Source: a bacterium
Lineage (GTDB): Bacteria; Zhuqueibacterota; Zhuqueibacteria; Residuimicrobiales; Krinioviventaceae
Assembly: GCA_029561455.1 (NCBI GenBank)
Contig: JAKQIY010000057.1
Coordinates: 124,001 to 188,000, forward strand
Reading direction: 5' to 3'
DNA: 64,000 nucleotides
The notes under the pieces were generated by a model. The model was not told the origin of the DNA. It made no database searches and saw only the letters and a list, made by a program, of their open reading frames with translations. The position numbers were made by a program, and so were the translations under genes. Positions 1-64,000 of this stretch are shown here, one piece after another. Each line of letters opens with the position of its first letter. Position 1 is the first letter of the stretch.

Positions 1-237
1 AGCATCTATCGCCAGCCGGAATGCTTCCGTACAATCAGATATTCCATCTCCAGTTGCGCCAAAAGAGGTAAGAAGAAAATCCTGTTGCGGGAACGTCACC
101 GGCTTGATCTGTTCAAGTAACAGTTCTGCCTGACGCCAATCTGATTTGGGGTTATTACATGATACTAACAAAATAAAAACAACAAGGCCTGCATAATATA
201 AAATCAGCCGGTTCTTTATATTTAAATCCTTATGCAT
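1..237 (-). CDS. GH28-like (polygalacturonase / pectate-lyase superfamily) lipoprotein, N-terminal part only
   Basis: Partial gene running off the left edge; 79 N-terminal codons are visible. The start is ATG at 237 with GAGGACC just upstream. A hydrophobic stretch at about residues 11-24 ends in a lipobox (LLVSC), so the protein is probably a lipoprotein. The segment FGATGDGISDCTEAFRLAID at about residues 58-77 is the classic N-terminal motif of GH28 polygalacturonases and related right-handed beta-helix proteins. Activity cannot be assigned because the catalytic repeats lie outside the window. It lies on the same strand as a second beta-helix protein at 723-2408, which suggests a pectin or uronate-related locus. 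Family call is confident at superfamily level; the GH28 label is an inference. Confidence 0.75.
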   Translation of the reverse strand, partial: MHKDLNIKNRLILYYAGLVVFILLVSCNNPKSDWRQAELLLEQIKPVTFPQQDFLLTSFGATGDGISDCTEAFRLAIDA

Positions 238-722
238 CAAGGTCCTCATATCCATATTAAATTTATCATTGTCATCTGTGCCGTAGCGTTAGTGATCGAC
301 ATGATCATTGCAGAATAATAAATCCACATTTCTCACAATTTTCAACAACTTCCTGATTCACATCAGGGTATAGAGTTTGAACTTTTTCTGTCAACTTGAT
401 CAAACAACTTTAAACACATTAATTTCAGATCATTAACTTTCAGTTCCGTTTAGAGAATAAACAAAAAATACTACATTAAACCAGATTAGTCATTAATAAA
501 AACCAAATTCTTTTATGTTAATAGTTTCCCCTTAGGGGGATAAAGTAACTTTTTGCAATTAATAAAGCTGACCGGTTATCAGGCCGGCCAGCTTCTTTTG
601 TGCTTACCGATAACGGGAGAATCTTTTAATTTCAGAATCAAGTAGCTTTCGGATATTTTTATCCCTCTATACTACTTATCCTATGAAATTGTAAAGGAAC
701 GATCATAGTTAATAAAATATCG
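238..722. other. Intergenic region between two beta-helix genes
   Basis: AT-rich, with no convincing ORF. It should hold the promoter of the GH28-like gene (minus strand) and contains one hairpin at 565-594, listed separately. No other feature is seen. Confidence 0.5.
565..594 (-). terminator. Probable terminator of the beta-helix gene 723-2408
   Basis: Inverted repeat with 11-nt arms (AAGCTGaCCGG / CCGGcCAGCTT, one mismatch) and a short loop. Read on the minus strand it is followed by TTTATTAATT. It lies about 130 nt beyond the stop codon at 723. Confidence 0.5.
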
Positions 723-2408
723 TTATTTCATCAATAACATTTTTTTGGACATAACCGACTGGTTATCAACCAGCAGTTGATAAAAATACAGACCGGAAGA
801 CAATGCTTTACCGGAAAGGTCAGTAGCCGTCCAGCTTACCTCATATTTTCCAGCGGCTTGTTGTTTATTATCCACCAGTTTTGCAACCATCTGGCCGAGT
901 GAATTATAGACAACCAGGGAAATCCGTGCAGTTTTAGCCACATCATAGGTAATACTTGTGGACGGATTGAACGGATTGGGATAATTTTGCGCCAGAGAAA
1001 AATCGGTTACCACTACGCCGGGTTTATAAGTAATGCCGGTCAAATAGGTTTCCCATTCCGTTTTCTTGGCCGGGAACCAGTTCAAATCGCCTGCCGGGAA
1101 TCCGCCGGTAGCACCGGTATAGGCAGCGAGGGTGGTTGCATAACTGCAATCCAGAGTATCGGCAAAATATTGCCAGGGTTTGCGATCAAAATCATGCAAG
1201 GCCGGATTAAAAAGAGGAGTGGGGGTATTTTTAGTCTTGTTGCCGCCATTCGGGTCGCGATACCATTCCGCCATATTAACCATGGAGACAGGTCGTTTTG
1301 CTACTTCAATACTTTCTTTTATAAAAGCCAGTACTGAATCGGCGCCCAAGCGGCTATTGATATGCCAGGTTAAAGCAGGGCCTTCACCAAGCACACCTTC
1401 AGCGGCATGTGCATCGTAAAAAGCCTGAACTTCCGGGGATACGCTGTAATAATTGCCGGAAATCTTCCAATCAGTTGAATCATTGGGTACTGACATGATC
1501 CAACTCATTCTGCCAAGTCCGTTACGGGAATCAATTTCACCCTGTTCTTCAAATTCCGATTGACGAACCTTGTCCGTATCGGCGCCGGCAATAAAAGTAT
1601 CAATAAACAGGTTATTGGTAATAATTCCTTTTTCACCCATCCAGCCCAAAGCAATAGTACCATGGTAACCCAGAGAATTGATAGCAGTATTATGATCGTA
1701 CAGCAGATAATTAATTCCCGCTACACTGGCGCGATGACGTATAATACGGTCATGAAAGTTGACAAATGTGTTGTTGACGAAAATTGCTGAATCGCAGGAG
1801 GTATTGCGATAATCGATCACTTTACCTGCACCAAGGTTGGAAAGCTGCAAATCGCCCATGTTGGCAAAAATACAGTTAGTGATCCTGGTTACCAGAACCG
1901 CCTGTTCCAAGCGGATATGTTCGCCGCGTGATTGGGTCAAAATACAACCGTCAATGATCAGTTTAAAGCCGGCAGCGCGGGAACGAATAAACCGGGTTGG
2001 ATTATTGACATTTTCACCCGGCTGACTTTCGATATAACCGACAAGGATAAGATCTTTTAAATAAACATCTTCACCCATTTCAAAAAATATACTTGGAAAG
2101 GTAGTCGTTGTACTATTGGCTATACCATAGATAACCGGTTTTTGTCCATCGCCATCCTGGGCTTTAATTCTGAGTTTATAGCCGGTATTGGTCAGGGTTG
2201 CATCAATAAAATATATTCCATTTCTTTCCAGAACATAAACACGTTCCGGGTCTGCAACGGTAATTGCATCATTATCAATAACCTGGTTGATATAGGAAAA
2301 TGCTGTTCCACTGCTGGCAGGAATTACCAGTTCGCCGGCCATACTAAAACTTGAAGCTAGCAACAAGATGAATAAAACAACACTACCTGTTAATATCCCT
2401 TTAAACAT
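723..2408 (-). CDS. Secreted right-handed beta-helix (pectate-lyase-like) protein with C-terminal sorting domain
   Basis: 561 aa. A signal peptide (about residues 1-24, ending SMA-GE) follows a strong AAGGAGGT ribosome site. Residues about 50-330 show short beta-strand repeats with Asn-rich turns (for example 'ITNCIFANMG', 'FVNNTFVNF', 'ITNNLFIDT'), typical of parallel beta-helix polysaccharide lyases and DUF4957/DUF5123-type proteins. The last ~87 residues begin 'NYPNPFNPSTS' and end 'KKMLLMK', the FlgD-like / Por-secretion C-terminal module, so the protein is predicted to be exported and surface-anchored or released. No catalytic residue could be assigned with confidence. Together with the GH28-like gene downstream on the same strand and the TonB receptor upstream it suggests acidic-polysaccharide breakdown, but the substrate is unknown. 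Confidence 0.75.
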   Translation of the reverse strand: MFKGILTGSVVLFILLLASSFSMAGELVIPASSGTAFSYINQVIDNDAITVADPERVYVLERNGIYFIDATLTNTGYKLRIKAQDGDGQKPVIYGIANSTTTTFPSIFFEMGEDVYLKDLILVGYIESQPGENVNNPTRFIRSRAAGFKLIIDGCILTQSRGEHIRLEQAVLVTRITNCIFANMGDLQLSNLGAGKVIDYRNTSCDSAIFVNNTFVNFHDRIIRHRASVAGINYLLYDHNTAINSLGYHGTIALGWMGEKGIITNNLFIDTFIAGADTDKVRQSEFEEQGEIDSRNGLGRMSWIMSVPNDSTDWKISGNYYSVSPEVQAFYDAHAAEGVLGEGPALTWHINSRLGADSVLAFIKESIEVAKRPVSMVNMAEWYRDPNGGNKTKNTPTPLFNPALHDFDRKPWQYFADTLDCSYATTLAAYTGATGGFPAGDLNWFPAKKTEWETYLTGITYKPGVVVTDFSLAQNYPNPFNPSTSITYDVAKTARISLVVYNSLGQMVAKLVDNKQQAAGKYEVSWTATDLSGKALSSGLYFYQLLVDNQSVMSKKMLLMK

Positions 2409-2568
2409 ACTGACCTCCTTTTTTCAATTCTTTTTGGAATTATTAAGCGCTCCTGAACAGAGCAAAAATCCTGATTTGGTAATTTGTAACTGATGCCACC
2501 TCCTTCCCATTCATATTTTGTCAATAACTGAACTCTTGTGTTAATCCTTTTCAATTCCTGTATTAATA

Positions 2569-5500
2569 TTATAATGTTACTCTTAAACCAAGCTCGGCAG
2601 AAAGGCCATATTTTTCACTCTCGTTCAACAAATGCCAGCCAACAACCCGATTGCGTATTGAAGTCCCTTCTTCCGTATTGGTCAGGTTGTTTAAATTCAG
2701 TAATAATGCTATATTTTTAGTAATATTCTGCTTTAGCGCCAAATCCAGCCGGGTAAATCCATCTACTACATTATCGCTTCTGCTATCGGTTGAAAAACTA
2801 CTGTTGTATTCACCCTGATAGAACAGGGACAACCTGGCTGAAAAACCGCCGATATCATAACCCAGGGCAACATTACCAAAAAATTCCGGCTGCCCTTCCA
2901 ATTTTTGCTTCTTGTCCTCAATTCTATGCACTGTAGTCGGGATCGGGAATGGAAAGGTCGGAGAAATTACATTGATCACCGTGTCATTACTTGAAGGAAT
3001 CCAGGTCTCGGATTCAATAAAAGCCATATTATAACTCAAGACAATATTTTTAAACAGCCCAGGTAAAAACAACAGGTTTGCCTGATGTTCAATCTCTATA
3101 CCTTTCACGATCGTTGCTTTACTGGAATTAATTGGAAAGGTCAGGTTATAATCAGTAGTAAACGGGCTCTTGAGATTAATACCCAAACTATCCAGGGTTT
3201 TTTGTCCTTTTATTGGCAGCCCATTGATGATATGATACATATCATCAATATCTTTATAAAATGCGGACACAGAAAACAGGCCGATTTTATCATTAAATAA
3301 AGATGTATTGATCTCAAAATTCCAGGCTTTGGCAGCTTTGAGGTCCGGGTTGCCGACATATAAGCTGTTGCCGGAATAGAAAAAGCTTTGTGCGCGGGTA
3401 ACCACGCTTGCCAACCTGTAATTGAAATCCGGCCGGGCCAGCGCTTTATAGGCGGCAAACCGTACGTTCATGATGTTTAGTGGCCGGATTGTGAGATGAA
3501 AATTGGGCAACCACACAGTTTCATTGTGCGAAGCGGTAGTATCTTTAATCACACCTTTGGGAACAGGAAAACCGGACAGGGTCACCGGTGAAAAACGGGA
3601 ATCATAATCATTATTCTCATTCTCCATGCGCAGACCGGTGATCAATGTTGCTTTTTGCCCCCAATTCAACGTATTCATTACATAAGCTGAAGATATACGT
3701 TCGTTAATGTCATAAAAAAGGGCATCAGGTTCCAGGTTTTTTTCATATTCCGGATTTTTGCCAGTAGCATCGGAATAACCGTAACGATTCAAGCTCCACC
3801 ATTCACGAACAGCATCACGATTAAAAAGCGGGTACAGATCATACTTGTCATAAACATCCCGGTGTACCGGGTTGGCATCCAGGAAATTGGTCATCAGCAC
3901 CAGATTACCAACCATTTGCAAATCAGCAAAGCGGGTTCCGGTAAAATCTTTGGGTATAACGGCGCCATTATCATTAACATACTGGGCAAATTTTTCATTA
4001 TAATATGGGGATAATAATTCACTACGTTCCCGATCCCGCACCCTGTCCCTATACTTGCCGCCGATCTTGAATTCACCGGCAAAGAGTTTACCGAAATTAT
4101 AGGAACGGGCAATATTGAGATAGGCGGCTTTTTCAGTATCATTATTTTCTTCGCCGCGGAAATAAGCGGTATAAAGATTGGCGCTGGCGAAATTGTTCAA
4201 AGCATACTGAATAATATTCTCAGGATCGCCTTTTAAAATATCAGCGGGTACAGCCCGCATACCCGATAAAGGATTACCTAATTTATCGGTGGTGGAAGGT
4301 TCAAGGAAATTCATTTCATAATCAAAAGGATAATTCGCCCTGGAATTGCTATAAGACAAACCCCAGGTCGTTTGCAGCCCGAACAGGTAATTTTCACCAT
4401 TAATGGCGTTGGTCATTGCATTGATCTGCTGTTCACGATCTCTGGCCGTATAATACAACTCTTCACCGGTGGTGGGATAATTTCTCTCAAATTCGATGAA
4501 ATCCCTTTGGGTTTGGTTATAAACATTATTTATTCGGATCGAGCCGCCATCCGGAGTATTATAATCAAGGAGCACACTGTACCCATTGCGGTCTCTCACC
4601 TCATCAGTATAATTGAGTGTAAAATTAGTAATTTCATAATTATAACCACTATCCAGACCGCGTAAATTATAATCCAGGTCAATATTTTCCTTGCTGCGAT
4701 CGCGTTTTTCAATGTTGCCGCTGACCTGAATGCCAAGTTTATCATTGAAAAAACGTTCTCCATAGCGGACACGAAAATCGTATTGATCATAACTGTCGGC
4801 AAGTTTATTATAAGCGCCTTTGCTCTCTATACGGATGAGGCGTTCGTATGGCGCTTTTTTAGTTACCAGGTTAACACTGCCGGCAATTGCATCTGCATCC
4901 TTGTCAGGTGTGAGGGCTTTGTAAAGTTCAATACCCGCCAGGGAACCCTGGGAAATCGTACTCAAATCAACACCACGGGCATCGGCGTCTGTTGGCGCCA
5001 TTCGCACACCATCAATTGTAATTGTGGAATATTGTGAGCTGAGGCCTCTTAAAACAACCCGGTTAGCTTCACCACCGGAGCGCTGCAGGGACACACCAGG
5101 TAATCGGCCAATGGCTTCTGCGGCATTGGCGTCAGGTAATTCCTGGATTTTCTCTTCGGAAATAATATTTACGATAGTATTGGAAGTAACTTGCTGATTT
5201 ATGGCGCGCATTTGCCCTTCAGCCTGTGCAGTCACCATAACAATTTCCCCTTCGATAACCTCATAGAACAATTTGAAATTTTGTTCTATCGCACGGTTAG
5301 GTAATACCTTGACCTCTGCGGTATCCGGCTTATAACCAATAAACGATACAATAATCTTATAAGTACCGGCCGGTATACGAGCGATCTGATATTCACCTTC
5401 CAGATTAGTTGCTGCGCCGAGAGAAGTACCGGTTATAATAATATTAGCCCCCGGCAGTGTTTCACCAGTTGCAGCTTCCGATACAACTCCCTTTATTTGA

Positions 5501-5577
5501 CCATTTTGTGCAAATAGCAAAGGTGCATTGATACACACCAGGAGGAATAGAATTATAATAAAGGATGGCTTGGACAT
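2569..5577 (-). CDS. TonB-dependent outer-membrane receptor with N-terminal carboxypeptidase-regulatory-like domain
   Basis: 1002 aa with signal peptide (residues 1-23, ending LLFA-Q) and a GGAG ribosome site. Residues about 25-110 form a CarboxypepD_reg-like beta-sandwich ('GQIKGVVSEAATGETLPGAN'). Residues about 120-240 form the plug ('RLPGVSLQRSGGEANRVVLR', 'ITIDGVRM'). The rest is a 22-strand-type barrel with alternating aromatic strands. The plug wording resembles the TonB-Xanth-Caul subgroup (TIGR01782) associated with carbohydrate uptake. It is not a clear SusC, and no SusD-like lipoprotein is next to it. Energy would come from TonB/ExbBD encoded elsewhere. A divergent membrane regulator lies across a 752-nt control region with repeats, so regulated expression is likely. 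Ligand unknown; an oligosaccharide is the best guess. Confidence 0.9.
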   Translation of the reverse strand: MSKPSFIIILFLLVCINAPLLFAQNGQIKGVVSEAATGETLPGANIIITGTSLGAATNLEGEYQIARIPAGTYKIIVSFIGYKPDTAEVKVLPNRAIEQNFKLFYEVIEGEIVMVTAQAEGQMRAINQQVTSNTIVNIISEEKIQELPDANAAEAIGRLPGVSLQRSGGEANRVVLRGLSSQYSTITIDGVRMAPTDADARGVDLSTISQGSLAGIELYKALTPDKDADAIAGSVNLVTKKAPYERLIRIESKGAYNKLADSYDQYDFRVRYGERFFNDKLGIQVSGNIEKRDRSKENIDLDYNLRGLDSGYNYEITNFTLNYTDEVRDRNGYSVLLDYNTPDGGSIRINNVYNQTQRDFIEFERNYPTTGEELYYTARDREQQINAMTNAINGENYLFGLQTTWGLSYSNSRANYPFDYEMNFLEPSTTDKLGNPLSGMRAVPADILKGDPENIIQYALNNFASANLYTAYFRGEENNDTEKAAYLNIARSYNFGKLFAGEFKIGGKYRDRVRDRERSELLSPYYNEKFAQYVNDNGAVIPKDFTGTRFADLQMVGNLVLMTNFLDANPVHRDVYDKYDLYPLFNRDAVREWWSLNRYGYSDATGKNPEYEKNLEPDALFYDINERISSAYVMNTLNWGQKATLITGLRMENENNDYDSRFSPVTLSGFPVPKGVIKDTTASHNETVWLPNFHLTIRPLNIMNVRFAAYKALARPDFNYRLASVVTRAQSFFYSGNSLYVGNPDLKAAKAWNFEINTSLFNDKIGLFSVSAFYKDIDDMYHIINGLPIKGQKTLDSLGINLKSPFTTDYNLTFPINSSKATIVKGIEIEHQANLLFLPGLFKNIVLSYNMAFIESETWIPSSNDTVINVISPTFPFPIPTTVHRIEDKKQKLEGQPEFFGNVALGYDIGGFSARLSLFYQGEYNSSFSTDSRSDNVVDGFTRLDLALKQNITKNIALLLNLNNLTNTEEGTSIRNRVVGWHLLNESEKYGLSAELGLRVTL

Positions 5578-6007
5578 AACTTTACTCCATATTAATTGGT
5601 TAATACAATCGAGGTATGGATAGTACTTTCGCCGATTCCGGCAAGAAATTACTTGTAATTATGTATGTTTATAATTATTGAATCGGTATTAACAAAGAGC
5701 AAATTATTCAAGATTGTTTTTAAACTAAATACAGTAAAAACAGCAATAAATTATTTTAAATAATAATTGCATAATTTCTTTAAAAATTATATCTTTAATT
5801 ATATGTAGCAGTACAAATTATTTATTTTCCAAAGCCTTGACCAGCGTTGATGTCGCGCAACTCATCATAAAAGGAAAGATTAAACTTGTCAAACTAACAT
5901 TTTTAATACTTAAAAAATAAAATGACAAATATCTCCGGTCTTGTAATGATGAAAATTCTATTATGATAATCACATACCAATTAACAACCTTTATTCGTCT
6001 TGTTAAA

Positions 6008-6037
6008 GTGAATAACTGTGAATAACTGTGATTAACA
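6008..6037 (+). repeat. Three tandem 10-bp direct repeats, possible operator
   Basis: Three consecutive 10-nt units: GTGAATAACT at 6008 and again at 6018, then GTGATTAACA at 6028. The period equals one helical turn, as in binding sites of OmpR/PhoB-fold winged-helix regulators. The divergent gene to the right encodes such a domain, so this is a candidate operator (inference). Confidence 0.5.
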
Positions 6038-6199
6038 AATAAACCAACCCTATGGTCATTATAAAATAATTACAAAACCTCTTAAAATAATAATTTTCAA
6101 TAACATAATTGTTCCTGCAATAACGATCTGATAACTAAACTTGGCTCTTACTAATGAAATGTTCAATCAATAATATCTGTTATACACACCTGAAAACTT

Positions 6200-6219
6200 G
6201 TGAAAAAATGTGAATAACA
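6200..6219 (+). repeat. Second 10-bp direct-repeat pair, possible operator
   Basis: GTGAAAAAAT at 6200 followed directly by GTGAATAACA at 6210, matching the unit seen at 6008-6037 with the same 10-bp period. It ends 110 nt before the regulator's start, a position suited to autoregulation. Confidence 0.45.
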
Positions 6220-6329
6220 TGTTTTATAACCCGGAAGAAGAAATTTTTCCATTTAATACCTGAAAATAGTTGCTGCCGGAAAGCGTTAACGGGTGTATTC
6301 CCATGATGGGATAAAACCTGATTAACAAA

Positions 6330-7580
6330 ATGCGATCACAGAATAACCAAAGATTTCTTATGATCAATGAAGCCCTGCAAAAAAAATTGGTACAAAAAAT
6401 ACTGGATAGCAAGGAATTTACCGGTTCAAAAATTTACCAAAATTATCTCACCTATCTGGTAGAAGCAACCAATCGGGGGGAAAATCCCAAAGAGACAACA
6501 ATCGCAATTGAAGTATTTGGTAAAGACTCTAATTTCAATCCCGGTGAAGATACAATCGTGCGCTCGCACATGTATTCGCTGCGAAAAAAACTGGATAGTT
6601 ATTATCTTACCGAAGGTAAAGACGACAAGTACGTATTAAAGATACCCAAAGGTCATTATCAAACCCATTTTGTACCGGCAGGTGGAGATAAAATATTATC
6701 ACCCTTGTTGTTTTCGCGTTTTGCCAACAGATACAGTTTTCTTTTAATAGCGTTGCTGTTTGCGATTATTATATTTCAGTGGCTGCACATTCACAATAAT
6801 GAGAACAAACTTAAAAATTACCAGGTTGTTGAAAAAAACGATCCAATCTGGAAAGACTATTTGCAATCCGACCTGCCGGTACTCATTGTTCTTGGCAATC
6901 ATTTCTTTTTTAATGTTTATAATGACGTATTTAAAGATACTGTCAGCATCCGTAATCCTCGCGTCAATTCGGCGGAAGATTTTATGTCGCTTTACCCCAA
7001 TTTAACTTTGACACCAGCGCCGGAACCATATTTCCCCTATCATAGCGTCTGGAGTATGGCATCGGTTTTGTCGGTTTTCAATTCTGTGCATAAAACACCT
7101 ATTTTAAGAAAATCATCCGATATTTTTCCACAAATCCTTAATGAATATAATATCATTTTTCTGGGTAGTATTAAAACCTTGTACAGACTGAAACATACCC
7201 TGCACAAGTCACATTTTAGTTATGAAATTTCTCCTCACAAGGTAATATATACTCTTCCTGACAGTAATATAGTAAAGACGTATGAAACATCCCGTCATTC
7301 CCAGGGGCCCAATGAAGACCTTGTTCTGGCGCTCAAATTACCGGGCCCCGACAAAAATTCAATAATGATCATTGCTTCTTATCATTCCCTGGGGGCGCCG
7401 GAAATAGTGAATTATCTTATCAATCCGGTTACCAGAAAAATCATTGAGGACAAATTTATTGAAAAGTACAAAAGTATGCCGCAATATTTTGAAATTTTGT
7501 TCCGGGTTACCGGTATTGATAAAACAGCATACAGTACAGAAATCCTCGTCTATAACAAACTTGCAGCGGATAACGATTAA
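6330..7580 (+). CDS. Membrane-anchored ToxR/CadC-like regulator: N-terminal winged-helix domain, one TM helix, periplasmic sensor domain
   Basis: 416 aa. Residues about 20-115 contain the pattern seen in winged-helix domains of many Acidobacteria-type regulators: 'AIEVFGKDSNFNPGEDTIVR', then 'LRKKLDSYY', then 'LKIPKGHYQ'. Residues about 131-152 form a single hydrophobic helix ('YSFLLIALLFAIIIFQWLHI'). The remaining ~260 residues, presumably periplasmic, match no family I recognise. This layout is that of one-component ToxR/CadC regulators that bind DNA while staying in the inner membrane. The start is uncertain: ATG 6330 and ATG 6360 both lack a strong ribosome site. Transcribed away from the TonB receptor, it is a natural candidate for controlling it. 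Function inferred. Confidence 0.65.
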   Translation: MRSQNNQRFLMINEALQKKLVQKILDSKEFTGSKIYQNYLTYLVEATNRGENPKETTIAIEVFGKDSNFNPGEDTIVRSHMYSLRKKLDSYYLTEGKDDKYVLKIPKGHYQTHFVPAGGDKILSPLLFSRFANRYSFLLIALLFAIIIFQWLHIHNNENKLKNYQVVEKNDPIWKDYLQSDLPVLIVLGNHFFFNVYNDVFKDTVSIRNPRVNSAEDFMSLYPNLTLTPAPEPYFPYHSVWSMASVLSVFNSVHKTPILRKSSDIFPQILNEYNIIFLGSIKTLYRLKHTLHKSHFSYEISPHKVIYTLPDSNIVKTYETSRHSQGPNEDLVLALKLPGPDKNSIMIIASYHSLGAPEIVNYLINPVTRKIIEDKFIEKYKSMPQYFEILFRVTGIDKTAYSTEILVYNKLAADND

Positions 7581-7675
7581 TGTACAATTAAAGTGGCTAT
7601 CGGTTTCTTTATAACCGACACAAAAAACTGATAATTACTTTTCAATAAAAGTAAAACAGAATAGAAATAAGGGGA

Positions 7676-9514
7676 TTATTTAAATTTTATAGTGGTTTTA
7701 GTACCGTTATTACTTTCTCTGGTTAATTCCCCCTTAATTTGCTGGGTCAATACGTTGATAAGTGTTAAACCCAGAGTATCTTTGGGACTCTTATTTTCAT
7801 CCATGCCCACACCATTATCTTCCACACAAAGCATAAACTCTTTATTTTTCTTTGTAAAAGTTATTATTAACTTGCCGTTCGCTCCAGTGGGAAATGCATG
7901 TTTTAAAGAATTAGATACGAGTTCATTTAAAATCAATCCGCAGGGAATTGCTTTATCGACACTTAAATGCACATCATCTATAGAACTGGCAAATTCAATA
8001 TTTTCACCGGTGTTATAAGAAAAAAACAGTTCCCGTATCACATTATCGGCATATTGCTTGAAATTTACATCAGTGAAATCATTTGTTTTATATAATCGTT
8101 CATGGACCAACGCCATGGAACGAATACGGTTTTTAGTACTCTTGATGGTTTGTATCAAAGCTTCATCTTTACTCTTGTTTTCCTGCAGGGAGAGCAAACT
8201 TTGCACTATTTGCAAATTGTTCTTGACGCGATGATGGATTTCCTTCATTAATATTTCTTTTTCTTTCAACGAGGCAAGAATTTTTCTTTCCACCTCTTTC
8301 CTGTCGGTAATATCGGTTACTATACATAACGCCGCTTTGGTAAGATGCGAATTCGATCTAAGCGGATTGATCCGGGCTTCATACCAGCGCTCCTGCCCCA
8401 TTATTACAGACATAGACTGGAACAATAACGGTTTTTCGGCGTCAATTGTGGTAAGAATATTTTGCATTTGTAAATCGGCAATCTCTTTTGGAAACAGTTG
8501 CCACATAGTTTTGCCGATAAAATCCTCAGGTTTACCATGAAAAGAAAAGGCCGCGTCGGTGTTCATAAATAAAAATACTCCATCCTGATTGACCGTAAAG
8601 ATCGGTTGACCGGCGCCCTCTACCAGGGCACGATAAGTATTTTCGCTCTCGATCAAAGCATCATTAATACGCTTTTTTTCGGTAATATCGTTTAGAAAAT
8701 TCAGGGTTGCCGGCCGGCCTTCCCAGGTTATTAATACAGCTTTTATTTCCACCCAGACAATTTCATGCTTTTTATTTAAAATCCGAAAGCTATAATTACT
8801 TTCAATTTGCTCTCCAGCCAGTCTTTTCTGGTGCCGTTCTGCTATATGTGGCAGGTCATCAGGATATACAAGTTTATCTATCGGCATATTGAGGAATTCA
8901 TCATCAAAATAACCGGTAAGCTTTGAAGCAATGGGGTTGAATAGTTTAATAACATTATCCTGTATGACAACTATGGCTTCTATCGCATTGTCAACGACAC
9001 TCCGGTATTTGGCTTCACTTTGGATCAATGCTTGTTCAGCATTGACAATATCGGTAATATCCCTGGTGATAGAAAGAATACATGGAACATCATGAATCGA
9101 TATGATAGTGGCGCTCATCAAACCGACTATAATGCGCCCCTCCCTGGTACGGAATTGAGCCTTTAAATTTAAAATTTTACCGTCTTTTTTTAATCCTTCC
9201 ACCAGCTTTTTTCTGTCGTCGGGATTAACCCAAATATTACATTCCAGGGAGGATTTACCAATGATCATGTCGCGTGTATATCCGGTAATATCAGTAAACC
9301 CCTGGTTTATATCGATATACACGCCATCCGACATCCGGTTAATATTAATAGAATCGGCGCTCAGGTGAAAAGACTTGCGGAACCGTTCTTCACTGATACA
9401 CAATTGCTCATAAATTTCCTGGCTGTTTTTATTGATTTGCTCAAGCTCGATTATTCTTTTGTTGGCAATTTCAAGTTCTTGAAGTAAATCATTTCTGGTC
9501 TTGGTTTTATTCAT
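7676..9514 (-). CDS. Soluble multi-PAS sensor histidine kinase (HisKA_2 type)
   Basis: 612 aa, no signal peptide or membrane helix, so cytoplasmic. A short coiled coil (about 10-40) is followed by three PAS/PAC units (about 40-155, 165-280, 290-405). Next comes a HisKA_2 dimerisation region with 'EIHHRVKNNLQ' (phospho-acceptor His427 or His428) and a HATPase_c domain with N-box Asn530/Asn535 and 'DNGVGM' at 566-571. It would autophosphorylate on ATP and pass phosphate to a response regulator, but none is adjacent. No Shine-Dalgarno is visible before the ATG; a TATACT-like element lies just upstream, so a very short leader is possible. The PAS ligand (redox, small molecule) cannot be told from sequence. 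Confidence 0.9.
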   Translation of the reverse strand: MNKTKTRNDLLQELEIANKRIIELEQINKNSQEIYEQLCISEERFRKSFHLSADSININRMSDGVYIDINQGFTDITGYTRDMIIGKSSLECNIWVNPDDRKKLVEGLKKDGKILNLKAQFRTREGRIIVGLMSATIISIHDVPCILSITRDITDIVNAEQALIQSEAKYRSVVDNAIEAIVVIQDNVIKLFNPIASKLTGYFDDEFLNMPIDKLVYPDDLPHIAERHQKRLAGEQIESNYSFRILNKKHEIVWVEIKAVLITWEGRPATLNFLNDITEKKRINDALIESENTYRALVEGAGQPIFTVNQDGVFLFMNTDAAFSFHGKPEDFIGKTMWQLFPKEIADLQMQNILTTIDAEKPLLFQSMSVIMGQERWYEARINPLRSNSHLTKAALCIVTDITDRKEVERKILASLKEKEILMKEIHHRVKNNLQIVQSLLSLQENKSKDEALIQTIKSTKNRIRSMALVHERLYKTNDFTDVNFKQYADNVIRELFFSYNTGENIEFASSIDDVHLSVDKAIPCGLILNELVSNSLKHAFPTGANGKLIITFTKKNKEFMLCVEDNGVGMDENKSPKDTLGLTLINVLTQQIKGELTRESNNGTKTTIKFK

Positions 9515-9900
9515 ATAATAGTATACATTTGGTACACAAATTATTATTTCTTGTTAGAATATATAACATTAATTATCCATATTTTGTTGCAAAAATTTAA
9601 AATATGAACAAAAATTTCTCATTTCACATCCTTTAAATATAAAATATGCAAACTTTATGCCTTAATCATAAAAAATAGCAGTCACAGGGTATTTTTTCAA
9701 GATTAACAGTAAGCTCACCTGAAAATTACCAGGAAGACACTCCAACCCACATTATGGTGTTAACACTGTCTCCATCGGCTAAATAAAAAAATATTTTAAT
9801 TTGTAAATCAATTATAAACAGTCCGCTTTATTCAAAAGTAAGAACCACGAAATTTCCTGCCGGTTATAATTGTTAATGTATCAACTATCAAGGAGGGAAA
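9515..9900. other. Intergenic region upstream of the sensor kinase
   Basis: AT-rich, no ORF of note. It ends with a strong AAGGAGGG ribosome site at about 9890-9897 that serves the broken small ORF starting at 9901. No other feature is seen. Confidence 0.4.
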
Positions 9901-10116
9901 ATGCTCAAACTACCACAATAAAAACAATTAAAGAGTTATAATCAGCATTGTGCTTTAACCTTTTATATTTATAATTTTCTGCACCTTTCTCCCCCCGCTA
10001 CGGTACAGGCAATACGTGCTTTACTTGATCACCTTTCTGACGCCAATGTTATAATTTACACCAAAAAGAAGACGGAAACTGAGGAAGCAGAAAAAGTAAA
10101 AGTAGGTAAAGGATAA
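9901..10116 (+). pseudogene. Decayed small ORF with in-frame TAA at codon 7
   Basis: A textbook ribosome site (AAGGAGGG) precedes ATG 9901, but the frame stops after six codons (MLKLPQ, TAA at 9919-9921). The same frame then stays open to TAA 10114-10116 and reads like real protein ('PPATVQAIRALLDHLSDANV' followed by a Lys/Glu-rich tail). This fits a small gene broken by a nonsense mutation, or a leader peptide followed by a chance open frame. A similarly broken ORF at 47035-47196 shares the peptide LKSYN in the same frame, and both lie about 260 nt before a gene for a sorting-tail protein. No family recognised. Confidence 0.35.
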
Positions 10117-10166
10117 TATACTTTATTACCAATTACAATGAGTACTAGAATTTTAGGGCGAAAACT

Positions 10167-12539
10167 ATGAAAAGACAACTTGGTTCTCGTTTTGCAGGTT
10201 TATTGTTTATAGCAATATTTAATATGGCTTGTACAAACGCACTGGGCGTTACCCTGGTTGATTATGGCGCTTCTGCTGCATCTACCACTTTTGGGTTAAC
10301 GGGTTGGAATACCGTGATAAAAAGTACTAACATTGGCTATACTTCTCTGGGAAACGGTGGATTACTCTTAACCACCGAAGCTGAAGAATATAACGAATAT
10401 AGAGGCATCAGCGGTGTCGCCAGGGCGTTTACAGTCGTGGAAAGAATCGTTGTTACCTGGTATAATAATTCGGATGAATCAGTTCGATTTACATCAAGAA
10501 TTAGTTTTACCGATAACAATGAGCCGGATCCTGAAGCAGTAAATAATAAATGGTATACAATGCGGAGTTACAACGACTACCGGGAGACCTATACGGAAAT
10601 AAATTCCTACTCAACCGGTAGAACCGTATTTAATATTACCGATTCGGGAGTACATAAAACGAATGCCTCTTATTCGCTCGTTAACATTAACCTGGCAATA
10701 GAGTGGGGTTCTACATATCAAAAACAGTTTTTAATTTGCGAAAAGATCGAGTTATTGAGCGACGCCGATATAATTGCCCCGGCCCAGCCGACAGGTCTTG
10801 CCGCCAATGTGCTATCAGATTCAAAAATACACCTTGCCTGGAATCAACCGACCGATAATGTCCAAACTGTAGAATATCTTATCTATATGAATGGCGCAAT
10901 TGAGGGTTATTCCCGTACCAGCGATCACACCTGCGTACTTCTTGAACCGGGTAGCAATTACACTTTTGCGGTATCAGCGCTCGATGCTGCCGGCAATGAA
11001 AGCATTCAATCTGCTTCTGTCCAGGCGGCTACCCAGGAGTTTAAAGGCCCTCATAGTGTAATCAACCCGTCAGGATTTGAATACCTCGGTGCCATAGCTT
11101 TGCCGGAAGATTTTAGCTGGGGCGGAGAAGCGATTGCCTATAATTGTGATGGAGGACAAACCGGCAGCTTGTTTGTTACCAACGTTAATCAGTATGAAAA
11201 TGGCCTGGTAGGAGAAGTTATTCTTCCGGAGCCGGTCATTTCAACACAGAAAAATGTAGATGATTTAAATGTAGCGGCAATGCTTCATCAACCTGTAAAC
11301 ATCAGACCGGCAAATATTAATAGCTGGGATTTTGTAGATATATGGAGAACCGGGTTGGAATATATTCCTGAGGAAGGGAGACTGTACAGCTCATGGAGTA
11401 TACACTATACCGTCACCGAAGGGAAAAATGCCTCGATCAGTTGCTGCAATGCCGCCGACCTATCGGCTGGTACCAAATATGGCGCCTGGTATGTCGGTAA
11501 TGCCGGCGAGCCGCCGCTCGACGCCATGATGAACGACTGGCTGTTCTCCCTACCCAAATCATGGGCCGACGCGCATTGCTCCGGCAGAAACATCGTTACG
11601 GGTCGATGCCGGGACGGCGGCTTAAGTGGACTGGGGCCAACCCTGTACGCTATTGCACCGGTCGGAGCAACTCCGCCGGCAGCGAATAGCGAATTGGCAT
11701 TTACGACTCTGCTTGAATATGGTCCGGGTACGGCAACAGACAATTATCACTTTCCCAACTCTATCGATGGTTATAAACTGAATGATGACTGGCGGGAAGC
11801 AATATGGCTAAATGCAGGAACTCAAACTGCGGTAGCCATTGCCGGGAAAAAGGGCTTGGGACATAACTGGTATGGGTACAATGGCGAATGGATGCAGTTT
11901 AATTGGGTCATTGCCGATGTGCCGCATCCCGAAGCCGAGTTTTATACTACAGATCCAAACGGCAAGGGTTGGCGGTCGCATAATTATCAACCCATGATCC
12001 TGTTTTTCGATCCCACCGACCTGGCCAAGGTGGGCGACGGCTTGATGAATGCCTGGGAACCACAGCCTTATGCAGCGTTACGAATTCCGAAAAATTTATT
12101 TTTTGGTTCTTTTGCAGAGATATTTTCCGCAGCTTTCGATTTTGAAAAAAGCATATTGTATATTGCTGAAATGGTAGCGGAATTAGATGGAAGAATTGTA
12201 CTGCACGCCTGGAAGGTTAATCCGGTAACGACTTTTATAGGTTCACAAGAACATAATCCGGGCGAATTCACTCTTTATCAGAACTATCCAAATCCGTTCA
12301 ATTCGGAAACGTTAATCCAATATCGCTTATCATCGCCAAGCCAGATTTCGCTTATTGTTTACAACTCTGCCGGACAGCAAGTCCGAAAACTTTTATCAAG
12401 CCGTGAAAATACCGGATTACATCATATTCAATGGGATGGGAAAGACAATGCAGGTAATGATGTGCCTTCAGGCTTGTATTTCTCTAGTTTGCGAACTGAT
12501 AAATTTGAACAAACTCAAAAAATGCTGTTACTAAAATAA
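10167..12539 (+). CDS. Large secreted protein of unknown function with FN3 domain and C-terminal sorting domain
   Basis: 790 aa. An N-terminal hydrophobic signal (about 1-26) is followed by a beta-rich region (27-205) that may be carbohydrate-binding. A fibronectin type III domain lies at about 208-292 ('PTGLAANVLSDSKIHLAWNQ'). The ~400-residue core (about 300-700) I do not recognise. It is rich in Trp, Tyr and Gly and contains paired cysteines ('SISCCNAADLS') and Trp-rich stretches suggestive of a propeller or carbohydrate-active fold. The last ~85 residues ('YQNYPNPFNSETLI' ... 'QKMLLLK') are the Por-secretion-type tail. The ribosome site is weak. It stands alone between a broken ORF and a tRNA gene. 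No enzymatic claim is made. Confidence 0.7.
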   Translation: MKRQLGSRFAGLLFIAIFNMACTNALGVTLVDYGASAASTTFGLTGWNTVIKSTNIGYTSLGNGGLLLTTEAEEYNEYRGISGVARAFTVVERIVVTWYNNSDESVRFTSRISFTDNNEPDPEAVNNKWYTMRSYNDYRETYTEINSYSTGRTVFNITDSGVHKTNASYSLVNINLAIEWGSTYQKQFLICEKIELLSDADIIAPAQPTGLAANVLSDSKIHLAWNQPTDNVQTVEYLIYMNGAIEGYSRTSDHTCVLLEPGSNYTFAVSALDAAGNESIQSASVQAATQEFKGPHSVINPSGFEYLGAIALPEDFSWGGEAIAYNCDGGQTGSLFVTNVNQYENGLVGEVILPEPVISTQKNVDDLNVAAMLHQPVNIRPANINSWDFVDIWRTGLEYIPEEGRLYSSWSIHYTVTEGKNASISCCNAADLSAGTKYGAWYVGNAGEPPLDAMMNDWLFSLPKSWADAHCSGRNIVTGRCRDGGLSGLGPTLYAIAPVGATPPAANSELAFTTLLEYGPGTATDNYHFPNSIDGYKLNDDWREAIWLNAGTQTAVAIAGKKGLGHNWYGYNGEWMQFNWVIADVPHPEAEFYTTDPNGKGWRSHNYQPMILFFDPTDLAKVGDGLMNAWEPQPYAALRIPKNLFFGSFAEIFSAAFDFEKSILYIAEMVAELDGRIVLHAWKVNPVTTFIGSQEHNPGEFTLYQNYPNPFNSETLIQYRLSSPSQISLIVYNSAGQQVRKLLSSRENTGLHHIQWDGKDNAGNDVPSGLYFSSLRTDKFEQTQKMLLLK

Positions 12540-12597
12540 GGAAAAATTTATATTCGGAACTCCAGGAAAAGAAATTTCGTTACGTTGCCCCTGCTAT

Positions 12598-12628
12598 AAA
12601 AAAACAAGCCCCTTTACTTGGGGCTTGA
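12598..12628 (-). terminator. Rho-independent terminator of tRNA-Arg
   Basis: Perfect 8-bp stem (CAAGCCCC / GGGGCTTG) with a 7-nt loop. On the minus strand it is followed by seven T residues, immediately beyond the tRNA 3' end. Confidence 0.85.
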
Positions 12629-12632
12629 TCAG

Positions 12633-12706
12633 TACGCCCGCCGGGATTTGAACCCGGAACCTTTGGCTCCGGAGGCCAATGCTCTATCCAGTTGAGCTAC
12701 GGGCGC
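12633..12706 (-). tRNA. tRNA-Arg (anticodon CCG)
   Basis: 74-nt cloverleaf on the minus strand. The acceptor stem is GCGCCCG with CGGGCGT (G1-U72 wobble). The D-arm starts GCTC, the anticodon stem is TTGGC/GCCAA with loop CTCCGGA (anticodon CCG, reads CGG), and the T-arm is CCGGG-TTCAAAT-CCCGG. The discriminator is A and the CCA end is not encoded. It has its own promoter and terminator. Confidence 0.95.
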
Positions 12707-12716
12707 ATAACCAGAT

Positions 12717-12745
12717 AATATAACATTTTATCTTTTAATATGCAA
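12717..12745 (-). promoter_or_regulatory. Sigma-70-type promoter of tRNA-Arg
   Basis: On the minus strand, TTGCAT (12745-12740) is followed by 17 nt and then TATATT (12722-12717), ending 10 nt before the tRNA 5' base. Spacing and sequence fit a housekeeping promoter. Confidence 0.65.
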
Positions 12746-13085
12746 GAATTTTAGTCTGATGTATATGAACAAGAGTTCTTTCATCAAAAAAGCAGCTGAA
12801 TATTTTTATCCTGCTGCTCCTTTTACTTTTCTTTTTTGTAAAAAATTGTATACAAGCGGAACCCGGCAAATTTAATAGCGTTATTATATATATCCACATG
12901 AAATTATAATCTTTGCATTACACTATGAATTTTGATTTATTAACAAGAAAAACTGACTTGCTTCTTGAATTGCTTATTAAGTTATATAACAATTTGTCCG
13001 ATTATCATACCTAGATATAATTGAAATTTTAAATCTCCTGAAAATGTTAGAATAATATTATTTCATTAAATTTCGGATAATTATA
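12746..13085. other. AT-rich intergenic region
   Basis: No ORF, repeat or hairpin of note between the tRNA promoter and the small ORF at 13086. Confidence 0.4.
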
Positions 13086-13277
13086 ATGAAACCAATTACC
13101 AGAGAACAAGCCGATCACCTGGTTAAAATTCATACTGTGCAAAATACCGCAGTCAAACAAACCGGTAAAGGTTTGCAAATTCTCATCACCCTCGCAAACA
13201 ACAATAATATCACTGTTGTCTACAATTCCTCCGACCACAAGGAATTATATTATATTACAGAGGAAGCAAATGCCTGA
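13086..13277 (+). CDS. Small hypothetical protein (63 aa)
   Basis: 63 aa, soluble, mixed charge, with alternating hydrophobic residues ('GLQILITLANNNNITVVYNS') that would suit a small alpha+beta fold. No clear ribosome site precedes the ATG, and an open frame exists on the other strand (13047-13238). The composition of this frame is more protein-like and a bidirectional hairpin terminator follows at 13421. Not recognised as any family; it may be real but is not certain. Confidence 0.45.
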   Translation: MKPITREQADHLVKIHTVQNTAVKQTGKGLQILITLANNNNITVVYNSSDHKELYYITEEANA

Positions 13278-13420
13278 TGTAGAATGACCATGTTACCATA
13301 ATAAATTATTTTGTTTACCCCCCCGGCTTTCCTTCTCTTTAATCACTAAACTATCAACTTAAAAAAAATACATTAACGTTCAAATATGTTCTAAATTGAC
13401 AATTGTAATGTAAATACAAT

Positions 13421-13463
13421 AAAAGCGCCTGATATTGATAAAGATTATCAATCAGGCGCTTTT
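13421..13463. terminator. Bidirectional terminator hairpin
   Basis: Perfect 13-nt arms (AAAAGCGCCTGAT / ATCAGGCGCTTTT) with further pairing inside, flanked by A-run and T-run on either side. It lies between the convergent small ORF (+) and the GH42 gene (-), so it can serve both. Confidence 0.8.
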
Positions 13464-13505
13464 ACATTGGTGTTAATCCTGTGATGCTTTCTGAACAGAT
13501 ACTAT

Positions 13506-15590
13506 TTAATCCGCCAGGATTATTGCCACATCCCAGGGTTTCAGCGTTATGCTTGAATTTTTTTCGATCCGGGTCTGCTGCAACAATTCCTTTCCTTCCG
13601 TGTATGGGTAAGTAAAAGTATTCTCCCTGTCCGTAAAATTGAAATAATAACGCAGAGTTTTACCCTGAGCATTGACGCCTTTTTTCACAATAATTCCCAG
13701 CGGCAAATCCTGATCGGGCCCGGTGAGGTTAGCCGAAGCAAGTATGTCTTTCATTACTGCCCGCTGCAATTCATCGGCAAGCAGTGCGCCCTGGTAATAG
13801 ACTACACCCTTGCCATAATTATTGCGTGTTATCGCCGGGAATTGGCCCAAAAATGGGTGGTCGTAATAGGCAAGAGGCTGCGCCGTTTCCGCTATCAACA
13901 ATTCAGCCCATACGGAAACTCTATTCTTGTCGCCAAGCTGCCAGGGATCACCTTGCAACGGCAATGGCTCACGCAGTGTAGAAAACTCCTGGTAAGAAAT
14001 ACCGGCAGCCTTGCGCAAAGGCCCCGGCGCCATTTCCCACCGGACTGTGGAATATTCATTACAGAAACCGCTTTTAAAAGATAACAGCAGCCGTCCGCCT
14101 TTATCAACAAAGGCAGTTAATTTATTTAGTACTTCATCTGAGGCAATATACAGCGGTGGTACAAGGATCAGGTCATAATCCGAAAAATTATCGCTTTGTG
14201 GATAAACAATATCGGTTTCCACATTCAATTGGTACAAAACGCTATAAAATTGCCGCATAATAGTTTGATAATCCACCTGGCGGTCGAAGGGCATATATTT
14301 CAGGCCATGATACGAATCCAGGCTGAATAAAATTGCCACTTTATTGGTCTTTTTCAGGTTCACCAGGTTTGCGCCGATGCGCTGTAATTCAGCGCCGGTA
14401 CGACTCATTTCCCGGTATATCCGGTTGGGCTGTAAATCGTGGGACAACACCCCTTTCCAATACGTTTCCTGACCATAATGCAGCGAGTGCCAGTGCCAAT
14501 ATAATACACAATTGGCGCCGCTGGCCAGATGCGTATAGACGTTCTGCCTTAACTGACCATCGTAAGGCGGAAACTGGCCATCCGAACTCCAGCCGATGGT
14601 TTGGGCATTGGTTTCGGTCACCAGGTAATTATTGCGCTTCAGGGAACGGTTAATATCACCGGACCAGGCAATGTCCTCACCGTTCTGTCCATCCTGCACA
14701 GGTGTATAGGGATTGACCGCAACCACATCGAGCGTTTGGGCAATGTCGTACTGGTTAACATCGGTGCGTAAACCGCCGACAAAATTATGGCAAATGAATT
14801 GGTCGGGACGCTTGTATTCTCTGACAATACCTGCCTGCCAGGCAAGAAAATCAGTAGTTATTTTATGCTGAAAGCGTTCCCAATCCAGTTTGTAGCCGGG
14901 ATTGACCATCCCGTCGCGTGGAGCTAGTTCTGCAAAGCTATTTATGGTTTGCCCCCAGTAATTCAATCCCCATATTTGATTGATTTTCTCTACTGTCCCG
15001 TATTTTTCTTTCAGGTAATCTAAAAAATTAAGATAATTATCACGGCCATTAAAGCCGGTATGAGTTTCGTTATCTACCTGGTAACCGATAATTGCCGGGT
15101 GGTCTTTGTAATGATTAACAATTTGCCGGATAACCCGCTCACAATAGAACCGGAAAGCCGGATTGCTTAGATTCGCTTCCTGGCGCATACCATAAGGCGT
15201 CGGTTCTCCATTCACAGATAATTTACGATAGATTTCGGGGTGTTTGTGATACATCCAGGGCGGCACTGAATAGGTAGGGGTACCCAGGATTACCTTTATC
15301 CCAGCCTTGTGCAGCCGGTCGATCACCCGATCCATCCAGGCAAACTCGAATTCTCCGTCACGGGGTTCCCAAAGACTCCAGGTTGATTCCCCCAAACGAA
15401 CCACCGTAATCCCGGCCTTTTGCATTAACTGCACGTCCTGTTCCAGGCGTTCATAAGGCATATACTCATGATAATAAGAGGCGCCATACAGAATAGTATT
15501 TAAATTATAATTTTCACCGGCATGGCTGCTCCAAACCCCGATTCCGAGAATCAGTGCAATAATAGCAATACTATGTTTATTTAAAATCAT
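13506..15590 (-). CDS. Exported GH42 beta-galactosidase
   Basis: 694 aa with signal peptide (about 1-24, cut after SSHA) and GGAG ribosome site. Residues about 30-395 form the GH42 TIM barrel. The acid/base is Glu175 in 'QVDNE' and the likely nucleophile is Glu326 in 'YLVTETNAQ'. A glutamine-amidotransferase-like trimerisation domain follows (about 410-610), then a small C-terminal beta domain. It should release terminal beta-galactose (some GH42 members also accept alpha-L-arabinosides). The signal peptide is notable, because many GH42 enzymes are cytoplasmic, and places this one in the periplasm or outside. It is the second gene of an operon, 26 nt after the GH97 gene. Family assignment is firm; exact glycoside preference is not. 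Confidence 0.92.
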   Translation of the reverse strand: MILNKHSIAIIALILGIGVWSSHAGENYNLNTILYGASYYHEYMPYERLEQDVQLMQKAGITVVRLGESTWSLWEPRDGEFEFAWMDRVIDRLHKAGIKVILGTPTYSVPPWMYHKHPEIYRKLSVNGEPTPYGMRQEANLSNPAFRFYCERVIRQIVNHYKDHPAIIGYQVDNETHTGFNGRDNYLNFLDYLKEKYGTVEKINQIWGLNYWGQTINSFAELAPRDGMVNPGYKLDWERFQHKITTDFLAWQAGIVREYKRPDQFICHNFVGGLRTDVNQYDIAQTLDVVAVNPYTPVQDGQNGEDIAWSGDINRSLKRNNYLVTETNAQTIGWSSDGQFPPYDGQLRQNVYTHLASGANCVLYWHWHSLHYGQETYWKGVLSHDLQPNRIYREMSRTGAELQRIGANLVNLKKTNKVAILFSLDSYHGLKYMPFDRQVDYQTIMRQFYSVLYQLNVETDIVYPQSDNFSDYDLILVPPLYIASDEVLNKLTAFVDKGGRLLLSFKSGFCNEYSTVRWEMAPGPLRKAAGISYQEFSTLREPLPLQGDPWQLGDKNRVSVWAELLIAETAQPLAYYDHPFLGQFPAITRNNYGKGVVYYQGALLADELQRAVMKDILASANLTGPDQDLPLGIIVKKGVNAQGKTLRYYFNFTDRENTFTYPYTEGKELLQQTRIEKNSSITLKPWDVAIILAD

Positions 15591-15616
15591 ACATTACTCC
15601 ATGAATTATGTAGTAT

Positions 15617-17659
15617 TTATTTAACCGGTTGCAAAACGACGACATTACCGCCGGCGGGAACCATAACAGTTTTTAAAGTATCATTATTGGTAACTGTTCG
15701 GTTTTCTATTCTAACCCTATCCGGATACTCATCCGCATCCGGGGCATCGTTGTAAATGTGCGCATTATATTTACCGGCGCCAAGAAAATCCAGCGGCAGG
15801 TTCAGGGTGCGGGCGTTGGCATCGGTCATGGCGCCGATATACCAGGTATCCCCTGCTTTACGTGCAATGACAATGAATTCGCCCACCTGACCGGCCAGTA
15901 CTTTGGTTTCATCCCAGACGGTTGGTACCGTTTTCAGAAAATCAAGTCCGGCGGGACTGACGCGGTAATTATAGGGTGAGTCGCACAGCACCTGCAGGGG
16001 ACTTTCGTAAACGATCATCATGGCAAGCTGGCGGCTGCGGGTGCCCATGACAAATGGCCCGGGCTCATCACTGCCAACGATACGGAATTCTTTGATCGAT
16101 TTATGCCGGAAACCACCGGGAGTAAAATCCATCGGTCCGGCTAACATTCGGGTAAACGGTAATATCAGAGTATGTTCCGGCGTTATCCGGTCGCTCCATT
16201 TATTATATTCATTCCCCAGCACACCTTCGCGGGTAAGAAAATTGGGCCAGGTACGCTGCCAGCCGGTGGGTTTATAAGCGCCATGAAAATCTACCGTTAA
16301 ATGATGTTCCGCCGCTTTTTTTACCAGGCGGTGATAAAAATTGACCATTTCCTGGTCATCACGGTTCATAAAATCTACTTTAACTCCGGCAACACCCCAT
16401 TTTTCATACAAGGGAAATGCCTGATCCATCTCTTGCTCAGCATGGAACCAGTCCAGCCACACCAGAATTTTAACACCCTTTTGAGCGGCATATCGAACCA
16501 GACCGGGTATATCAATCTCATCAGCCGGTTTTAATATACTCACAGCGGGATTACCGGCCAGGCTAAACGGTTTAGCAGGATCAAAAGGCGCTCCGTACCA
16601 GTACCAGTCCACCAACTGGTATTCCCAGCCCATCTCTGCGGCAAAATCAATAAAATACTGCATAGATTTCTGGTCGACACCAACAGGTTTACCGAAATCC
16701 GGCGCATAACCGCCGCACCACCAACGATCCCAGGCGCACTTGCCGGCTTTAATCCATGAGGTATCTTTGATTTGGCAAGGCTCGTTCAAATTTAACACCA
16801 GGTTCGACTCGATCAAGGCGCCGGGTGTTTCGCCTAAGATAATTGTCCGCCAGGGTGAGAACCGCGGAGCGGCGCTCTTCACCAGCACATCGGGCTCATC
16901 GAGACGCGGTGCAAGCCGGGTTACCAGGGTATAGGGTTGATTGCCATCCCTGCCAAGATACATGCCGGCCCAGTCCGTGAGGTTGGCTTCGGAAATGGCT
17001 GCCCATACATCATCGGCGACCCTAATCAACAACGGGCAACCATAAACTTTTTCCGGCTGAAGCTGGTTAATAGTCATTTTAACAAACTCGGATTCCTGAG
17101 CAGAGACAAAGCCGCCATAATCAGCCGCCCATACCGTGTGGTTATCAGCAAAATGGAGCTCGCTGCGTTCATTGCTCAAACTGAAATTTTTGATTCCAGT
17201 TTGTTCCGGCAATACATAGCGAAAGGCTATACCGTCATTAAATGCCCGAAAATTCATCTGCAATTGACGTTGGGGTGGTTGGGTTTCCTGAAGCGTGACC
17301 ACCAATTCATTATAGTGATTGCGTATTCTGCCGGCCTTGCCGAAACGATATTCCCAGGTTTCATCAACAGTTTTGGTATCAGTATCTACAATTTTTAAAT
17401 CTTTTGCTAATGGCGGCATGTTTTTAAAATCCAGTCCAAAAGGTGAATCTGTTATGACCGGAAGATCTTTAAAAGTAACAGAATAATATAATCGTTGCCC
17501 GGCAGGATACGGCTCCAGTTTTTCCTTGACGTCAATAGTTATACAAATTTTCCCGTCAGGGGAAGTCACCTGCTTATTGTTTGGTATGGCCTCACAAAAT
17601 GCAGCCCCAATAGCAAAAAGAACACCTAATAGTGGAGATATATACCGATTTTTGATCAT
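15617..17659 (-). CDS. GH97 alpha-glycosidase (retaining type, probably alpha-galactosidase)
   Basis: 680 aa with signal peptide (about 1-24) and an AGAGGG ribosome site. The layout matches GH97: N-terminal beta-sandwich (about 30-290), (beta/alpha)8 barrel (about 295-560) and C-terminal beta domain. Asp429 in 'GVKVDFMNRDD' occupies the place of the nucleophile of retaining GH97 members such as BtGH97b. Inverting SusB-type enzymes lack it and use glutamates elsewhere. Glu478 and Glu484 ('TREGVLGNEYNKW') are the expected acid/base and calcium-associated positions. This favours a retaining alpha-galactosidase over an alpha-glucosidase (inference from family knowledge). It leads an operon with the GH42 gene, so the pair could strip alpha- and beta-galactosyl residues in the periplasm. 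Confidence 0.9.
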   Translation of the reverse strand: MIKNRYISPLLGVLFAIGAAFCEAIPNNKQVTSPDGKICITIDVKEKLEPYPAGQRLYYSVTFKDLPVITDSPFGLDFKNMPPLAKDLKIVDTDTKTVDETWEYRFGKAGRIRNHYNELVVTLQETQPPQRQLQMNFRAFNDGIAFRYVLPEQTGIKNFSLSNERSELHFADNHTVWAADYGGFVSAQESEFVKMTINQLQPEKVYGCPLLIRVADDVWAAISEANLTDWAGMYLGRDGNQPYTLVTRLAPRLDEPDVLVKSAAPRFSPWRTIILGETPGALIESNLVLNLNEPCQIKDTSWIKAGKCAWDRWWCGGYAPDFGKPVGVDQKSMQYFIDFAAEMGWEYQLVDWYWYGAPFDPAKPFSLAGNPAVSILKPADEIDIPGLVRYAAQKGVKILVWLDWFHAEQEMDQAFPLYEKWGVAGVKVDFMNRDDQEMVNFYHRLVKKAAEHHLTVDFHGAYKPTGWQRTWPNFLTREGVLGNEYNKWSDRITPEHTLILPFTRMLAGPMDFTPGGFRHKSIKEFRIVGSDEPGPFVMGTRSRQLAMMIVYESPLQVLCDSPYNYRVSPAGLDFLKTVPTVWDETKVLAGQVGEFIVIARKAGDTWYIGAMTDANARTLNLPLDFLGAGKYNAHIYNDAPDADEYPDRVRIENRTVTNNDTLKTVMVPAGGNVVVLQPVK

Positions 17660-17792
17660 GGCGAATCCCTCTTTTACAGTTACAGTTAAGATTAAATATG
17701 CCGTTTATAGTTGAATTAATTGACAATTTTTCAAAATGAAAATAATAAATATCCGGTTAGAAATAAAGATTTATTTTCAGGCTTTGGGTTCC

Positions 17793-17806
17793 TTGACTCA
17801 AATCAA
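17793..17806 (+). promoter_or_regulatory. FNR/Dnr-type binding site
   Basis: TTGAC-N4-ATCAA, matching 9 of 10 positions of the FNR/CRP-family consensus TTGAT-N4-ATCAA. A TTATAC -10-like element follows at 17826-17831, so the site would centre near -40, typical of class II activation. It lies about 80 nt before the start of the DUF438/hemerythrin gene. Confidence 0.55.
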
Positions 17807-17885
17807 TGCTTGTTTTCAGGAAATGTTATACCTTTTATCAGTGTTAAAAAAGTAAAATAGCTGTTAATTGATAAAGGAGATAATC

Positions 17886-19118
17886 GTGAGTGAATTGATT
17901 AATAATACTGAGGAGAGGAAAAAGCTGCTCAAGCATTTGATCCTCCAGTTACATAAAGGCGAAGCACCCGAACAGGTGCGGAGTCGATTGATTGATGTAT
18001 TACATAAAATACCCTATAACGATGTGGTACAGGTGGAACAGGAGTTGATCAAAGAAGGCTTGCCGGAAACCGAAATATTGAAATTATGCGATATCCACAC
18101 CCAGGTGCTGGATGGCCACATCGACCAGGGCGGCGCCAAGCAGATACCGGACGGTCACCCGGTGGATACCTTTAAAAAGGAAAACCGGGAACTGGTTTTT
18201 GTCGTGGAAGGATTGCAGGCGCTGTACAACAAAGCCACCACCCTGCAAGCTGCCGACGTACCGGCATATTTGTTAGAGATAAAATCCGCTTTCAATCGCC
18301 TGATGGATGTGGACAAACATTACCGCCGCAAGGAATACCTGTTGTTCCCCTACCTGGAACGCTATAATATAACCGGGCCGCCCAAAGTGATGTGGGGTAA
18401 ACACGATGAAGCGCGAGAATTATTACACGCCGCCCTGGAAGCTGCCGGTGTCGGTGAAAATATTACAGTTGAAGAACTAACAGCCGTTATTGAACTGGTA
18501 TTTAAACCCGCGTCCCAGGCGGTAGTGGATATGACCATGAAAGAGGAAGAAATTCTCTTACCCATGAGCATGGACACACTCAACGACAGCGACTGGTATG
18601 AAATTTACAAACAGACCCCGGAAATCGGTTTTTGCCTGTATGATCCGCAGGTGGAATGGCAACCGGCCGGCGTGAGCGATAAAGCAGAGACTCAAGTTGA
18701 AGGCAACAAAATTCAACTGCCCAGCGGCAGCTTTACAGTTGCCGAATTGACCGCAGTGTTAAATTCCCTGCCGGTCGACCTGACCTTTGTGGATAAACAC
18801 GATAAAGTCGCCTATTTTTCCCAGGGCACCCACCGGATATTCGACCGTAATCGCTCGATCTTGCAGCGCGACGTGAAAATGTGCCACCCCCCTGCCAGTG
18901 TGCATATAGTGGAAAAGATATTGCAGGATTTTAAAAGCGGCCGGCAAACCAGCGCCGCGTTCTGGATTCAGATGGGCGGTAAGTTCATTCATATTGAATA
19001 TTTTGCCGTCCGTGATGACCAGGGCGGCTACCTGGGCACGCTGGAAGTTTCCCAGGACTTGACCGAAAAAAGAAAGCTGGAAGGCGACCGCCGTCTATTA
19101 ACCTATGATAAGGATTAA
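17886..19118 (+). CDS. DUF438 / hemerythrin HHE / PAS protein
   Basis: 410 aa when started at GTG 17886, which has AAGGAGA six bases upstream; the longer TTG 17868 frame would include the ribosome site and is rejected. Domains in order: DUF438 (about 1-75), a hemerythrin-type four-helix bundle (about 85-215; ligands likely in 'KHYRRKE', 'GKHDEAREL' and 'MKEEEILL'), and a PAS domain (about 275-395). Hemerythrin/DUF438 proteins with neighbours like the next gene are linked to sensing or repair of nitric-oxide or oxygen damage at metal centres. The FNR/Dnr-like box upstream supports control by anaerobiosis or NO. The next gene starts 2 nt after the stop, so they form an operon. Exact reaction unknown. 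Confidence 0.85.
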   Translation: MSELINNTEERKKLLKHLILQLHKGEAPEQVRSRLIDVLHKIPYNDVVQVEQELIKEGLPETEILKLCDIHTQVLDGHIDQGGAKQIPDGHPVDTFKKENRELVFVVEGLQALYNKATTLQAADVPAYLLEIKSAFNRLMDVDKHYRRKEYLLFPYLERYNITGPPKVMWGKHDEARELLHAALEAAGVGENITVEELTAVIELVFKPASQAVVDMTMKEEEILLPMSMDTLNDSDWYEIYKQTPEIGFCLYDPQVEWQPAGVSDKAETQVEGNKIQLPSGSFTVAELTAVLNSLPVDLTFVDKHDKVAYFSQGTHRIFDRNRSILQRDVKMCHPPASVHIVEKILQDFKSGRQTSAAFWIQMGGKFIHIEYFAVRDDQGGYLGTLEVSQDLTEKRKLEGDRRLLTYDKD

Positions 19119-19119
19119 T

Positions 19120-19641
19120 ATGGATAAAAATATACTTATAACCCCGCAAACCAAAATTGCCGAATTGCTGGCAAGCTACCCGCAGCTTGAAGAGGTGCTG
19201 ATCGACATGGCGCCGCAATTCCGCAAGCTGCAAAACCCGGTGCTGCGTAAGACCATCGCCCGGATCACCAGTCTGCAACAGGCAGCCATGGTCGGTAAGG
19301 TGCCGCTGCAAAAAATGATCAACACCCTGCGCAGCGCCGTGGGCCAGGAAAAACTCGATTCGTCAAGCCCGGAAACCGAACAGACGGGCGGGCAGCCGGC
19401 CTGGTTCAATCCCGCCAAAATTGTAAAAAAGCTGGATGCCCGGGCCATGCTGGAACGCGGCGAGCACCCGGTTGGCATTGTGGTACAGGAAGTACAAACC
19501 CTGCAGGCCGGTGAAATCTATGAATTGATCGCCCCGTTTGAACCGGCGCCGCTGATCGACAAGGTGAAGGAAAAAGGCTTGGCCGCCTGGGTGAACAAAA
19601 CCAGTGAGGATGTGTATTATACCTATTTTTGCCGGGAATGA
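19120..19641 (+). CDS. DUF1858-DUF2249 two-domain protein
   Basis: 173 aa starting at ATG 19120, chosen over ATG 19105 because ATAAGGA lies just before 19120 and the earlier start would overlap the upstream gene. Residues about 5-65 match the DUF1858 helical domain ('TKIAELLASYPQLEEVLIDM'). Residues about 100-170 match DUF2249, a TusA-like fold ('KKLDARAMLERGEHP'). The linker is polar and Pro/Gly-rich. This pair occurs next to hemerythrin/DUF438 genes and nitrite/NO metabolism genes in many anaerobes. It follows the DUF438 gene after 1 nt and is surely co-expressed. Role in metal or sulfur handling during nitrosative stress is an inference. Confidence 0.8.
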   Translation: MDKNILITPQTKIAELLASYPQLEEVLIDMAPQFRKLQNPVLRKTIARITSLQQAAMVGKVPLQKMINTLRSAVGQEKLDSSSPETEQTGGQPAWFNPAKIVKKLDARAMLERGEHPVGIVVQEVQTLQAGEIYELIAPFEPAPLIDKVKEKGLAAWVNKTSEDVYYTYFCRE

Positions 19642-19654
19642 TGTTGCTCGTAAG

Positions 19655-19720
19655 GGCAGCCCTCGCGGCTGCCCTGGATAATTGCAGAAACAACAATATA
19701 TTCAGGCAGGGGCAAGCCCT
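19655..19720. repeat. Two adjacent palindromic (REP-like) hairpins
   Basis: GGGCAGCC-ctcgc-GGCTGCCC at about 19655-19675 and AGGGGCA-agccc-TGCCCCT at about 19700-19719, directly after the DUF2249 gene. Both are G+C-rich in an AT-rich gap. They may act as transcript 3' ends or belong to a dispersed palindrome family, as other G+C-rich palindromes occur at 20633, 22188 and 22315. Confidence 0.55.
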
Positions 19721-19869
19721 GCCCCTCCTGTTGAGAACCTGCCGGGCTTGCCACCAGCCATATACAATAAACAAAAAACCAATTGCATTTTTCGGATTTT
19801 CCCTTTATAATAAACTGTTAAAGCCTGTAATACTAACAATCTTGAATAATGTTAATTAAGGAGCAAGTC

Positions 19870-20622
19870 ATGAATCGAAAACCAGTTTTTATATGGATGG
19901 TGTCCCTGCTTTTTCTGGTTCTGTGTATCCAAACCGCCCATAGCGATATATACATGAAACAAAAACAACATACCGATGCGATGCAGATAATGGGGCAATC
20001 ACAACCGGCGGAAGATATAATCTCAGAAACCTGGATGACTGCCAATAAAATGGTAGTGATTAACCCAAAACAAAAAATTATTATCGATATGGTTAAAAAG
20101 ACTATTACCATGGCTAACCATGAAAGCAAAACCTACAATACCATGCCGCTGGATTTTTCACAGGCCAAAACAGAAAACAACCAGGATATGGCAGCAATGC
20201 AACAAATGATGGGACAAATGAAGATGAAAATGACGGTAACGCCCACCAATGAACGGAAAAAAATCAGCCAATGGAACTGCCGCAAGTATAATCAAACCCT
20301 GGAAATGGATATGGGTGCGATGAAAACCGCTACCAAAGCGGAGATCTGGGCCAGTCCGGATATTAAAATAGATAAAAATATGTACGCTAAATATACCGCT
20401 AGTACTATGGCAATGATGCCCGGTATGAGCCAAAACATGGAAGCCATGATCAAAGAAGCGGAAAAGATCGACGGTGTGCAGGTTTATAGCAGCCAAACAG
20501 TGGAGATGATGGGACAAACAATTAAATCAAATACGGAATTGCTGGAATATAAAGAAGGAACGGCGCCAGCGAATGTGTTTGACATTCCTAAAAATTATAA
20601 AAAAGCCGAAATGTTCCGCTAG
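19870..20622 (+). CDS. Methionine-rich secreted protein (DUF4412-like)
   Basis: 250 aa from ATG 19870, which follows AAGGAG with proper spacing; the upstream in-frame ATG 19849 is rejected. Signal peptide about 1-26 (ends AHS-D). The mature part has about 28 methionines, clustered in 'MAAMQQMMGQMKMKMTV' and 'MAMMPGMSQNMEAM'. It has one cysteine and a pattern of beta strands like DUF4412 / LolA-like periplasmic proteins ('VVINPKQKIIIDMVKKTITM'). Methionine clusters are common in periplasmic Cu(I)/Ag(I)-binding proteins, which raises a metal-binding possibility, but no metal-resistance gene is adjacent. Function unknown. Confidence 0.7.
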   Translation: MNRKPVFIWMVSLLFLVLCIQTAHSDIYMKQKQHTDAMQIMGQSQPAEDIISETWMTANKMVVINPKQKIIIDMVKKTITMANHESKTYNTMPLDFSQAKTENNQDMAAMQQMMGQMKMKMTVTPTNERKKISQWNCRKYNQTLEMDMGAMKTATKAEIWASPDIKIDKNMYAKYTASTMAMMPGMSQNMEAMIKEAEKIDGVQVYSSQTVEMMGQTIKSNTELLEYKEGTAPANVFDIPKNYKKAEMFR

Positions 20623-20632
20623 AATATAACTT

Positions 20633-20660
20633 GTAGAGACAAGGCATGCCTTGTCTCTAC
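20633..20660. repeat. Perfect 28-bp palindrome
   Basis: GTAGAGACAAGGCA followed immediately by its exact reverse complement, between the convergent methionine-rich and FISUMP genes. No T-tract follows, so it is more like a dispersed palindromic repeat than a classic terminator, though it may still stop or protect both transcripts. Confidence 0.75.
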
Positions 20661-20716
20661 CTACTTTACCAAACATACATTAATAAGGGGATTTGCTTAC
20701 AATAGAATTGTACTTT

Positions 20717-21958
20717 TTAATCCCTCACCAGGCGAATCGAGAATCCATTTCGCCTGCTACAATCGTAGCGGACCACTTCTGATGAATGAGCGTATGGACT
20801 GCGATAAAGGGCGTAATCACCATAGAATAGAGTAGCCGACCAATAAAAGGCGAATTCGCCCATGTTATCGAAAAAACCTGTAATGCTTTCGTGACGTCCG
20901 CCAGGCAGCGCGGTAAAACCACTTTCATTGCTAGCTCCGGTGTTGGGACTGTTCCAGTGTTCAGCGCCGCTTTCTTTCATTTTACCGCCAGCCACAGCAT
21001 CTCCCCCTAAAAAATTAATCAGTATCTGCCATTCCGCATCCGTAGGGACATGCCAGCCGGATGGGGCAATATTACGGCTGTCGTTCACCGCGTACCAGTT
21101 GTACAGCGCGCCATAAGTATCTGCATAGCTGCTGTTATTGTTATAATAGCAGTACGCACCGGCAGTCAATGCCAACCATGCAGAATTTTCCGTTACATTG
21201 GGAATTGAGGTTCCATCCCGGTAACGTGTGGTTCTCAGGTCTTCCGCCATCCACCATTGGCTGCCTATTTTAACTGTTTTATAGGTATTACCGTCAATAT
21301 CTGTCATTGTCCCGGTTTTTAAAGTAATGGTCACCTGCCTGGTCGTGGTATCCCTGAGGCCTCCTGAATCCATTACTTCCAGTCTGACAGTTTTTACACC
21401 TGTTGAAAAGGCAAATTGATTAGTAGCTGATTTGCTATTCGAGTATTCCGTATCCCACGAGCCGTTATCCTCCCAGTCCCAGCGCACCAACAAAACGGAG
21501 GTTGGGTCCTCGAGGTCCGAACAGCCGGAGGCATCAAAGTTGAATACGGTCTGGGTCGTGCCGAAGGTTGGCTCAACAGTAAATGACGCAACCGGGGGCG
21601 TATTGCCGGTCGAATTCATTTCGTTAGCGGTAACCCGTACCCGGTAGCTGTTGCCGCTCACCCATGGATTATCCGTAAAAAAATCCCACACAATATGCTT
21701 ATTTATTCCGGGTACAATACCCTTGCCGACATCGCCGCCGAATCGTGTGCATGGTAATATCCAGGTAGCGCCGTCATCGTTTGACGCTGTTATGCCAACT
21801 TCAAGGATATCGCCATCCGCGTCTGTTACATCATAATATATATCTACCAGCAGGCTGCCGTCGGTGCGTTGTTCAAAACGGACATTGTTAACTACCGGCG
21901 CGGCGGCATATACTGTAACTGCTGCCAACAATAACAGGATTATTGTCTTTATTTTCAT
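20717..21958 (-). CDS. Secreted PKD-FISUMP surface protein (copy A)
   Basis: 413 aa starting at ATG 21958 (AGAGGT ribosome site; the longer frame to 22006 lacks one). Signal peptide about 1-19. Residues 20-135 form a beta-sandwich ('VVNNVRFEQRTDGSLLVDIY'), about 135-225 a PKD-like domain ('FDASGCSDLEDP'), and about 228-413 a FISUMP domain ('DIDGNTYKTVKIGSQWWMAE' ... 'GWHVPTDAEWQ' ... 'GFSIRLVRD'). FISUMP is a C-type-lectin / formylglycine-enzyme-like fold found in surface proteins of Fibrobacter and relatives. It lacks the sorting tail seen in neighbouring proteins. The N-terminal two-thirds is almost the same as copy B (22503-23744), while the last ~50 residues are very different. Probably ligand-binding or adhesive; ligand unknown. 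Confidence 0.8.
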   Translation of the reverse strand: MKIKTIILLLLAAVTVYAAAPVVNNVRFEQRTDGSLLVDIYYDVTDADGDILEVGITASNDDGATWILPCTRFGGDVGKGIVPGINKHIVWDFFTDNPWVSGNSYRVRVTANEMNSTGNTPPVASFTVEPTFGTTQTVFNFDASGCSDLEDPTSVLLVRWDWEDNGSWDTEYSNSKSATNQFAFSTGVKTVRLEVMDSGGLRDTTTRQVTITLKTGTMTDIDGNTYKTVKIGSQWWMAEDLRTTRYRDGTSIPNVTENSAWLALTAGAYCYYNNNSSYADTYGALYNWYAVNDSRNIAPSGWHVPTDAEWQILINFLGGDAVAGGKMKESGAEHWNSPNTGASNESGFTALPGGRHESITGFFDNMGEFAFYWSATLFYGDYALYRSPYAHSSEVVRYDCSRRNGFSIRLVRD

Positions 21959-22187
21959 ATCTACCTCTGTTTCATCAGCCAAAAGCTTGAGATTATTGAA
22001 TATCACAGATTATTTTTATAACAGCAATCAGGTTGTAAGCTCTGCCCCATCGTTTATAATATAATAATGGGGGGAAAATCCATCCTGCCATCTAACCTGG
22101 TTTATATTACGGTATAGGCAATCCATTTTTTATTCTGTACACAGGGTAATGTTACCCGGCGCGATCTGGTAATTGTTAGTTCCGATA

Positions 22188-22252
22188 GGGGCGATGCATT
22201 CGTTCCAAAAATTCTAAAAATTATCACAATTCCCGGCCAGAATACATCGCCC
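22188..22252. repeat. Palindromic element, unit 1
   Basis: GGGCGATGCATTC at 22188-22200/1 pairs with GAATACATCGCCC ending at 22252 (12 of 13), enclosing an AT-rich loop of about 39 nt. Same size and arm type as the element at 22315, with different arm bases. Confidence 0.6.
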
Positions 22253-22314
22253 ATTTAGAAAAATATCCGTTTTTCCTGCAAGGGCGTTGTGTTTTTCAGG
22301 TTCAATCTCTATAC

Positions 22315-22379
22315 GGGCGAAGCATTCATTGCTGGTTTTGTGCAATTTTTTTCATTCTGTTTGTAAGAATGCTTCGCCC
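22315..22379. repeat. Palindromic element, unit 2
   Basis: GGGCGAAGCATTC at 22315-22327 pairs perfectly with GAATGCTTCGCCC at 22367-22379. Total length is 65 nt, the same as unit 1. The two look like members of a small dispersed REP/MITE-like family. Confidence 0.65.
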
Positions 22380-22502
22380 CTACGATTCTACGACCCTGCC
22401 AAAGAAAATAAAGAAATTTTCGGGTCAGCCGGGCATTGCACGACTGATAAATAATCAAATGCGCCTATGGCTTAGCCGCTGGCGGCGGATAGTCAATTAC
22501 CG

Positions 22503-23744
22503 CTAATCCCGAACGAGACGTACTGAAAATCCGGCGTGCTTACTGCCGTAGCCGTGGCTTACGTCATCGAGATTATAATACAGGAGTCGGACCCACGCGT
22601 AATTTGTATTGAACTCCGTAGCCGACCAATAATAAGCGGTGTAAATCATATCGTAGAAAGAGCCATTACTGTAGCTACGGTAGCCGCCCGGCCGCGCCGT
22701 AAAACCGCTTTCATTGGTAGCGCCGGTGTTGGGGCTGTTCCAATGTTCAGTACCGGTTTCTTTCATTTTGCCGCAGGCAACAGCATCTCCCCCTAAAAAA
22801 TTAATCAGGGTCTGCCATTCCGTATCGGTTGGCACATGCCAGCCAGCCGGGGCAATATTACGGCTATCGTTCACCGCATAACAGTTGTACAGCGCGCTAT
22901 AAGTATCTGCATAACTTCTGTTATTGTCATAATAGCAGTACGCACCGGTGGTTAAATTCACCCACTGGGTGTTATCTGTTACATTCGGTATGGGATCGCC
23001 GTTGCGGTAATGCGTCACTTTCAAATCCTGCGCCATCCACCACTGGTTGCCAATTTTAACCGTTTGATAGACATTACCGTCAATATCCGTCATTGTCCCG
23101 GTTTTTAAAGTAATAGTTACCTGTCGGGTCGTGGCATCCCTGAGGCCTCCTGAATCCATTACTTCCAGTCTGATAGTCTTTACACCCGTGGAAATGGGAA
23201 ACTGATTGGTAGCTGTTTTAATTGTCGTATAATCCGTATCCCATGCGCCATTATCTTCCCAGTCCCAGCGCACCTGCAAGGCGGAGGTTGGGTCCTCGAG
23301 GTCCGAACAGCCGGTAGCATCAAAGTTGAATACGGTCTGGGTCGTGCCGAAGGTTGGCTCTACTGTAAATGATGCGGTCGGAGGTGTATTACCGGTCGAA
23401 TTCATTTCGTTGGCGGTAACCCGTACCCGGTAGCTGTTGCCGCTCACCCATGGATTATCCGTAAAAAAATCCCACACAATATGCTTATTTATTCCGGGTA
23501 CAATACCCTTGCCGACATCGCCGCCGAATCGTGTGCATGGTAAGTTCCAGGAAGCGCCATCATCGTTCGACGCGGTTACGCCAACTTCAAGGATATCGCC
23601 ATCCGCGTCTGTTACATCATAATATATATCTACCAGTAGGCTGCCGTCGTCGCGCTGTGCAAAACGGACATTGTTAACTACCGGTGCGGCGGCAAATACC
23701 GTAACTGCTGCCAATAATAATAGTATGATTGTCTTTATTTTCAT
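22503..23744 (-). CDS. Secreted PKD-FISUMP surface protein (copy B)
   Basis: 413 aa from ATG 23744 (GAGGTG ribosome site), the same length as copy A. Same order: signal peptide (1-19), N-terminal beta domain, PKD-like domain, FISUMP domain. A long stretch of the first half is identical to copy A at DNA level (for example about 115 nt around 23430-23545 versus 21640-21755). The 3' ~150 nt differ even at silent sites. The stop is followed by a 544-nt gap with repeats. It begins 40 nt after the FN3/sorting-tail gene ends and is probably co-transcribed with it. Presumed surface lectin-like protein; no sorting tail of its own, so attachment might depend on its neighbour. Confidence 0.8.
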   Translation of the reverse strand: MKIKTIILLLLAAVTVFAAAPVVNNVRFAQRDDGSLLVDIYYDVTDADGDILEVGVTASNDDGASWNLPCTRFGGDVGKGIVPGINKHIVWDFFTDNPWVSGNSYRVRVTANEMNSTGNTPPTASFTVEPTFGTTQTVFNFDATGCSDLEDPTSALQVRWDWEDNGAWDTDYTTIKTATNQFPISTGVKTIRLEVMDSGGLRDATTRQVTITLKTGTMTDIDGNVYQTVKIGNQWWMAQDLKVTHYRNGDPIPNVTDNTQWVNLTTGAYCYYDNNRSYADTYSALYNCYAVNDSRNIAPAGWHVPTDTEWQTLINFLGGDAVACGKMKETGTEHWNSPNTGATNESGFTARPGGYRSYSNGSFYDMIYTAYYWSATEFNTNYAWVRLLYYNLDDVSHGYGSKHAGFSVRLVRD

Positions 23745-23784
23745 ATCCACCTCGGTATGCGCAAATACACACTCTTGTTACCGT

Positions 23785-24780
23785 TCATTGTAATAACAGC
23801 ATTTTCTGCATAAAGACATGCTCTCCGCTCTCAAAGCGGCATAAATACACGCCGCTGGAGACAACACGGCCATGGTCATCGCAGCCATCCCAGACCGTCG
23901 TATAACTTCCCGCCTGCTGCATACCCGCCGCCAGCTTACGGATGGATTGGCCGACACTGTTGTAAATGACTAATGATATTAAAGAGGTTCGCGGTACTTG
24001 AAAAGTAATTGCTGTAGTCGCATTAAAAGGATTGGGAAACGCCGGCAACAGCGCATAATGTTCGGGCAAGATTTCAGTTTGCCGTCCGGTAATAGCCGAC
24101 CCACTGCCGGTTGTAAACATCCAAGTCGGTGAAAATGCGCCCATTCCACCCGCATTTATTGCGCCAATATGCCAGAAATACTGAGTATTTCCGGAAAGGC
24201 CGGGAACCTGGCACCAGGTGCCGACCTCATCATTATTTTCATAAACGATTGAAGAAAAATCTGATAAAGTGGAAACCTGAATATAATAACATGTCGCACT
24301 TGCCACAACATTCCATTTCAATTCGGTATTGACAGCTACCCCGGTGGCGCCGTTGAGCGGGGATACCAGATTCGGTATACCCGGTGCGTTTGCACCAGTG
24401 ACAAAGCTCCAGATCGGGGTAAACAAACTCTCCCCGGCGATATTAACCGCATTGACGATCCAGAAATATGTGGTACTGCGTGGCAGGCCATAAACCGAAA
24501 AAGTGGTATCAGTCAGTTCTCCCTCCCATACGACCAAGATGTCGAAATCCACAGTTAGCGATACTTGTATACTATATGTCGCAGCGTGTGGTACTTTATG
24601 CCAGTAAAGCACAACAGGATTGGTGATCCCTGTGGCGCCATTTGCAGGTAAACATAGTGATGGCATTTCCGGCGGTAAAGAAGTTAAAAATCCGGATGCG
24701 GAGTCGCCCGAACCGCTCCCGGCTTGTACTAAACCTGTTGTCGTTATTATAACGACCAGAAGAAATAATACCTTGTTCAT
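23785..24780 (-). CDS. Secreted two-FN3-like-domain protein with C-terminal sorting domain
   Basis: 331 aa from ATG 24780 (GGAG nine bases upstream; ORF extension to 24813 rejected). Signal peptide about 1-21 (LVQA-G). Two fibronectin-III-like repeats follow (about 40-135 and 135-230), each with the 'PNLVSPLNGATGVAVNTELK ... YFWHI' pattern. The C-terminal ~85 residues run from 'LPAFPNPFNATTAI' to 'QKMLLLQ', the sorting module. It lies upstream in the same operon as FISUMP copy B. Most likely a cell-surface scaffold or adhesin; no enzymatic motif seen. Confidence 0.75.
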   Translation of the reverse strand: MNKVLFLLVVIITTTGLVQAGSGSGDSASGFLTSLPPEMPSLCLPANGATGITNPVVLYWHKVPHAATYSIQVSLTVDFDILVVWEGELTDTTFSVYGLPRSTTYFWIVNAVNIAGESLFTPIWSFVTGANAPGIPNLVSPLNGATGVAVNTELKWNVVASATCYYIQVSTLSDFSSIVYENNDEVGTWCQVPGLSGNTQYFWHIGAINAGGMGAFSPTWMFTTGSGSAITGRQTEILPEHYALLPAFPNPFNATTAITFQVPRTSLISLVIYNSVGQSIRKLAAGMQQAGSYTTVWDGCDDHGRVVSSGVYLCRFESGEHVFMQKMLLLQ

Positions 24781-25193
24781 GGTCAACTCCACTTTATTAA
24801 AATAATTTGCCAATTAATGTTAACAAAAAAAATTTAGAGAGATATTCAATCTGAAAAAAATATAAAGCGAAAAATTTTAATAATGGAAATACTAACCTGG
24901 GATCACGTTAGTTTTATAAAGAACATGGAGCCACTGGAGGGCGCAAAAGTATCGGGAAATTCATAACTGCCCTGGGAAAATTATGAATGCAAGGGATTTT
25001 TATTACTGTAATATATTATAGAAAGGAGTATTTGTCAATAGATTTCTATATACCAGTCACAAAAGCATAGGCCGCCAGTAAATCAAATCCAGTTTGAACA
25101 TACTAGGCCGCAATTTGAATAGATTAAAAAATCTAAACTGAATACAGGAAAAGGGACTCTACTTTAGCTTCTGGCGTTAACCAGTATCCGGCA
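24781..25193. other. Intergenic region within the surface-protein island
   Basis: 413 nt, AT-rich. A GAAAGGAG ribosome-like site at about 25020-25027 precedes a 12-codon TTG frame only, so no gene is called. It presumably holds the promoter of the FN3 gene. Confidence 0.4.
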
Positions 25194-27398
25194 TTAATCT
25201 CTAATGCAGCGAATTGAAAAACCGGTGCGTTTACTGTTGCTTGACAGGTGCAAAACAGACTGATCAAACATTAGTATGTAACTTCTGGCATCTTCATTAT
25301 TGTACTCTGTGGCCGCCCAATAACAAGCGTTTTGGCCCAATTCGTCAAAATTACTGGTAAAACCATTACGATAACCACCCGGCCGTCCTGTAAAGCCGCT
25401 CTCGTTAGTAGCGCCGGTGTTGGGGCTGTTCCAGTGTTCAGTACCGGTTTCTTTCAACTTACCACCGGCAACACTCTCTCCTCCTAAAAAATCAATCAAT
25501 ATATTCCACTCAATCAGGGTCGGTATATGCCAACCCGTCGGGGCAAGATTCCGGGTTTCGTTTAAAGCATACCAATTATACAAGGCGCCATAATCATCGG
25601 CATTATTACTATCATTCTGGTAATAGCAGTAAGCTCCGGCAACTTGTTCCTTCCATTGGTTATTATCGGTAATATTGGGAATAGCCTCACCATTCCGGTA
25701 ATGCGCCACTCTGAGGTTTTCCGCCATCCACCATTGCTTGCCGATTTTAATAGTTTTATAGGTATTGCCGTCAATGTCGGTAACAGTTCCGGAATCCGGC
25801 ATTGCGGTAGTAAAACAATAGGTTTCGGACCAGGGACTCGTTCCCGCAGAATTGGCGGCGCTCACCCGCCAGTAATAGGTTGCGCCTTGAGTCAAGCCGG
25901 TTAACTGATAAGAAGTATCCTCAAAATCATTCAGGTCAATAAAAATGGTCGTAAAATTAATATTATCAGCGACCTGAAGGTGGTAAGAAAAAGCGCCGGT
26001 TGAGTTCCCCCATCTTAAAAGCGGACTGGTAGATATTTCTGTTTCATTATTATAAGGCGAATATAGATAAGGTGGATCAGGAATAATATCCTTTATTAAA
26101 CGCACGGCATACCCACACTTTTCATTACTATAATAGCGGTTGATATCGGCGTACATATAACTTGTAAATCTGTTCCAGGCTCCTAAACCGGTGTTTTGCG
26201 AACCGGTCCAAAAATAAGCCATAGAACCCAGACTGGTGAAGGTCCCATCATGAGCATAACGAATTCCACCAGGTCGAACAGTCAGACCGGATTCATTACT
26301 GGCGCCTTCATTAGGACTAGTCCAACGTTCTGTACCAGCTTCCTTCATTTTACCGCCGGCAATCTCCATCCCGCCAAGATAATTAACCAGGATATCCCAT
26401 TCCTCATCAGCGGGAACATGCCAGCCGGTTGGGCCAAAACCACGGCTGTCGTGGATTGTGAACCAGTTGTAGAGTACCCCATAATCAGCAGCATAAGCAG
26501 GATTATTGTCATAATAGCACCAGGCGCCGCTCATCTGGTCCATCCATTGGGCATTATCGGTTATATTGGGAATAGGCTCGCCATTATTGTAATAAAGTAC
26601 CCGTAAATTCTCCGCCATCCACCACTGATCGCCAATCAGCACAGTTTGATATATATTACCGTCAATATCGGCAACCGTACTTTTACGAAATACCATTATA
26701 TCATATTCCAATTGATCGGTAATTTCTACATCCTGCCGCTTCCAGGTAACAATGTCGGGCGCGCTGACACGCAACAGATAAATATTTGATGCAGTCTTGT
26801 TCATCCTGCCTGGATTACTCAAATTTTTATTTTCAACTGATATTGCAACGCCGGCAGATTGTCCGGCATGCCCATCCAGTAATAGCATTTTGCGGTTAAT
26901 TCTTTGCTCATTTGTGACCAGGGAATAGATATAAATACCCGCAGCGACGCCCCGGTCATTATCATCAGTCCCATCCCACATCACCAGGTTAAACAATTGG
27001 GTTTGAAAACCGTCATATAACGTTTTGATCTTTTGCCCCAAAACATTATATATTTCAACTCGTATATCGGCAGGCTGAGGTAATTCATAACAGATCCGGG
27101 TAGCCGGATTAAAAGGATTTGGAAAATTCTGATATAAATATAAAGCGCCGGGATTCTTTATTGAGTTATTATCAATTCCGTTATCATATATAAATATGTC
27201 ATAATTTCCCTGGGCATCGGTCATACTGCTGATTACCCTGCCTGAATCAGCCTGATCTATCAATTCAACCAGGGCGTTCACTACAGGTAAATACTCACAA
27301 TCATACACTCTGCCATACAGGATTATTTGCGAAAATGACTTTTGACCGGGAAATAAAAAACAAATAGTAATAATCAATAACCAAATGCGAGATGACAT
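25194..27398 (-). CDS. Secreted double-FISUMP protein with an internal sorting-like (FlgD-type) module
   Basis: 734 aa with signal peptide (about 1-23) and a GGAGGG ribosome site. Order: a short carboxypeptidase-regulatory-like domain (about 25-72), a FlgD/Por-type module at about 88-175 ('YQNFPNPFNPATRI' ... 'RKMLLLDGH'), a linker (176-238), FISUMP-1 (about 239-437), an FN3-like domain (about 440-530) and FISUMP-2 (about 537-734, ending 'GFSIRCIRD'). In other proteins of this window that module is always the last thing in the chain. Here it is near the N-terminus with ~560 residues after it, so it cannot act as an ordinary terminal sorting signal. The protein is probably a surface ligand-binder. 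A 7TM-AraC regulator lies upstream on the same strand. Confidence 0.8.
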   Translation of the reverse strand: MSSRIWLLIITICFLFPGQKSFSQIILYGRVYDCEYLPVVNALVELIDQADSGRVISSMTDAQGNYDIFIYDNGIDNNSIKNPGALYLYQNFPNPFNPATRICYELPQPADIRVEIYNVLGQKIKTLYDGFQTQLFNLVMWDGTDDNDRGVAAGIYIYSLVTNEQRINRKMLLLDGHAGQSAGVAISVENKNLSNPGRMNKTASNIYLLRVSAPDIVTWKRQDVEITDQLEYDIMVFRKSTVADIDGNIYQTVLIGDQWWMAENLRVLYYNNGEPIPNITDNAQWMDQMSGAWCYYDNNPAYAADYGVLYNWFTIHDSRGFGPTGWHVPADEEWDILVNYLGGMEIAGGKMKEAGTERWTSPNEGASNESGLTVRPGGIRYAHDGTFTSLGSMAYFWTGSQNTGLGAWNRFTSYMYADINRYYSNEKCGYAVRLIKDIIPDPPYLYSPYNNETEISTSPLLRWGNSTGAFSYHLQVADNINFTTIFIDLNDFEDTSYQLTGLTQGATYYWRVSAANSAGTSPWSETYCFTTAMPDSGTVTDIDGNTYKTIKIGKQWWMAENLRVAHYRNGEAIPNITDNNQWKEQVAGAYCYYQNDSNNADDYGALYNWYALNETRNLAPTGWHIPTLIEWNILIDFLGGESVAGGKLKETGTEHWNSPNTGATNESGFTGRPGGYRNGFTSNFDELGQNACYWAATEYNNEDARSYILMFDQSVLHLSSNSKRTGFSIRCIRD

Positions 27399-27594
27399 AT
27401 ACCCTCCGTAATTACAGTCAGGGCAATTGATAATTAACTGCCATGTTTATAACATAATTTTACAAAGGCGCATTTCATTTTTAATACCGGGGAAAAACAG
27501 AAAAAGGAGGAAAATCGTTATAAACCGAAATCCTCTCCCTGATGATAAATATAAATAAACATGTACCCCTTTTTTACTATTTACTACTCATATC

Positions 27595-28719
27595 TCAAAC
27601 CTGCCCCGACCTGATGAACTGGGTCGGCGTCATGCCGGTTTGATTTTTAAAGGCCGTATTAAAGGCGGACTTGGAATTGAAACCGACATCGTATAAAACC
27701 TCCAGTACGGTTCTCTTTTCCATTCTGGTGTTTTTTAAATAATGCAGAGATTCTTCGATGCGGTAACTGTTGATAAAATCATAAAAATTTTTTTGCAAAG
27801 ATTCATTGATGATCTGCGACAAATAGCGGGCCGGAATATCGGTTTGCCGCGCCAGTTCCGGCAATGATATATCCGGGTCCAGGTACGGTTTGGCTTTACG
27901 CATATACTGGTTCAGGCGTTCCAGGTACTCGTTGATCTCGGTTCTGGACAAGCGTGATGACTGGTATCTTGGCCTGGCTTCATAGCGATATTGTAAATTG
28001 GCCTGCAGCATACTTTTTAATAAAAGTATATTGACGAATATAAAAAGTATTATCCGCGATGCATAAAAACTCTCCATCATAATGCCGAGCGGGAACCACT
28101 GGTGTAAAATCAGGATGACATCGAGCAACCACTTGGCAAGAAAACCAAACAATACCACATACAACCAGGAGAGGTTGATTGCACCGGTATTGGAGACATG
28201 TTCCTTTAAAAACTTGCGGTATTTCCAAACCATAAGCAATGATATAATTGTATAAGTTAAAATACTTATTACCAGGTATGCGGAATAAAGGTGACTATAT
28301 AATTGTGGATACAGGCCTTCGCTGGTAATTAAAAGCCGTTTGGCAGCCGCGCTGTGCAGGTGAAAACGGATTGACCAAAAAGTCAGGTCGCAAAACGGGA
28401 TTAAAAAATGTAATAAATGCACAGGACGGAATCTAAAATCACTTTGGGTAAGCGAACGGGTATATAAATAAAGCAATGGACCCCACATAATAGTAAAAGA
28501 ACGGCCAAAAATGAAAGCATGGGGAAAATATGTAAAGGTCAGATCATAGAGTTGATAACTTAACATATTTGAAAGACATAATACTTTGGCTATGGCAAAC
28601 ATGGCCAGAAAAATATTGGCCTGGCGGTTATTGTCCTTTCTGAATAACAGAGCTATGGCTAACAAAGTAAATTGCACCATAACAATCATCATAAGTACAT
28701 TAAAAAACTGACTTTTCAT
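27595..28719 (-). CDS. Membrane-bound AraC-family regulator (7TM sensor + AraC DNA-binding domain)
   Basis: 374 aa. Residues about 1-240 hold seven hydrophobic helices (starting 'VLMMIVMVQFTLLAIALLF'). Residues about 270-372 are a full AraC/XylS helix-turn-helix pair: 'SLPELARQTDIPARYLSQII' as first helix region and 'VLYDVGFNSKSAFNTAFKNQ' with 'GMTPTQF' as the second. This architecture is common in Bacteroidota/FCB bacteria, where the membrane part senses an unknown signal and the DNA-binding part activates nearby genes. It sits between the double-FISUMP gene and the discoidin/UnbV gene, which are the likely targets (inference from position). Ribosome site weak (GGGA). Confidence 0.88.
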   Translation of the reverse strand: MKSQFFNVLMMIVMVQFTLLAIALLFRKDNNRQANIFLAMFAIAKVLCLSNMLSYQLYDLTFTYFPHAFIFGRSFTIMWGPLLYLYTRSLTQSDFRFRPVHLLHFLIPFCDLTFWSIRFHLHSAAAKRLLITSEGLYPQLYSHLYSAYLVISILTYTIISLLMVWKYRKFLKEHVSNTGAINLSWLYVVLFGFLAKWLLDVILILHQWFPLGIMMESFYASRIILFIFVNILLLKSMLQANLQYRYEARPRYQSSRLSRTEINEYLERLNQYMRKAKPYLDPDISLPELARQTDIPARYLSQIINESLQKNFYDFINSYRIEESLHYLKNTRMEKRTVLEVLYDVGFNSKSAFNTAFKNQTGMTPTQFIRSGQV

Positions 28720-28891
28720 AGAGAATCCCGCATTACAGCTTGAAAAGGTAAAAGTTGTTCAATATAAAAATAACCGCATTATTTGACAAGATTTTTTTAA
28801 CTACGAAATATAACCGGAAAAAGTTCCAGGTAAAGCATAAAATTATTATACATAAACATTAAAATACAAAAAACTATTGTAAATTAAAAGT

Positions 28892-28930
28892 CATGCCCTG
28901 CCCTGGGAGGATTGCTTAGGGCAAGGCATG
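28892..28930 (-). terminator. Hairpin terminator after the discoidin/UnbV gene
   Basis: Arms CATGCCcTGCCCT / AGGGCAAGGCATG (12 of 13 paired), followed on the minus strand by ACTTTTAATTT. It lies about 30 nt beyond the stop at 28961. Confidence 0.55.
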
Positions 28931-28960
28931 TTATTTTGCTCCGGTTTACATCCCCGGGGT

Positions 28961-31756
28961 TTATCGCAACAACAGCATTTTTCGGGTTTGCTGGAATGAA
29001 CGGGTAACTAGTTTATAATAATAAACACTGCTGGGCAGGGACTTGCCGTCAAATACCACGGAATACACCCCCTCCTGCTGTTCCCGGTTTACCAGTTGCA
29101 ATACCTGGCGTCCGGTCAGATCATAAACAGAGAGGTTTACCCATTCCCGGTTAGCCAGACTATAATTGATCACGGTTTCCGGGTTGAACGGATTGGGGTA
29201 ATTCTGAAGCAATGCAAAACGTAGCGGCTGCTTCCGGTCGGCATCGACCAGCGTTAAATCGCCGGTTGAAAATCGTATCGTCTTGGTTCGGGAATTTACA
29301 CCCAAATTGTGTAATGATTGGATTTTCATACTGACACTATAGTCTTTATTAGCCGTCATCAAATTTGGATCAATATGAATGGCGACCTGTTGTGAATCCT
29401 GAAATGCCAGTGCAAAATTATCAGGATTTAAAGTAATCTGGCCGGCAAACCGGGAAGGAATGGAAATCTGTATTGTGTCGTTCATATCGCCGTTATTATA
29501 AATTAAAAAAAAAGCCTCGGTAGCGGTATTCAGCGTTCCCAGATTCACCATATCGGTATTGAGCTCGATGATCGATTTGTAACCATTCAACCTGATAAAA
29601 TTTGGGATTGTTACAAAAGGTGCAGCAGCGCCATTCGATACGGCAAGCTTTACCGGGAAATCAACCGCCACGGCAGATTCAAAAGTAAATTCAGGATCGG
29701 CATCAGTTGCGTCGTTAACACCGTCGCCATTAAAATCCCACGCCCGTGTAATTACCGGGCTACCGGGATGAGTTTGAGTTCTATCGTGAAACCGAACCGT
29801 TAATTGAGACAAGCCGGTGGATTGTTCCGCATCAAAGCCAACCCGGATAAATCCTTCCGGCATTTCTTCAGTAACCGATAAAAACTGGTCGGCGGGCACA
29901 TTGGTCATTATAGTCTGTTGCCCCGACGGCCACAGAATAATTAATGAATCAACTATTGCGGCATCGCCCAGGCCCAAATGAACATGGTAGCCAAAGCTGC
30001 GCTGACGGAAGCCATTACTATCGGTAACCTCGCGCATTTGCCACACATCATGACCGGCAATTTTGGCTTTAGCTTTGATCCGTGTGCCGAGGGCACTGCG
30101 ATTGGATACAGTACCTGTACAGGCTAGATCAAGCCAATGATTGCCGTTGCCTTTGTTAAGGTATAAATGATTTACGGCATTGGTCAGATCATTGGCAACC
30201 AGGTCCAGATCGCCATCTTTATCTACATCGCCCCAGATAGCTGTACAGGCGTCAAAAGTTGACGACACCGATACATCGTCGATTATCCTGATAAAGGTTC
30301 CATCGCCATTGTTTTGATAGAGAATATTATTACCGGGCAGGGTACATAAATAGATATCCAGATCGCCGTCATTATCAAAATCACCCCATGAACCATTCCA
30401 GCAGGGTGTTGGTATATTAACAATATCTCCTTCAGTCACTTTAACAAAAGTTCCATCGCCATTATTATTAAAAAGTACATCGCGCCGGGCATCCGGGTAA
30501 CCGGTGGCAATGAACAAATCCATATCCATATCATTGTCATAATCAGCCCACTGCCCGCTGATGGAAATACCCTCATAATCCACAACCGGACTGTTGGTAA
30601 CGGCGGTAAATGAACCGTCATTATTGTTAATGTACAATTTATCTTTCAATCCGAAATCGGGTATAAAGCAATCCAGGTCGCCGTCATTATCAATATCGGT
30701 CCAGGAGGTTGAGGTATTGTTCGATAAATCGGCAGCAACGGCATTATTCAGGCTGGTAAATGTACCGTCGCCATTATTGTGATACACGGAATTTTCAATC
30801 CCATCTCCTACGCCCATTACCCGCACATTGGAAACAACCAGGTCGAGCCGGCCGTCTTTATCCAGGTCAATCCAGGTAGCGTCAAAAGAGTTATTTGTAT
30901 CGCTGCCCGGGCCGGCTTCGGTTATTCTGGTGAATGATTTACCGCCAACATTCCTGAAAAACGCATTAATGCCACCCTGTTTGGGCACATACAAGTCGGG
31001 ATCGCCGTCATTATCGTAATCACCCCAGGCCACGCCTGAACTCAGGCTGGAACTGGCCAGGCCCATTTCATCTATATCAAGGGATTCAAACTCGCCATTG
31101 CCTTTATTATGAAAAATATTGTCGGAATTTGATGGGTTGGAACAAAAAATATCCATCCAACCATCACCATCATAATCAACAAATGACAAGCCATAGGTTG
31201 CTGCAGCGTTTGCCGCCAGCAAGGCATTGGTCGCTTCACTGAAAATATCCAGACTTTTTCCCTCGATTGTTTCTTTCAGGTCATCTTCAGTGACGGGTTC
31301 GGCAAAAACCAAAAATTCATAAAAAGAAAAACCATATTGCGTACCACGCTGAACGCCATACATCCGCACGTACCGGGTATTGACTGCGTCAAAAACTACA
31401 ATATCGGTACCGCCATTGCCGCCGGATTCGCTATAAATCGTTGTCCAGTCCGCTGCATTATTCGATACCTGAATATCATAAACACGACCAAAAGCCGATT
31501 CCCATAACATGGCAACACAACGGATGGTTTGTTCGGTTTCCAGATCAACGACAAACCATTGCGGTTCACCAAAAGCGCTGGACCAGCGTGAATATCGGTC
31601 ACCATCAACCGCTTTGGCGGCCGGGTAATTAGCGCTTTCCTGTGAAGAGACTTCAGCAGGCTTGTTCAATGCCAGGCTGATCATTTCCTCGGCCGGCAAT
31701 GTAGTACTTGCAAACAAGATGATAGCTAAACAAAAAACTGCAACTCGCTTGTTCAT
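28961..31756 (-). CDS. Secreted discoidin / FG-GAP-VCBS / UnbV(ASPIC) protein with C-terminal sorting domain (CRTAC1-like)
   Basis: 931 aa with signal peptide (about 1-22) and an AAGGAG ribosome site. Residues about 28-150 are an F5/8 type C (discoidin) carbohydrate-binding domain ('ALNKPAEVSSQESANYPAAK'). Residues about 185-555 are a beta-propeller of FG-GAP/VCBS repeats, each with calcium-binding DxDxDG-type loops ('DYDGDGW', 'DYDNDGDPD', 'DIDNDGDLD'). About 570-645 is the ASPIC/UnbV domain ('HLGLGDAAIVDSLIILWPSG'). About 650-720 is a PKD-like domain with 'DFNGDGVNDATD', and about 845-931 is the sorting tail ('LQNYPNPFNPETVI' ... 'RKMLLLR'). The make-up is that of a large calcium-stabilised surface adhesin or glycan-binding protein. 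No enzymatic residues seen. Confidence 0.88.
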   Translation of the reverse strand: MNKRVAVFCLAIILFASTTLPAEEMISLALNKPAEVSSQESANYPAAKAVDGDRYSRWSSAFGEPQWFVVDLETEQTIRCVAMLWESAFGRVYDIQVSNNAADWTTIYSESGGNGGTDIVVFDAVNTRYVRMYGVQRGTQYGFSFYEFLVFAEPVTEDDLKETIEGKSLDIFSEATNALLAANAAATYGLSFVDYDGDGWMDIFCSNPSNSDNIFHNKGNGEFESLDIDEMGLASSSLSSGVAWGDYDNDGDPDLYVPKQGGINAFFRNVGGKSFTRITEAGPGSDTNNSFDATWIDLDKDGRLDLVVSNVRVMGVGDGIENSVYHNNGDGTFTSLNNAVAADLSNNTSTSWTDIDNDGDLDCFIPDFGLKDKLYINNNDGSFTAVTNSPVVDYEGISISGQWADYDNDMDMDLFIATGYPDARRDVLFNNNGDGTFVKVTEGDIVNIPTPCWNGSWGDFDNDGDLDIYLCTLPGNNILYQNNGDGTFIRIIDDVSVSSTFDACTAIWGDVDKDGDLDLVANDLTNAVNHLYLNKGNGNHWLDLACTGTVSNRSALGTRIKAKAKIAGHDVWQMREVTDSNGFRQRSFGYHVHLGLGDAAIVDSLIILWPSGQQTIMTNVPADQFLSVTEEMPEGFIRVGFDAEQSTGLSQLTVRFHDRTQTHPGSPVITRAWDFNGDGVNDATDADPEFTFESAVAVDFPVKLAVSNGAAAPFVTIPNFIRLNGYKSIIELNTDMVNLGTLNTATEAFFLIYNNGDMNDTIQISIPSRFAGQITLNPDNFALAFQDSQQVAIHIDPNLMTANKDYSVSMKIQSLHNLGVNSRTKTIRFSTGDLTLVDADRKQPLRFALLQNYPNPFNPETVINYSLANREWVNLSVYDLTGRQVLQLVNREQQEGVYSVVFDGKSLPSSVYYYKLVTRSFQQTRKMLLLR

Positions 31757-32096
31757 AGAATTCTCCTTTTGAATACTGTAATACTGAATTACAGAATAAT
31801 AATACAGTATTTATAAATTAAAATCGTCCTTTTACATGTTAAAGAACTCTTTTTTTAAAATAATTTTCACTCATTTCAGATACAGGAAACCGGAGAGCAA
31901 AGCTATTCCCACTAGCGGGTGATAATGATTTAAAACCATACATTGGTTAACCAAAAACAGATGATGATACATTTTATATTGGATTAAATATTTATTTATT
32001 TATTTTATAAAAAAAAATGTAAACCGGCCGGATCGTATATCGTCAAATGTTCAGGTTATATCATACCAGTATTTGTATTTACATGGAGGAAATAAC
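31757..32096. other. Divergent intergenic region
   Basis: 340 nt, strongly AT-rich, between the divergent discoidin gene (-) and PD40 gene (+). No ORF or clear repeat; it must contain both promoters. Confidence 0.4.
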
Positions 32097-33122
32097 ATGA
32101 AAATTGACATTATCATAATTCTGTTAGCTGCTGCTTTGCAGGTAACACCTCCGGCTGGCACACAACCCGCTCACTGGAATAATTTCCAATACCTGGGCCA
32201 AACACCACCCGGCGATACGCCACAGGTTTTTGCCCCCGGTATTATTTCAACGGAAAATCTGGAGCTTTTCAGTCCTGCCATTACAGCGGATGGAACTGAA
32301 ATATACTGGTCCAGAATTGATTTACCTCCTGAAGAGAACTGGAGTAAAATCATGTATGTAAAATATGAAAACGGGATATGGTCGGAACCCGAAGTTGCCT
32401 CGTTTTCCGGTTTTTATCCGGATTACTCGCCGCTATTCTCCCGTGATGGCAATAAATTGTATTTTGCATCGGAGCGGGAATTTATAGTGTGGCAATCCCA
32501 TAGAAATATATCGGAACGGAAATTTATTGTAAGCCAACTCCATAGAAATATAAATAAATCGAAATGGATAAAGTCTGTTAATTACGCCGTCCATGTAACG
32601 TGGCGATGCCAGGATGATTGGTCTGTACCGGCATGTCTGACGCCCCCGCAAAGTTTTCATTCAAGTCCGGTTATAAACGAATGGGTTGATAATGCTAATA
32701 TCTGCTACCTGTCCCTGATTGGAGAGAATGAATGGGATGGTAGAATTTATGAAACACTTTACCGGGAATACCATGGATTGGGTGATTATATTTTTACGCC
32801 TTTCAAGAACTCCCCATCACACAATTACACTCCCTGGATTGCCGGGGATGGCAGTTTTATACTATTCTCATCCACCAGGAATCCCTATAGAGTAGATGAT
32901 GGTGATCTGTATATCTGTTTCCGGCAAAAGGGAAACAAATGGTCCGACGCCATCTTTTTGGGAGATGCCGTAAATACCTCAGCCTGCGAAAGATCTCCCT
33001 CGCTATCTCCGGACGGTAAATACCTGTTCTTTACCCGCACGACCCGGAATGATGACCAAGATATTTTCTGGGTGAATGCGAAAATTATCACTGAACTCAA
33101 AAACCAATATGCTCCGGAGTGA
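32097..33122 (+). CDS. Secreted PD40-type beta-propeller protein with internal 14-aa tandem repeat
   Basis: 341 aa from ATG 32097 (GGAGG eight bases upstream; upstream ATG 32073 rejected). Signal peptide about 1-21. Several WD40-like PD40 blades are visible ('PAITADGTEIYWSRI', 'SPLFSRDGNKLYFASE', 'SPSLSPDGKYLFFTR'), as in TolB-type periplasmic propellers. Residues about 125-152 hold two copies of a 14-residue unit (SEREFIVWQSHRNI and SERKFIVSQLHRNI) that the paralogue at 42643-43668 lacks. Function unknown; such proteins often bind partners or glycans in the periplasm. It stands just before the glycosidase cluster and its paralogue stands just after it. Confidence 0.78.
   Translation: MKIDIIIILLAAALQVTPPAGTQPAHWNNFQYLGQTPPGDTPQVFAPGIISTENLELFSPAITADGTEIYWSRIDLPPEENWSKIMYVKYENGIWSEPEVASFSGFYPDYSPLFSRDGNKLYFASEREFIVWQSHRNISERKFIVSQLHRNINKSKWIKSVNYAVHVTWRCQDDWSVPACLTPPQSFHSSPVINEWVDNANICYLSLIGENEWDGRIYETLYREYHGLGDYIFTPFKNSPSHNYTPWIAGDGSFILFSSTRNPYRVDDGDLYICFRQKGNKWSDAIFLGDAVNTSACERSPSLSPDGKYLFFTRTTRNDDQDIFWVNAKIITELKNQYAPE
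32470..32553 (+). repeat. 42-bp imperfect tandem repeat inside the PD40 gene
   Basis: Two adjacent 42-nt units starting at 32470 and 32512 differ at about 9 positions. The reading frame is kept (14 codons each), so the duplication lengthens one propeller loop. Unit start: CGGAGCGGGAATTT / CGGAACGGAAATTT. Confidence 0.75.
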
Positions 33123-33487
33123 TCGTGATGCCGGTTTTTTTACAAGCAATAAATGCAGATTCGAGAGGATCAAGGCGTAACCAGGTTCAAATCAGTAATT
33201 TTACAATTTTTTATAATTGACATCACCGGCATGCCGGCATCGTAACATCAATTTAATTAAAGAGTTAAAAATAGATGGAAATTTAAATTAAAAGTTCGAA
33301 ACAAAAATGTTCTTTGATTCATTTGAAAAAATGGTAAATTTAAAATTCTTGAATATCATGCAAGCTTCATCCCTGTTAATTAAATGATTATAATAGTCGT
33401 ATCAGATTGATCTTTACTTGCAGTTTTTTAGAAAATTTAAGTCAATAAATTATCACTATATACAAAAAAACCGAAAGGAAAACCGTA
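33123..33487. other. Promoter region of the glycosidase cluster
   Basis: 365 nt between the PD40 gene and GH9. It contains a 12-bp palindrome CCGGCATGCCGG at 33226-33237, possibly part of a hairpin ending the PD40 transcript or an operator. The rest is AT-rich without an ORF. Confidence 0.45.
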
Positions 33488-35173
33488 ATGATGAAATTTC
33501 GTTCCCTGTTGATTCTGGTATTTACGGCTCTGATCGTCAGCAGCGCTATTTCTGCCGATACGGATATTAAATTAAACTCACTGGGCTTTTTACCACAAGC
33601 GTCCAAAAAGGCCACAATAAGCGACCTGTGCACGACTTTTGTTGTGAAAAAAGCCTCCGATAATAAACAAGTATTTTCCGGCCTGGTAACGGGTCCCTTG
33701 CATCAGGAAGATATAAACCAGGATGTATGGATTGCTGATTTTTCGAGTGTAACCAAAAAAGGCAAGTATTATATTGAAGTTCCCGGCGTAGGCCGCTCCT
33801 ATGATTTTGAGATCGGGGAAAAGGTTTATGATTTTGCCTATTATACCGCAATGCGGGCAATGTACCTGTGGCGTTGCGGTACGGCTGTATCAGGCGATCA
33901 CAATGGGGTGCATTTCGAACACAAGATCTGTCATACCAATGACGGCTGGGAAGATTACATGGGCAACAAAGACGTGCAGCGTGACGGCGTTGGCGGCTGG
34001 CACGACGCCGGCGATCATGGCAAGTATGTCGTCAATGCCGGTATTACGGTTGCTTCAATGTTTTACGCCTGGGATCACTATCAAAAAGGAATTAAAAAAA
34101 TATCTCTGGATATTCCCGACACAGCTCCGGGTTACCCCGATTTTCTTAAAGAGATGAAATGGGAAACGGACTGGCTGCTAAAAATGCAATACCCGGACGG
34201 TTCCGGTAAGGTTTCACATAAACTGACACGGTTAAATTTTGAAGGCTTTGTCCTGCCGGAAGAAGATACGGAAAAACGTTATTTTACCGAGTGGAGTTCC
34301 TCTGCGACTGCGGATTTCGTTGCCATGATGGCTATGGCTGCGCGCTATTTTGCTCCTTATGATGCCGCTTATGCCAAAACTTGCCTCGATGCAGCGAAAA
34401 AAAGTTATAATTTCCTGAAAGAAAATCCCGAACAAAAAATGTTTATGCAGCGCGAATTCCGCACTGGCGGCTATGGCAGCGGCGACGGCGATGACCGGAT
34501 GTGGGCGGCTGCCGAAATGTGGGAAACCACCGGTGAAAAACAATACCTGGATGACTTTGAAAAACGCGCCGCTGAATACAAACCCTTGGTTACCCGTTGG
34601 GAACCAAGCCTTTTGGCGGAAGGAAATATTGATCTGGACTGGGATTGGGGCAATGTTCGCAACCTGGGACAATTCACCTACATTCTTTCCAAAAAACCAG
34701 GCAAGAATCCGGAACTGGTTAAAACCATTAAAACCGATGTTATCGCCGCAGCGAATAAAATTGTTGAAACCGCCAACAAGGATGTTTATGCCAGACCCCT
34801 GGGCGGCAAGTATTACTGGGGGTGCAACGGTACGGTAGCCCGGCAGGTCATCAATCTGATGGTTGCCAACAAACTGTCACCCAATAAGGATTATGTAAAC
34901 ACATCTCTCGACGCCATCGGTCACTTGTTTGGCCGTAATTACTATGGCCGTTCATACATCACCGGCGTGGGTCATAACCCGGCCATGAATCCGCACGACC
35001 GTCGTTCCGGCGGGGACAATATTGTCGATCCCTGGCCCGGCTATGTGGTCGGCGGCGGCCATACGGCAACCGGCTGGAAAGATGAACAGGCCGATTATGC
35101 TACCAATGAAATAGCCATTAACTGGCAGGGAGCACTTGTATATGCCCTGGCTGCCTTTGCAAGCGGCAAGTGA
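33488..35173 (+). CDS. Secreted GH9 endoglucanase / beta-glucanase
   Basis: 561 aa with signal peptide (about 1-22, ISA-D) and GAAAGGA ribosome site. An N-terminal CelD-type Ig-like domain (about 25-108) precedes the (alpha/alpha)6 GH9 domain (about 112-560). Catalytic signatures are present: 'GGWHDAGDHGKY' with Asp173 and Asp176 (base and nucleophile-positioning pair), 'NPHDRRSG' with His503 (substrate binding), and 'YATNEIAINW' with Glu541 as general acid. It should cut beta-1,4-glucan or related beta-glucans by inversion. No carbohydrate-binding module or sorting tail is present, so it is probably periplasmic or freely secreted. First gene of the cluster; the next gene follows after 50 nt. 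Confidence 0.93.
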   Translation: MMKFRSLLILVFTALIVSSAISADTDIKLNSLGFLPQASKKATISDLCTTFVVKKASDNKQVFSGLVTGPLHQEDINQDVWIADFSSVTKKGKYYIEVPGVGRSYDFEIGEKVYDFAYYTAMRAMYLWRCGTAVSGDHNGVHFEHKICHTNDGWEDYMGNKDVQRDGVGGWHDAGDHGKYVVNAGITVASMFYAWDHYQKGIKKISLDIPDTAPGYPDFLKEMKWETDWLLKMQYPDGSGKVSHKLTRLNFEGFVLPEEDTEKRYFTEWSSSATADFVAMMAMAARYFAPYDAAYAKTCLDAAKKSYNFLKENPEQKMFMQREFRTGGYGSGDGDDRMWAAAEMWETTGEKQYLDDFEKRAAEYKPLVTRWEPSLLAEGNIDLDWDWGNVRNLGQFTYILSKKPGKNPELVKTIKTDVIAAANKIVETANKDVYARPLGGKYYWGCNGTVARQVINLMVANKLSPNKDYVNTSLDAIGHLFGRNYYGRSYITGVGHNPAMNPHDRRSGGDNIVDPWPGYVVGGGHTATGWKDEQADYATNEIAINWQGALVYALAAFASGK

Positions 35174-35223
35174 TATTTTGAAATAAAATTACAGTGTAAA
35201 TTAAACACATAGAAAGGATTAAT

Positions 35224-37101
35224 ATGATACGCCAACATCGACAAGCAATACTGTGTATGGCAATAATTGCTATGCTGTTGTCTGTTACCGCCTTTGCCGT
35301 AGAAGGCTACAAAAATTTTGATGTAGCGATTTATGTTCGCGCCCAGGAGACTAAAGAAATGGGCGATATTAACTGGCTGCAACCCAAGTGGGATATTATT
35401 TCCTCCCAGTTACATGTCGATAAAATCTATCTGGAAACCCATCGCGACCAATTGCTGGTAGATAAAGAAACGATGCTGAAAGCCAAACAATTTTTCGAAA
35501 GCAAGGGCGTCAAAACCGCCGGCGGTATAACCCTGACGATGAATGAGAGAAACCGTTTTCAAACATTTTGCTATACCAATCCGGAACACCGTAAAAAAGT
35601 GCAGGAAATTGTCGAATTAACTGCCAGCATATTTGACGAACTCATACTGGATGACTTTTTTTTCACCAATTGCAAATGCGACCTGTGCGTAAAAGCCAAG
35701 GGGAAAAAAAGCTGGACGGATTATCGCCTGGAACTGATGCAAAAGGCAGCCGAAGATCTCATTGTAAAACCGGCCAAAAAGGTCAATCCTCAAATCAAAG
35801 TGGTTATCAAATACCCGAACTGGTATGAACATTTTCAGGGTTTGGGTTTTAACCTGGAAACCCAGCCGCATACTTTTGACGGCGTTTACACCGGCACAGA
35901 GACCCGTGATCCTTCGTCCGACCAACATTTACAGGCCTATGAAAGCTACCTGATCATCCGTTATTTTGATAACCTGCGTCCGGGTCACAATTATGGCGGC
36001 TGGGTCGACACCGGCGGTTCGCGGTACCTCGATCGTTATGCCGAACAATTGTGGTTGACTCTGCTGGCCAAAGCCCCGGAAATAACCTTATTCGAATTCC
36101 GCGCCGCCACTATGGAAGTTCGTGATACGCAACGCGGCGAATGGCAGGGCCAGGGCACCACGTTTGATTTTGATGCTATGAAAAAGCCCTTCACATTACC
36201 GGACGGTACAACCTCGACAAAAACTACGATCGCCGGCGCCGCAGCTTATTCTTTCGAGCAGGTTGATAAAGTATTGGGAGAACTGGGTAAACCGGTTGGC
36301 CTGAAAAGCTATAAACCCTATCACTCGGTAGGCGAAGATTTTCTGCAGAATTATTTCGGCATGATCGGCATTCCTATGGACATCGTCCCTGAATTTCCGG
36401 TTGCAGAAAAAATGATCCTGCTCACCGAATCGGCCGCTTTCGATCCTGATATTGTCAAAAAAATCAAAGGACAACTGGCCGCCGGTAAAAATGTTACCAT
36501 CACCTCCGGCCTGTTAAAAGCATTACAGGGAAAAGGTATTGAAGATATTGCCGAAATCCGTTACACCGACCGCAAAGCCCTGGTTAAAGACTTTCGCGCC
36601 GGTTGGGGACAATTTGTACAATCCCCGGTGGAAATATTGATCCCGCAGATCATGTATCTGACCAACGATTCATGGGAAGAGGTATCCGGGTTCGACGGCA
36701 CCAATGGCTGGCCGATGCTGCATTCCGCTGCCTATTCCAATGGTAAATTGTTTGTGCTGACCGTTCCGGAAAGCTTTACCGATCTGTACAACCTGCCGGT
36801 TGAAGTATTGTCCCGCTTTAGCGAAACCTTGTTGCAGAATATGTATGTACGCATCAATGCTCCGGGTTATGTTTCGCTGTTTGTTTACGATAATAATACC
36901 TTTATTATCGAATCATTCCGGGATACGGCTGTAGATGTCAATATTATTCTCGATTCCGCTATGAAATCCCTGCGCACCCTTGACGACAATCAACCCCTGA
37001 CCGGCGAAGATGTCAGAGGTTGGTTTGGAGCGCCGGTAACGAAAAAGAGTTACAAAACCACGATCAAACCGCATTCTTTCCGGGTATTCCGGTGTGAATA
37101 G
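35224..37101 (+). CDS. Secreted protein of unknown function, probable TIM-barrel glycosidase-like fold
   Basis: 625 aa with signal peptide (about 1-25, AFA-V) and AAAGGA ribosome site. The N-terminal ~330 residues alternate beta strands and helices in a way that suggests a TIM barrel. There is an acidic strand end followed by a CxCxxC motif ('ELILDDFFFTNCKCDLCVKA'), which may bind metal. Residues about 370-460 resemble the glutamine-amidotransferase-like domain that follows the barrel in GH42-type enzymes ('KMILLTESAAFDPDIVKKIK'). A C-terminal beta domain completes the protein. I cannot place it in a numbered GH family. Its position between GH9 and GH3 genes, 50 nt after GH9, argues for a role in the same glycan pathway. 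Confidence 0.65.
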   Translation: MIRQHRQAILCMAIIAMLLSVTAFAVEGYKNFDVAIYVRAQETKEMGDINWLQPKWDIISSQLHVDKIYLETHRDQLLVDKETMLKAKQFFESKGVKTAGGITLTMNERNRFQTFCYTNPEHRKKVQEIVELTASIFDELILDDFFFTNCKCDLCVKAKGKKSWTDYRLELMQKAAEDLIVKPAKKVNPQIKVVIKYPNWYEHFQGLGFNLETQPHTFDGVYTGTETRDPSSDQHLQAYESYLIIRYFDNLRPGHNYGGWVDTGGSRYLDRYAEQLWLTLLAKAPEITLFEFRAATMEVRDTQRGEWQGQGTTFDFDAMKKPFTLPDGTTSTKTTIAGAAAYSFEQVDKVLGELGKPVGLKSYKPYHSVGEDFLQNYFGMIGIPMDIVPEFPVAEKMILLTESAAFDPDIVKKIKGQLAAGKNVTITSGLLKALQGKGIEDIAEIRYTDRKALVKDFRAGWGQFVQSPVEILIPQIMYLTNDSWEEVSGFDGTNGWPMLHSAAYSNGKLFVLTVPESFTDLYNLPVEVLSRFSETLLQNMYVRINAPGYVSLFVYDNNTFIIESFRDTAVDVNIILDSAMKSLRTLDDNQPLTGEDVRGWFGAPVTKKSYKTTIKPHSFRVFRCE

Positions 37102-37109
37102 CTGTAAAG

Positions 37110-37143
37110 AACCCTCATAGCTCTTGGGCTATGAGGGTTTTAA
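37110..37143 (+). terminator. Rho-independent terminator
   Basis: Perfect 12-bp stem (AACCCTCATAGC / GCTATGAGGGTT) with a 6-nt loop, then TTTTAATT. It separates the unknown protein gene from the GH3 gene, so the cluster is at least two transcripts unless read through. Confidence 0.85.
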
Positions 37144-37221
37144 TTGTTTGAATATTTTTAACAAACCTGATCCATCATTTTAAATCTGTCGATAATTTAT
37201 TAACAATCAAGCGAGGTATAA

Positions 37222-39429
37222 ATGCTGCGTTTATTAAAAAAGCAGGGTAAAGCAAGCTGTATGATTTTATTTATTGCCATTTTCCTTGTTTCTCTGCACA
37301 CAGTATATTCCGAAACCGGCGCGGGAACGGATGCTGATGCAAAAATATCAGCGATCATCAGCCAGATGACGCTGGAAGAAAAAATCGTCATGTTGCATGG
37401 CAGCAGCCTGTTCAATTCCGCCGGCATAGAACGGTTGGGCATCGAAGAAATGAAATTCACCGACGGCCCATTTGGCATACGAGAAGAATTGGGTCGGAAC
37501 TCCTGGGCGCCCGTCGGCGCAACGGATGATTCCGCCACCTTTCTCCCGACCGGCCCGGCGCTGGCGGCAACCTGGAACAATACCCTGGCCCTGGAATATG
37601 GCAAATGTATCGGCGCGGAAGCGCGCGCCCGCGGCAAAGACGTGTTGCTTGGCCCGGCTCTGAATATCTTTCGCACCCCGTTATGCGGCCGTAATTTCGA
37701 TTATTTTACCGAAGATCCCTTTCTCAATGCCGGAATAACTGTCGGCTATGTCAAGGGCGTGCAAAGCCAGGATGTAGCCGCGTGCCTGAAACATTATGCT
37801 CTGAACAACCAGGAAACCGAGCGCGGCCGCATCGATGTGCAGGTAGATGAACGCGCCCTGCGGGAAATTTATTTGTATGGTTTTGAAGCGGGAATCAAAC
37901 AAGGCGGAGCGCTGACTGTTATGGGTTCGTATAACAAATTCCGCGGCGCCTGGTTATGCGAAAATGATTATTTGATGAACAAAATGCTGAAAGGTGAATG
38001 GGGATTTAAGGGCCTGGTTGTTTCGGACTGGGGCGCGACTCACAGTTCCGTCAATTCAGCGTTGTATGGCCTGGATGTGGAAATGGGCGGACGCGGCAGC
38101 GGCCCCGATGCTTATTTTATGGGGTCAGCCCTGCTCAAAGCCGTGCAGGAAGGCCAAGTTGATGAAAAGATCATCGATGAAAAGGTACGGCGCATTCTCC
38201 ATGTCATGTTCAGCATTAAAAAACAGCAGCCGGATCGGGCTACGGGTGCAATCAACACCCCGGAACACCGGCAGACAGTTTATAATGTGGCTGCAGAAGC
38301 CATTGTATTGCTAAAAAACAGCGCCGGCGTCCTTCCTTTGAATGTAGACAAGGTGCACACCCTGGCGGTCTTTGGCGATAACGCTATGGAAAAACACGCC
38401 CAGGGCGGTTTTGGCGCCGGTGTTAAAGCCAAATATGAAATAACTCCTTTAGCCGGCCTGCAGAACCGGTTGCAAGACAAGGTAAAGATCAATTATGCCC
38501 AGGGTTATAAAAAACAATTCCAACAAACACCCGGCGGGCGGCGCTTCTTTGGCGCTCCGGCTCCCGATAATACCCCGGATACTACGCTCATTCAGGAAGC
38601 CGTAAAAATTGCTAAAAGCAGCGATGCGGTGGTTATATTTGCCGGCTCCAACCGCAATTTTGAATCCGAAGCGCGCGACCGGACCGACTTGCAACTGCCT
38701 TTCGGCCAGGTAGAACTCATCCAGGCGGTGGCGGCCGTCAATCCCAATACGGTGGTAGTAATGATTACTGGTGCGGCCTTTGATTTGAGTGTGGTGGAAA
38801 AATCGGTCTCCGCCCTGCTCTGGTCTTCCTTTAACGGTTCCGAAGCCGGTAATGCCTATGCGGATGTCCTGTTCGGGAAGGTCAATCCTTCCGGTAAATT
38901 ACCCTACACTATTCCGGTAAAACTGGATGATATTGCCGCTCATGCGCTGGGCACCTTTCCCGGTGAAAACGGCAAGGCTGAATATAAAGAAAGTATTCTG
39001 GTTGGCTATCGCTGGTTCGATACCAAAGGCATCGAGCCGCTCTATTGCTTTGGACATGGTTTATCTTACAGCACCTTTGAGATCAATTCGGTAAAAACCG
39101 ATAAATCCAAATATACCCAGGACGGGACGATTGATGTTAAAGTGACGGTTAAAAATACCGGCCAAACGGCCGGCACGGAAACCATACAACTTTATGTACA
39201 TGATACAGAGGCCTCGGTAATGCGTCCGCAAAAAGAATTAAAAGGCTATGCCAAGCTCTTTTTGCAACCGGGTAAAAAACAGGATGTACATATTAAAATT
39301 CCGGTTAAGGATCTGGCATTCTATTCCGACACCGCCATGCAATGGGTTGTAGAACCGGGACAATTTGAACTGCTGGCCGGCTTTTCCTCACGGGATATAC
39401 ACAAAACTACCCTTATTACCGTAAAATAA
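37222..39429 (+). CDS. Secreted GH3 beta-glucosidase-type enzyme
   Basis: 735 aa with signal peptide (about 1-30) and GAGGTA ribosome site. Three GH3 domains are present: a TIM-like domain (about 35-330) with 'KHYALNNQE' and the nucleophile Asp269 in 'GLVVSDWGA', an alpha/beta sandwich (about 350-590) with 'NRNFESEARDRTDLQLP' carrying the expected acid/base Glu, and a C-terminal FN3-like domain (about 640-730). Such enzymes release terminal beta-D-glucose (or xylose, or mannose in some subgroups) by a retaining mechanism. With GH9 and GH5 nearby it would finish oligosaccharides produced by those endo-enzymes in the periplasm. Confidence 0.94.
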   Translation: MLRLLKKQGKASCMILFIAIFLVSLHTVYSETGAGTDADAKISAIISQMTLEEKIVMLHGSSLFNSAGIERLGIEEMKFTDGPFGIREELGRNSWAPVGATDDSATFLPTGPALAATWNNTLALEYGKCIGAEARARGKDVLLGPALNIFRTPLCGRNFDYFTEDPFLNAGITVGYVKGVQSQDVAACLKHYALNNQETERGRIDVQVDERALREIYLYGFEAGIKQGGALTVMGSYNKFRGAWLCENDYLMNKMLKGEWGFKGLVVSDWGATHSSVNSALYGLDVEMGGRGSGPDAYFMGSALLKAVQEGQVDEKIIDEKVRRILHVMFSIKKQQPDRATGAINTPEHRQTVYNVAAEAIVLLKNSAGVLPLNVDKVHTLAVFGDNAMEKHAQGGFGAGVKAKYEITPLAGLQNRLQDKVKINYAQGYKKQFQQTPGGRRFFGAPAPDNTPDTTLIQEAVKIAKSSDAVVIFAGSNRNFESEARDRTDLQLPFGQVELIQAVAAVNPNTVVVMITGAAFDLSVVEKSVSALLWSSFNGSEAGNAYADVLFGKVNPSGKLPYTIPVKLDDIAAHALGTFPGENGKAEYKESILVGYRWFDTKGIEPLYCFGHGLSYSTFEINSVKTDKSKYTQDGTIDVKVTVKNTGQTAGTETIQLYVHDTEASVMRPQKELKGYAKLFLQPGKKQDVHIKIPVKDLAFYSDTAMQWVVEPGQFELLAGFSSRDIHKTTLITVK

Positions 39430-39631
39430 CAACCGGTAATTGAATTTTTAATAAAACAATATTATATTAAGGTGATGACGGATTTTTATCGACACAAAGA
39501 TAGAAATCCGTCTTAACCGGATTTTCAATATGAACCAGCCGTATTCGGCTCACACCTGGACAAAAGCGGCGCAACTGGTGATCCGGCAGACTCCCTTTAC
39601 CCTCGCATTGCTAAGAGAAAGGATAGTTATA

Positions 39632-40639
39632 ATGCTCAAAAAATTTCTGGTTATGATTACTCTGTTAATCGCATTTTTTTCTCTGGCAACGGCACAGGAT
39701 CATCCCGGCTTTCACGTTAAAGGACGGCACCTGTATGACAAATGCGGCGAAAAAGTGATCCTGCGCGGGGTGAATAAAATGATCATTTGGAAAGATATTG
39801 ACGGCATTCCCGCTTATGCTGAAATTGCTCAAACCGGCGCCAATGTGGTGCGAATTGTGTGGAACGATTCCGGTCCCGCCCTTGATTTGGATAAAACGAT
39901 AACCAACTGCATCGCTCAGCAAATGATCCCGATGGTTGAATCGCACGATGCTACCGGCAAGTGGGAATTATTGGATAAAGCGGTGGATTACTGGATCCGG
40001 CCGGATATTGTGCCGATTCTGCAAAAACATGAGCAATACTTGCTGCTCAACATTGCCAACGAATGTGGCGACGCCGGGGTAACGACAGAGATGTTCCGGA
40101 CAAAATACTGTGAGGTGATCCAGAAAATGCGACTAGCCGGTATTCATGTTCCCCTGATTATTGACGCGACAGACTGGGGCAAGAACATCAATATTCTGCA
40201 ATCCGAAGGCCCGGCCTTGCTGGAAGCAGATCCGGATCACAACCTGATCTTTTCTATTCACTTATGGTGGCCGGTTATGTGGGGGTATTCGGAAAAGAGA
40301 ATCATTGAGGAACTGGCAGAATCTGTGGCTATGGAACTTCCCCTGATAGTCGGCGAATTTGGCAACCGGTGGGATGAAACCCCCGGCGGTGTTATTCCCT
40401 GGCGAGCGATTTTAAAACAATGCCAACTCTATGAAATCGGCTGGCTGGCCTGGTCATGGGGGCCGGGCAATAAACCGCAAACTTTTCTCGATATGACCCG
40501 CGATGGCTCCTTTGCCACTCTGCATGACTGGGGTCTGGCAGTTGCAATAACAGATTCCTTTAGTATTAAAAATACCTCAGTCCGCCCGGCTTTTATTCTT
40601 AACCTGAATTGCGAGCAGGCGCCGGGAAAAAATAAATAA
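39632..40639 (+). CDS. Secreted GH5 enzyme, beta-mannanase-like (subfamily 8-like)
   Basis: 335 aa from ATG 39632, which has GAAAGGA upstream and opens directly into a signal peptide (about 1-21, ATA-Q); the longer frame from 39530 is rejected. GH5 signatures: 'ILRGVNKM', 'NIANECGD' with acid/base Glu144, 'HLWWP' and 'IVGEFGNRW' with nucleophile Glu242. The wording around 'GFHVKGRHLYDKCGE', 'TGANVVRIV' and 'ESHDATGKW' is like bacterial endo-beta-1,4-mannanases of GH5_8 (from family knowledge; not searched). The next gene is a GH27 alpha-galactosidase, the natural partner for galactomannan. Length is typical of a single-domain mannanase without a binding module. Confidence 0.88.
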   Translation: MLKKFLVMITLLIAFFSLATAQDHPGFHVKGRHLYDKCGEKVILRGVNKMIIWKDIDGIPAYAEIAQTGANVVRIVWNDSGPALDLDKTITNCIAQQMIPMVESHDATGKWELLDKAVDYWIRPDIVPILQKHEQYLLLNIANECGDAGVTTEMFRTKYCEVIQKMRLAGIHVPLIIDATDWGKNINILQSEGPALLEADPDHNLIFSIHLWWPVMWGYSEKRIIEELAESVAMELPLIVGEFGNRWDETPGGVIPWRAILKQCQLYEIGWLAWSWGPGNKPQTFLDMTRDGSFATLHDWGLAVAITDSFSIKNTSVRPAFILNLNCEQAPGKNK

Positions 40640-40797
40640 CAACCCAGTTTGCGATTGACAATCACGGCAAAAAATCGTAAAATACTGGTGAAAATTATAT
40701 TACTCCTGCAAGCAGAGATAACAAAAAAATAATGTGCCAGGGACATATTACTCCCTGGCTTTTACATTTACCGGCAATTAAACGAAGGAAAAAAGTT

Positions 40798-42003
40798 ATG
40801 AAAAAAATCGTTGTTCTGGTATTAATGCTGTTATCTGTACAGGTTTATGCGCAAAAATTTAAAGGTCTGGCATTGACTCCGCCGATGGGCTGGAACAGTT
40901 GGAACAAATTCGCCTGCGACGTTAATGAAAAAGTGATTAGGGATTGCGCGGATGCCATGGTAAAGAGCGGCTTAAAAGACGCCGGGTATAAATATATTGT
41001 AATCGATGATTGCTGGCATGGCGAGCGCGACAGTCTCGGTTTTATTCAGGCCGACCCGCAACGTTTCCCGTCCGGCATGAAAGCGCTGGCCGATTATATC
41101 CACTCGCTGGGGTTAAAATTCGGCATCTATTCCGATGCCGGCTGGAAAACCTGCGGCGGTCGTCCCGGCAGCCGGGGCAGAGAATACCAGGACGCTTATA
41201 TGTACGCCAAATGGGGTATCGATTACCTGAAATATGACTGGTGCAATACCGAAGGTCTTAACGCCGAAGGCGCGTATATGACCATGCGCGACGCCCTGTA
41301 TGCTGCCGGTCGGCCGATCGTATTCAGCCTTTGCGAATGGGGCAACAACGATCCCTGGAAATGGGGCAAGAACGTTGGGCATTTGTGGCGCACCACCGGC
41401 GATATAGCCGTATTGTTTGACGGTGAAGAAAAACACCCCGGTTGGTCGTCATGGGGGGTGTTGCAGATCATCGATATGCGCCAGGATATTCGCCAATACG
41501 CCGGGCCGGATCACTGGAATGATCCGGATATGATGGAAGTCGGCAACGGCATGAGCGTTAATGAAGATCGCGCCCATTTTTCAATGTGGTGTATGCAGGC
41601 TGCGCCGCTCATGGCCGGGAATGATCTTGCCAATATGAGCAAAGAAACCCTGGAAATTCTTACCAACAAGGAAGCGATTGCTGTAGACCAGGATACGCTG
41701 GGTATACAGGGATTTTCTTATGCTATGAACGATAAAGTGGAGATCTGGTTCAAGCCTTTGCAAAATGACGAATGGGCGGTTTGCTTTTTGAACCGTAATG
41801 GTGAAGCCAAACCGGTGGAATTTACCTGGAGCGAACACAAAGTGATCGATAGTTTCGCCAACCGCGAAGCGGATTTCACTAAAACTACTTATAAAATTCG
41901 CGATCTGTGGGCAAAGAAGGACATTGGCAAAACCGATAAAAAGTTAACCACTACCCTGCCCGGTCATGATGTTCTCATGTTCCGTTTAACACCGGTGAAA
42001 TAA
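40798..42003 (+). CDS. Secreted GH27 alpha-galactosidase
   Basis: 401 aa from ATG 40798 (GAAGGA ribosome site; longer frame from 40732 rejected). Signal peptide about 1-19 (VYA-Q). Typical clan-D barrel: 'LTPPMGWNSWNKF' at 26-38, 'IDDCWHGERD', and nucleophile Asp147 in 'YLKYDWCN'. The acid/base is one of the aspartates in 'WNDPDMMEVGNG' (Asp242/Asp244). A C-terminal beta-sandwich follows (about 310-401). It should release alpha-1,6-galactose side groups from galactomannan or raffinose-type sugars by retention. Next to the mannanase-like GH5 this makes a coherent galactomannan pair. Confidence 0.95.
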   Translation: MKKIVVLVLMLLSVQVYAQKFKGLALTPPMGWNSWNKFACDVNEKVIRDCADAMVKSGLKDAGYKYIVIDDCWHGERDSLGFIQADPQRFPSGMKALADYIHSLGLKFGIYSDAGWKTCGGRPGSRGREYQDAYMYAKWGIDYLKYDWCNTEGLNAEGAYMTMRDALYAAGRPIVFSLCEWGNNDPWKWGKNVGHLWRTTGDIAVLFDGEEKHPGWSSWGVLQIIDMRQDIRQYAGPDHWNDPDMMEVGNGMSVNEDRAHFSMWCMQAAPLMAGNDLANMSKETLEILTNKEAIAVDQDTLGIQGFSYAMNDKVEIWFKPLQNDEWAVCFLNRNGEAKPVEFTWSEHKVIDSFANREADFTKTTYKIRDLWAKKDIGKTDKKLTTTLPGHDVLMFRLTPVK

Positions 42004-42015
42004 TAATTTAAATGA

Positions 42016-42087
42016 GAGTCCGTTTGTTTTACATTCCCAGTTTATTTATTTCAACCGGGTTAGTAATGCAAATGGACTCTGCTTTTT
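42016..42087 (+). terminator. Probable terminator after GH27
   Basis: Arms GAGTCCgTTTG (42016-42026) and CAAAtGGACTC (42069-42079) pair over 10 of 11 bases across a long loop, followed by TGCTTTTT. Confidence 0.5.
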
Positions 42088-42267
42088 CATCCAAACCTGA
42101 CAATTTTAATATATTTACCTAATCGGCATAAAAATCCATCTCCCCAAAACTATTTTCAAATTCCTGAAATTTTTGTAAAAATCTCTTGCCTTAATGTCTA
42201 TTCCTTACTACATTGCACGGTATCGGGTTGTATGATTCAATATTCACAACAATTTGAGGAGGGCAAT

Positions 42268-42627
42268 ATGAGTACCATGAGTCCAGTTGCTAACCAAAAC
42301 GTTCAGCAAATGAACAGTGATATGCGCTTTGTCGGTATGTTCTGCATTATTTACGGCGGTTTTTGCTGCCTTTCCATTATCGGCGCTGTTGTTGGGGTTC
42401 CGTTGATCTTTTGCGGCTTGCGGTTGCGCGAAGCCGCCGATTCCTTTACCACCTGGATGACCAACAAAGACGAAAACGCCCTGACAACCGGTTTTGAAAA
42501 GCAGGGACGATTTTTTTATATTCAGAAAATACTTATCATTGTCAGCCTGGTGTTTATGGTTTTATATTTTGCTTTTCTCATTATCTTTGGCGTTGGCATG
42601 ATGATGAAAAATTTCAATAACTTTTAA
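42268..42627 (+). CDS. Small membrane protein, DUF5362-like
   Basis: 119 aa from ATG 42268, preceded by GAGGAGG; the longer frame from 42232 is rejected. Two hydrophobic regions, about 19-50 and 82-112, give two to three membrane helices, with a soluble loop between ('LREAADSFTTWMTNKDENAL'). The pattern matches the DUF5362 family of small inner-membrane proteins, whose role is unknown. It lies 16 nt before the PD40 lipoprotein gene and is probably co-transcribed with it. Confidence 0.7.
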   Translation: MSTMSPVANQNVQQMNSDMRFVGMFCIIYGGFCCLSIIGAVVGVPLIFCGLRLREAADSFTTWMTNKDENALTTGFEKQGRFFYIQKILIIVSLVFMVLYFAFLIIFGVGMMMKNFNNF

Positions 42628-42642
42628 TAACCAGGACTATTC

Positions 42643-43668
42643 ATGAAGAGACTCTTTTTCGCAGGTATAATTCCCCTGTTATCCCTGTTACTGGCATGTA
42701 ACGGAGCAACCGAAAAGCCCCGGGCGAACACCGGGTTGACCGGGCCTTACCTGAGCCAGCAATTGCCGGGTGCAGACCCGGTTATTTTTGCTCCCGGCAT
42801 TGTTGCAACCGGCCTGGTAACACGGGATATGGCAATAACGCCGGATGGCAAGGAAATTTATTTCAGCCGTACAGCCGGAAGTCACACCTACGCCACAATT
42901 ATGGTAACAAAACTTGACAACGGCGTCTGGACGCAGCCGGAAGTTGCCCCCTTTGCCGCTAATCCGGCCTGGCTGACCATGGAACCCTGTATATCTTCGG
43001 ATGGTAACAGTTTTTACTTTTTCTCCAATCGCCCCGATTCCGCAGCCGGAGAGACCAAACCGACAGATGAAGATATATGGGTCATGCGCCGCAGCGGCGA
43101 GAACTGGAGCGCTCCGGTTAATATGGGCCCGCCGGTCAACAGCGAATTCCCGGAATATTTTCCTTCGGTAACCACAAGCGGCGCGATCTATTTTACCCGC
43201 GAAAGTAAAGATCACCGCGAAAATTATATTTACCGCTGCCGTTTTGAAAATGGCGTGTATAAAGAAGCGGAAAAACTGCCGCCGCAAATTAATTCCACAT
43301 CGACACAGTTTAATGCTTTTATCGCGCCTGATGAAAGTTATTTAATCGTCAGCGTGTGGGGGCGCAGCGACAGCTATGGCGGCGCCGATTATTATATATG
43401 CTTTCACCGGTCGGACGATACCTGGAGCGAGCCCGTCAATTTGGGCGACAGGATCAATAGCAAAAGCAGCCAGGAATATTCACCGTATATTTCCCCGGAC
43501 GGGCGTTACTTTTTCTTCATGTCGGTCAGCCCGGTTGCACAACTAGCCGCCCCGCTTACCCGCGACCGGCTTTATCAATTACATAATTCTCCGCAAAACG
43601 GCAACCCGGTGATGTTTTGGGTGGACGCCGGGTTTATCGAACAACTCAGGACCGCAAACAATGAATAA
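42643..43668 (+). CDS. PD40-type beta-propeller lipoprotein
   Basis: 341 aa with a lipoprotein signal (lipobox LLAC at about residues 16-19). PD40 blades are visible ('MAITPDGKEIYFSRT', 'PCISSDGNSFYFFSN', 'SPYISPDGRYFFFMS'). It is a paralogue of the protein at 32097-33122: both share the opening 'VFAPGI' followed by the first blade. It lacks that protein's 14-residue tandem repeat. Anchored probably in the outer or inner membrane facing the periplasm. Its 3' end overlaps the next gene by 8 nt, indicating translational coupling. Function unknown. Confidence 0.8.
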   Translation: MKRLFFAGIIPLLSLLLACNGATEKPRANTGLTGPYLSQQLPGADPVIFAPGIVATGLVTRDMAITPDGKEIYFSRTAGSHTYATIMVTKLDNGVWTQPEVAPFAANPAWLTMEPCISSDGNSFYFFSNRPDSAAGETKPTDEDIWVMRRSGENWSAPVNMGPPVNSEFPEYFPSVTTSGAIYFTRESKDHRENYIYRCRFENGVYKEAEKLPPQINSTSTQFNAFIAPDESYLIVSVWGRSDSYGGADYYICFHRSDDTWSEPVNLGDRINSKSSQEYSPYISPDGRYFFFMSVSPVAQLAAPLTRDRLYQLHNSPQNGNPVMFWVDAGFIEQLRTANNE

Positions 43669-44131
43669 TCCGGTAAACATTCGCCGCGCTGAAAAGGCCG
43701 ATGCCGAAATCCTGGTTAATTTTAATCTCGCCATGGCCCTGGAAACGGAAAATAAAATACTGCGCCGGGATGAAGCCTGGTCCGGCGTTTTGAATTTATT
43801 GCAAACGCCGCAAAACGGTTTTTACCTGGTCGCTGAAAATGACTGGGAAATAACCGGCGCCCTGCTTATTACCTTTGAGTGGAGCGACTGGCGTAACGGC
43901 ATGTTCTGGTGGCTGCAAAGCGTTTATGTCAAACCTGAATACCGTCAAAAGGGAATCTTCAAATCTTTATATACACATGTAAAAAAATTGGCCGGCGAGC
44001 AGAAAGACGTTTGCGGCCTGCGCCTTTACGTACATGCCAATAACATTAGCGCCCAACAAACCTATCGGAAACTGGGAATGCAGAAAACAGCTTATAGCAT
44101 ATTCGAAACTGAATTTGAAATCCGAAATTAA
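43661..44131 (+). CDS. GNAT-family N-acetyltransferase
   Basis: 156 aa, cytoplasmic. N-terminal 'IRRAEKADAEILVNFNLAMA' and acetyl-CoA-binding motif A 'VYVKPEYRQKGIFKSLYTHV' at about residues 88-107, followed by 'LYVHANNISAQQTYRKLGM', define the GNAT fold. Substrate cannot be told. It starts within the last codons of the PD40 lipoprotein gene (8-nt overlap). Confidence 0.88.
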   Translation: MNNPVNIRRAEKADAEILVNFNLAMALETENKILRRDEAWSGVLNLLQTPQNGFYLVAENDWEITGALLITFEWSDWRNGMFWWLQSVYVKPEYRQKGIFKSLYTHVKKLAGEQKDVCGLRLYVHANNISAQQTYRKLGMQKTAYSIFETEFEIRN

Positions 44132-44274
44132 AGTTTAAAGCAATATGGTACTTCAATCTATAACTCACCAGGCCTCCAAAAATTAGCTTGCAAAATTGCT
44201 TAAAAAGTGTTAATTTAATTGACGCTTGATAATCAACACAGTGGTTAATTTTTACGAGACAAGATAAATCAACG

Positions 44275-45036
44275 ATGTCAAATCAAGATCCTTCTCTGCA
44301 ATACCTCTACGAACTTTTTTCCGACCTGCCGAGACAAGGTCCGGGAAACTCCAGATCAACTCAAAATGCCTACTCACTGTTAAAAAAACTGCCCGAAATG
44401 CCGATTATTCTGGATATTGGCTGCGGTAGCGGCGCGCAGAGCCTCGATTTAGCGCGAATCTCCGGCGGTCTGGTAGTGGCAGTCGATAATTACCAACCGT
44501 TTCTGGACTTTTTGGAAAAAAGAGCGATTGAGCAAAATTTACAAACCCATATCAGCACAAAGCTTGGCGATATGTTTGCGCTCGAATTCAAAGAAAACAG
44601 TTTTGATATTATCTGGGCCGAAGGCTCTATTTATATCATAGGTATGGAAAAAGGATTGACGGAATGGAGCCGCTTTTTACGTACCGGCGGTTATATTGTC
44701 GTTTCCGATGCGGTTTGGCTTAAACCGAATGCCCCGGAACCATTCAAATCTTTTATTCTATCGGAATGCCCGACAATTACCAACATCACCGGGTGTCTCA
44801 GCCGAATTAACCGTAGTGGTTTTGAATGCCAGGATTATTTTACTTTGCCGGAAAATGCCTGGCGTGAAGATTATTATAAACCGGTAAAACCCAGGCTTGA
44901 GGAATTCAAAAAAAAGTATAAAAAGAATCGCGAAGCCATGCAAGTTGCTGCAAAAATGGAAACCGAAATAGAATACTATGAAAAGTATTCCGACTATTTT
45001 GGTTATGTTTTCTTTATTTTGAAAAAATCCAGTTGA
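44275..45036 (+). CDS. Class I SAM-dependent methyltransferase
   Basis: 253 aa, cytoplasmic, Rossmann type. Motif I 'ILDIGCGSGAQSLDLA' lies at about residues 43-58, an acidic residue ends strand 2 ('VVAVDNYQPF'), and 'FDIIWAEGSIYIIG' forms motif IV. The family resembles small-molecule methyltransferases (UbiE/Methyltransf_11/25). Substrate unknown. The ribosome site is weak. The following gene's frame touches the stop but its real start is 30 nt further on. Confidence 0.88.
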   Translation: MSNQDPSLQYLYELFSDLPRQGPGNSRSTQNAYSLLKKLPEMPIILDIGCGSGAQSLDLARISGGLVVAVDNYQPFLDFLEKRAIEQNLQTHISTKLGDMFALEFKENSFDIIWAEGSIYIIGMEKGLTEWSRFLRTGGYIVVSDAVWLKPNAPEPFKSFILSECPTITNITGCLSRINRSGFECQDYFTLPENAWREDYYKPVKPRLEEFKKKYKKNREAMQVAAKMETEIEYYEKYSDYFGYVFFILKKSS

Positions 45037-45065
45037 TTTATAATTACCTAGTCGGGAGCAAAAAT

Positions 45066-45563
45066 ATGAAAAAATTACTTATATTATCCGCTCTTGTCCT
45101 GCTGATGAGCAGTTGTCTGTTTGCAGACGTAACGTGGTCTACCTTTCAATCAGAGGATTTTAATATCCAGTTCGATATACCGGACAACTGGACCACTGAA
45201 TCCAAAGATGATGAAACTGTGCCGACTTTTTTTGCCACCAATCCCAAACAGGATATCGCCCTGGTATTGCTGATATATAAAGACGAATCGATTAGCACCG
45301 AGGAATTATTCGACCAGGCGGTGGACAACCTGGACATGGAACTGGAAGGGGAAGCTGAACAAACTGAAATTAACGGCCTGGATGCGTGGCTCGGTATCGG
45401 CGCCGGAGTCATCGAAGGTGAAGCCGCAGGTATTGTCATTATGGCTGCAACCTATGATGAAAATAATTATGTAGCCTATATTTTTACCGAAGCGGATGCT
45501 TTTGAAAAAAGAGCCGAGATTATGGAACAGATCATCAACAGTTTTGCTCCAATCGAAGAATGA
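45066..45563 (+). CDS. Small exported protein, PsbP/Mog1-like fold suspected
   Basis: 165 aa from ATG 45066 (GGGAG upstream). N-terminal signal 'LLILSALVLLMSSCLFA' may be cut after Ala or processed as a lipoprotein at Cys. The mature domain opens 'FNIQFDIPDNWTTES', as in PsbP-like and Mog1-like domains, and ends 'RAEIMEQIINSFAPIEE', also typical of those folds. Acidic overall. No partner is evident; function unknown. Confidence 0.65.
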   Translation: MKKLLILSALVLLMSSCLFADVTWSTFQSEDFNIQFDIPDNWTTESKDDETVPTFFATNPKQDIALVLLIYKDESISTEELFDQAVDNLDMELEGEAEQTEINGLDAWLGIGAGVIEGEAAGIVIMAATYDENNYVAYIFTEADAFEKRAEIMEQIINSFAPIEE

Positions 45564-45571
45564 TATTTTCT

Positions 45572-45606
45572 GCCGGTTGCCATAGATTATTGATACCGGC
45601 TTTTTT
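45572..45606 (+). terminator. Terminator after the small exported protein
   Basis: GCCGGT (45572-45577) pairs with ACCGGC (45595-45600), followed by six T residues. Confidence 0.65.
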
Positions 45607-45613
45607 ATAAATA

Positions 45614-45799
45614 TTACAAATTTATAGACCCCCGTTTAACATTATTTGTTACGGGGGTATTTTTTTGTGCATGACTCTTGTTCGCCAGCAAGCGCACCGC
45701 CTCACGGAAGGCTTTGGGATCGTTGGCGTCAAAGTAATAATAGTTAGTGTCATACTCTTCTGCAAACGGGGTTGAATCGTTCATTAACAAAAAAGCCAT
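45614..45799 (-). CDS. Small hypothetical protein (61 aa)
   Basis: Starts at ATG 45799, nine bases after a strong AAGGAG site; the longer frame from 45820 would swallow that site and is rejected. The protein begins 'MAFLLMNDSTPFAEEYDTNY' and includes 'FREAVRLLANKSHA', a soluble, acidic then basic layout without a known family. Its last codons overlap the plus-strand hairpin at 45628-45666, so it ends inside a convergent terminator. The ribosome site makes expression plausible. Confidence 0.55.
   Translation of the reverse strand: MAFLLMNDSTPFAEEYDTNYYYFDANDPKAFREAVRLLANKSHAQKNTPVTNNVKRGSINL
45628..45666 (+). terminator. Second terminator hairpin, overlapping the 61-aa ORF
   Basis: Perfect stem ACCCCCGT / ACGGGGGT with a 15-nt loop, then ATTTTTTT on the plus strand. 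It backs up the terminator at 45572 and also forms the 3' end of the convergent small ORF. Confidence 0.75.
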
Positions 45800-46099
45800 T
45801 TTTCTTCTCCTTTTTTTCATACCTGAATTAACAAAAGCAATGTTAAGATTATGTAAAGAAAAGGTTAATATTTGTAAAACTTTTCCTTTGACCAGTTGGA
45901 AAGTATTTTATGTTCCAATAGCTACAATTGAAACTTGTATTTCAACATGTACGTTAAAAAATATTGATCTGGAATTACTAACATAAACAATTGGTTTATT
46001 TACTAAAAATCAATGTTGGGCTAATTAAAGTCAGGTAGAATTGTTTTGAGAGGTTGGATAATAAAATGGAATATTTTTTAACTAAACAGGAGTCAAAAA
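45800..46099. other. Intergenic region before the second GNAT gene
   Basis: 300 nt, AT-rich, between divergent genes. It should carry both promoters. No repeat or ORF of note; an AGGAG ribosome site for the GNAT gene ends it. Confidence 0.4.
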
Positions 46100-46513
46100 G
46101 TGTTGCAAATCAGGTATGATGAAAACGGAGACCTGCCGCAGGAGCAGGTACTGGCGCTTTACCGGGCTTTGCACTGGTCATCCGCGCAAAAGCCGGTTGA
46201 ACTGATAAACGCCCTGCGTCATAGCCATACTGTTATTACCGCCTGGGATGGCGATACCCTGGTCGGGCTCGGCAATGCTATTTCGGATGGATACCTGGTG
46301 GTCTATTATCCCCACCTGGCTGTACTTCCCGCTTATCAGGGACAAGGAATAGGCCGGGAACTGGTGCGCCGACTGCGCGAAAAGTACAACGGTTTTCATC
46401 AACAGGCGTTAATTGCCGATGGCGGCGCAATAGAGTTTTATATAAAATGCGGATTTGTCAAGGCCGGGAAATGCGAGGCTTTATGGGTTTACGACGGCCA
46501 CGATCATGATTGA
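46100..46513 (+). CDS. GNAT-family N-acetyltransferase
   Basis: 137 aa starting with GTG 46100, nine bases after AGGAG. Motif A 'LPAYQGQGIGRELVRRL' at about residues 76-92 and the C-terminal 'AIEFYIKCGFVKAGKCEALW' identify a compact GNAT enzyme. It is monocistronic. Substrate unknown. Confidence 0.88.
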   Translation: MLQIRYDENGDLPQEQVLALYRALHWSSAQKPVELINALRHSHTVITAWDGDTLVGLGNAISDGYLVVYYPHLAVLPAYQGQGIGRELVRRLREKYNGFHQQALIADGGAIEFYIKCGFVKAGKCEALWVYDGHDHD

Positions 46514-47034
46514 TATTATTTACAGGGTGATAAAAAAATCGCAAGGGATTCCATAGCATAGCAGAATAGAACATCGATCCGTAACAACCCTCGCGATTTA
46601 AAATACATAAAACAGCAAAGGCCAGGAAAGAATTGTCAAGATACCATCATCACATAAGAAACACACCATCAACATAGAATATAAATATACAAGCAAATGA
46701 CACGTTTACAACTTTCACATCAACAACAATATAGTATACAATTTGGTATCCTTGAATTCCGACCTGACCTTTGCATGCTTACAGCGGTAGTGTCTAAGTT
46801 AAATAATATCAAAGAACAACTGTCGCAACATTAACTTATCTTTATCCGTTCATATCACTATAACGCAAGGTCTGTGCCGTATTTATTAAAATTTCCCCAA
46901 AAACAGCTTTCAAAGCTGATTGTTATTGTGTCAACCGGGTACTCTATAATAAAAACAACAAGTTACATTTATTAATTTAATAAAAGAAATTATACCGGGA
47001 TAACATTTTATATAAAAAAGGAAAATTTAGGAGG
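46514..47034. other. Long intergenic region with an inverted repeat
   Basis: About 520 nt, AT-rich, no ORF. AAATCGCaAGGG at 46536-46547 pairs with CCCTcGCGATTT at 46588-46599 (11 of 12) around a 40-nt loop, possibly the transcript end of the GNAT gene. Nothing else is recognised. Confidence 0.45.
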
Positions 47035-47196
47035 GTGACAAATTAAAATACCCTAAAAAATGTGGGGCAAGTAACCCAATTTGTATACAAAAGTGATAAA
47101 AACCGGGTGATTACACCAGATAATATGGAAGCCAAGTTAAAAAGTTATAATAAGCTTGGTTCCGGTTCGAAAAGCACAATGAAAATGGAACAATAA
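47035..47196 (+). pseudogene. Decayed small ORF with in-frame TAA at codon 4
   Basis: AGGAGG just upstream of GTG 47035 looks like a working ribosome site, but the frame stops at TAA 47044-47046. The same frame then stays open for 49 codons to TAA 47194-47196 and reads like protein ('VITPDNMEAKLKSYNKLGSG'). It shares LKSYN, in frame, with the broken ORF at 9901-10116, and the DNA around it matches at 14 of 15 bases (TTAAAnAGTTATAAT). It lies 108 nt before the sugar-dehydrogenase gene. A dead remnant is most likely; a leader peptide is possible. Confidence 0.35.
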
Positions 47197-47304
47197 CGGG
47201 CAATGTTGCAGTAATACATATCTCTAGCAGGATTCCAGATTTTTATTTACATTGAAATTGGAATAAAAAAACCAAAAACCTCTGTTGTAAAAGTGGAGGT
47301 GAGC

Positions 47305-50061
47305 ATGAATCGATATTTTATTATTTTCATCCTTTTACTTTCTTTACTTCATCACCGGGCCCTTACACAACCTTATGGATTGACCTCCCGACAAAACAAC
47401 TCTTCGCTGCTAATTACAACTTCCGGAGGAAACTATTCAAACATTGAACTCGAACAGATATTTAAAAGCATAGCTCTGGATGACCCGATCCTTGTAACTC
47501 ATGCCGGAGACCGCAGTGATCGAATTTTTATTGTTGAGAAAAAGGGCCGAATAAAGATTGTGGAACACAATTATACTACGACAACCTTTAAAACATTTCT
47601 TGACATCCGCAGCAAGGTCACCTCAAGTGAAAATGAAGCTGGTTTGCTGGGTTTGGTATTTCATCCCAATTACAGTGAAAATGGAAAATTTTATATACAT
47701 TATAACTACAGCAGTCTTCATTCACGAATATCCGAAATGCAGGTTTCCGGCGATCCGAATGCTGCCAACCCGGCCAGTGAACGTGAATTACTGACCATTC
47801 GCCAGCCCTACAATAATCATAACGGCGGGATGATCGCATTTGGGCCGGATAATTACTTGTACATCAGTTTCGGCGACGGCGGCAGCGGCGGCGACCCACA
47901 TGGAAACGGACAGAATCGCAAGACCTGGCTGGGTAAAATATTGCGCATCGATGTGGATCATCAGGACAGCGGTTTGCAGTATGCCATACCGGCGGATAAT
48001 CCCCTGGTCGGCAATAACAGCGGTTATAAAGAAGAAATCTGGGCGTGGGGGCTGCGTAATCCATGGCGCTTTAGTTTCGACAGGGTATCCGGTACTTTAT
48101 GGTGCGCCGACGTGGGTCAGGGACTTTATGAAGAGATTGACATTATTGTCAAAGGGGGCAATTATGGCTGGAATATCATGGAAGGTTTGCATTGCTATAA
48201 CGCATCTTCATGTAATCAGGCCGGGCTGATTTTACCAATTCAGGAATACAGTCATAGTACCGGTAAATCAATAACCGGCGGCTATGTCTATCATGGTCCC
48301 GGTCTTCCGGCGCTAGCCGGTTTGTATCTCTATGGCGATTATGTCACCCGTAAAATCTGGTCGCTCAAATATGTGAATGGTTCCGTTGTTGCAAATGATT
48401 TACTGACCGATTGTCCTTCACCAATTTCCAGTTTTGGTGAGGATGAAGCCGGTGAAGTATATGTGGTAGGTTATGATGGAAAAATATATCGGTTCAAAGA
48501 AAAAAGCGGCTCTACACCACCCGGCAATGTTCCCGGCACAATTGCTACTTCAGGGTTATACTCGAACATTATCACGAAAACCATTGCCGCGGGCATCATC
48601 CCCTATGCAGTGCAATCCCAGCTTTGGTCCGACGGGGCTTATAAACAACGTTTTCTGGCGCTGCCTGGAACCGAACAACTCGAATTCTCCCCAGAAAACA
48701 GTTATGGTTATCCGGCTAATTCTGTACTGGTAAAGAATTTTGCATTGGAAATGGAAAAAGGCAATCCTGCCAGCCGAAAACTCATAGAAACCCGTTTTCT
48801 GGTTAAAAGACCGACCGGGAATATGTGGGATGGTTTTAGTTATTTGTGGAATGACAGTGAAACAGACGCCACTTTGCTTACCGGCAGCCGGAATAAAACA
48901 TTTACTATTATCGACGCCGCCGCTCCCGGCGGTAATTTTCAGCAGACATATCATTATCCGTCGCGTGATGAATGCCTGGTTTGTCATGTGCCGGCCTCAG
49001 GTTATGTACTCGGTTTTACAACCCGCCAGTTGAACCGCAATTATAATTACAACGGCGTAACCGATAACCAGTTACGTAGTTTAAATCATGTACAGTTATT
49101 TACCACGGATATTGGTGAAGATTATTCTGCTTTTACAACCCTCAAAGATCATCTCGATGAATCGGCGGAACTTTCTGCTCGGGCACGTTCATACCTGGAT
49201 GCCAATTGCGCTTACTGTCACCAGCCAAACAGCAGCGGCCGCACGAATATGGACTTGCGGTTTACCACATCTCTGGCAGATATGAACATCGTGGATGAAC
49301 TGCCCTCGCTTGGCGATTTGGGTGTAACCTCTCCTATGCGTGTGAAACCGGGCGTACCGACAGAATCGGTGCTGTACCTGCGCATGCTGGATACCGGGGA
49401 AAACCGTATGCCGCAAATAGCCACCAGTATTGTGGACGAACAAGGCGCTGCGGTCATTGTCGCATGGATTACCAGTCTGCATTCGGAACCTGTGCCGGTT
49501 CGGCTGGGATCATTTACAGCTCGTTATAATGGCGATGCCGTTTTAATTCAATGGGAAACGAGTATGGAAATATCTTGTTACGGTTATGCCCTTGAAAAAT
49601 TTGACGGCAGGGATTTTCGCAGAATATTCTTTATACCAGGCAAAGAGCAAAATAAAAATAATTCTTATTCGTATCGCGATCTCGAACTGCAACCTGGCGT
49701 TATGCAGTACCGCCTTTTACAAATTAACACCGATGGTACTTTTCACTACTCTGCTGAAATTTCGGTCAATATCCAGTCTCCTGCCGAAAACCGGTTGTTG
49801 CCAAACTATCCGAATCCGTTCAATTCCGGCACTATCATTCGTTATGAACTTGCCCGGCAAGAAAATGTGACTATTTCCATTTACAATATACTTGGAGTGC
49901 GCATAGCCCTGTTATTAAATGAATCCCGTGATACCGGATTCTATAAACAGTACTGGAACGGCGCAGATGATACCGGGCGTGCTATTCCCAGCGGACTATA
50001 TTTTATCGAAATGCGCGCCGGTGATTATGCAGTTCGAATCAAAACAATGCTGGTAAGATAG
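47305..50061 (+). CDS. Secreted PQQ-type glucose/sorbosone dehydrogenase fused to dihaem cytochrome c domain and C-terminal sorting domain
   Basis: 918 aa from ATG 47305 (GGAGGTG upstream). Signal peptide about 1-21. Residues about 45-400 form the six-bladed GSDH propeller ('EAGLLGLVFHPNYSENGKFY', 'GGMIAFGPDNYLYISFGDGG', 'WAWGLRNPWRFSFD'), which oxidises sugars with PQQ. Residues about 425-740 contain two haem-c motifs: CLVCH (Cys557-His561) and CAYCH (Cys635-His639). After a short beta domain the last ~85 residues are the sorting tail ('LPNYPNPFNSGTII' ... 'IKTMLVR'). So sugar oxidation and electron pick-up would occur in one polypeptide at the cell surface. Haem attachment needs periplasmic maturation; electron partner unknown. 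Followed by the CotH gene after 90 nt. Confidence 0.88.
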   Translation: MNRYFIIFILLLSLLHHRALTQPYGLTSRQNNSSLLITTSGGNYSNIELEQIFKSIALDDPILVTHAGDRSDRIFIVEKKGRIKIVEHNYTTTTFKTFLDIRSKVTSSENEAGLLGLVFHPNYSENGKFYIHYNYSSLHSRISEMQVSGDPNAANPASERELLTIRQPYNNHNGGMIAFGPDNYLYISFGDGGSGGDPHGNGQNRKTWLGKILRIDVDHQDSGLQYAIPADNPLVGNNSGYKEEIWAWGLRNPWRFSFDRVSGTLWCADVGQGLYEEIDIIVKGGNYGWNIMEGLHCYNASSCNQAGLILPIQEYSHSTGKSITGGYVYHGPGLPALAGLYLYGDYVTRKIWSLKYVNGSVVANDLLTDCPSPISSFGEDEAGEVYVVGYDGKIYRFKEKSGSTPPGNVPGTIATSGLYSNIITKTIAAGIIPYAVQSQLWSDGAYKQRFLALPGTEQLEFSPENSYGYPANSVLVKNFALEMEKGNPASRKLIETRFLVKRPTGNMWDGFSYLWNDSETDATLLTGSRNKTFTIIDAAAPGGNFQQTYHYPSRDECLVCHVPASGYVLGFTTRQLNRNYNYNGVTDNQLRSLNHVQLFTTDIGEDYSAFTTLKDHLDESAELSARARSYLDANCAYCHQPNSSGRTNMDLRFTTSLADMNIVDELPSLGDLGVTSPMRVKPGVPTESVLYLRMLDTGENRMPQIATSIVDEQGAAVIVAWITSLHSEPVPVRLGSFTARYNGDAVLIQWETSMEISCYGYALEKFDGRDFRRIFFIPGKEQNKNNSYSYRDLELQPGVMQYRLLQINTDGTFHYSAEISVNIQSPAENRLLPNYPNPFNSGTIIRYELARQENVTISIYNILGVRIALLLNESRDTGFYKQYWNGADDTGRAIPSGLYFIEMRAGDYAVRIKTMLVR

Positions 50062-50151
50062 TAAATTGGAAAAATTATCCACCAGAAACATTCAACAAAC
50101 ACCGGAGTTTAAAAAATCTCTCTGCAACTAAATAATAAAATCGGAAAAGGG

Positions 50152-51912
50152 TTGGCTTTTAAATCATTTATATTAACTGCTATTATTTTATTATTAATTA
50201 ATGCTTGTTTGTATCCACAGGATATTAAGCTGGCGGTTTCCTCATCTATCATTATACCGGGTTATGATGAACCATACACTTCTTCCAATCTCCCTATCGT
50301 TTTAATTAACACAAATGGCCAGCCCATTCCCGATGACGAGGTACGCATTATTGCCGACATGGGGATCATTGATAATGGCAAGTATTTACGTAATAATTTA
50401 ACCGACCCAATGAACGGCTACCTGGGCAAAATTAGAATAGAAATTCGCGGCGAAAGTTCTACCAGTTGGAGTAAAAAGCAATACAATATAGAGACTGTCG
50501 ACTCGTTTGGCAAAAACCGTAATGTATCACTTTTAGGCATGCCCGTTGAAAACGACTGGATTTTAAATGGGCCCTTTATAGATAAATCATTTATGCGTAA
50601 TGTAATCACTTTCAAATTAGCCAGAGATATGCGGCGGTATGCCAGTCGTACCCGGTTTTGTGAACTGGTATTAAACGGGGAATACAGGGGGATATATATT
50701 CTTATGGAAAAAATTAAACGCGATGCCGACCGGGTTGACATCGCTTCCCTGGGTCAGGATGATAACCAGGGAATCGACGTCACCGGCGGCTACATTCTGA
50801 GAATCGATAAAATGGATGCTCACTACCAGCCGGGAGCGCATTACTTTATCTCCAGGTATTTGCAACACCCGCAGTATAAACAAAAAACCTGTTACCAGTT
50901 CCGTTATCCTGAATTTGATGTAATAACCAGGCAGCAAAAAGATTATATCATTGATTATATAAATGATTTTGAAGATGTGATGTATGCTAACAACTATGCA
51001 GACCCGGATAGCGGATATTCCCGCTTTATAGACGTTTCGTCTTTTATTGACGGTTTTATTCTTTGCGAATTGAGCAAAAATGTCGATTCTTACCGGTTAA
51101 GCAGCTATTTCTATAAAGACAAGGGCGGTAAATTAAACATGGGGCCGTTATGGGATTTTAACCTGGCGTATGGACTGGCTAATTATTACGATGCTGATGA
51201 TACTGACGATTGGATGATAGATACACTGTCCACTCCTCACCTGATGGGTAGATACGATCAGTTAGCGCAATTCTGGTGGCGCAAACTGTTCCATGATAAA
51301 GCTTTTGCGGCAGCGCTATATCAGCGTTGGCTGGAATTACGGAGCACTAGTTTACGTGAGGAAAATATTTACAGATTTATAGATGCCAATGCAGATACAC
51401 TTACTGAAGCCCAGGAACGCAATTTTGCCATCTGGTCCCCTCCCGGCCAGCCTGGGGAAGGTTTTTGGCCGGTACCGCCAGCGATCCGGTCATTAAAAAC
51501 TTTTCAGGATGAAGTGAATTATATTAAAACCTGGTTGGGATTGCGTATTGCCTGGATGGATGCAAACCTGCCCATCCTGACTGGAATAACCGCAGCAAAT
51601 CAGTCTGTTCAACCTGTTCAAAACATTGATCTGATACAAAATTACCCCAATCCATTTAATGATCTCACCTGTATACAATTTTATTTATCAGCGCCGGCAG
51701 ATATTAAACTGGAAATTCTTAACCTGGCCGGACAAACTGTAACAATACTGCTGGCAGGAAGACGCCCGGCCGGAACCGGTGTTGTTCATTGGAACGCTAT
51801 TACCAATAACGGGGAACCGGTGGGCAGTGGAATGTATATAAGCAGGTTGACGGTTATAATACCGGAACACCCCCCGCAAGTACAAATCCGGAAAATACTG
51901 TTGGTAAAGTGA
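50152..51912 (+). CDS. Secreted CotH-family protein with C-terminal sorting domain
   Basis: 586 aa from TTG 50152 with GGAAAAGG adjacent; no ATG fits and an upstream TAA at 50110 limits the options, so the start is tentative. Signal peptide about 1-24. CotH-kinase-like fold at about 85-470: 'IRIEIRGESSTSWSKKQYNI', 'WILNGPFIDKSFMRNVITF', 'LNGEYRGIYILMEKIKRD' and the metal-binding-type 'PLWDFNLAYG'. Spore-coat CotH phosphorylates coat proteins, and bacterial surface homologues are presumed protein kinases. The C-terminal ~85 residues ('IQNYPNPFNDLTCI' ... 'IRKILLVK') are the sorting tail. It may act on surface proteins such as the co-encoded dehydrogenase (inference). Confidence 0.85.
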   Translation: MAFKSFILTAIILLLINACLYPQDIKLAVSSSIIIPGYDEPYTSSNLPIVLINTNGQPIPDDEVRIIADMGIIDNGKYLRNNLTDPMNGYLGKIRIEIRGESSTSWSKKQYNIETVDSFGKNRNVSLLGMPVENDWILNGPFIDKSFMRNVITFKLARDMRRYASRTRFCELVLNGEYRGIYILMEKIKRDADRVDIASLGQDDNQGIDVTGGYILRIDKMDAHYQPGAHYFISRYLQHPQYKQKTCYQFRYPEFDVITRQQKDYIIDYINDFEDVMYANNYADPDSGYSRFIDVSSFIDGFILCELSKNVDSYRLSSYFYKDKGGKLNMGPLWDFNLAYGLANYYDADDTDDWMIDTLSTPHLMGRYDQLAQFWWRKLFHDKAFAAALYQRWLELRSTSLREENIYRFIDANADTLTEAQERNFAIWSPPGQPGEGFWPVPPAIRSLKTFQDEVNYIKTWLGLRIAWMDANLPILTGITAANQSVQPVQNIDLIQNYPNPFNDLTCIQFYLSAPADIKLEILNLAGQTVTILLAGRRPAGTGVVHWNAITNNGEPVGSGMYISRLTVIIPEHPPQVQIRKILLVK

Positions 51913-51944
51913 AACGTTCTAGACAGTTTAAAAGTTTTAGACCA

Positions 51945-53168
51945 TTAACCTTCCCGCGATATAAAATCTTTGATCGTTTCCGCTAAACGGTACACACCTT
52001 TTTCGATTATCTCCTCTTGCTCATGACAGAAAGAAATACGCATGGTATTTTCACCGGCGGAATTTGCGGAAAACGCCGAACCAATGACATACGCAACATT
52101 ATGTGCCAGCGCGGTATTGAGCATTTCCAGCGCATTGATCTGCCTGGGCAGGGTCAACCAGATAAAAAAACCGCCTGCCGGTTTGGTCCAGCTAACCCCT
52201 TCCGGCATATAACGCTGCAATGCGGCCAGCATAACATCGGCGCGCGACTTGTATATGCGCCGCAGTTGGGTAACATGGCTATCCAGAAAACCGGAATTGC
52301 ATAATTCCCAGGCCAGTCCCTGCATTAACGGATTGGAACATACATCCAGCATTTGCTTGGCCATATCAAAGCGTTCGATAATATGCGGAGCGGTCAATAC
52401 CCAGCCTAGCCGAATACCGGGAGAAATGATCTTGGAAAAGGAACTGGTATAAATAACCCGATCCTCTGCATCCTGCGCTTTAAGTGGACGAACAGAATTG
52501 AGGTCGCCGTTAAACACCAACTCGCCATACGGATCGTCTTCCAGGATCATAAAATCATATTCCTTGGCAATTTGTAAAACGCTAACCCGCCGCTCCTGGC
52601 TCATGGTCAACCCGGTTGGATTCTGGAAATTAGGGATCAGGTAGAGAAATTTAACCCGGTGATTTTCCTGTTTGGCGTTTTGCAGAGTTTGCTTTAATAT
52701 GGTAATATCAATGCCCTGTTCATCCATCGGTACGCCAATGATTCTGGCCTGACTGTTGCGAAAAGTGCCCAAAGCGCCGACAAATGTGGGTTCCTCAACA
52801 AGAATAACATCGCCCGGATCGATAAAGATCATAGTCATTATATCAATAGCCTGCTGCGAACCGCTGGTCATAATGATTTGCGCCGGTTCGGCATGAATAG
52901 AGCGATTTTTCATCCTGTGGATAGCTGCGTCTATTCCTTCCCTGGTGCCGCTGGACGGACCGTATTGTAAATATAAATCACCGCGCTGTTGTAATAATTT
53001 ATTCACAGCTTCGGCAACTTCTTGAGCAGGAAAGGAACCGGGATCGGGCAACCCCCCGGCAAAAGAAATAATATCCGGCTGCATGGAAGTGGCGAACAAA
53101 CGCCGTATTTCCGAGCCCTGCAGATTAGCCCCAACAAAAGAAAACAAATCAGTATATGCGTTCAACAA
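51945..53168 (-). CDS. PLP-dependent class I/II aminotransferase (LysN / aromatic aminotransferase-like)
   Basis: 407 aa, cytoplasmic, fold type I. The start is TTG, with GAGGT just upstream. 'FAGGLPDPGSFP' near the N-terminus, 'MTSGSQQAIDIM', 'IPNFQNPTGLTMS', 'EDDPYGELVF' and the PLP lysine Lys246 in 'SSFSKIISPGIRLGW' place it with 2-aminoadipate/branched-chain and aromatic aminotransferases. It is the last gene of the operon with indolepyruvate oxidoreductase and phenylacetate-CoA ligases. The likely job is transamination of Phe, Tyr or Trp to the 2-oxo acid used by IorAB (or the reverse). Substrate is an inference from context. Confidence 0.88.
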   Translation of the reverse strand: MLNAYTDLFSFVGANLQGSEIRRLFATSMQPDIISFAGGLPDPGSFPAQEVAEAVNKLLQQRGDLYLQYGPSSGTREGIDAAIHRMKNRSIHAEPAQIIMTSGSQQAIDIMTMIFIDPGDVILVEEPTFVGALGTFRNSQARIIGVPMDEQGIDITILKQTLQNAKQENHRVKFLYLIPNFQNPTGLTMSQERRVSVLQIAKEYDFMILEDDPYGELVFNGDLNSVRPLKAQDAEDRVIYTSSFSKIISPGIRLGWVLTAPHIIERFDMAKQMLDVCSNPLMQGLAWELCNSGFLDSHVTQLRRIYKSRADVMLAALQRYMPEGVSWTKPAGGFFIWLTLPRQINALEMLNTALAHNVAYVIGSAFSANSAGENTMRISFCHEQEEIIEKGVYRLAETIKDFISREG

Positions 53169-53253
53169 TTACCTCGTAATAAAACATAACGCCATATTAC
53201 AGTTTTTCCATAAATCCAGTTAATTCCGGTATACTCTTTCACTTGTAAATAGT

Positions 53254-53667
53254 TCAGGTTTGCTGCCAGTCCGGCAGATCTTCGTTTTTCCGGTAAACAA
53301 TTCCCTGAAAAGTAGCCACCAGTTCTCCATGCTCATCACTAATCGTTATGGAATAAGTGCCAAGCTTTGGATGCAGGGACACTTCTCTGGCCTCGGCATA
53401 AAGAGTGCCGCCAGGGGCGGCGCGTAAAAAATTTATATTGGCGTTTATACTCAGGGCAATTTTACCGCTGGAATTGGCAGCTGCGGCAAAAGCATAATCA
53501 GCCAGGGTAAAAATTGCACCGCCATGGGCAACTCGCGCCGAATTTAGGTGATGATCTTCAATTTTTAGTTTTGCCAGGGCGGTGCCATCACCTACTTCTA
53601 CCAGTTCAATACCGGTATGTTTGGCGAACAGGTCATGTTCCCGGAAATAATTTGCCACATTATTCAT
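53254..53667 (-). CDS. Hotdog-fold thioesterase, PaaI family
   Basis: 137 aa, starting behind a GAGGGAG site. Hotdog signature 'VAHGGAIFTLADYAFAAAAN' at about 47-66 with the usual conserved Gly/Asp and 'ANINFLRAAPGGTLYAEAR' after it. PaaI hydrolyses arylacetyl-CoA thioesters. Here, 21 nt after a phenylacetate-CoA ligase gene, it would prevent CoA trapping or release arylacetate. Confidence 0.9.
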   Translation of the reverse strand: MNNVANYFREHDLFAKHTGIELVEVGDGTALAKLKIEDHHLNSARVAHGGAIFTLADYAFAAAANSSGKIALSINANINFLRAAPGGTLYAEAREVSLHPKLGTYSITISDEHGELVATFQGIVYRKNEDLPDWQQT

Positions 53668-53688
53668 AATATTCTCCCTCTTTCAGGG

Positions 53689-54999
53689 TCAGGATTTCTT
53701 GCGTAAATCCACAACCCGCTTGGCCTTGCCGGTACTGCGTTCAATGGATTTGGGTTCAACCAGTTTAATTTTGGCCGACAGACCAAGAGCGTTTTTGATC
53801 TTTTGACGGATTTTTTCCTCGATCTCGCGCATTTGCCGCATTTCATCGGAGAAAAACGCCTCATTAACTTCAACTTTGATTTCCAGTTCATCGAGAGCGC
53901 CTTCGCGGGTTATAACAAGCTGGTAATGCGGATCGGTCTCTTCCATTTCCACCAATACCGTTTCGATCTGTGACGGGAATACATTCACACCGCGAATAAT
54001 CAGCATATCATCGGAACGGCCCTGCGGTTTGCACATTCGCACAAAAGTCCGGCCGCAGGCGCACGGCTCATCCAAAAGGCATGTGATATCGCGGGTGCGG
54101 TAACGGATCACCGGGATTGCTTCTTTGGTGAGGGTCGTCAATACCAGTTCACCCATTGTGCCATTCGGCAGGTTTTTGCCGGTTTCCGGGTCGATGATCT
54201 CGGCAATAAAATGATCTTCACTGATGTGCATACCTTTTTTAACCTGGCATTCCATCGAAACGCCAGGCCCCATCACCTCGCTTAGACCGTAATTATCGGT
54301 AGCGCTTATACCCAGGCGGCTTTCAATTTCCACGCGCATGCTTTCCGTCCAGGGCTCAGCGCCGAACATACCCACGCGCAGATGCAGTTCGTCACGTTTT
54401 ATGTTAGCTTCCTGCATAGCTTCGGCCAGGTATATGGCATAACTGGGAGTGCATACCAGGCCGGTGGTTTTAAAATCACGCATGATCATTAACTGGCGAT
54501 CGGTATTACCGGATGAGACCGGTATTACTGTTGCGCCTACTTTTTCAGCGCCATAATGCAAACCGAAACCGCCGGTGAACATACCGTAACCAAAGGAAAT
54601 CTGGATAATATCATTGCGGGTTACCCCGGCGGCGGTCAACAACCGGGCAATCAATTCGGACCAGTTATCGAGGTCGTTGCGGGTATAACCGACAACGGTT
54701 GGTTTGCCGGTCGTGCCCGATGAAGAATGAATACGCACTACTTTTTCCATCGGTACGGCAAACATATTATATGGATAGCTGGCCTGCATCTGGGCTTTGG
54801 TGGTGAACGGAACAGTTTGTAAATCTTTCAATGACTTGATGTGTTCCGGCACAACGCCATTTTCATCAAAAACTTTTTTATAAAACGGGACATTATCATA
54901 AGCATGGCGCATAATCGTTCGCAACCGCTCCAATTGTAATGACAGCAGTTCATTACGCGGCATGGTCTCGACAGGGGGATTCCAAATCAACACCGGCAT
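53689..54999 (-). CDS. paaK: Phenylacetate-CoA ligase (copy 1)
   Basis: 436 aa from ATG 54999 with GAGG close upstream (spacing short, start slightly uncertain; frame opens at TTG 55008). AMP-forming acyl-CoA ligase of the PaaK type: P-loop-like '[20 protein letters not shown]', '[16 protein letters not shown]', '[10 protein letters not shown]', and a C-terminal PaaK domain with '[19 protein letters not shown]' and '[11 protein letters not shown]'. Converts phenylacetate (or indole/hydroxyphenyl acetate) + ATP + CoA to the CoA thioester. It and a close paralogue flank an ACT-domain protein, a known arrangement with IorAB in anaerobes. Working in reverse it could conserve energy from aryl-CoA. 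Confidence 0.93.
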
Positions 55000-55054
55000 T
55001 TTCCTCAACTAATTAATGTAGATAGCAGGTTAATTAAAAATAATGAATCATTAC

Positions 55055-55486
55055 CTATAAAGAATACACTTTTTCGCCGCTTAACAACTCAATTCCGCCT
55101 TCCAGAAGAATTTTAATTGCCTTTTCGGGATCGGCTACGCGGATGATCATAACAGCTTTATCGCTATGCCGTTCAAAAAAACCATACATATATTCGATAC
55201 TCATACCGGATTTTGCAAACAAGTCCAGCATTTTATGCAGCCCGCCGGGCCGGTCTTCAATGACACAGGCAATAACACTGTTTTCGCGGATAGTAAAGCC
55301 GGCCTGGCGTAAAATTTCTTCAGCTTGTTGTGGTTTATTGACAATCAAACGTAAAATACCGAAATCGGAAGTATCGGCGAGCGATATAGCCCGGATATTT
55401 ATTTTGGCTTGTGCGAGCACACCAGTTATTTCTTCCAGCCGTCCGGCCCGGTTTTCCATAAAGATGGAAATTTGTTTTACTTGCAT
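55055..55486 (-). CDS. Tandem ACT-domain protein
   Basis: 143 aa from ATG 55486 (GAGGCA upstream; longer frame from 55504 rejected). Two ACT domains: about 2-68 ('VKQISIFMENRAGRLEEITG') and 70-140 ('VIACVIEDRPGGLHKMLDLF'). ACT domains bind amino acids and this protein is a plausible sensor of aromatic amino acid level for the operon. It lies between the two paaK genes. Confidence 0.9.
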   Translation of the reverse strand: MQVKQISIFMENRAGRLEEITGVLAQAKINIRAISLADTSDFGILRLIVNKPQQAEEILRQAGFTIRENSVIACVIEDRPGGLHKMLDLFAKSGMSIEYMYGFFERHSDKAVMIIRVADPEKAIKILLEGGIELLSGEKVYSL

Positions 55487-55560
55487 GATCTGCCTCGCTT
55501 TCAATTTATTTAAACTATTGTTAAATTTCTTTATTTAATAGTCCAGCCGCCAGGGCTGTA

Positions 55561-56856
55561 TCAGATATTACGCATATCGATCACCCGTTTGGCTTTACCT
55601 TCACTACGGGTTATGGTTTTGGGTTCGACCAGTTTTACTTTAACTGCAATAGAAAGTACGCTTTCGATCTCTTTTTTAATCCGTTTCTCCAGATTTTCCA
55701 GCGTGCGGATTTCATCGGAGAAGAACTTTTCATTAACTTCAACCTGCACCTCAAGTTCATCCAAAGCCCCTTCGCGGGTAACAACCAACTGGTAATGAGG
55801 TTCGGTCTCTTCAATTTCCAGCAATACGGATTCAATTTGCGACGGGAACACATTAATGCCGCGTATAATGAGCATGTCGTCGGTTCGGCCTTTGATACGG
55901 CTGATGCGCGGCATGGTGCGGCCACAGGCCGGACATTTTTCATACGTGATGCTGACAATATCTTTGGTGGCATAACGCAGGAACGGTGTGGCTTCTTTGG
56001 TCAGGGTAGTAATAACCAGCATGCCGTCCTGGCCTTCCGGCACGGCCTTGCCGGTTTTGGGGTCGATCACTTCAGGGTAAAAATGGTCAGCCCACATATG
56101 CAGGCCATCCTGGCCTTCACACTCTATAGCTACTCCCGGTCCAATGATCTCCGATAGCCCATAAATATCATACGCCTTGATATTCCAGATCGATTCAATT
56201 TGCCGCCGCATACTGTCGCTCCAGGGTTCGGCGCCGAGAATTCCGATGCGCAGGGAGGTTTTTCTTGGATCGATATTCATGGATTCAGCAAACTCAGCCA
56301 GGTAAATAGAATAGGATGGCGTACAGGTGAGAATTGTGGTTTTAAAATCTTCCATTAATTGCAATTGTCTTTTTGAACCGCCGGAAGACATGGGCACAAC
56401 GGCAGCGCCCAACTCCAGGGCGCCATAGTGGACGCCCAGGCCGCCGGTAAACAATCCATAACCATACGCGTTTTGAACAATATCCCGGTAATCGCCGCCG
56501 GTACATGCAATACTGCGCGCCATTACCTCGGACCAGATTTTAAGGTCATTTTCCGTATAAGCAACCACCGTAGGCTTGCCGGTAGTGCCCGAAGAACCGT
56601 GGATTTCCCTGACCAGCGACATGGGCACGCTGAACATACCAAAGGGATAGTGGGTTCGCAGGGTTTCCTTGTCCGTTAACGGAAAATTTTTTAGTTCATC
56701 AAGAGATTTGATGGTCGCTGGTTGTATGCCGAGATTATCAAAAGCCTGACGATAATAGGGAACGTTATTGTACACGTGCTGCGATACCTCACGCAACCGG
56801 TTCAATTGCAATTTCTGTAAATCTTCAGGATCAAGATATTCTACCTTGTATTTCAT
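55561..56856 (-). CDS. paaK: Phenylacetate-CoA ligase (copy 2)
   Basis: 431 aa, start behind AAGGGAGG. Same motifs as copy 1: '[20 protein letters not shown]', '[16 protein letters not shown]', and '[20 protein letters not shown]' with '[10 protein letters not shown]' at the end. The copies are clearly homologous but divergent in sequence, so they are probably specialised for different aryl acids (phenylacetate, 4-hydroxyphenylacetate, indoleacetate). A cysteine set '[10 protein letters not shown]' at about 330 may bind zinc, also present in copy 1 as 'CACGRTFVR'. It follows iorB after 39 nt. Confidence 0.93.
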
Positions 56857-56895
56857 AGCTTGCCTCCCTTGTACAGGATAAATAGGTGAATAACT

Positions 56896-57480
56896 CTATT
56901 TCGCATTGCGGCCATAGTCGAATGCGAGTAAATTGATAGGAATCGTTTTTTGCGGGACACGGGCTGCAATTGCATTTTTCCATAGTTCCGGGCTAAATTC
57001 AAGAAAGCGGGACAAGACGCCCAAAAGTGTAATATTAACAGCTTTACCATTCCCGGCTTGTAACGCCAGTTCACTACCGTTCACAGCCACCAGTTGGCGG
57101 CAGCGGCTTTGTAACTCTTGAGGAATATTATCGGGATACTGCGCAGAACCGCCGGCTACGGTCATTGGATCAATCCGCAGGGTGTTAACAATGACTGTGC
57201 CATCGGTAGATAAATAATCTATCCAGCGCAGGGTTTCCAGCAATTCAAAAGAGAGTAGTATATCTGCTTTACCTTTTTCAATAGTTGGCGAATACACTGT
57301 TTTACCAAAACGAACATGACTGGTAACACTGCCGCCGCGCTGCGCCATGCCGTGCACCTCGCTTTGTTTGACATCATAACCGGCTGTCAGGCACACCGAG
57401 GCAATAACCTCGCTGGCCAGCAAAATACCCTGCCCCCCGACTCCGGCAATTAATATATTGGTGGTTTCTTTATTAGTCAT
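56896..57480 (-). CDS. iorB: Indolepyruvate:ferredoxin oxidoreductase, beta subunit
   Basis: 194 aa from ATG 57480 (GGAGTGAGT upstream). Gamma-type domain of 2-oxoacid:ferredoxin oxidoreductases: 'ILIAGVGGQGILLASEVIAS' at the N-terminus and 'SEVHGMAQRGGSVTSHVRFG'. It starts 2 nt after the iorA stop, so translation is coupled. With IorA it converts aryl pyruvates + CoA + oxidised ferredoxin to arylacetyl-CoA, CO2 and reduced ferredoxin. Confidence 0.94.
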   Translation of the reverse strand: MTNKETTNILIAGVGGQGILLASEVIASVCLTAGYDVKQSEVHGMAQRGGSVTSHVRFGKTVYSPTIEKGKADILLSFELLETLRWIDYLSTDGTVIVNTLRIDPMTVAGGSAQYPDNIPQELQSRCRQLVAVNGSELALQAGNGKAVNITLLGVLSRFLEFSPELWKNAIAARVPQKTIPINLLAFDYGRNAK

Positions 57481-57482
57481 AC

Positions 57483-59222
57483 TCACTCCATTCCCGCCAG
57501 ACTGATAGATTCATGAGGGCATACCTGCCGGCACAAGCTGCACCCAAAGCATACTGAAGCGTCGATCCTTATTGTCTCATTCTCGATACTGATAGCCGGG
57601 CAACCGATACGCAAACAAATTTTACATACCCTGCATTTTTCCGGATCGATCTGCATGGGCCCTTCGTACTGTTTACGGTCGACAAGCACACATGGACGCC
57701 GGGCAATGACAACCGATGGTCCCTCCTGCTCCAGCGCGCGAGTTATGGCAGCTTTGGTTTCTTCAACATCAATCGGGTCGACGATTTGTACGGAACCTAC
57801 GCCTGCTGCCTGAGCCATAGCCACAAAATCAAATTCATGCGCCTGTTGACCCTGCAGGGTTACGCCGGTGCCGGGATTTTGCTGGTGACCGGTCATAGCC
57901 GTTATACGGTTATCCAGAATTATTATAGTTATATTGGCGCGATTGTATACCGCATTGACCAGCGACGGTATACCGGAGTGAATGAATGTCGAATCGCCTA
58001 ATACGCTGACGACCCGTTTATTTTTTTTGCCTTCAAGAGCCCGCACCATTCCCTGCGCCATACCGATACTGGAACCCATACAGACCACCGTATCCATGGT
58101 ATTTAATGGCGGCAGGGTGCTCAGGGTATAGCAGCCGATATCGCCGCTGACAACTACGTTCATTTTCTTCAACACCTGAAATACAGCGCGGTGCGGACAC
58201 CCCGCGCACATAACCGGGGGACGCCCCGGAAGAGTCAACGCTTCCTGTGGGGCTGCCGGGGTAACCTGGCCGGTTAATTTTTCCCGCAACAATTCCGGCG
58301 AATACTCGCCCAGTCGCGGTAAAATATCCTTACCTTTAACTATGATCCCTGCCGCCCGTAGTTGTTCTTCGATAAAGGGCTCCAGTTCTTCGACAACCAC
58401 CAGCACTTTTACTTGTTCAGCAAAATCGATTATTTTTTTAATGGGCAAAGGATTGGTCATGCCTAATTTAAATATAGCGGCATTGGGCATAGCTTCACGT
58501 GCATACTGGAAACTTATGCCGCCGGCAATAATACCAATGGAGGTATCGCCCGGTATTACATAATTGCCGGAAAACTGTTCGGAAAATTCGGCCAGTTTTT
58601 TATTGCGTTGTTCAACAATGACATGCCGCTTGCGAGCATTTGCCGGGATCATGACATATTTTTGCGGATCTTTGACATAGTCGCGGGGCAGTATACTGAT
58701 CCGCTCGCCGGTTTCCACCAAACCTTTACCATGGCAAACGCGGGTTGTCATGCGCAACATGACCGGAGTATCATACTGCTCGCTGATCTCCAACGCCAAA
58801 CGGACAAAATCTTTGGCTTCCTGGCTGTCTGCCGGTTCCAGCATGGGTATTTGCGCAAATTTTGCCAGGTAACGGTTATCTTGTTCATTTTGAGAACTGT
58901 GCATGCCGGGATCGTCGGCGGAAACCAGCACAAAACCGGCATTAACGCCGGTATAGGCGGCGGTCATCAGGGCGTCGGCAGCGACATTTACACCCACATG
59001 CTTCATGGCCGCCAATGCGCGTTTACCGGCAACCGCGCCGCCAAAAGCGACCTCAAACGCTACTTTTTCATTGACTGACCATTCGGCATAAATATCTTTA
59101 TACTTGGCTATATTTTCCAATATCTCCGTACTTGGAGTGCCAGGATACGCCGCAGCAATTTCTACCCCGGCTTCCCAGGCGCCGCGGGCTACTGCTTCAT
59201 CTCCTGAATATAATTGTTTCAT
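57483..59222 (-). CDS. iorA: Indolepyruvate:ferredoxin oxidoreductase, alpha subunit
   Basis: 579 aa, start behind AGGAGATGGA. Pyrimidine-binding domain (about 1-170, 'GAWEAGVEIAAAYPGTPSTE'), a middle domain, and a TPP-binding domain (about 340-500) with 'GDIGCYTLS' and 'LGDSTFIHSGIPSLVNAVYN' leading to 'IIILDNRITAMTGHQQNP'. At the C-terminus are two 4Fe-4S clusters: 'CRVCKICLRIGC' and 'CFGCSLCRQVCP'. First gene of the aromatic 2-oxo acid operon. This oxygen-sensitive enzyme marks anaerobic or microaerobic growth on aromatic amino acids. Confidence 0.95.
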   Translation of the reverse strand: MKQLYSGDEAVARGAWEAGVEIAAAYPGTPSTEILENIAKYKDIYAEWSVNEKVAFEVAFGGAVAGKRALAAMKHVGVNVAADALMTAAYTGVNAGFVLVSADDPGMHSSQNEQDNRYLAKFAQIPMLEPADSQEAKDFVRLALEISEQYDTPVMLRMTTRVCHGKGLVETGERISILPRDYVKDPQKYVMIPANARKRHVIVEQRNKKLAEFSEQFSGNYVIPGDTSIGIIAGGISFQYAREAMPNAAIFKLGMTNPLPIKKIIDFAEQVKVLVVVEELEPFIEEQLRAAGIIVKGKDILPRLGEYSPELLREKLTGQVTPAAPQEALTLPGRPPVMCAGCPHRAVFQVLKKMNVVVSGDIGCYTLSTLPPLNTMDTVVCMGSSIGMAQGMVRALEGKKNKRVVSVLGDSTFIHSGIPSLVNAVYNRANITIIILDNRITAMTGHQQNPGTGVTLQGQQAHEFDFVAMAQAAGVGSVQIVDPIDVEETKAAITRALEQEGPSVVIARRPCVLVDRKQYEGPMQIDPEKCRVCKICLRIGCPAISIENETIRIDASVCFGCSLCRQVCPHESISLAGME

Positions 59223-59621
59223 TCCATCTCCTGAAAAACTTAAATTATGCCTGGTAAATAAATATAATTCCTGAATTTGTTACTAATAAACGGATAATAA
59301 TTCCGTTACCTGATTTACCTCCCCCTGAATCATTTATTACGAATTGCCGTCAGTTGATCGCTGACGACCTGCGAATGGAGATTACAGGAGCAGGACGTGC
59401 CGATGTGATGGTTGTAAGCTCTTAAAAGCATAGTTTTTATTTATAAAAAACATTGCTCACGCTTCCAAAAAGGATAGTGCAGAAATAAATCAATGATTTC
59501 ATACCAACTTTAATAAATGTAAGTATTTTTAATGAATAAATAAAAACAAAAAATTCATCATCTGGGTATCCGGAGGAATAATTTCCTCCGGATAACAAGT
59601 CTCTCTGATGTGCTCAAATTA
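59223..59621. other. Intergenic region upstream of iorA
   Basis: 399 nt, AT-rich. It should carry the iorA promoter. A perfect hairpin at 59567-59594 is listed separately; nothing else is seen. Confidence 0.45.
59567..59594 (-). terminator. Hairpin beyond the first symporter accessory gene
   Basis: Perfect 11-bp stem TATCCGGAGGA / TCCTCCGGATA with a 6-nt loop. A T-rich run follows on the minus strand only after about 14 nt, so it is a weaker fit to a Rho-independent terminator; likely still the end of the symporter transcript. Confidence 0.5.
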
Positions 59622-59804
59622 TTAAAGCGTCTCTTCAATATTCTTTTCTTCTTTATCCCATTGTTTTTCTTTGCCGGAAATTTTAACATCATCGCCGTCT
59701 TCATTCCATTTGACCAGACCATAGATAACGCATAATAATGTGCTCAAGATCAACAAGATAAAAACCAGGGATACATTAAAATCGCCCAAACCTAAAATTG
59801 TCAT
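59622..59804 (-). CDS. Symporter small accessory protein (copy 1)
   Basis: 60 aa behind a strong AAAGGAG site. One membrane helix (about 10-30, 'VSLVFILLILSTLLCVIYGL') with 'KWNEDGDD' and a charged C-terminal tail of ~25 residues. This is the layout of the small proteins that accompany SSS-family transporters (symporter small accessory protein). It lies 53 nt after its symporter and differs from copy 2 at only 4 of 60 positions. Confidence 0.85.
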   Translation of the reverse strand: MTILGLGDFNVSLVFILLILSTLLCVIYGLVKWNEDGDDVKISGKEKQWDKEEKNIEETL

Positions 59805-59857
59805 TGTTTACTCCTTTTTTATATAAAGCCCGGTTCAGGGAATAATAACAAATTAAA

Positions 59858-61465
59858 TTACTTGATACCGGTAAAACATTTATCAATATGTTCTTTCGGC
59901 AGCGGCTTGCCTAAAAACCCGGCAACCAGGGTAACTAAAATAGAAACGGGCAAGGCCACTACCAGGGGATCGACTACCGTCCACATTGTGCCAACTGCCA
60001 ACGAATCTACACCAAACAAGGCTTTGCACACCAGAAGGGACTGGGATTCCTTGATATGAATAAAGAACAACCAGAATAGACTGACCAGGAAACCGGCCAT
60101 AAAGCCCCATAATGCCGCATGTTTGTTGATACGTTTTGAATATAACCCGCCGACAAACATGGGTAGAAAAGATGCGGCGCACAAACCGAAAAAGATGGCG
60201 GTGCCGCGGGCAATAATGGCCGTGCCGCCTTCAAAGAACAAAGGCAAACCCCAGGCCAGCAACAGGCTAATGAGAATAGTAACTAAAATTCCCATTTTAG
60301 TGATAATAATTGTGCTGCCCTTACCGCCCAACCATTTTTCATAAACATCACGCCCGGCGGCTGTGCCCATAGTATGGAACTGCGAACTGAGGGTAGACAT
60401 GGCTGCGGATAGCAGGGTGACCATAAAAATAATAGTAAACCATTGCGGCATGGCAGTGCTGATATACAAAGGTATAATATTATCAACAACCTTGTTGGCA
60501 GCAAGAAAAGAAATATTTTGAAAAGAGGGATGCTCATAAAAATAGACATTGGTAAGCGGGCCTACCACATAAGTAACGCCAATAGTGATAAGAGTAAATA
60601 TACCGCCAACCAGCACCGCGCGGTTCATCTCCCGGTTTGATTTGACTGTCATAAACCGTACAACCAACTGCGGCTGGGCCAGCACCCCGATACCGACGCC
60701 CAGGATAATTGAGGTCACCAGGTTATACCAGTTTTCCGAACCAAGTGCGGGAAAACTAGTCCAGCCGGTATGACCCTTGGCGCCAAAAATTTCTACGGCA
60801 AGCGGAGTCATCGCGGTTAGTTTGGTATGCGCCGTCATCACCCCTCCCAGTTTTACGTATGTTAAAATTAGCAAAATCAACATACCGATGAACATCACTG
60901 AGCCCTGGAAGGCATCGGTATACATAACCCCTTTCAGCCCACCCATAATAACATAAATGGCAATGATAATTGTAAAAAAGAATAATGCTGTGCTGTAATC
61001 AATTGATAGTACCTGGGCAATAAATTGAGCGCCGCCCATTAACACCACTGCGGCATAAAGCGGCATGGCAACCAGGATCATCAAACCGCTAAATCCCTGT
61101 AAAAAACGGGACTGGTAGCGCAATCCCAACAATTCGGGAAAAGTGTGCGCATTCAGATTCAAACCCATAGTGCGGGTGCGTTTGCCGAAAAACACAAATG
61201 CAATGAATATGCCGACGAGAACATTCATAAAAGCCAGCCATAAAATGCCCATACCGAAAACAGCGGCGGCGCCGCCAAAGCCAACTATTGCCGAGGTGCT
61301 GATAAATGTTGCGCCATACGATACCGCCATAACAAACGGATTGGCATTGCGACCGGCGATCAGGTAATCGGAGGCAGTGGTGGTTTTGCGATATGCAATC
61401 CAGGCCAGGTAACCGACAATAAACAGGTAAATAATTACAATTACAGACAACAACAGGATGTTCAT
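59858..61465 (-). CDS. Sodium:solute symporter (SSS family, copy 1)
   Basis: 535 aa, start behind AAGGAGAAG. About 13 membrane helices with SSS/SLC5 landmarks: 'ASDYLIAGRNANPFVMAVSY', 'GATFISTSAIVGFGGAAAVF', 'MGGLKGVMYTDAFQGSVMFI', 'QPQLVVRFMTVKSNREMNRA' and 'LLSAAMSTLSSQFHTMGTAA' (sodium site region). Uses the Na+ gradient for uptake of an unidentified organic solute; the subfamily resembles monocarboxylate/pantothenate-type carriers. Second module of a tandem duplication with the gene at 62172. Confidence 0.93.
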   Translation of the reverse strand: MNILLLSVIVIIYLFIVGYLAWIAYRKTTTASDYLIAGRNANPFVMAVSYGATFISTSAIVGFGGAAAVFGMGILWLAFMNVLVGIFIAFVFFGKRTRTMGLNLNAHTFPELLGLRYQSRFLQGFSGLMILVAMPLYAAVVLMGGAQFIAQVLSIDYSTALFFFTIIIAIYVIMGGLKGVMYTDAFQGSVMFIGMLILLILTYVKLGGVMTAHTKLTAMTPLAVEIFGAKGHTGWTSFPALGSENWYNLVTSIILGVGIGVLAQPQLVVRFMTVKSNREMNRAVLVGGIFTLITIGVTYVVGPLTNVYFYEHPSFQNISFLAANKVVDNIIPLYISTAMPQWFTIIFMVTLLSAAMSTLSSQFHTMGTAAGRDVYEKWLGGKGSTIIITKMGILVTILISLLLAWGLPLFFEGGTAIIARGTAIFFGLCAASFLPMFVGGLYSKRINKHAALWGFMAGFLVSLFWLFFIHIKESQSLLVCKALFGVDSLAVGTMWTVVDPLVVALPVSILVTLVAGFLGKPLPKEHIDKCFTGIK

Positions 61466-61940
61466 GGGCTTCTCCTTCCGGGTAAATTTCGTAACCGATT
61501 TACTGAATTTATGTCAAGTAATTATTTATCAAGCCGACAAAGCCGGTATTATTCAAGCGTATGCGGGAATAATATAAAATGCCCGTTTATTTTCGACAAA
61601 CGCCGTAACATTTTTTTCTATACAAATAAATACTGCAAAATCGTTTCCCTGGAACGGTGAGATGTGATGTATTACCTCCATTCATCCCCGCTAAAGCGAA
61701 TCGGGAATAGAAATGCCGGGAAACAACCTGAGAGGAATATAGTGGTGTACAACAATAAAACATTTAAAATTATTAACCACAAAATAAGCAAAAAAAAATT
61801 AAAGTCAAGTATTTTAATAATTATTTTTAATTTTTTTTTATTGATAAAAGGATTGATTCCCCGGCCATATAATAAAAAACCGGCTGATCTGTGCAGGTTT
61901 GCTTCGGTCAGCCGGTGTATTCTCACGTGACTATTATAAC
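61466..61940. other. Gap between the two symporter modules
   Basis: 475 nt, very AT-rich, with the terminator at 61874-61916. Overlapping short open frames on both strands (about 61664-61930) look like shadows of low-complexity DNA and are not called. The promoter for copy 1 should lie here. Confidence 0.45.
61874..61916 (-). terminator. Terminator after symporter module 2
   Basis: Perfect 9-bp stem ACCGGCTGA / TCAGCCGGT with a 20-nt loop. On the minus strand it is followed by six T residues. It separates the two tandem modules into independent transcripts. Confidence 0.8.
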
Positions 61941-62123
61941 TTATAGTGTCTCTTCAATGTTTTTTTCTTCTTTATCCCATTGTTTTTCTTTGCCGGATAT
62001 TTTAGCATCCTCGCCGTCTTCATTCCACCTGACAATGCCGTAAATAACGCATAACAGCGTGCTTAAAATGAGCAGTATGAAAACCAGGGATACATTAAAA
62101 TCGCCAAGACCCAATATCGTCAT
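61941..62123 (-). CDS. Symporter small accessory protein (copy 2)
   Basis: 60 aa behind AAGGAG. Same single-helix layout as copy 1; the four changes (L30I, K32R, D38E, V40A) are all conservative. It lies 48 nt after the copy 2 symporter. Likely stabilises or tunes the carrier in the membrane. Confidence 0.85.
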   Translation of the reverse strand: MTILGLGDFNVSLVFILLILSTLLCVIYGIVRWNEDGEDAKISGKEKQWDKEEKNIEETL

Positions 62124-62171
62124 TGTATTCTCCTTACTATATTATCAGCTTTTTGCCAGACATAACACATT

Positions 62172-63779
62172 TTACTTGATACCCTGGAAGCATTTATTGA
62201 TATGCTCCTCAGGTAGTTGTTTGCCAAAGAAACCGGCAATGATGGTTACCAGTATAGAAACGGGTAATGCGACGATCAACGGGTCGACAAATTCCCATTT
62301 GGTTCCGGCAGCAAGAGAATCCACACCGAACAATGCTTTGCAAACCAGCAACGATTGTGATTCTTTGGTGTGTATAAAGAACAAACAGAATAAACTGACT
62401 ATAACACCGGACAAAAAGCCCCACAGAGCCGCCTGTTTGTTGATCTTTTTCGAATACAAACCGCCGACATACATGGGTAAAAACGACGCCGCACACAAAC
62501 CGAAAAAGATGGCAGTGCCGCGTGCAATAATGGCCGTACCGCCTTCAAAAAAGAACGGCAGCCCCCAGGCAATAATCAAACTGATAATAATTGTTACCAT
62601 GATTCCCATTTTGGTAATAAGAACCGGACTGCCTTTACCGCCCAGCCATTTTTCATAAACATCGCGTCCTGCGGCGGTTCCCATGGTATGGAATTGTGAA
62701 CTGAGCGTTGACATGGCAGCAGACAACAGGGTGATCATAAACAATGCCGTGAACCAATGCGGCATGGCATTGCTGATGTATAAAGGAATAATATTATCCA
62801 CATTTTTATCGGCTGCCAGTAACGCTATTTTGTTGAAATTGGGATTATTAAAGAAATAAACATTGGTCAATGCGCCAACAATAAAAGCAACACCGGTCAT
62901 CATTAATATGAACACTCCACCAACCAGTACAGCACGGTTAAGTTCCCGGTTTGCTTTAACGGTCATGAAACGGACCACCAATTGCGGCTGAGCCAGAACG
63001 CCGATACCTACGCCAAGAACAACAGAGGACACCAACGTCCACCAATATTCTGAACCAAAAACCGGGAATGACGTCCACCCCGTATGTCCTTTGGCGCCAA
63101 ATATCTGCACGGCAATATCCGACATGGCGGTCAGTTTGGAATGCGCTGTAACCACGCCACCCAGTTTTGTATAGGTCATAACCAGCAGCACAAACATGCC
63201 GATAAACATAACGCTGCCCTGAAAAGCATCGGTATACATAACGCCTTTCAATCCGCCCATGATCACATAAATAGCCATGATTATAGTGAAAAAGAATAAC
63301 GCCGCGTTATAATCCACACTCAATACCTGGGCTATGAATTGCGCCCCGCCCATAAGCACAACTGCCGCATAGAGCGGCATGGCAACCAGTATCACCAGGC
63401 CGCTGAATCCCTGCAAAAAGCGGGACTGGAAACGCAGGCCCAGAAATTCCGGAAAGGTATGGGCATTTAAATTGAGGCCCATTGTCCGGGTTCTTTTGCC
63501 AAAGAAAACAAAGGCGACAAAGATACCCATAAAGATATTGAGAAATGTAAGCCATAATATTCCCATACCAAAAACCCCGGCGGCGCCGCCAAAGCCGACA
63601 ATTGCAGAGGTACTTATAAAAGTGGCGCCATAAGAAATTGCCATAATATAAGGATGGATGTTCCGGCCGGCCAGCATATAATCGGTAGCAGTCGTTGTTC
63701 TGCGGTAGGCAATGTACGCCAGATAACCGATGATGAACAGGTAAATCAGGACAATGATTGACAATAATAAAACATTCAT
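62172..63779 (-). CDS. Sodium:solute symporter (SSS family, copy 2)
   Basis: 535 aa from ATG 63779 (GGAGGAGTGAGT upstream; GTG 63785 rejected). Same length, helix pattern and landmarks as copy 1, including 'TSAIVGFGGAAGVFGMGILW' and 'SAAMSTLSSQFHTMGTAAGR'. Differences cluster in loops (for example 'ATDYMLAGRNIHPY' versus 'ASDYLIAGRNANPF'), which may alter substrate or affinity. It is followed by its own accessory protein and a strong terminator. Confidence 0.93.
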   Translation of the reverse strand: MNVLLLSIIVLIYLFIIGYLAYIAYRRTTTATDYMLAGRNIHPYIMAISYGATFISTSAIVGFGGAAGVFGMGILWLTFLNIFMGIFVAFVFFGKRTRTMGLNLNAHTFPEFLGLRFQSRFLQGFSGLVILVAMPLYAAVVLMGGAQFIAQVLSVDYNAALFFFTIIMAIYVIMGGLKGVMYTDAFQGSVMFIGMFVLLVMTYTKLGGVVTAHSKLTAMSDIAVQIFGAKGHTGWTSFPVFGSEYWWTLVSSVVLGVGIGVLAQPQLVVRFMTVKANRELNRAVLVGGVFILMMTGVAFIVGALTNVYFFNNPNFNKIALLAADKNVDNIIPLYISNAMPHWFTALFMITLLSAAMSTLSSQFHTMGTAAGRDVYEKWLGGKGSPVLITKMGIMVTIIISLIIAWGLPFFFEGGTAIIARGTAIFFGLCAASFLPMYVGGLYSKKINKQAALWGFLSGVIVSLFCLFFIHTKESQSLLVCKALFGVDSLAAGTKWEFVDPLIVALPVSILVTIIAGFFGKQLPEEHINKCFQGIK

Positions 63780-63838
63780 ACTCACTCCTCCTCAGAGATC
63801 ATTCATAAATGAATGAATTATACGAACATTAAGGTAAA

Positions 63839-64000
63839 TTAACGGCTGAATTTATACATCAGTTCGCCGCGAATGAACTGGCCGCTGTCGCTCCCGTCGG
63901 CATAAAAATCGCCCGGGAAAAAGTGGTCATATAAAATATGCGCGGACAGACTTTTGGACAGGTTGAATTTAACCCACAGTTGCAGTTCATTACCGCGAAC
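63839..64000 (-). CDS. Outer-membrane beta-barrel protein, C-terminal part only (porin / alginate-export-like)
   Basis: The last 53 codons of a gene running off the right edge. The sequence alternates polar and aromatic residues ('ELQLWVKFNLSKSLSAHILY', 'GQFIRGELMYKFSR'), as in C-terminal strands of outer-membrane barrels; the paired 'H-x-x-Y-D-H-F-F-P-G-D-F-Y' region is reminiscent of alginate-export-type porins. It is 60 nt upstream of, and on the same strand as, the symporter, so it may supply the outer-membrane step for the same solute. Confidence 0.6.
   Translation of the reverse strand, partial: VRGNELQLWVKFNLSKSLSAHILYDHFFPGDFYADGSDSGQFIRGELMYKFSR

Follow-up and report, generated by a model that had tools for sequence, protein, structure and literature searches.

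A predicted membrane-anchored winged-helix regulator and a directional 10-bp repeat array linked to it beside a TonB receptor and likely pectin operon

Transmembrane transcription regulators (TTRs), in which a DNA-binding domain and a membrane segment share one polypeptide, have been established as a general kind by a survey whose text, when searched, held no mention of TonB or Calditrichota (PMC10269533). The hallmark of ToxR-like DNA-binding domains is a five-stranded sheet made of four N-terminal strands and one C-terminal strand, and the ToxR box reads TNAAA-N5-TNAAA, with a 10-bp period (PMC8517210). The sites of CadC are arranged head-to-head (PMC5430869). The locus described here lies in a 64,000-nucleotide stretch of bacterial DNA (the window), where a gene at 6330–7580 (plus strand) is predicted to encode a membrane-anchored one-component regulator of 416 residues, and a TonB-dependent receptor gene is read divergently from it (2569–5577, minus strand), a layout already recognized in a first-pass annotation. 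As in ToxR and CadC, an N-terminal cytoplasmic winged helix of the OmpR type is predicted to be followed by a single membrane helix and a C-terminal periplasmic domain, which by predicted fold and hydropathy places the protein among the TTRs. Unlike in ToxR and CadC, a four-stranded β sheet is missing from the N-terminal part of the predicted DNA-binding domain, the match to the Pfam family Trans_reg_C stays below the curated cut-off (14.7 against 26.2 bits), the periplasmic domain has a predicted BcsB flavodoxin-like fold, and the putative operator has three units, with a TonB receptor and pectin genes as its likely targets. Because the hallmark sheet is absent from the prediction, we describe the regulator as working like, rather than being, a member of the ToxR family. 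The ToxR design, a DNA-binding domain held at the membrane, would then serve not only virulence and acid stress but also foraging for carbohydrates, with another fold as its sensor.

The TonB-receptor glycan loci of Bacteroidota are controlled by SusR, by hybrid two-component systems (HTCS) or by pairs of ECF sigma factors and FecR proteins. In contrast to all of these, the regulator has no histidine kinase, receiver, sigma or anti-sigma domain, profile searches having found none of them, nor a FecR domain, in its sequence. With the OmpR/PhoB response regulators PrrA, SaeR, RstA and RpaA it shares the winged-helix fold and, putatively, the recognition of direct repeats, and in class II promoters of the PhoB type the array stands next to the −35 element, as the present arrays are predicted to do in several relatives. 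It differs from these response regulators by its membrane anchor and by the lack of a receiver domain or a partner kinase.

The full-length AlphaFold2 model of the regulator, based on a 71-sequence alignment, has a mean pLDDT of 93. Residues 14–116 (6369–6677, plus strand), with pLDDT mostly above 95, are predicted to form the OmpR-type winged-helix domain that had been proposed from the sequence, so that the failure to fold in this way, named at the time as a ground for rejection, is not what the model indicates. This predicted structure matches PrrA (Z 8.0, 3.5 Å, 89 residues aligned; a Z near 8 is moderate), followed by SaeR (Z 7.3), RstA with DNA (7.3) and RpaA (6.7). The model is helical over residues 14–93, including a putative recognition helix at about residues 76–93, and continues into wing strands at 101–104 and 113–116. 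Trans_reg_C is matched at E ≤ 0.01 in 34 of 71 relatives. The single transmembrane helix, also part of the original proposal, is placed at residues 136–162 (6735–6815, plus strand) by both model and hydropathy, with a 19-residue hydropathy of 2.37, and values of at least 1.6 are found in 70 of the 71 homologues. Met11 (ATG at 6360) is near-invariant and most homologues start there; the true start may therefore be this ATG, 30 bases after the annotated one at 6330.

The periplasmic domain (residues 166–416; 6825–7577, plus strand) had been put forward for structure prediction, and when modelled alone it yielded a confident structure (pLDDT 93.9, pTM 0.91). Its predicted α/β fold is closest to the flavodoxin-like domain of BcsB (Z 12.8, 3.0 Å, 168 residues aligned), then to the N-terminal domain of GH67 (Z 9.8), GH84 (8.7), an S-layer anchoring domain (8.1) and GH115 (7.8), whereas unrelated structures score 6.5 and below. 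Identity to the BcsB, GH67, GH84 and GH115 domains amounts to 7–14%, a likeness of fold alone that carries no evidence of a shared function or ligand. A sequence search of solved structures with the regulator gave no significant match. The domain, at first described as unrecognized, thus has recognizable structural relatives.

All repeat units lie in the spacer between the two genes (5578–6329). Predicted operator site 1 (6007–6036, plus strand) consists of head-to-tail 10-bp units, AGTGAATAAC TGTGAATAAC TGTGATTAAC, with unit starts at 6008, 6018 and 6028 and the letters GTGAATAAC t GTGAATAAC t GTGATTAAC; on the minus strand it reads GTTAATCAC/GTTATTCAC three times, directed at the TonB receptor. 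The weaker predicted site 2 (6189–6218, plus strand; CCTGAAAACT TGTGAAAAAA TGTGAATAAC) has units at 6200 (GTGAAAAAA) and 6210 (GTGAATAAC) and a weaker one at 6190 (CTGAAAACT), which makes it a three-unit array as well. The first-pass annotation had the exact 10-bp period and both places right, but it missed the unit at 6190 and counted five units instead of six. At period 10 the site 1 triple has a self-match score of 25 out of 27, for which 5000 Markov shuffles of the spacer give p = 0.0002. When every period between 6 and 30 was allowed, 5 of 1000 shuffles got as far, and no other place in the 64-kb window scores 22 or more. A matrix of 31 columns, trained solely on the sites of other genomes with the window left out, gave its highest score in the window to 6007 (40.0 bits), followed by 6189 (20.5 bits); the next-best site, shifts of site 1 aside, reaches 2.3 bits. 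Site 2 precedes the annotated start of the regulator by 111 bp and may serve autoregulation of the regulator gene; no counterpart of it was seen at other orthologues.

The receptor (TIGR01782, 340.9 bits, over the cut-off) is the first gene of the divergent operon. It is of the TIGR01782 type and no SusD match occurs among the genes scanned beside it, in contrast to Sus-type polysaccharide utilization loci with their SusC–SusD gene pair. The second gene (723–2408, minus strand) encodes, according to profile matches, a 561-residue protein with a type IX secretion (T9SS) tail, and has positional counterparts in orthologous operons. It is followed by the 5′ part (1–255, minus strand) of a GH28 galacturonidase/polygalacturonase-like gene (Glyco_hydro_28, 3.5e-31) that extends beyond the window (from −1175 to 255) and resembles most the BT4155 galacturonidase model, where its 398 bits stay under the equivalog cut-off of 800. 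GH28 genes are also present at the orthologous loci L045, L047, L050 and L052, with a PelZ-like pectate lyase gene at L047. These nearby GH28 and pectate lyase genes point to pectin as the nutrient, and the gene content makes pectin, or its homogalacturonan part, the likely substrate. The whole genome has 37 matches to the TonB plug domain. Convergent to the regulator lies a PAS/HisKA_2 histidine kinase gene (7676–9514, minus strand) that shows no sign of membership in the conserved unit, and further to the right, at 10167–15590, the carbohydrate-rich neighborhood encodes a GH42 β-galactosidase and a secreted, type IX-tailed fn3 protein.

The distribution of the repeat was examined in the genome of origin and in related genomes. 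In the former (5.85 Mb), three-unit matches outside the locus have three mismatches and are at control level, and two-unit matches outside it are likewise at control level, with no convincing second copy; the best of the latter (at C43) was rejected as a site, being inside a pstC-like coding sequence. Regulator homologues occur in 37 of 194 related genomes, across which the three-unit pattern, scanned with up to three mismatches, has eight occurrences and the reversed control pattern none. The array is present in 7 of the 8 genomes with an orthologue of 57–100% identity and in 0 of 186 without one, a count that is partly dependent, the pattern having been derived in part from the counted loci. 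A repeat common apart from the regulator, which would have spoken against the initial reading, is thus not what is found, as the three-unit form is confined to orthologue-bearing genomes. The expectation that it would always sit by regulator homologues holds for seven of the eight copies; the eighth (L148), with three perfect units, is found 332 bp ahead of a different TonB receptor gene that has no adjoining regulator, and an arabinofuranosidase gene is nearby.

At the orthologous loci of the first set (L043–L052, 45–60% identity) the array was found in all ten, with the consensus GTGAAAAACn in triplicate; the consensus GTGAAAAACnGTGAAAAAC contains TGAAA-N5-TGAAA and so fits the direct repeat of the ToxR box at the sequence level. 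In the group of 45–49% identity (L050–L052) the array is shorter or weaker, and a TTTACT element resembling a −35 replaces the first unit. An independent test was provided by held-out orthologues, found later in contigs of KSB1, Calditrichaeota and Neomarinimicrobiota-labelled metagenome-assembled genomes (MAGs) and scanned with the first matrix: all seven intact ones have a site (p ≤ 0.007 each), always on the strand of the regulator. L175, whose alignment covers only residues 208 onward, was excluded from this upstream test. The array is thus kept at 17 orthologous loci, being shorter or weaker, two-unit or degenerate, in some of them. In the aligned sites the last two units carry 11.0 and 11.7 bits of information and the first 6.4, while beyond the units information is near background, the flanking bases not being kept in diverged genomes. 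At L045 and L047 the array stands by the regulator and GH28 or other genes replace the adjoining receptor, which indicates that it is the regulator, not the receptor, that the array accompanies. A scan of all upstream regions for periodic self-similarity only missed L046 and L050–L052, and most paralogues did not stand out in it; with some orthologues escaping it in this way, scans by matrix and by gapped words had to be used.

Two-unit matches extend the putative regulon within the orthologue-bearing genomes. One (L150) lies upstream of a TonB receptor operon that comprises the receptor, a T9SS-tailed protein, a GH28-like protein and a PelZ-like pectate lyase, another (L149) upstream of a gene for a DctP TRAP solute-binding protein, and three (L152, L153, L155) upstream of further TonB receptors, where the sites resemble the version found at paralogues. 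Matches L151, L154 and L156–L159, located in coding sequence, were treated as chance. At orthologues and all extra regulon sites the direction of the array is constant, with GTTTTTCAC toward the target gene. On the receptor side, TATAAT-like −10 hexamers peak 12 and 22 nt past the array, one helical turn apart, with a top value reached in 0 of 500 shuffles, and in three relatives TTTACT-N17-TATATT abuts the units. An array just upstream of a phased −10 or abutting a −35 suits an activator that acts at or just upstream of the −35 element. The geometry is less clear in the window, as its best σ70-like promoter toward the receptor (5892–5864, minus strand; TTGACA-N17-TATGAT, 11 of 12 positions, a consensus match only) lies about 115 bp from site 1 instead of abutting it as in several relatives. 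A variant motif, GTTAATTCACAGTTATTCACT, occurs upstream of TonB receptors without adjoining regulator at L152 (7198), L153 (7152) and L155 (557) and resembles the sites at paralogues L057, L059, L061 and L066; these sites apparently form a second regulon in the same genomes.

We consider it likely that a one-component regulator of ToxR architecture binds the array head-to-tail and probably activates the TonB receptor/pectin operon. That its DNA-binding end docks on the row of 10-base repeats is very probable. In this model, the directional three-unit repeat would be the operator, on which three, or at least two, cytoplasmic domains would sit head-to-tail on one face of the helix. The occupied array, just upstream of or overlapping the −35 element of the divergent promoter, would activate expression of the receptor and the pectin-degradation operon, and site 2 might mediate autoregulation. 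The periplasmic domain would respond, directly or via a partner, to pectin-derived material imported by the receptor, and sensing would change the oligomeric or DNA-binding state of the regulator without phosphorylation; oligomerization would be an equally plausible role. Activation rather than repression and the identity of the ligand are probable readings of the layout. The surface-sensing one-component nutrient circuit envisaged at the outset is thus supported by genomic linkage and predicted fold, except that sensing would take place in the periplasm and not at the cell surface.

Other explanations are less likely. An array overlapping the −35 element could block the polymerase, and repression of the receptor operon by the bound regulator until the ligand arrives is compatible with the layout; we regard it as unlikely, given that the arrays stand upstream of the predicted −10, which is phased 12 or 22 nt past the last unit, the arrangement to be expected if an activator adjoins the −35 or takes its place. 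It is distinctly unlikely that some other, unlinked factor, such as a pectin or galacturonate repressor, uses the array as its operator and has the membrane regulator among its targets. The sites upstream of receptor genes without adjoining regulator would fit such a factor, but from one genome to the next the array goes with the regulator orthologue, and related GTnAAnAAC repeats are also found upstream of divergent paralogues with different neighbors. LacI, GntR and IclR factors, moreover, usually use dyad sites, whereas head-to-tail 10-bp spacing suits an OmpR-type domain. The linkage could in principle also reflect another factor that always travels with the locus.

The adjoining, divergent arrangement of receptor and regulator genes might evoke FecA–FecR-like surface signalling, in which the N-terminal domain of the receptor would signal to the winged-helix protein as its FecR-like partner. 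This seems very improbable, as that receptor domain is a CarbopepD_reg_2 domain with no match to the STN domain of FecA, profile searches assign the regulator to no FecR or sigma-factor family, no FecR or sigma partners were matched, and some orthologues have no adjoining receptor. Slippage or composition noise unrelated to the neighboring genes is hardly credible: the match is short and the spacer around the arrays AT-rich, but the shuffles, the retention of the array in diverged genomes where its flanks are not kept, the two top ranks given by a matrix trained without the window, and the held-out orthologues all speak against it.

Activation by the membrane-anchored regulator, our preferred reading, can be set in the context of its paralogues. 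The genome of origin has one (G000:C73, 37% identity), likewise divergent from a TonB receptor gene. Among family members, 27 of 60 divergent genes encode a TonB plug domain, and others encode GH2, sulfatase or CBM9 proteins. The orthologue matrix finds sites at p ≤ 0.01 in 14 of 67 paralogue upstream regions, against 0.67 expected, the 67 including the three orthologues of 45–49% identity, L050–L052. Without supervision, the words TAAC-N7-TAAC and TAAC-N6-TAAC were recovered from 62 paralogue regions, the former in 20 (2.0 expected) and the latter in 12 (1.0 expected). Related words in paralogues are spaced both 10 and 11 bp and stand partly in dyads, so that we restrict the strict 10-bp rule to the orthologous group. 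Arrays with other units lie upstream of paralogues L077, L075 and L081, for example GTAATAACGGTTAATAACCGGTTATAAAC, and the differing units suggest that a code, readable from sequence, relates the recognition helix to the repeat it prefers. At residue 79, in the putative recognition helix, all 11 orthologues have Ser, whereas 45 of 60 paralogues have Val, which makes this position a candidate determinant of specificity.

The family has so far been found in KSB1/Calditrichota-related genomes, in some Ignavibacteria and in MAGs labelled Neomarinimicrobiota, uncultured groups in which little is known about the control of polymer uptake. No published description was found in the open-access literature, searched by the features of the family and for pectin regulation in KSB1. 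The recurrence of regulator and repeats together in related bacteria suggests that single-protein nutrient sensors of this sort form a family not yet described. More tentatively, with a chance that we place slightly below even, the regulator could be the founding example of an unrecognized transmembrane one-component family, combining a winged helix that lacks the sheet with a BcsB-like periplasmic domain. In such a family the periplasmic domain would sense imported fragments of glycans directly, and every paralogue would recognize a GTnAAnAAC array of its own at a TonB-receptor or glycan operon. With a predicted operator and a likely substrate assigned to regulators that have so far gone unannotated, such regulons would become readable from sequence. 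One genome has 14 matches to the family, some of them fragments, and at L073 a degraded regulator paralogue lies in pieces (13387–14602; G006:C2:601.9–603.1 kb) about 6 kb from an intact one.

Follow-up and report, generated by a model that had tools for sequence, protein, structure and literature searches.

The stretch of bacterial DNA analyzed here (64,000 nucleotides, referred to below as the window) carries a glycosidase gene cluster on its forward strand. The second gene of this cluster encodes P0001, the protein under study, and the immediate locus comprises the following features:

33488..35173, forward strand: GH9, CelD-like endoglucanase, 50 nt upstream of P0001 (Pfam; nearest solved structure)
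35211..35219, forward strand: AGAAAGGAT, a putative Shine-Dalgarno-like element ahead of the P0001 ATG, read from the sequence
35224..37101, forward strand: P0001 coding sequence, 625 aa, ATG start, stop codon within the coordinates
35224..35298, forward strand: probable signal peptide of P0001, approximately residues 1-25 (sequence reading)
37108..37141, forward strand: terminator-like hairpin of 15 pairs, then a T-containing tail, directly 3' of the P0001 stop
37222..39429, forward strand: GH3, beta-glucosidase-like (Pfam; nearest solved structure)
39530..40639, forward strand: GH5, beta-mannanase-like (Pfam; nearest solved structure)
40732..42003, forward strand: GH27, alpha-galactosidase-like (Pfam)

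The P0001 reading frame is intact, with zero internal stops, and a spacer of 50 nt separates its start from the GH9 stop codon; the sequence-only reading, which had described a 625-residue protein 50 nt after a GH9 gene, is thus confirmed in both the frame and the spacing, with GH9 identified by Pfam. The same reading had called the protein secreted. To judge by eye, the N-terminus does read as a signal peptide, and P0001 is apparently secreted; in the full structure model, this segment forms a helix (residues 2-24) with pLDDT values below 50 at residues 22-25. The hairpin past the stop codon has the longest stem among the terminator-like sites found by a scan of both strands of the window (16 such sites, versus a shuffle mean of 11.8). 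Because of this hairpin and the short spacer, GH9 and P0001 look like a two-gene (bicistronic) unit.

Several other parts of the window deserve mention. The glycosidase cluster is flanked by two forward-strand genes for propeller-type proteins that are alike at the start, one assigned to PD40 by Pfam (32073-33122) and the other judged to be a propeller by reading (42643-43668). A second small glycosidase unit on the reverse strand (13509-17659) pairs a gene for a GH42 beta-galactosidase with one for GH97, the two being less than 30 nt apart. Fib_succ_major proteins are encoded on the reverse strand at 20720-22006 and 25197-27398, and a third reverse-strand frame (22506-23750) has an N-terminus nearly identical to that of the 20720-22006 protein, perhaps by a recent duplication. 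The two adjoining, similar membrane proteins encoded on the reverse strand at 59861-61465 and 62175-63785 are presumably SSS-type transporters.

Sequence searches with P0001 yielded nothing better than E = 0.21 in Pfam, zero matches in NCBIfam, and best E values against PDB chains of 0.3 (phmmer), 0.52 (79-row profile), and 0.10 (26-row profile). In species-level genomes, 299 pattern matches were found, 284 of which encode a relative of P0001; a tblastn search of plasmids found no relative. The best 80 of the 284 relatives were kept, and 78 of these (two were dropped), with identities to P0001 of 55-65%, were aligned with it to give 79 rows, which had no glycosidase family among the Pfam matches listed (25 of 26 families). 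The conservation of these relatives across phyla means that P0001 is not a chance reading frame. One relative (L008, 8001-9866) has an internal stop and shows as two adjacent reading frames. Rows of the tree carry nine phylum labels, those of candidate division KSB1 being unlabeled, and the nearest relative of P0001 (L001) is found among the KSB1 rows.

The window genome has a single copy of the gene. Among 60 related genomes, its own included, 19 have a match, and 8 encode a member of subfamily 1, to which P0001 belongs (E < 1e-250). In one genome (G033), an intermediate copy (L144) is present as a fragment at the edge of a contig; another (G006) has a second, divergent copy (L134). Subfamily 2 is set apart by a fully supported branch in a quick tree, and its members share with P0001 30-36% identity in the barrel segments and 24-27% over the full alignment. 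Among the titles and opening lines of abstracts listed by literature searches, with most subscription papers outside their scope, no published description of the family was found. The earlier statement that P0001 could not be placed in a numbered family therefore stands with respect to Pfam, NCBIfam, and PDB sequences, which hold no known-family match. Very probably, P0001 represents a real, widespread, and unnamed family with a glycosidase architecture.

This architecture consists of three domains:

35305..36213, forward strand: (beta/alpha)8 barrel, approximately residues 28-330 (model strands, fold matches)
36292..36831, forward strand: GATase-like domain of the GH42 trimerization type, approximately residues 357-536 (model, profile alignments)
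36847..37098, forward strand: C-terminal beta domain, approximately residues 542-625 (model)

In Foldseek searches with the full model, GH42 beta-galactosidases came out on top (3tts at rank 1, E = 1.3e-20), and the GH151 alpha-L-fucosidase ALfuk2 (6tvk) was at rank 7 (E = 1.5e-18). The VIA comparisons gave Z scores of 21.1 for GH42 5e9a (517 residues, 4.5 Å), 20.3 for the GH164 beta-mannosidase Bs164 (6t75; 523 residues, 4.0 Å), which has the same three-domain fold, and 18.8 for GH151 6tvk (516 residues, 4.4 Å); Cwp19 scored 22.0 over the barrel only (276 residues, 3.4 Å). Both the barrel-like N-terminal half and the GH42-like GATase domain proposed in the sequence-only reading are thus present, the first as a (beta/alpha)8 barrel in the model and the second in full-length fold matches and profile alignments with GH42, and no strong match to a glycosidase family was found in Pfam, NCBIfam, or PDB. 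A separate model of the barrel (pLDDT 89.3) proved undiscriminating: its VIA scores were 21.4 for Cwp19, 20.3 for GH42, 19.6 for PgaB (GH153), 19.2 for GH164, and 18.6 for GH151, and the best 50 Foldseek rows contained Cwp19, beta-amylase, GH1, and others, with neither GH42 nor GH151 among them. For this reason, the barrel alone does not point to the catalytic kin of P0001.

Full-length profile comparisons also favored GH42. The 26-row profile matched eight GH42 proteins over 505 columns (probability 92.7, E = 4.3e-7), and the 79-row profile aligned with GH42 from the second domain onward only (probability 63, E = 7e-5), with GHL6 in the second domain only (probability 23.8), and with GH151 at a probability of 3.0. 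The barrel-only profile gave probabilities of 73.4 for GHL6 (PF14871), 59.3 for GH42, 45.1 for GHL10 (PF02638; 0.6 for a 5-row subset), and 3.7 for four GH151 rows. The controls (GH27, GH5, GH97, an aminotransferase, and a transporter), which are weak ones, being single sequences, gave 0.1-2.8, and the value for the aminotransferase, 2.8, is little below that for GH151. Global barrel alignments with GH151 and GH42 aligned the ends alone.

GH42 (PF02449/PF08532/PF08533) shares with P0001 the barrel, the GATase-like domain, and the C-terminal beta domain, is its best full-length profile match, and has the same type of Cys...CxCxxC cluster. However, PF02449 was not listed for P0001 at E ≤ 10 (HMMER filters drop most matches above ∼0.1), and Asp143, Asp144, and Asp262 of P0001, found in 79 of 79 rows, occupy positions on strands 4 and 7 where GH42 has Glu. 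The GHL6 and GHL10 barrels show weak profile similarity, and the GHL10 strand-4 motif HFDDYFYP (4 of 13 rows) resembles LDDFFFT of P0001, but PF14871 and PF02638 were likewise unlisted at E ≤ 10. In the GHL6 rows of the GH151 type (L109-L111), an Asp is followed by CxCxxC. The likeness to PgaB and Cwp19 is confined to the barrel, the only part aligned of chains of about 360 residues. In PgaB, which cleaves deacetylated PNAG, D474 is a key Asp; it is located on strand 4, and P0001 has Asp143 and a similar fold.

The candidate active site comprises the following residues:

35434..35436, forward strand: Glu71, inside strand 2 (67-74), unchanged across both subfamilies (model, alignment)
35644..35655, forward strand: ILDD (141-144), with Asp143 at the strand 4 end as the proposed nucleophile (alignment, model)
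35899..35901, forward strand: Glu226, strand 6 end, proposed acid/base (model, alignment)
36007..36009, forward strand: Asp262, strand 7 end, alternative catalytic residue (both models, alignment)

Fourteen residues (Y37, E71, R74, D143, D144, K196, P198, W200, E226, R228, R246, W260, D262, and E286) are unchanged in all 79 rows of subfamily 1 and also in the 8 of 8 full-length subfamily 2 rows counted. Across the two subfamilies, which are approximately 25% identical over their full length, charged and aromatic residues located at or close to strand ends are retained, a pattern expected of an active site. The Glu/Glu pair of clan GH-A is not among the invariant carboxylates. Strands 4, 6, and 7 of the full model end with D143, E226, and D262, respectively; in the barrel-only model, strand 4 ends at residue 142 and strand 6 at residue 224, short of D143 by one residue and of E226 by two, and strand 7 again ends with D262.

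An Asp nucleophile is common among retaining alpha-glycosidases (GH29, GH31, and GH27). The GH151 enzyme, which resembles P0001 in its fold, has as its nucleophile Asp154, which terminates strand 4, and as its acid/base Glu235, which terminates strand 6 (PMC10154630). By our own count in the 6tvk sequence, D154 lies seven residues ahead of the first Cys of CxCxxC, and Asp143 of P0001 lies seven residues ahead of Cys150. The profile alignments with GHL6 and GHL10 match D143 to the Asp on strand 4 in the first row of each (P0002 and L147, respectively). Based on the strand-end positions, the GH151 layout, and this pairing of D143, Asp143 is favored as the nucleophile and Glu226 as the acid/base, an assignment to which we give about even odds. 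Several observations go against a GH151-like layout. The equivalence of the residues comes from strand positions in the full model, without a significant alignment; 6tvk gave no sequence match at E ≤ 10 (phmmer and two profiles), and the four-row GH151 profile match was weak. The GH151 alignment that places E226 opposite the acid/base is also nonsignificant (probability 1.8, E = 0.027) and has D143 five residues off, and the GHL10 alignment places E226 opposite a Tyr of L147. The barrel-only ranking puts Cwp19, GH42, GH153, and GH164 as high as GH151 or higher. By eye, no counterpart of GH151 His503, which comes from the neighboring subunit, was recognized in P0001, where this region is poorly aligned.

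The main alternative catalytic residue is D262. With Asp143/Asp144 as the acid/base on strand 4 and Asp262 as the nucleophile on strand 7, P0001 would have the geometry of clan GH-A and could be a beta-glycosidase, an exo-enzyme acting on cello-, manno-, or xyloglucan oligosaccharides. The position of D262, which is invariant and terminates strand 7 in both models, is consistent with this option, as are the GH9, GH3, and GH5 beta-glycosidases of the window cluster and the closest full-length folds, which include GH42 and GH164, both with catalytic residues on strands 4 and 7 (PMC7105311 and PMC8573354). However, those residues are Glu in both families (Glu160 and Glu297 in GH164; PMC7105311), whereas P0001 has Asp at both strand ends, invariably at 143, 144, and 262, and its strand 7 (residues 256-262) contains no Glu. 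A beta-glycosidase of this kind is an unlikely alternative to the Asp143/Glu226 pair. P0001 combines a proposed, GH151-like residue layout with a GH42-like architecture and sequence profile, and the searches place it in neither family.

The Cys cluster is the other prominent feature of the barrel:

35569..35571, forward strand: Cys116, first of the cluster, 79/79 in subfamily 1 (alignment)
35671..35688, forward strand: CKCDLC (150-155), Cys cluster (sequence, alignment)

The sequence-only reading had pointed to ILDD beside a CxCxxC motif, and indeed residues 141-144 are followed by the cluster at 150-155. It had also suggested that the protein may belong to a new glycoside hydrolase family with a metal or disulfide site; such a site is plausible, given its four-Cys Zn analogue in GH42. 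In a homology model of the GH42 enzyme Gal42, the Zn site is formed by Cys113, Cys153, Cys155, and Cys158; the same study reports that the four-Cys cluster is not shared throughout GH42 and that the Zn of Bca-beta-gal is noncatalytic (PMC8573354). In the P0001 family, Cys150 is present in 79 of 79 rows, and Cys152 and Cys155 are present in 70. The nine rows without the latter two (L055, L057, L065, L066, L069, L072, L074, L076, and L079) always lose both and keep Cys116 and Cys150; in the quick tree, eight of them form one Bacteroidota clade with L057 elsewhere, which reads as two paired losses. All four Cys residues are absent from 8 of 8 full-length rows of subfamily 2 and are retained in the divergent copy of G006. 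Because of the paired losses and of the absence of all four residues from subfamily 2, the cluster is unlikely to be catalytic. For a protein that is secreted, disulfides 116-150 and 152-155 would fit the pairwise absence at least as well as Zn, and a metal-only reading has been lowered on account of the nine rows.

A distinct question is whether P0001 already belongs to a numbered CAZy family outside Pfam, NCBIfam, and PDB, which would affect its novelty and not its mechanism. CAZy does hold families without Pfam models. Nevertheless, no significant match to solved chains was seen, profiles included, which makes prior membership improbable. The candidate GH173 was set aside, since PMC8810776 presents it as a member of clan GH-A and compares it to GH30 and GH5. 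The best reading is that P0001 is a new family-level glycosidase relative to Pfam and NCBIfam, with a predicted activity.

Gene neighborhoods were examined in flanks of at most 8 kb; many contigs were shorter, and many flanks were ended by contig edges. With these bounds, a member of the GH9, GH2, GH31, GH3, GH97, or GH27 clusters was found in the flanks of 32 of the 80 loci (GH9 in 11, GH2 in 11, GH31 in 10, GH3 in 5, GH97 in 4, and GH27 in 3), and 48 loci had no member of these six clusters. Immediate same-strand neighbors within 350 nt numbered 85 (50 upstream and 35 downstream) from 77 loci; the raw Pfam counts, among the best 25 of 97 families, were 8 for GH2, 5 for GH9, 4 for SASA acetylesterase, and 3 each for GH31, GH97, GH3, and AGE-type epimerase. 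Two Bacteroidales loci (L024 and L038) have the order GH31-GH2-target-SASA-aldose epimerase (the last label assigned by reading); the order stops at SASA in L023, is limited to GH31-GH2-target in L025, and lacks GH2 in L036. Three other loci (L019, L021, and L029) have the order GH9-AGE epimerase-target. The GH31 of L024 has as its nearest match the alpha-xylosidase BoGH31A (1322 bits), a xyloglucan enzyme, and the GH2 of L037 is most similar to LacZ-type beta-galactosidases. Ten neighbors of subfamily 2 and of the divergent G006 copy, picked by reading, were scanned: L135 and L138 adjoin GH78 and a fused 3-keto-disaccharide hydrolase/GDSL protein, L143 adjoins GH92, L142 adjoins GH38, and the G006 copy sits between GH3 and GH92, with no glycosidase neighbor recognized by eye at the other subfamily 2 loci (L136, L137, L139-L141, etc.).

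Judging from its neighborhood, P0001 is more likely to be linked to beta-glucan, xyloglucan, and glucomannan than to galactan. Genes for BoGH31A-type GH31 (E ≤ 1e-100) are found in 7 of the 8 subfamily 1 genomes versus 10 of the 52 others (one-sided Fisher P = 3e-4, uncorrected for kinship). Against a xyloglucan context, the window cluster itself, with its GH5 mannanase and GH27, reads as glucomannan more than xyloglucan, and the 48 loci without the six clusters weigh the same way. Xyloglucan-type side chains are a rather doubtful substrate of P0001.

A special case of a retaining exo-alpha-glycosidase would be an alpha-L-fucosidase or alpha-L-galactosidase that trims the side chains of xyloglucan, a functional analogue of GH151 or GH95 acting alongside GH31, GH2, and an acetylesterase. 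It would agree with the GH151-like residue layout, the GH31(BoGH31A type)-GH2-target-SASA order, and the enrichment of BoGH31A-type genes. However, 7 of the 8 subfamily 1 genomes, versus 15 of the 52 others, already have fucosidase-type genes of GH95 (P = 0.003, uncorrected for kinship), which lowers the idea of a missing fucosidase; genes of the fucose-isomerase family are common in any case (8 of 8 versus 33 of 52, P = 0.04, also uncorrected for kinship), and the GH9-AGE epimerase-target loci and the window mannanase cluster are unlike what is expected for fucosylated xyloglucan, so that this specificity is quite improbable. A nonhydrolytic or carbohydrate-binding protein that retains the barrel fold, in which several of the carboxylates could be structural, is very improbable, given that both subfamilies retain the charged and aromatic residues found at or close to the ends of strands.

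We therefore favor, at a probability of roughly 0.45, a secreted retaining exo-alpha-glycosidase of the GH42/GH164/GH151 build that acts on hemicellulose oligosaccharides, with the mechanism and substrate being those that we infer. In such an enzyme, made up of the catalytic barrel, the GATase-like domain, which probably mediates trimerization, and the C-terminal beta domain, Asp143, closing strand 4, would serve as the nucleophile and Glu226, closing strand 6, as the acid/base of a retaining mechanism, presumably on an alpha anomer, and the Cys cluster would be a noncatalytic structural Zn or disulfide site. P0001 would remove an alpha-linked sugar from oligosaccharides of a beta-1,4-glucan-type hemicellulose, such as xyloglucan, which in the window could be released by the GH9 encoded together with it. 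The fold and family assignment of P0001 are well supported, its mechanism is moderately so, and its substrate is deduced from context.

A broader reading, offered tentatively, is that these proteins form a new glycoside hydrolase family, widespread among environmental Bacteroidota, Acidobacteriota, Planctomycetota, Chloroflexota, and KSB1, in which the three-domain scaffold of GH42 bears a retaining alpha-glycosidase site of the GH151 type, with Asp on strand 4 and Glu on strand 6. The family would include a sister subfamily that lacks the Cys cluster and is encoded near GH78, GH92, and GH38 genes, and it would remove a side-chain sugar in the breakdown of xyloglucan or beta-glucan. If this is true, the family would be an exo-glycosidase that recurs next to xyloglucan and beta-glucan enzymes, and its high conservation across phyla would suggest one specific substrate. 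To our knowledge, GH151 is the only known case of the Asp4/Glu6 layout on this scaffold. If the broader reading is true, the GH42 three-domain scaffold would host that layout beyond GH151, and 284 stretches in species-level genomes would encode an unannotated exo-glycosidase of hemicellulose breakdown.
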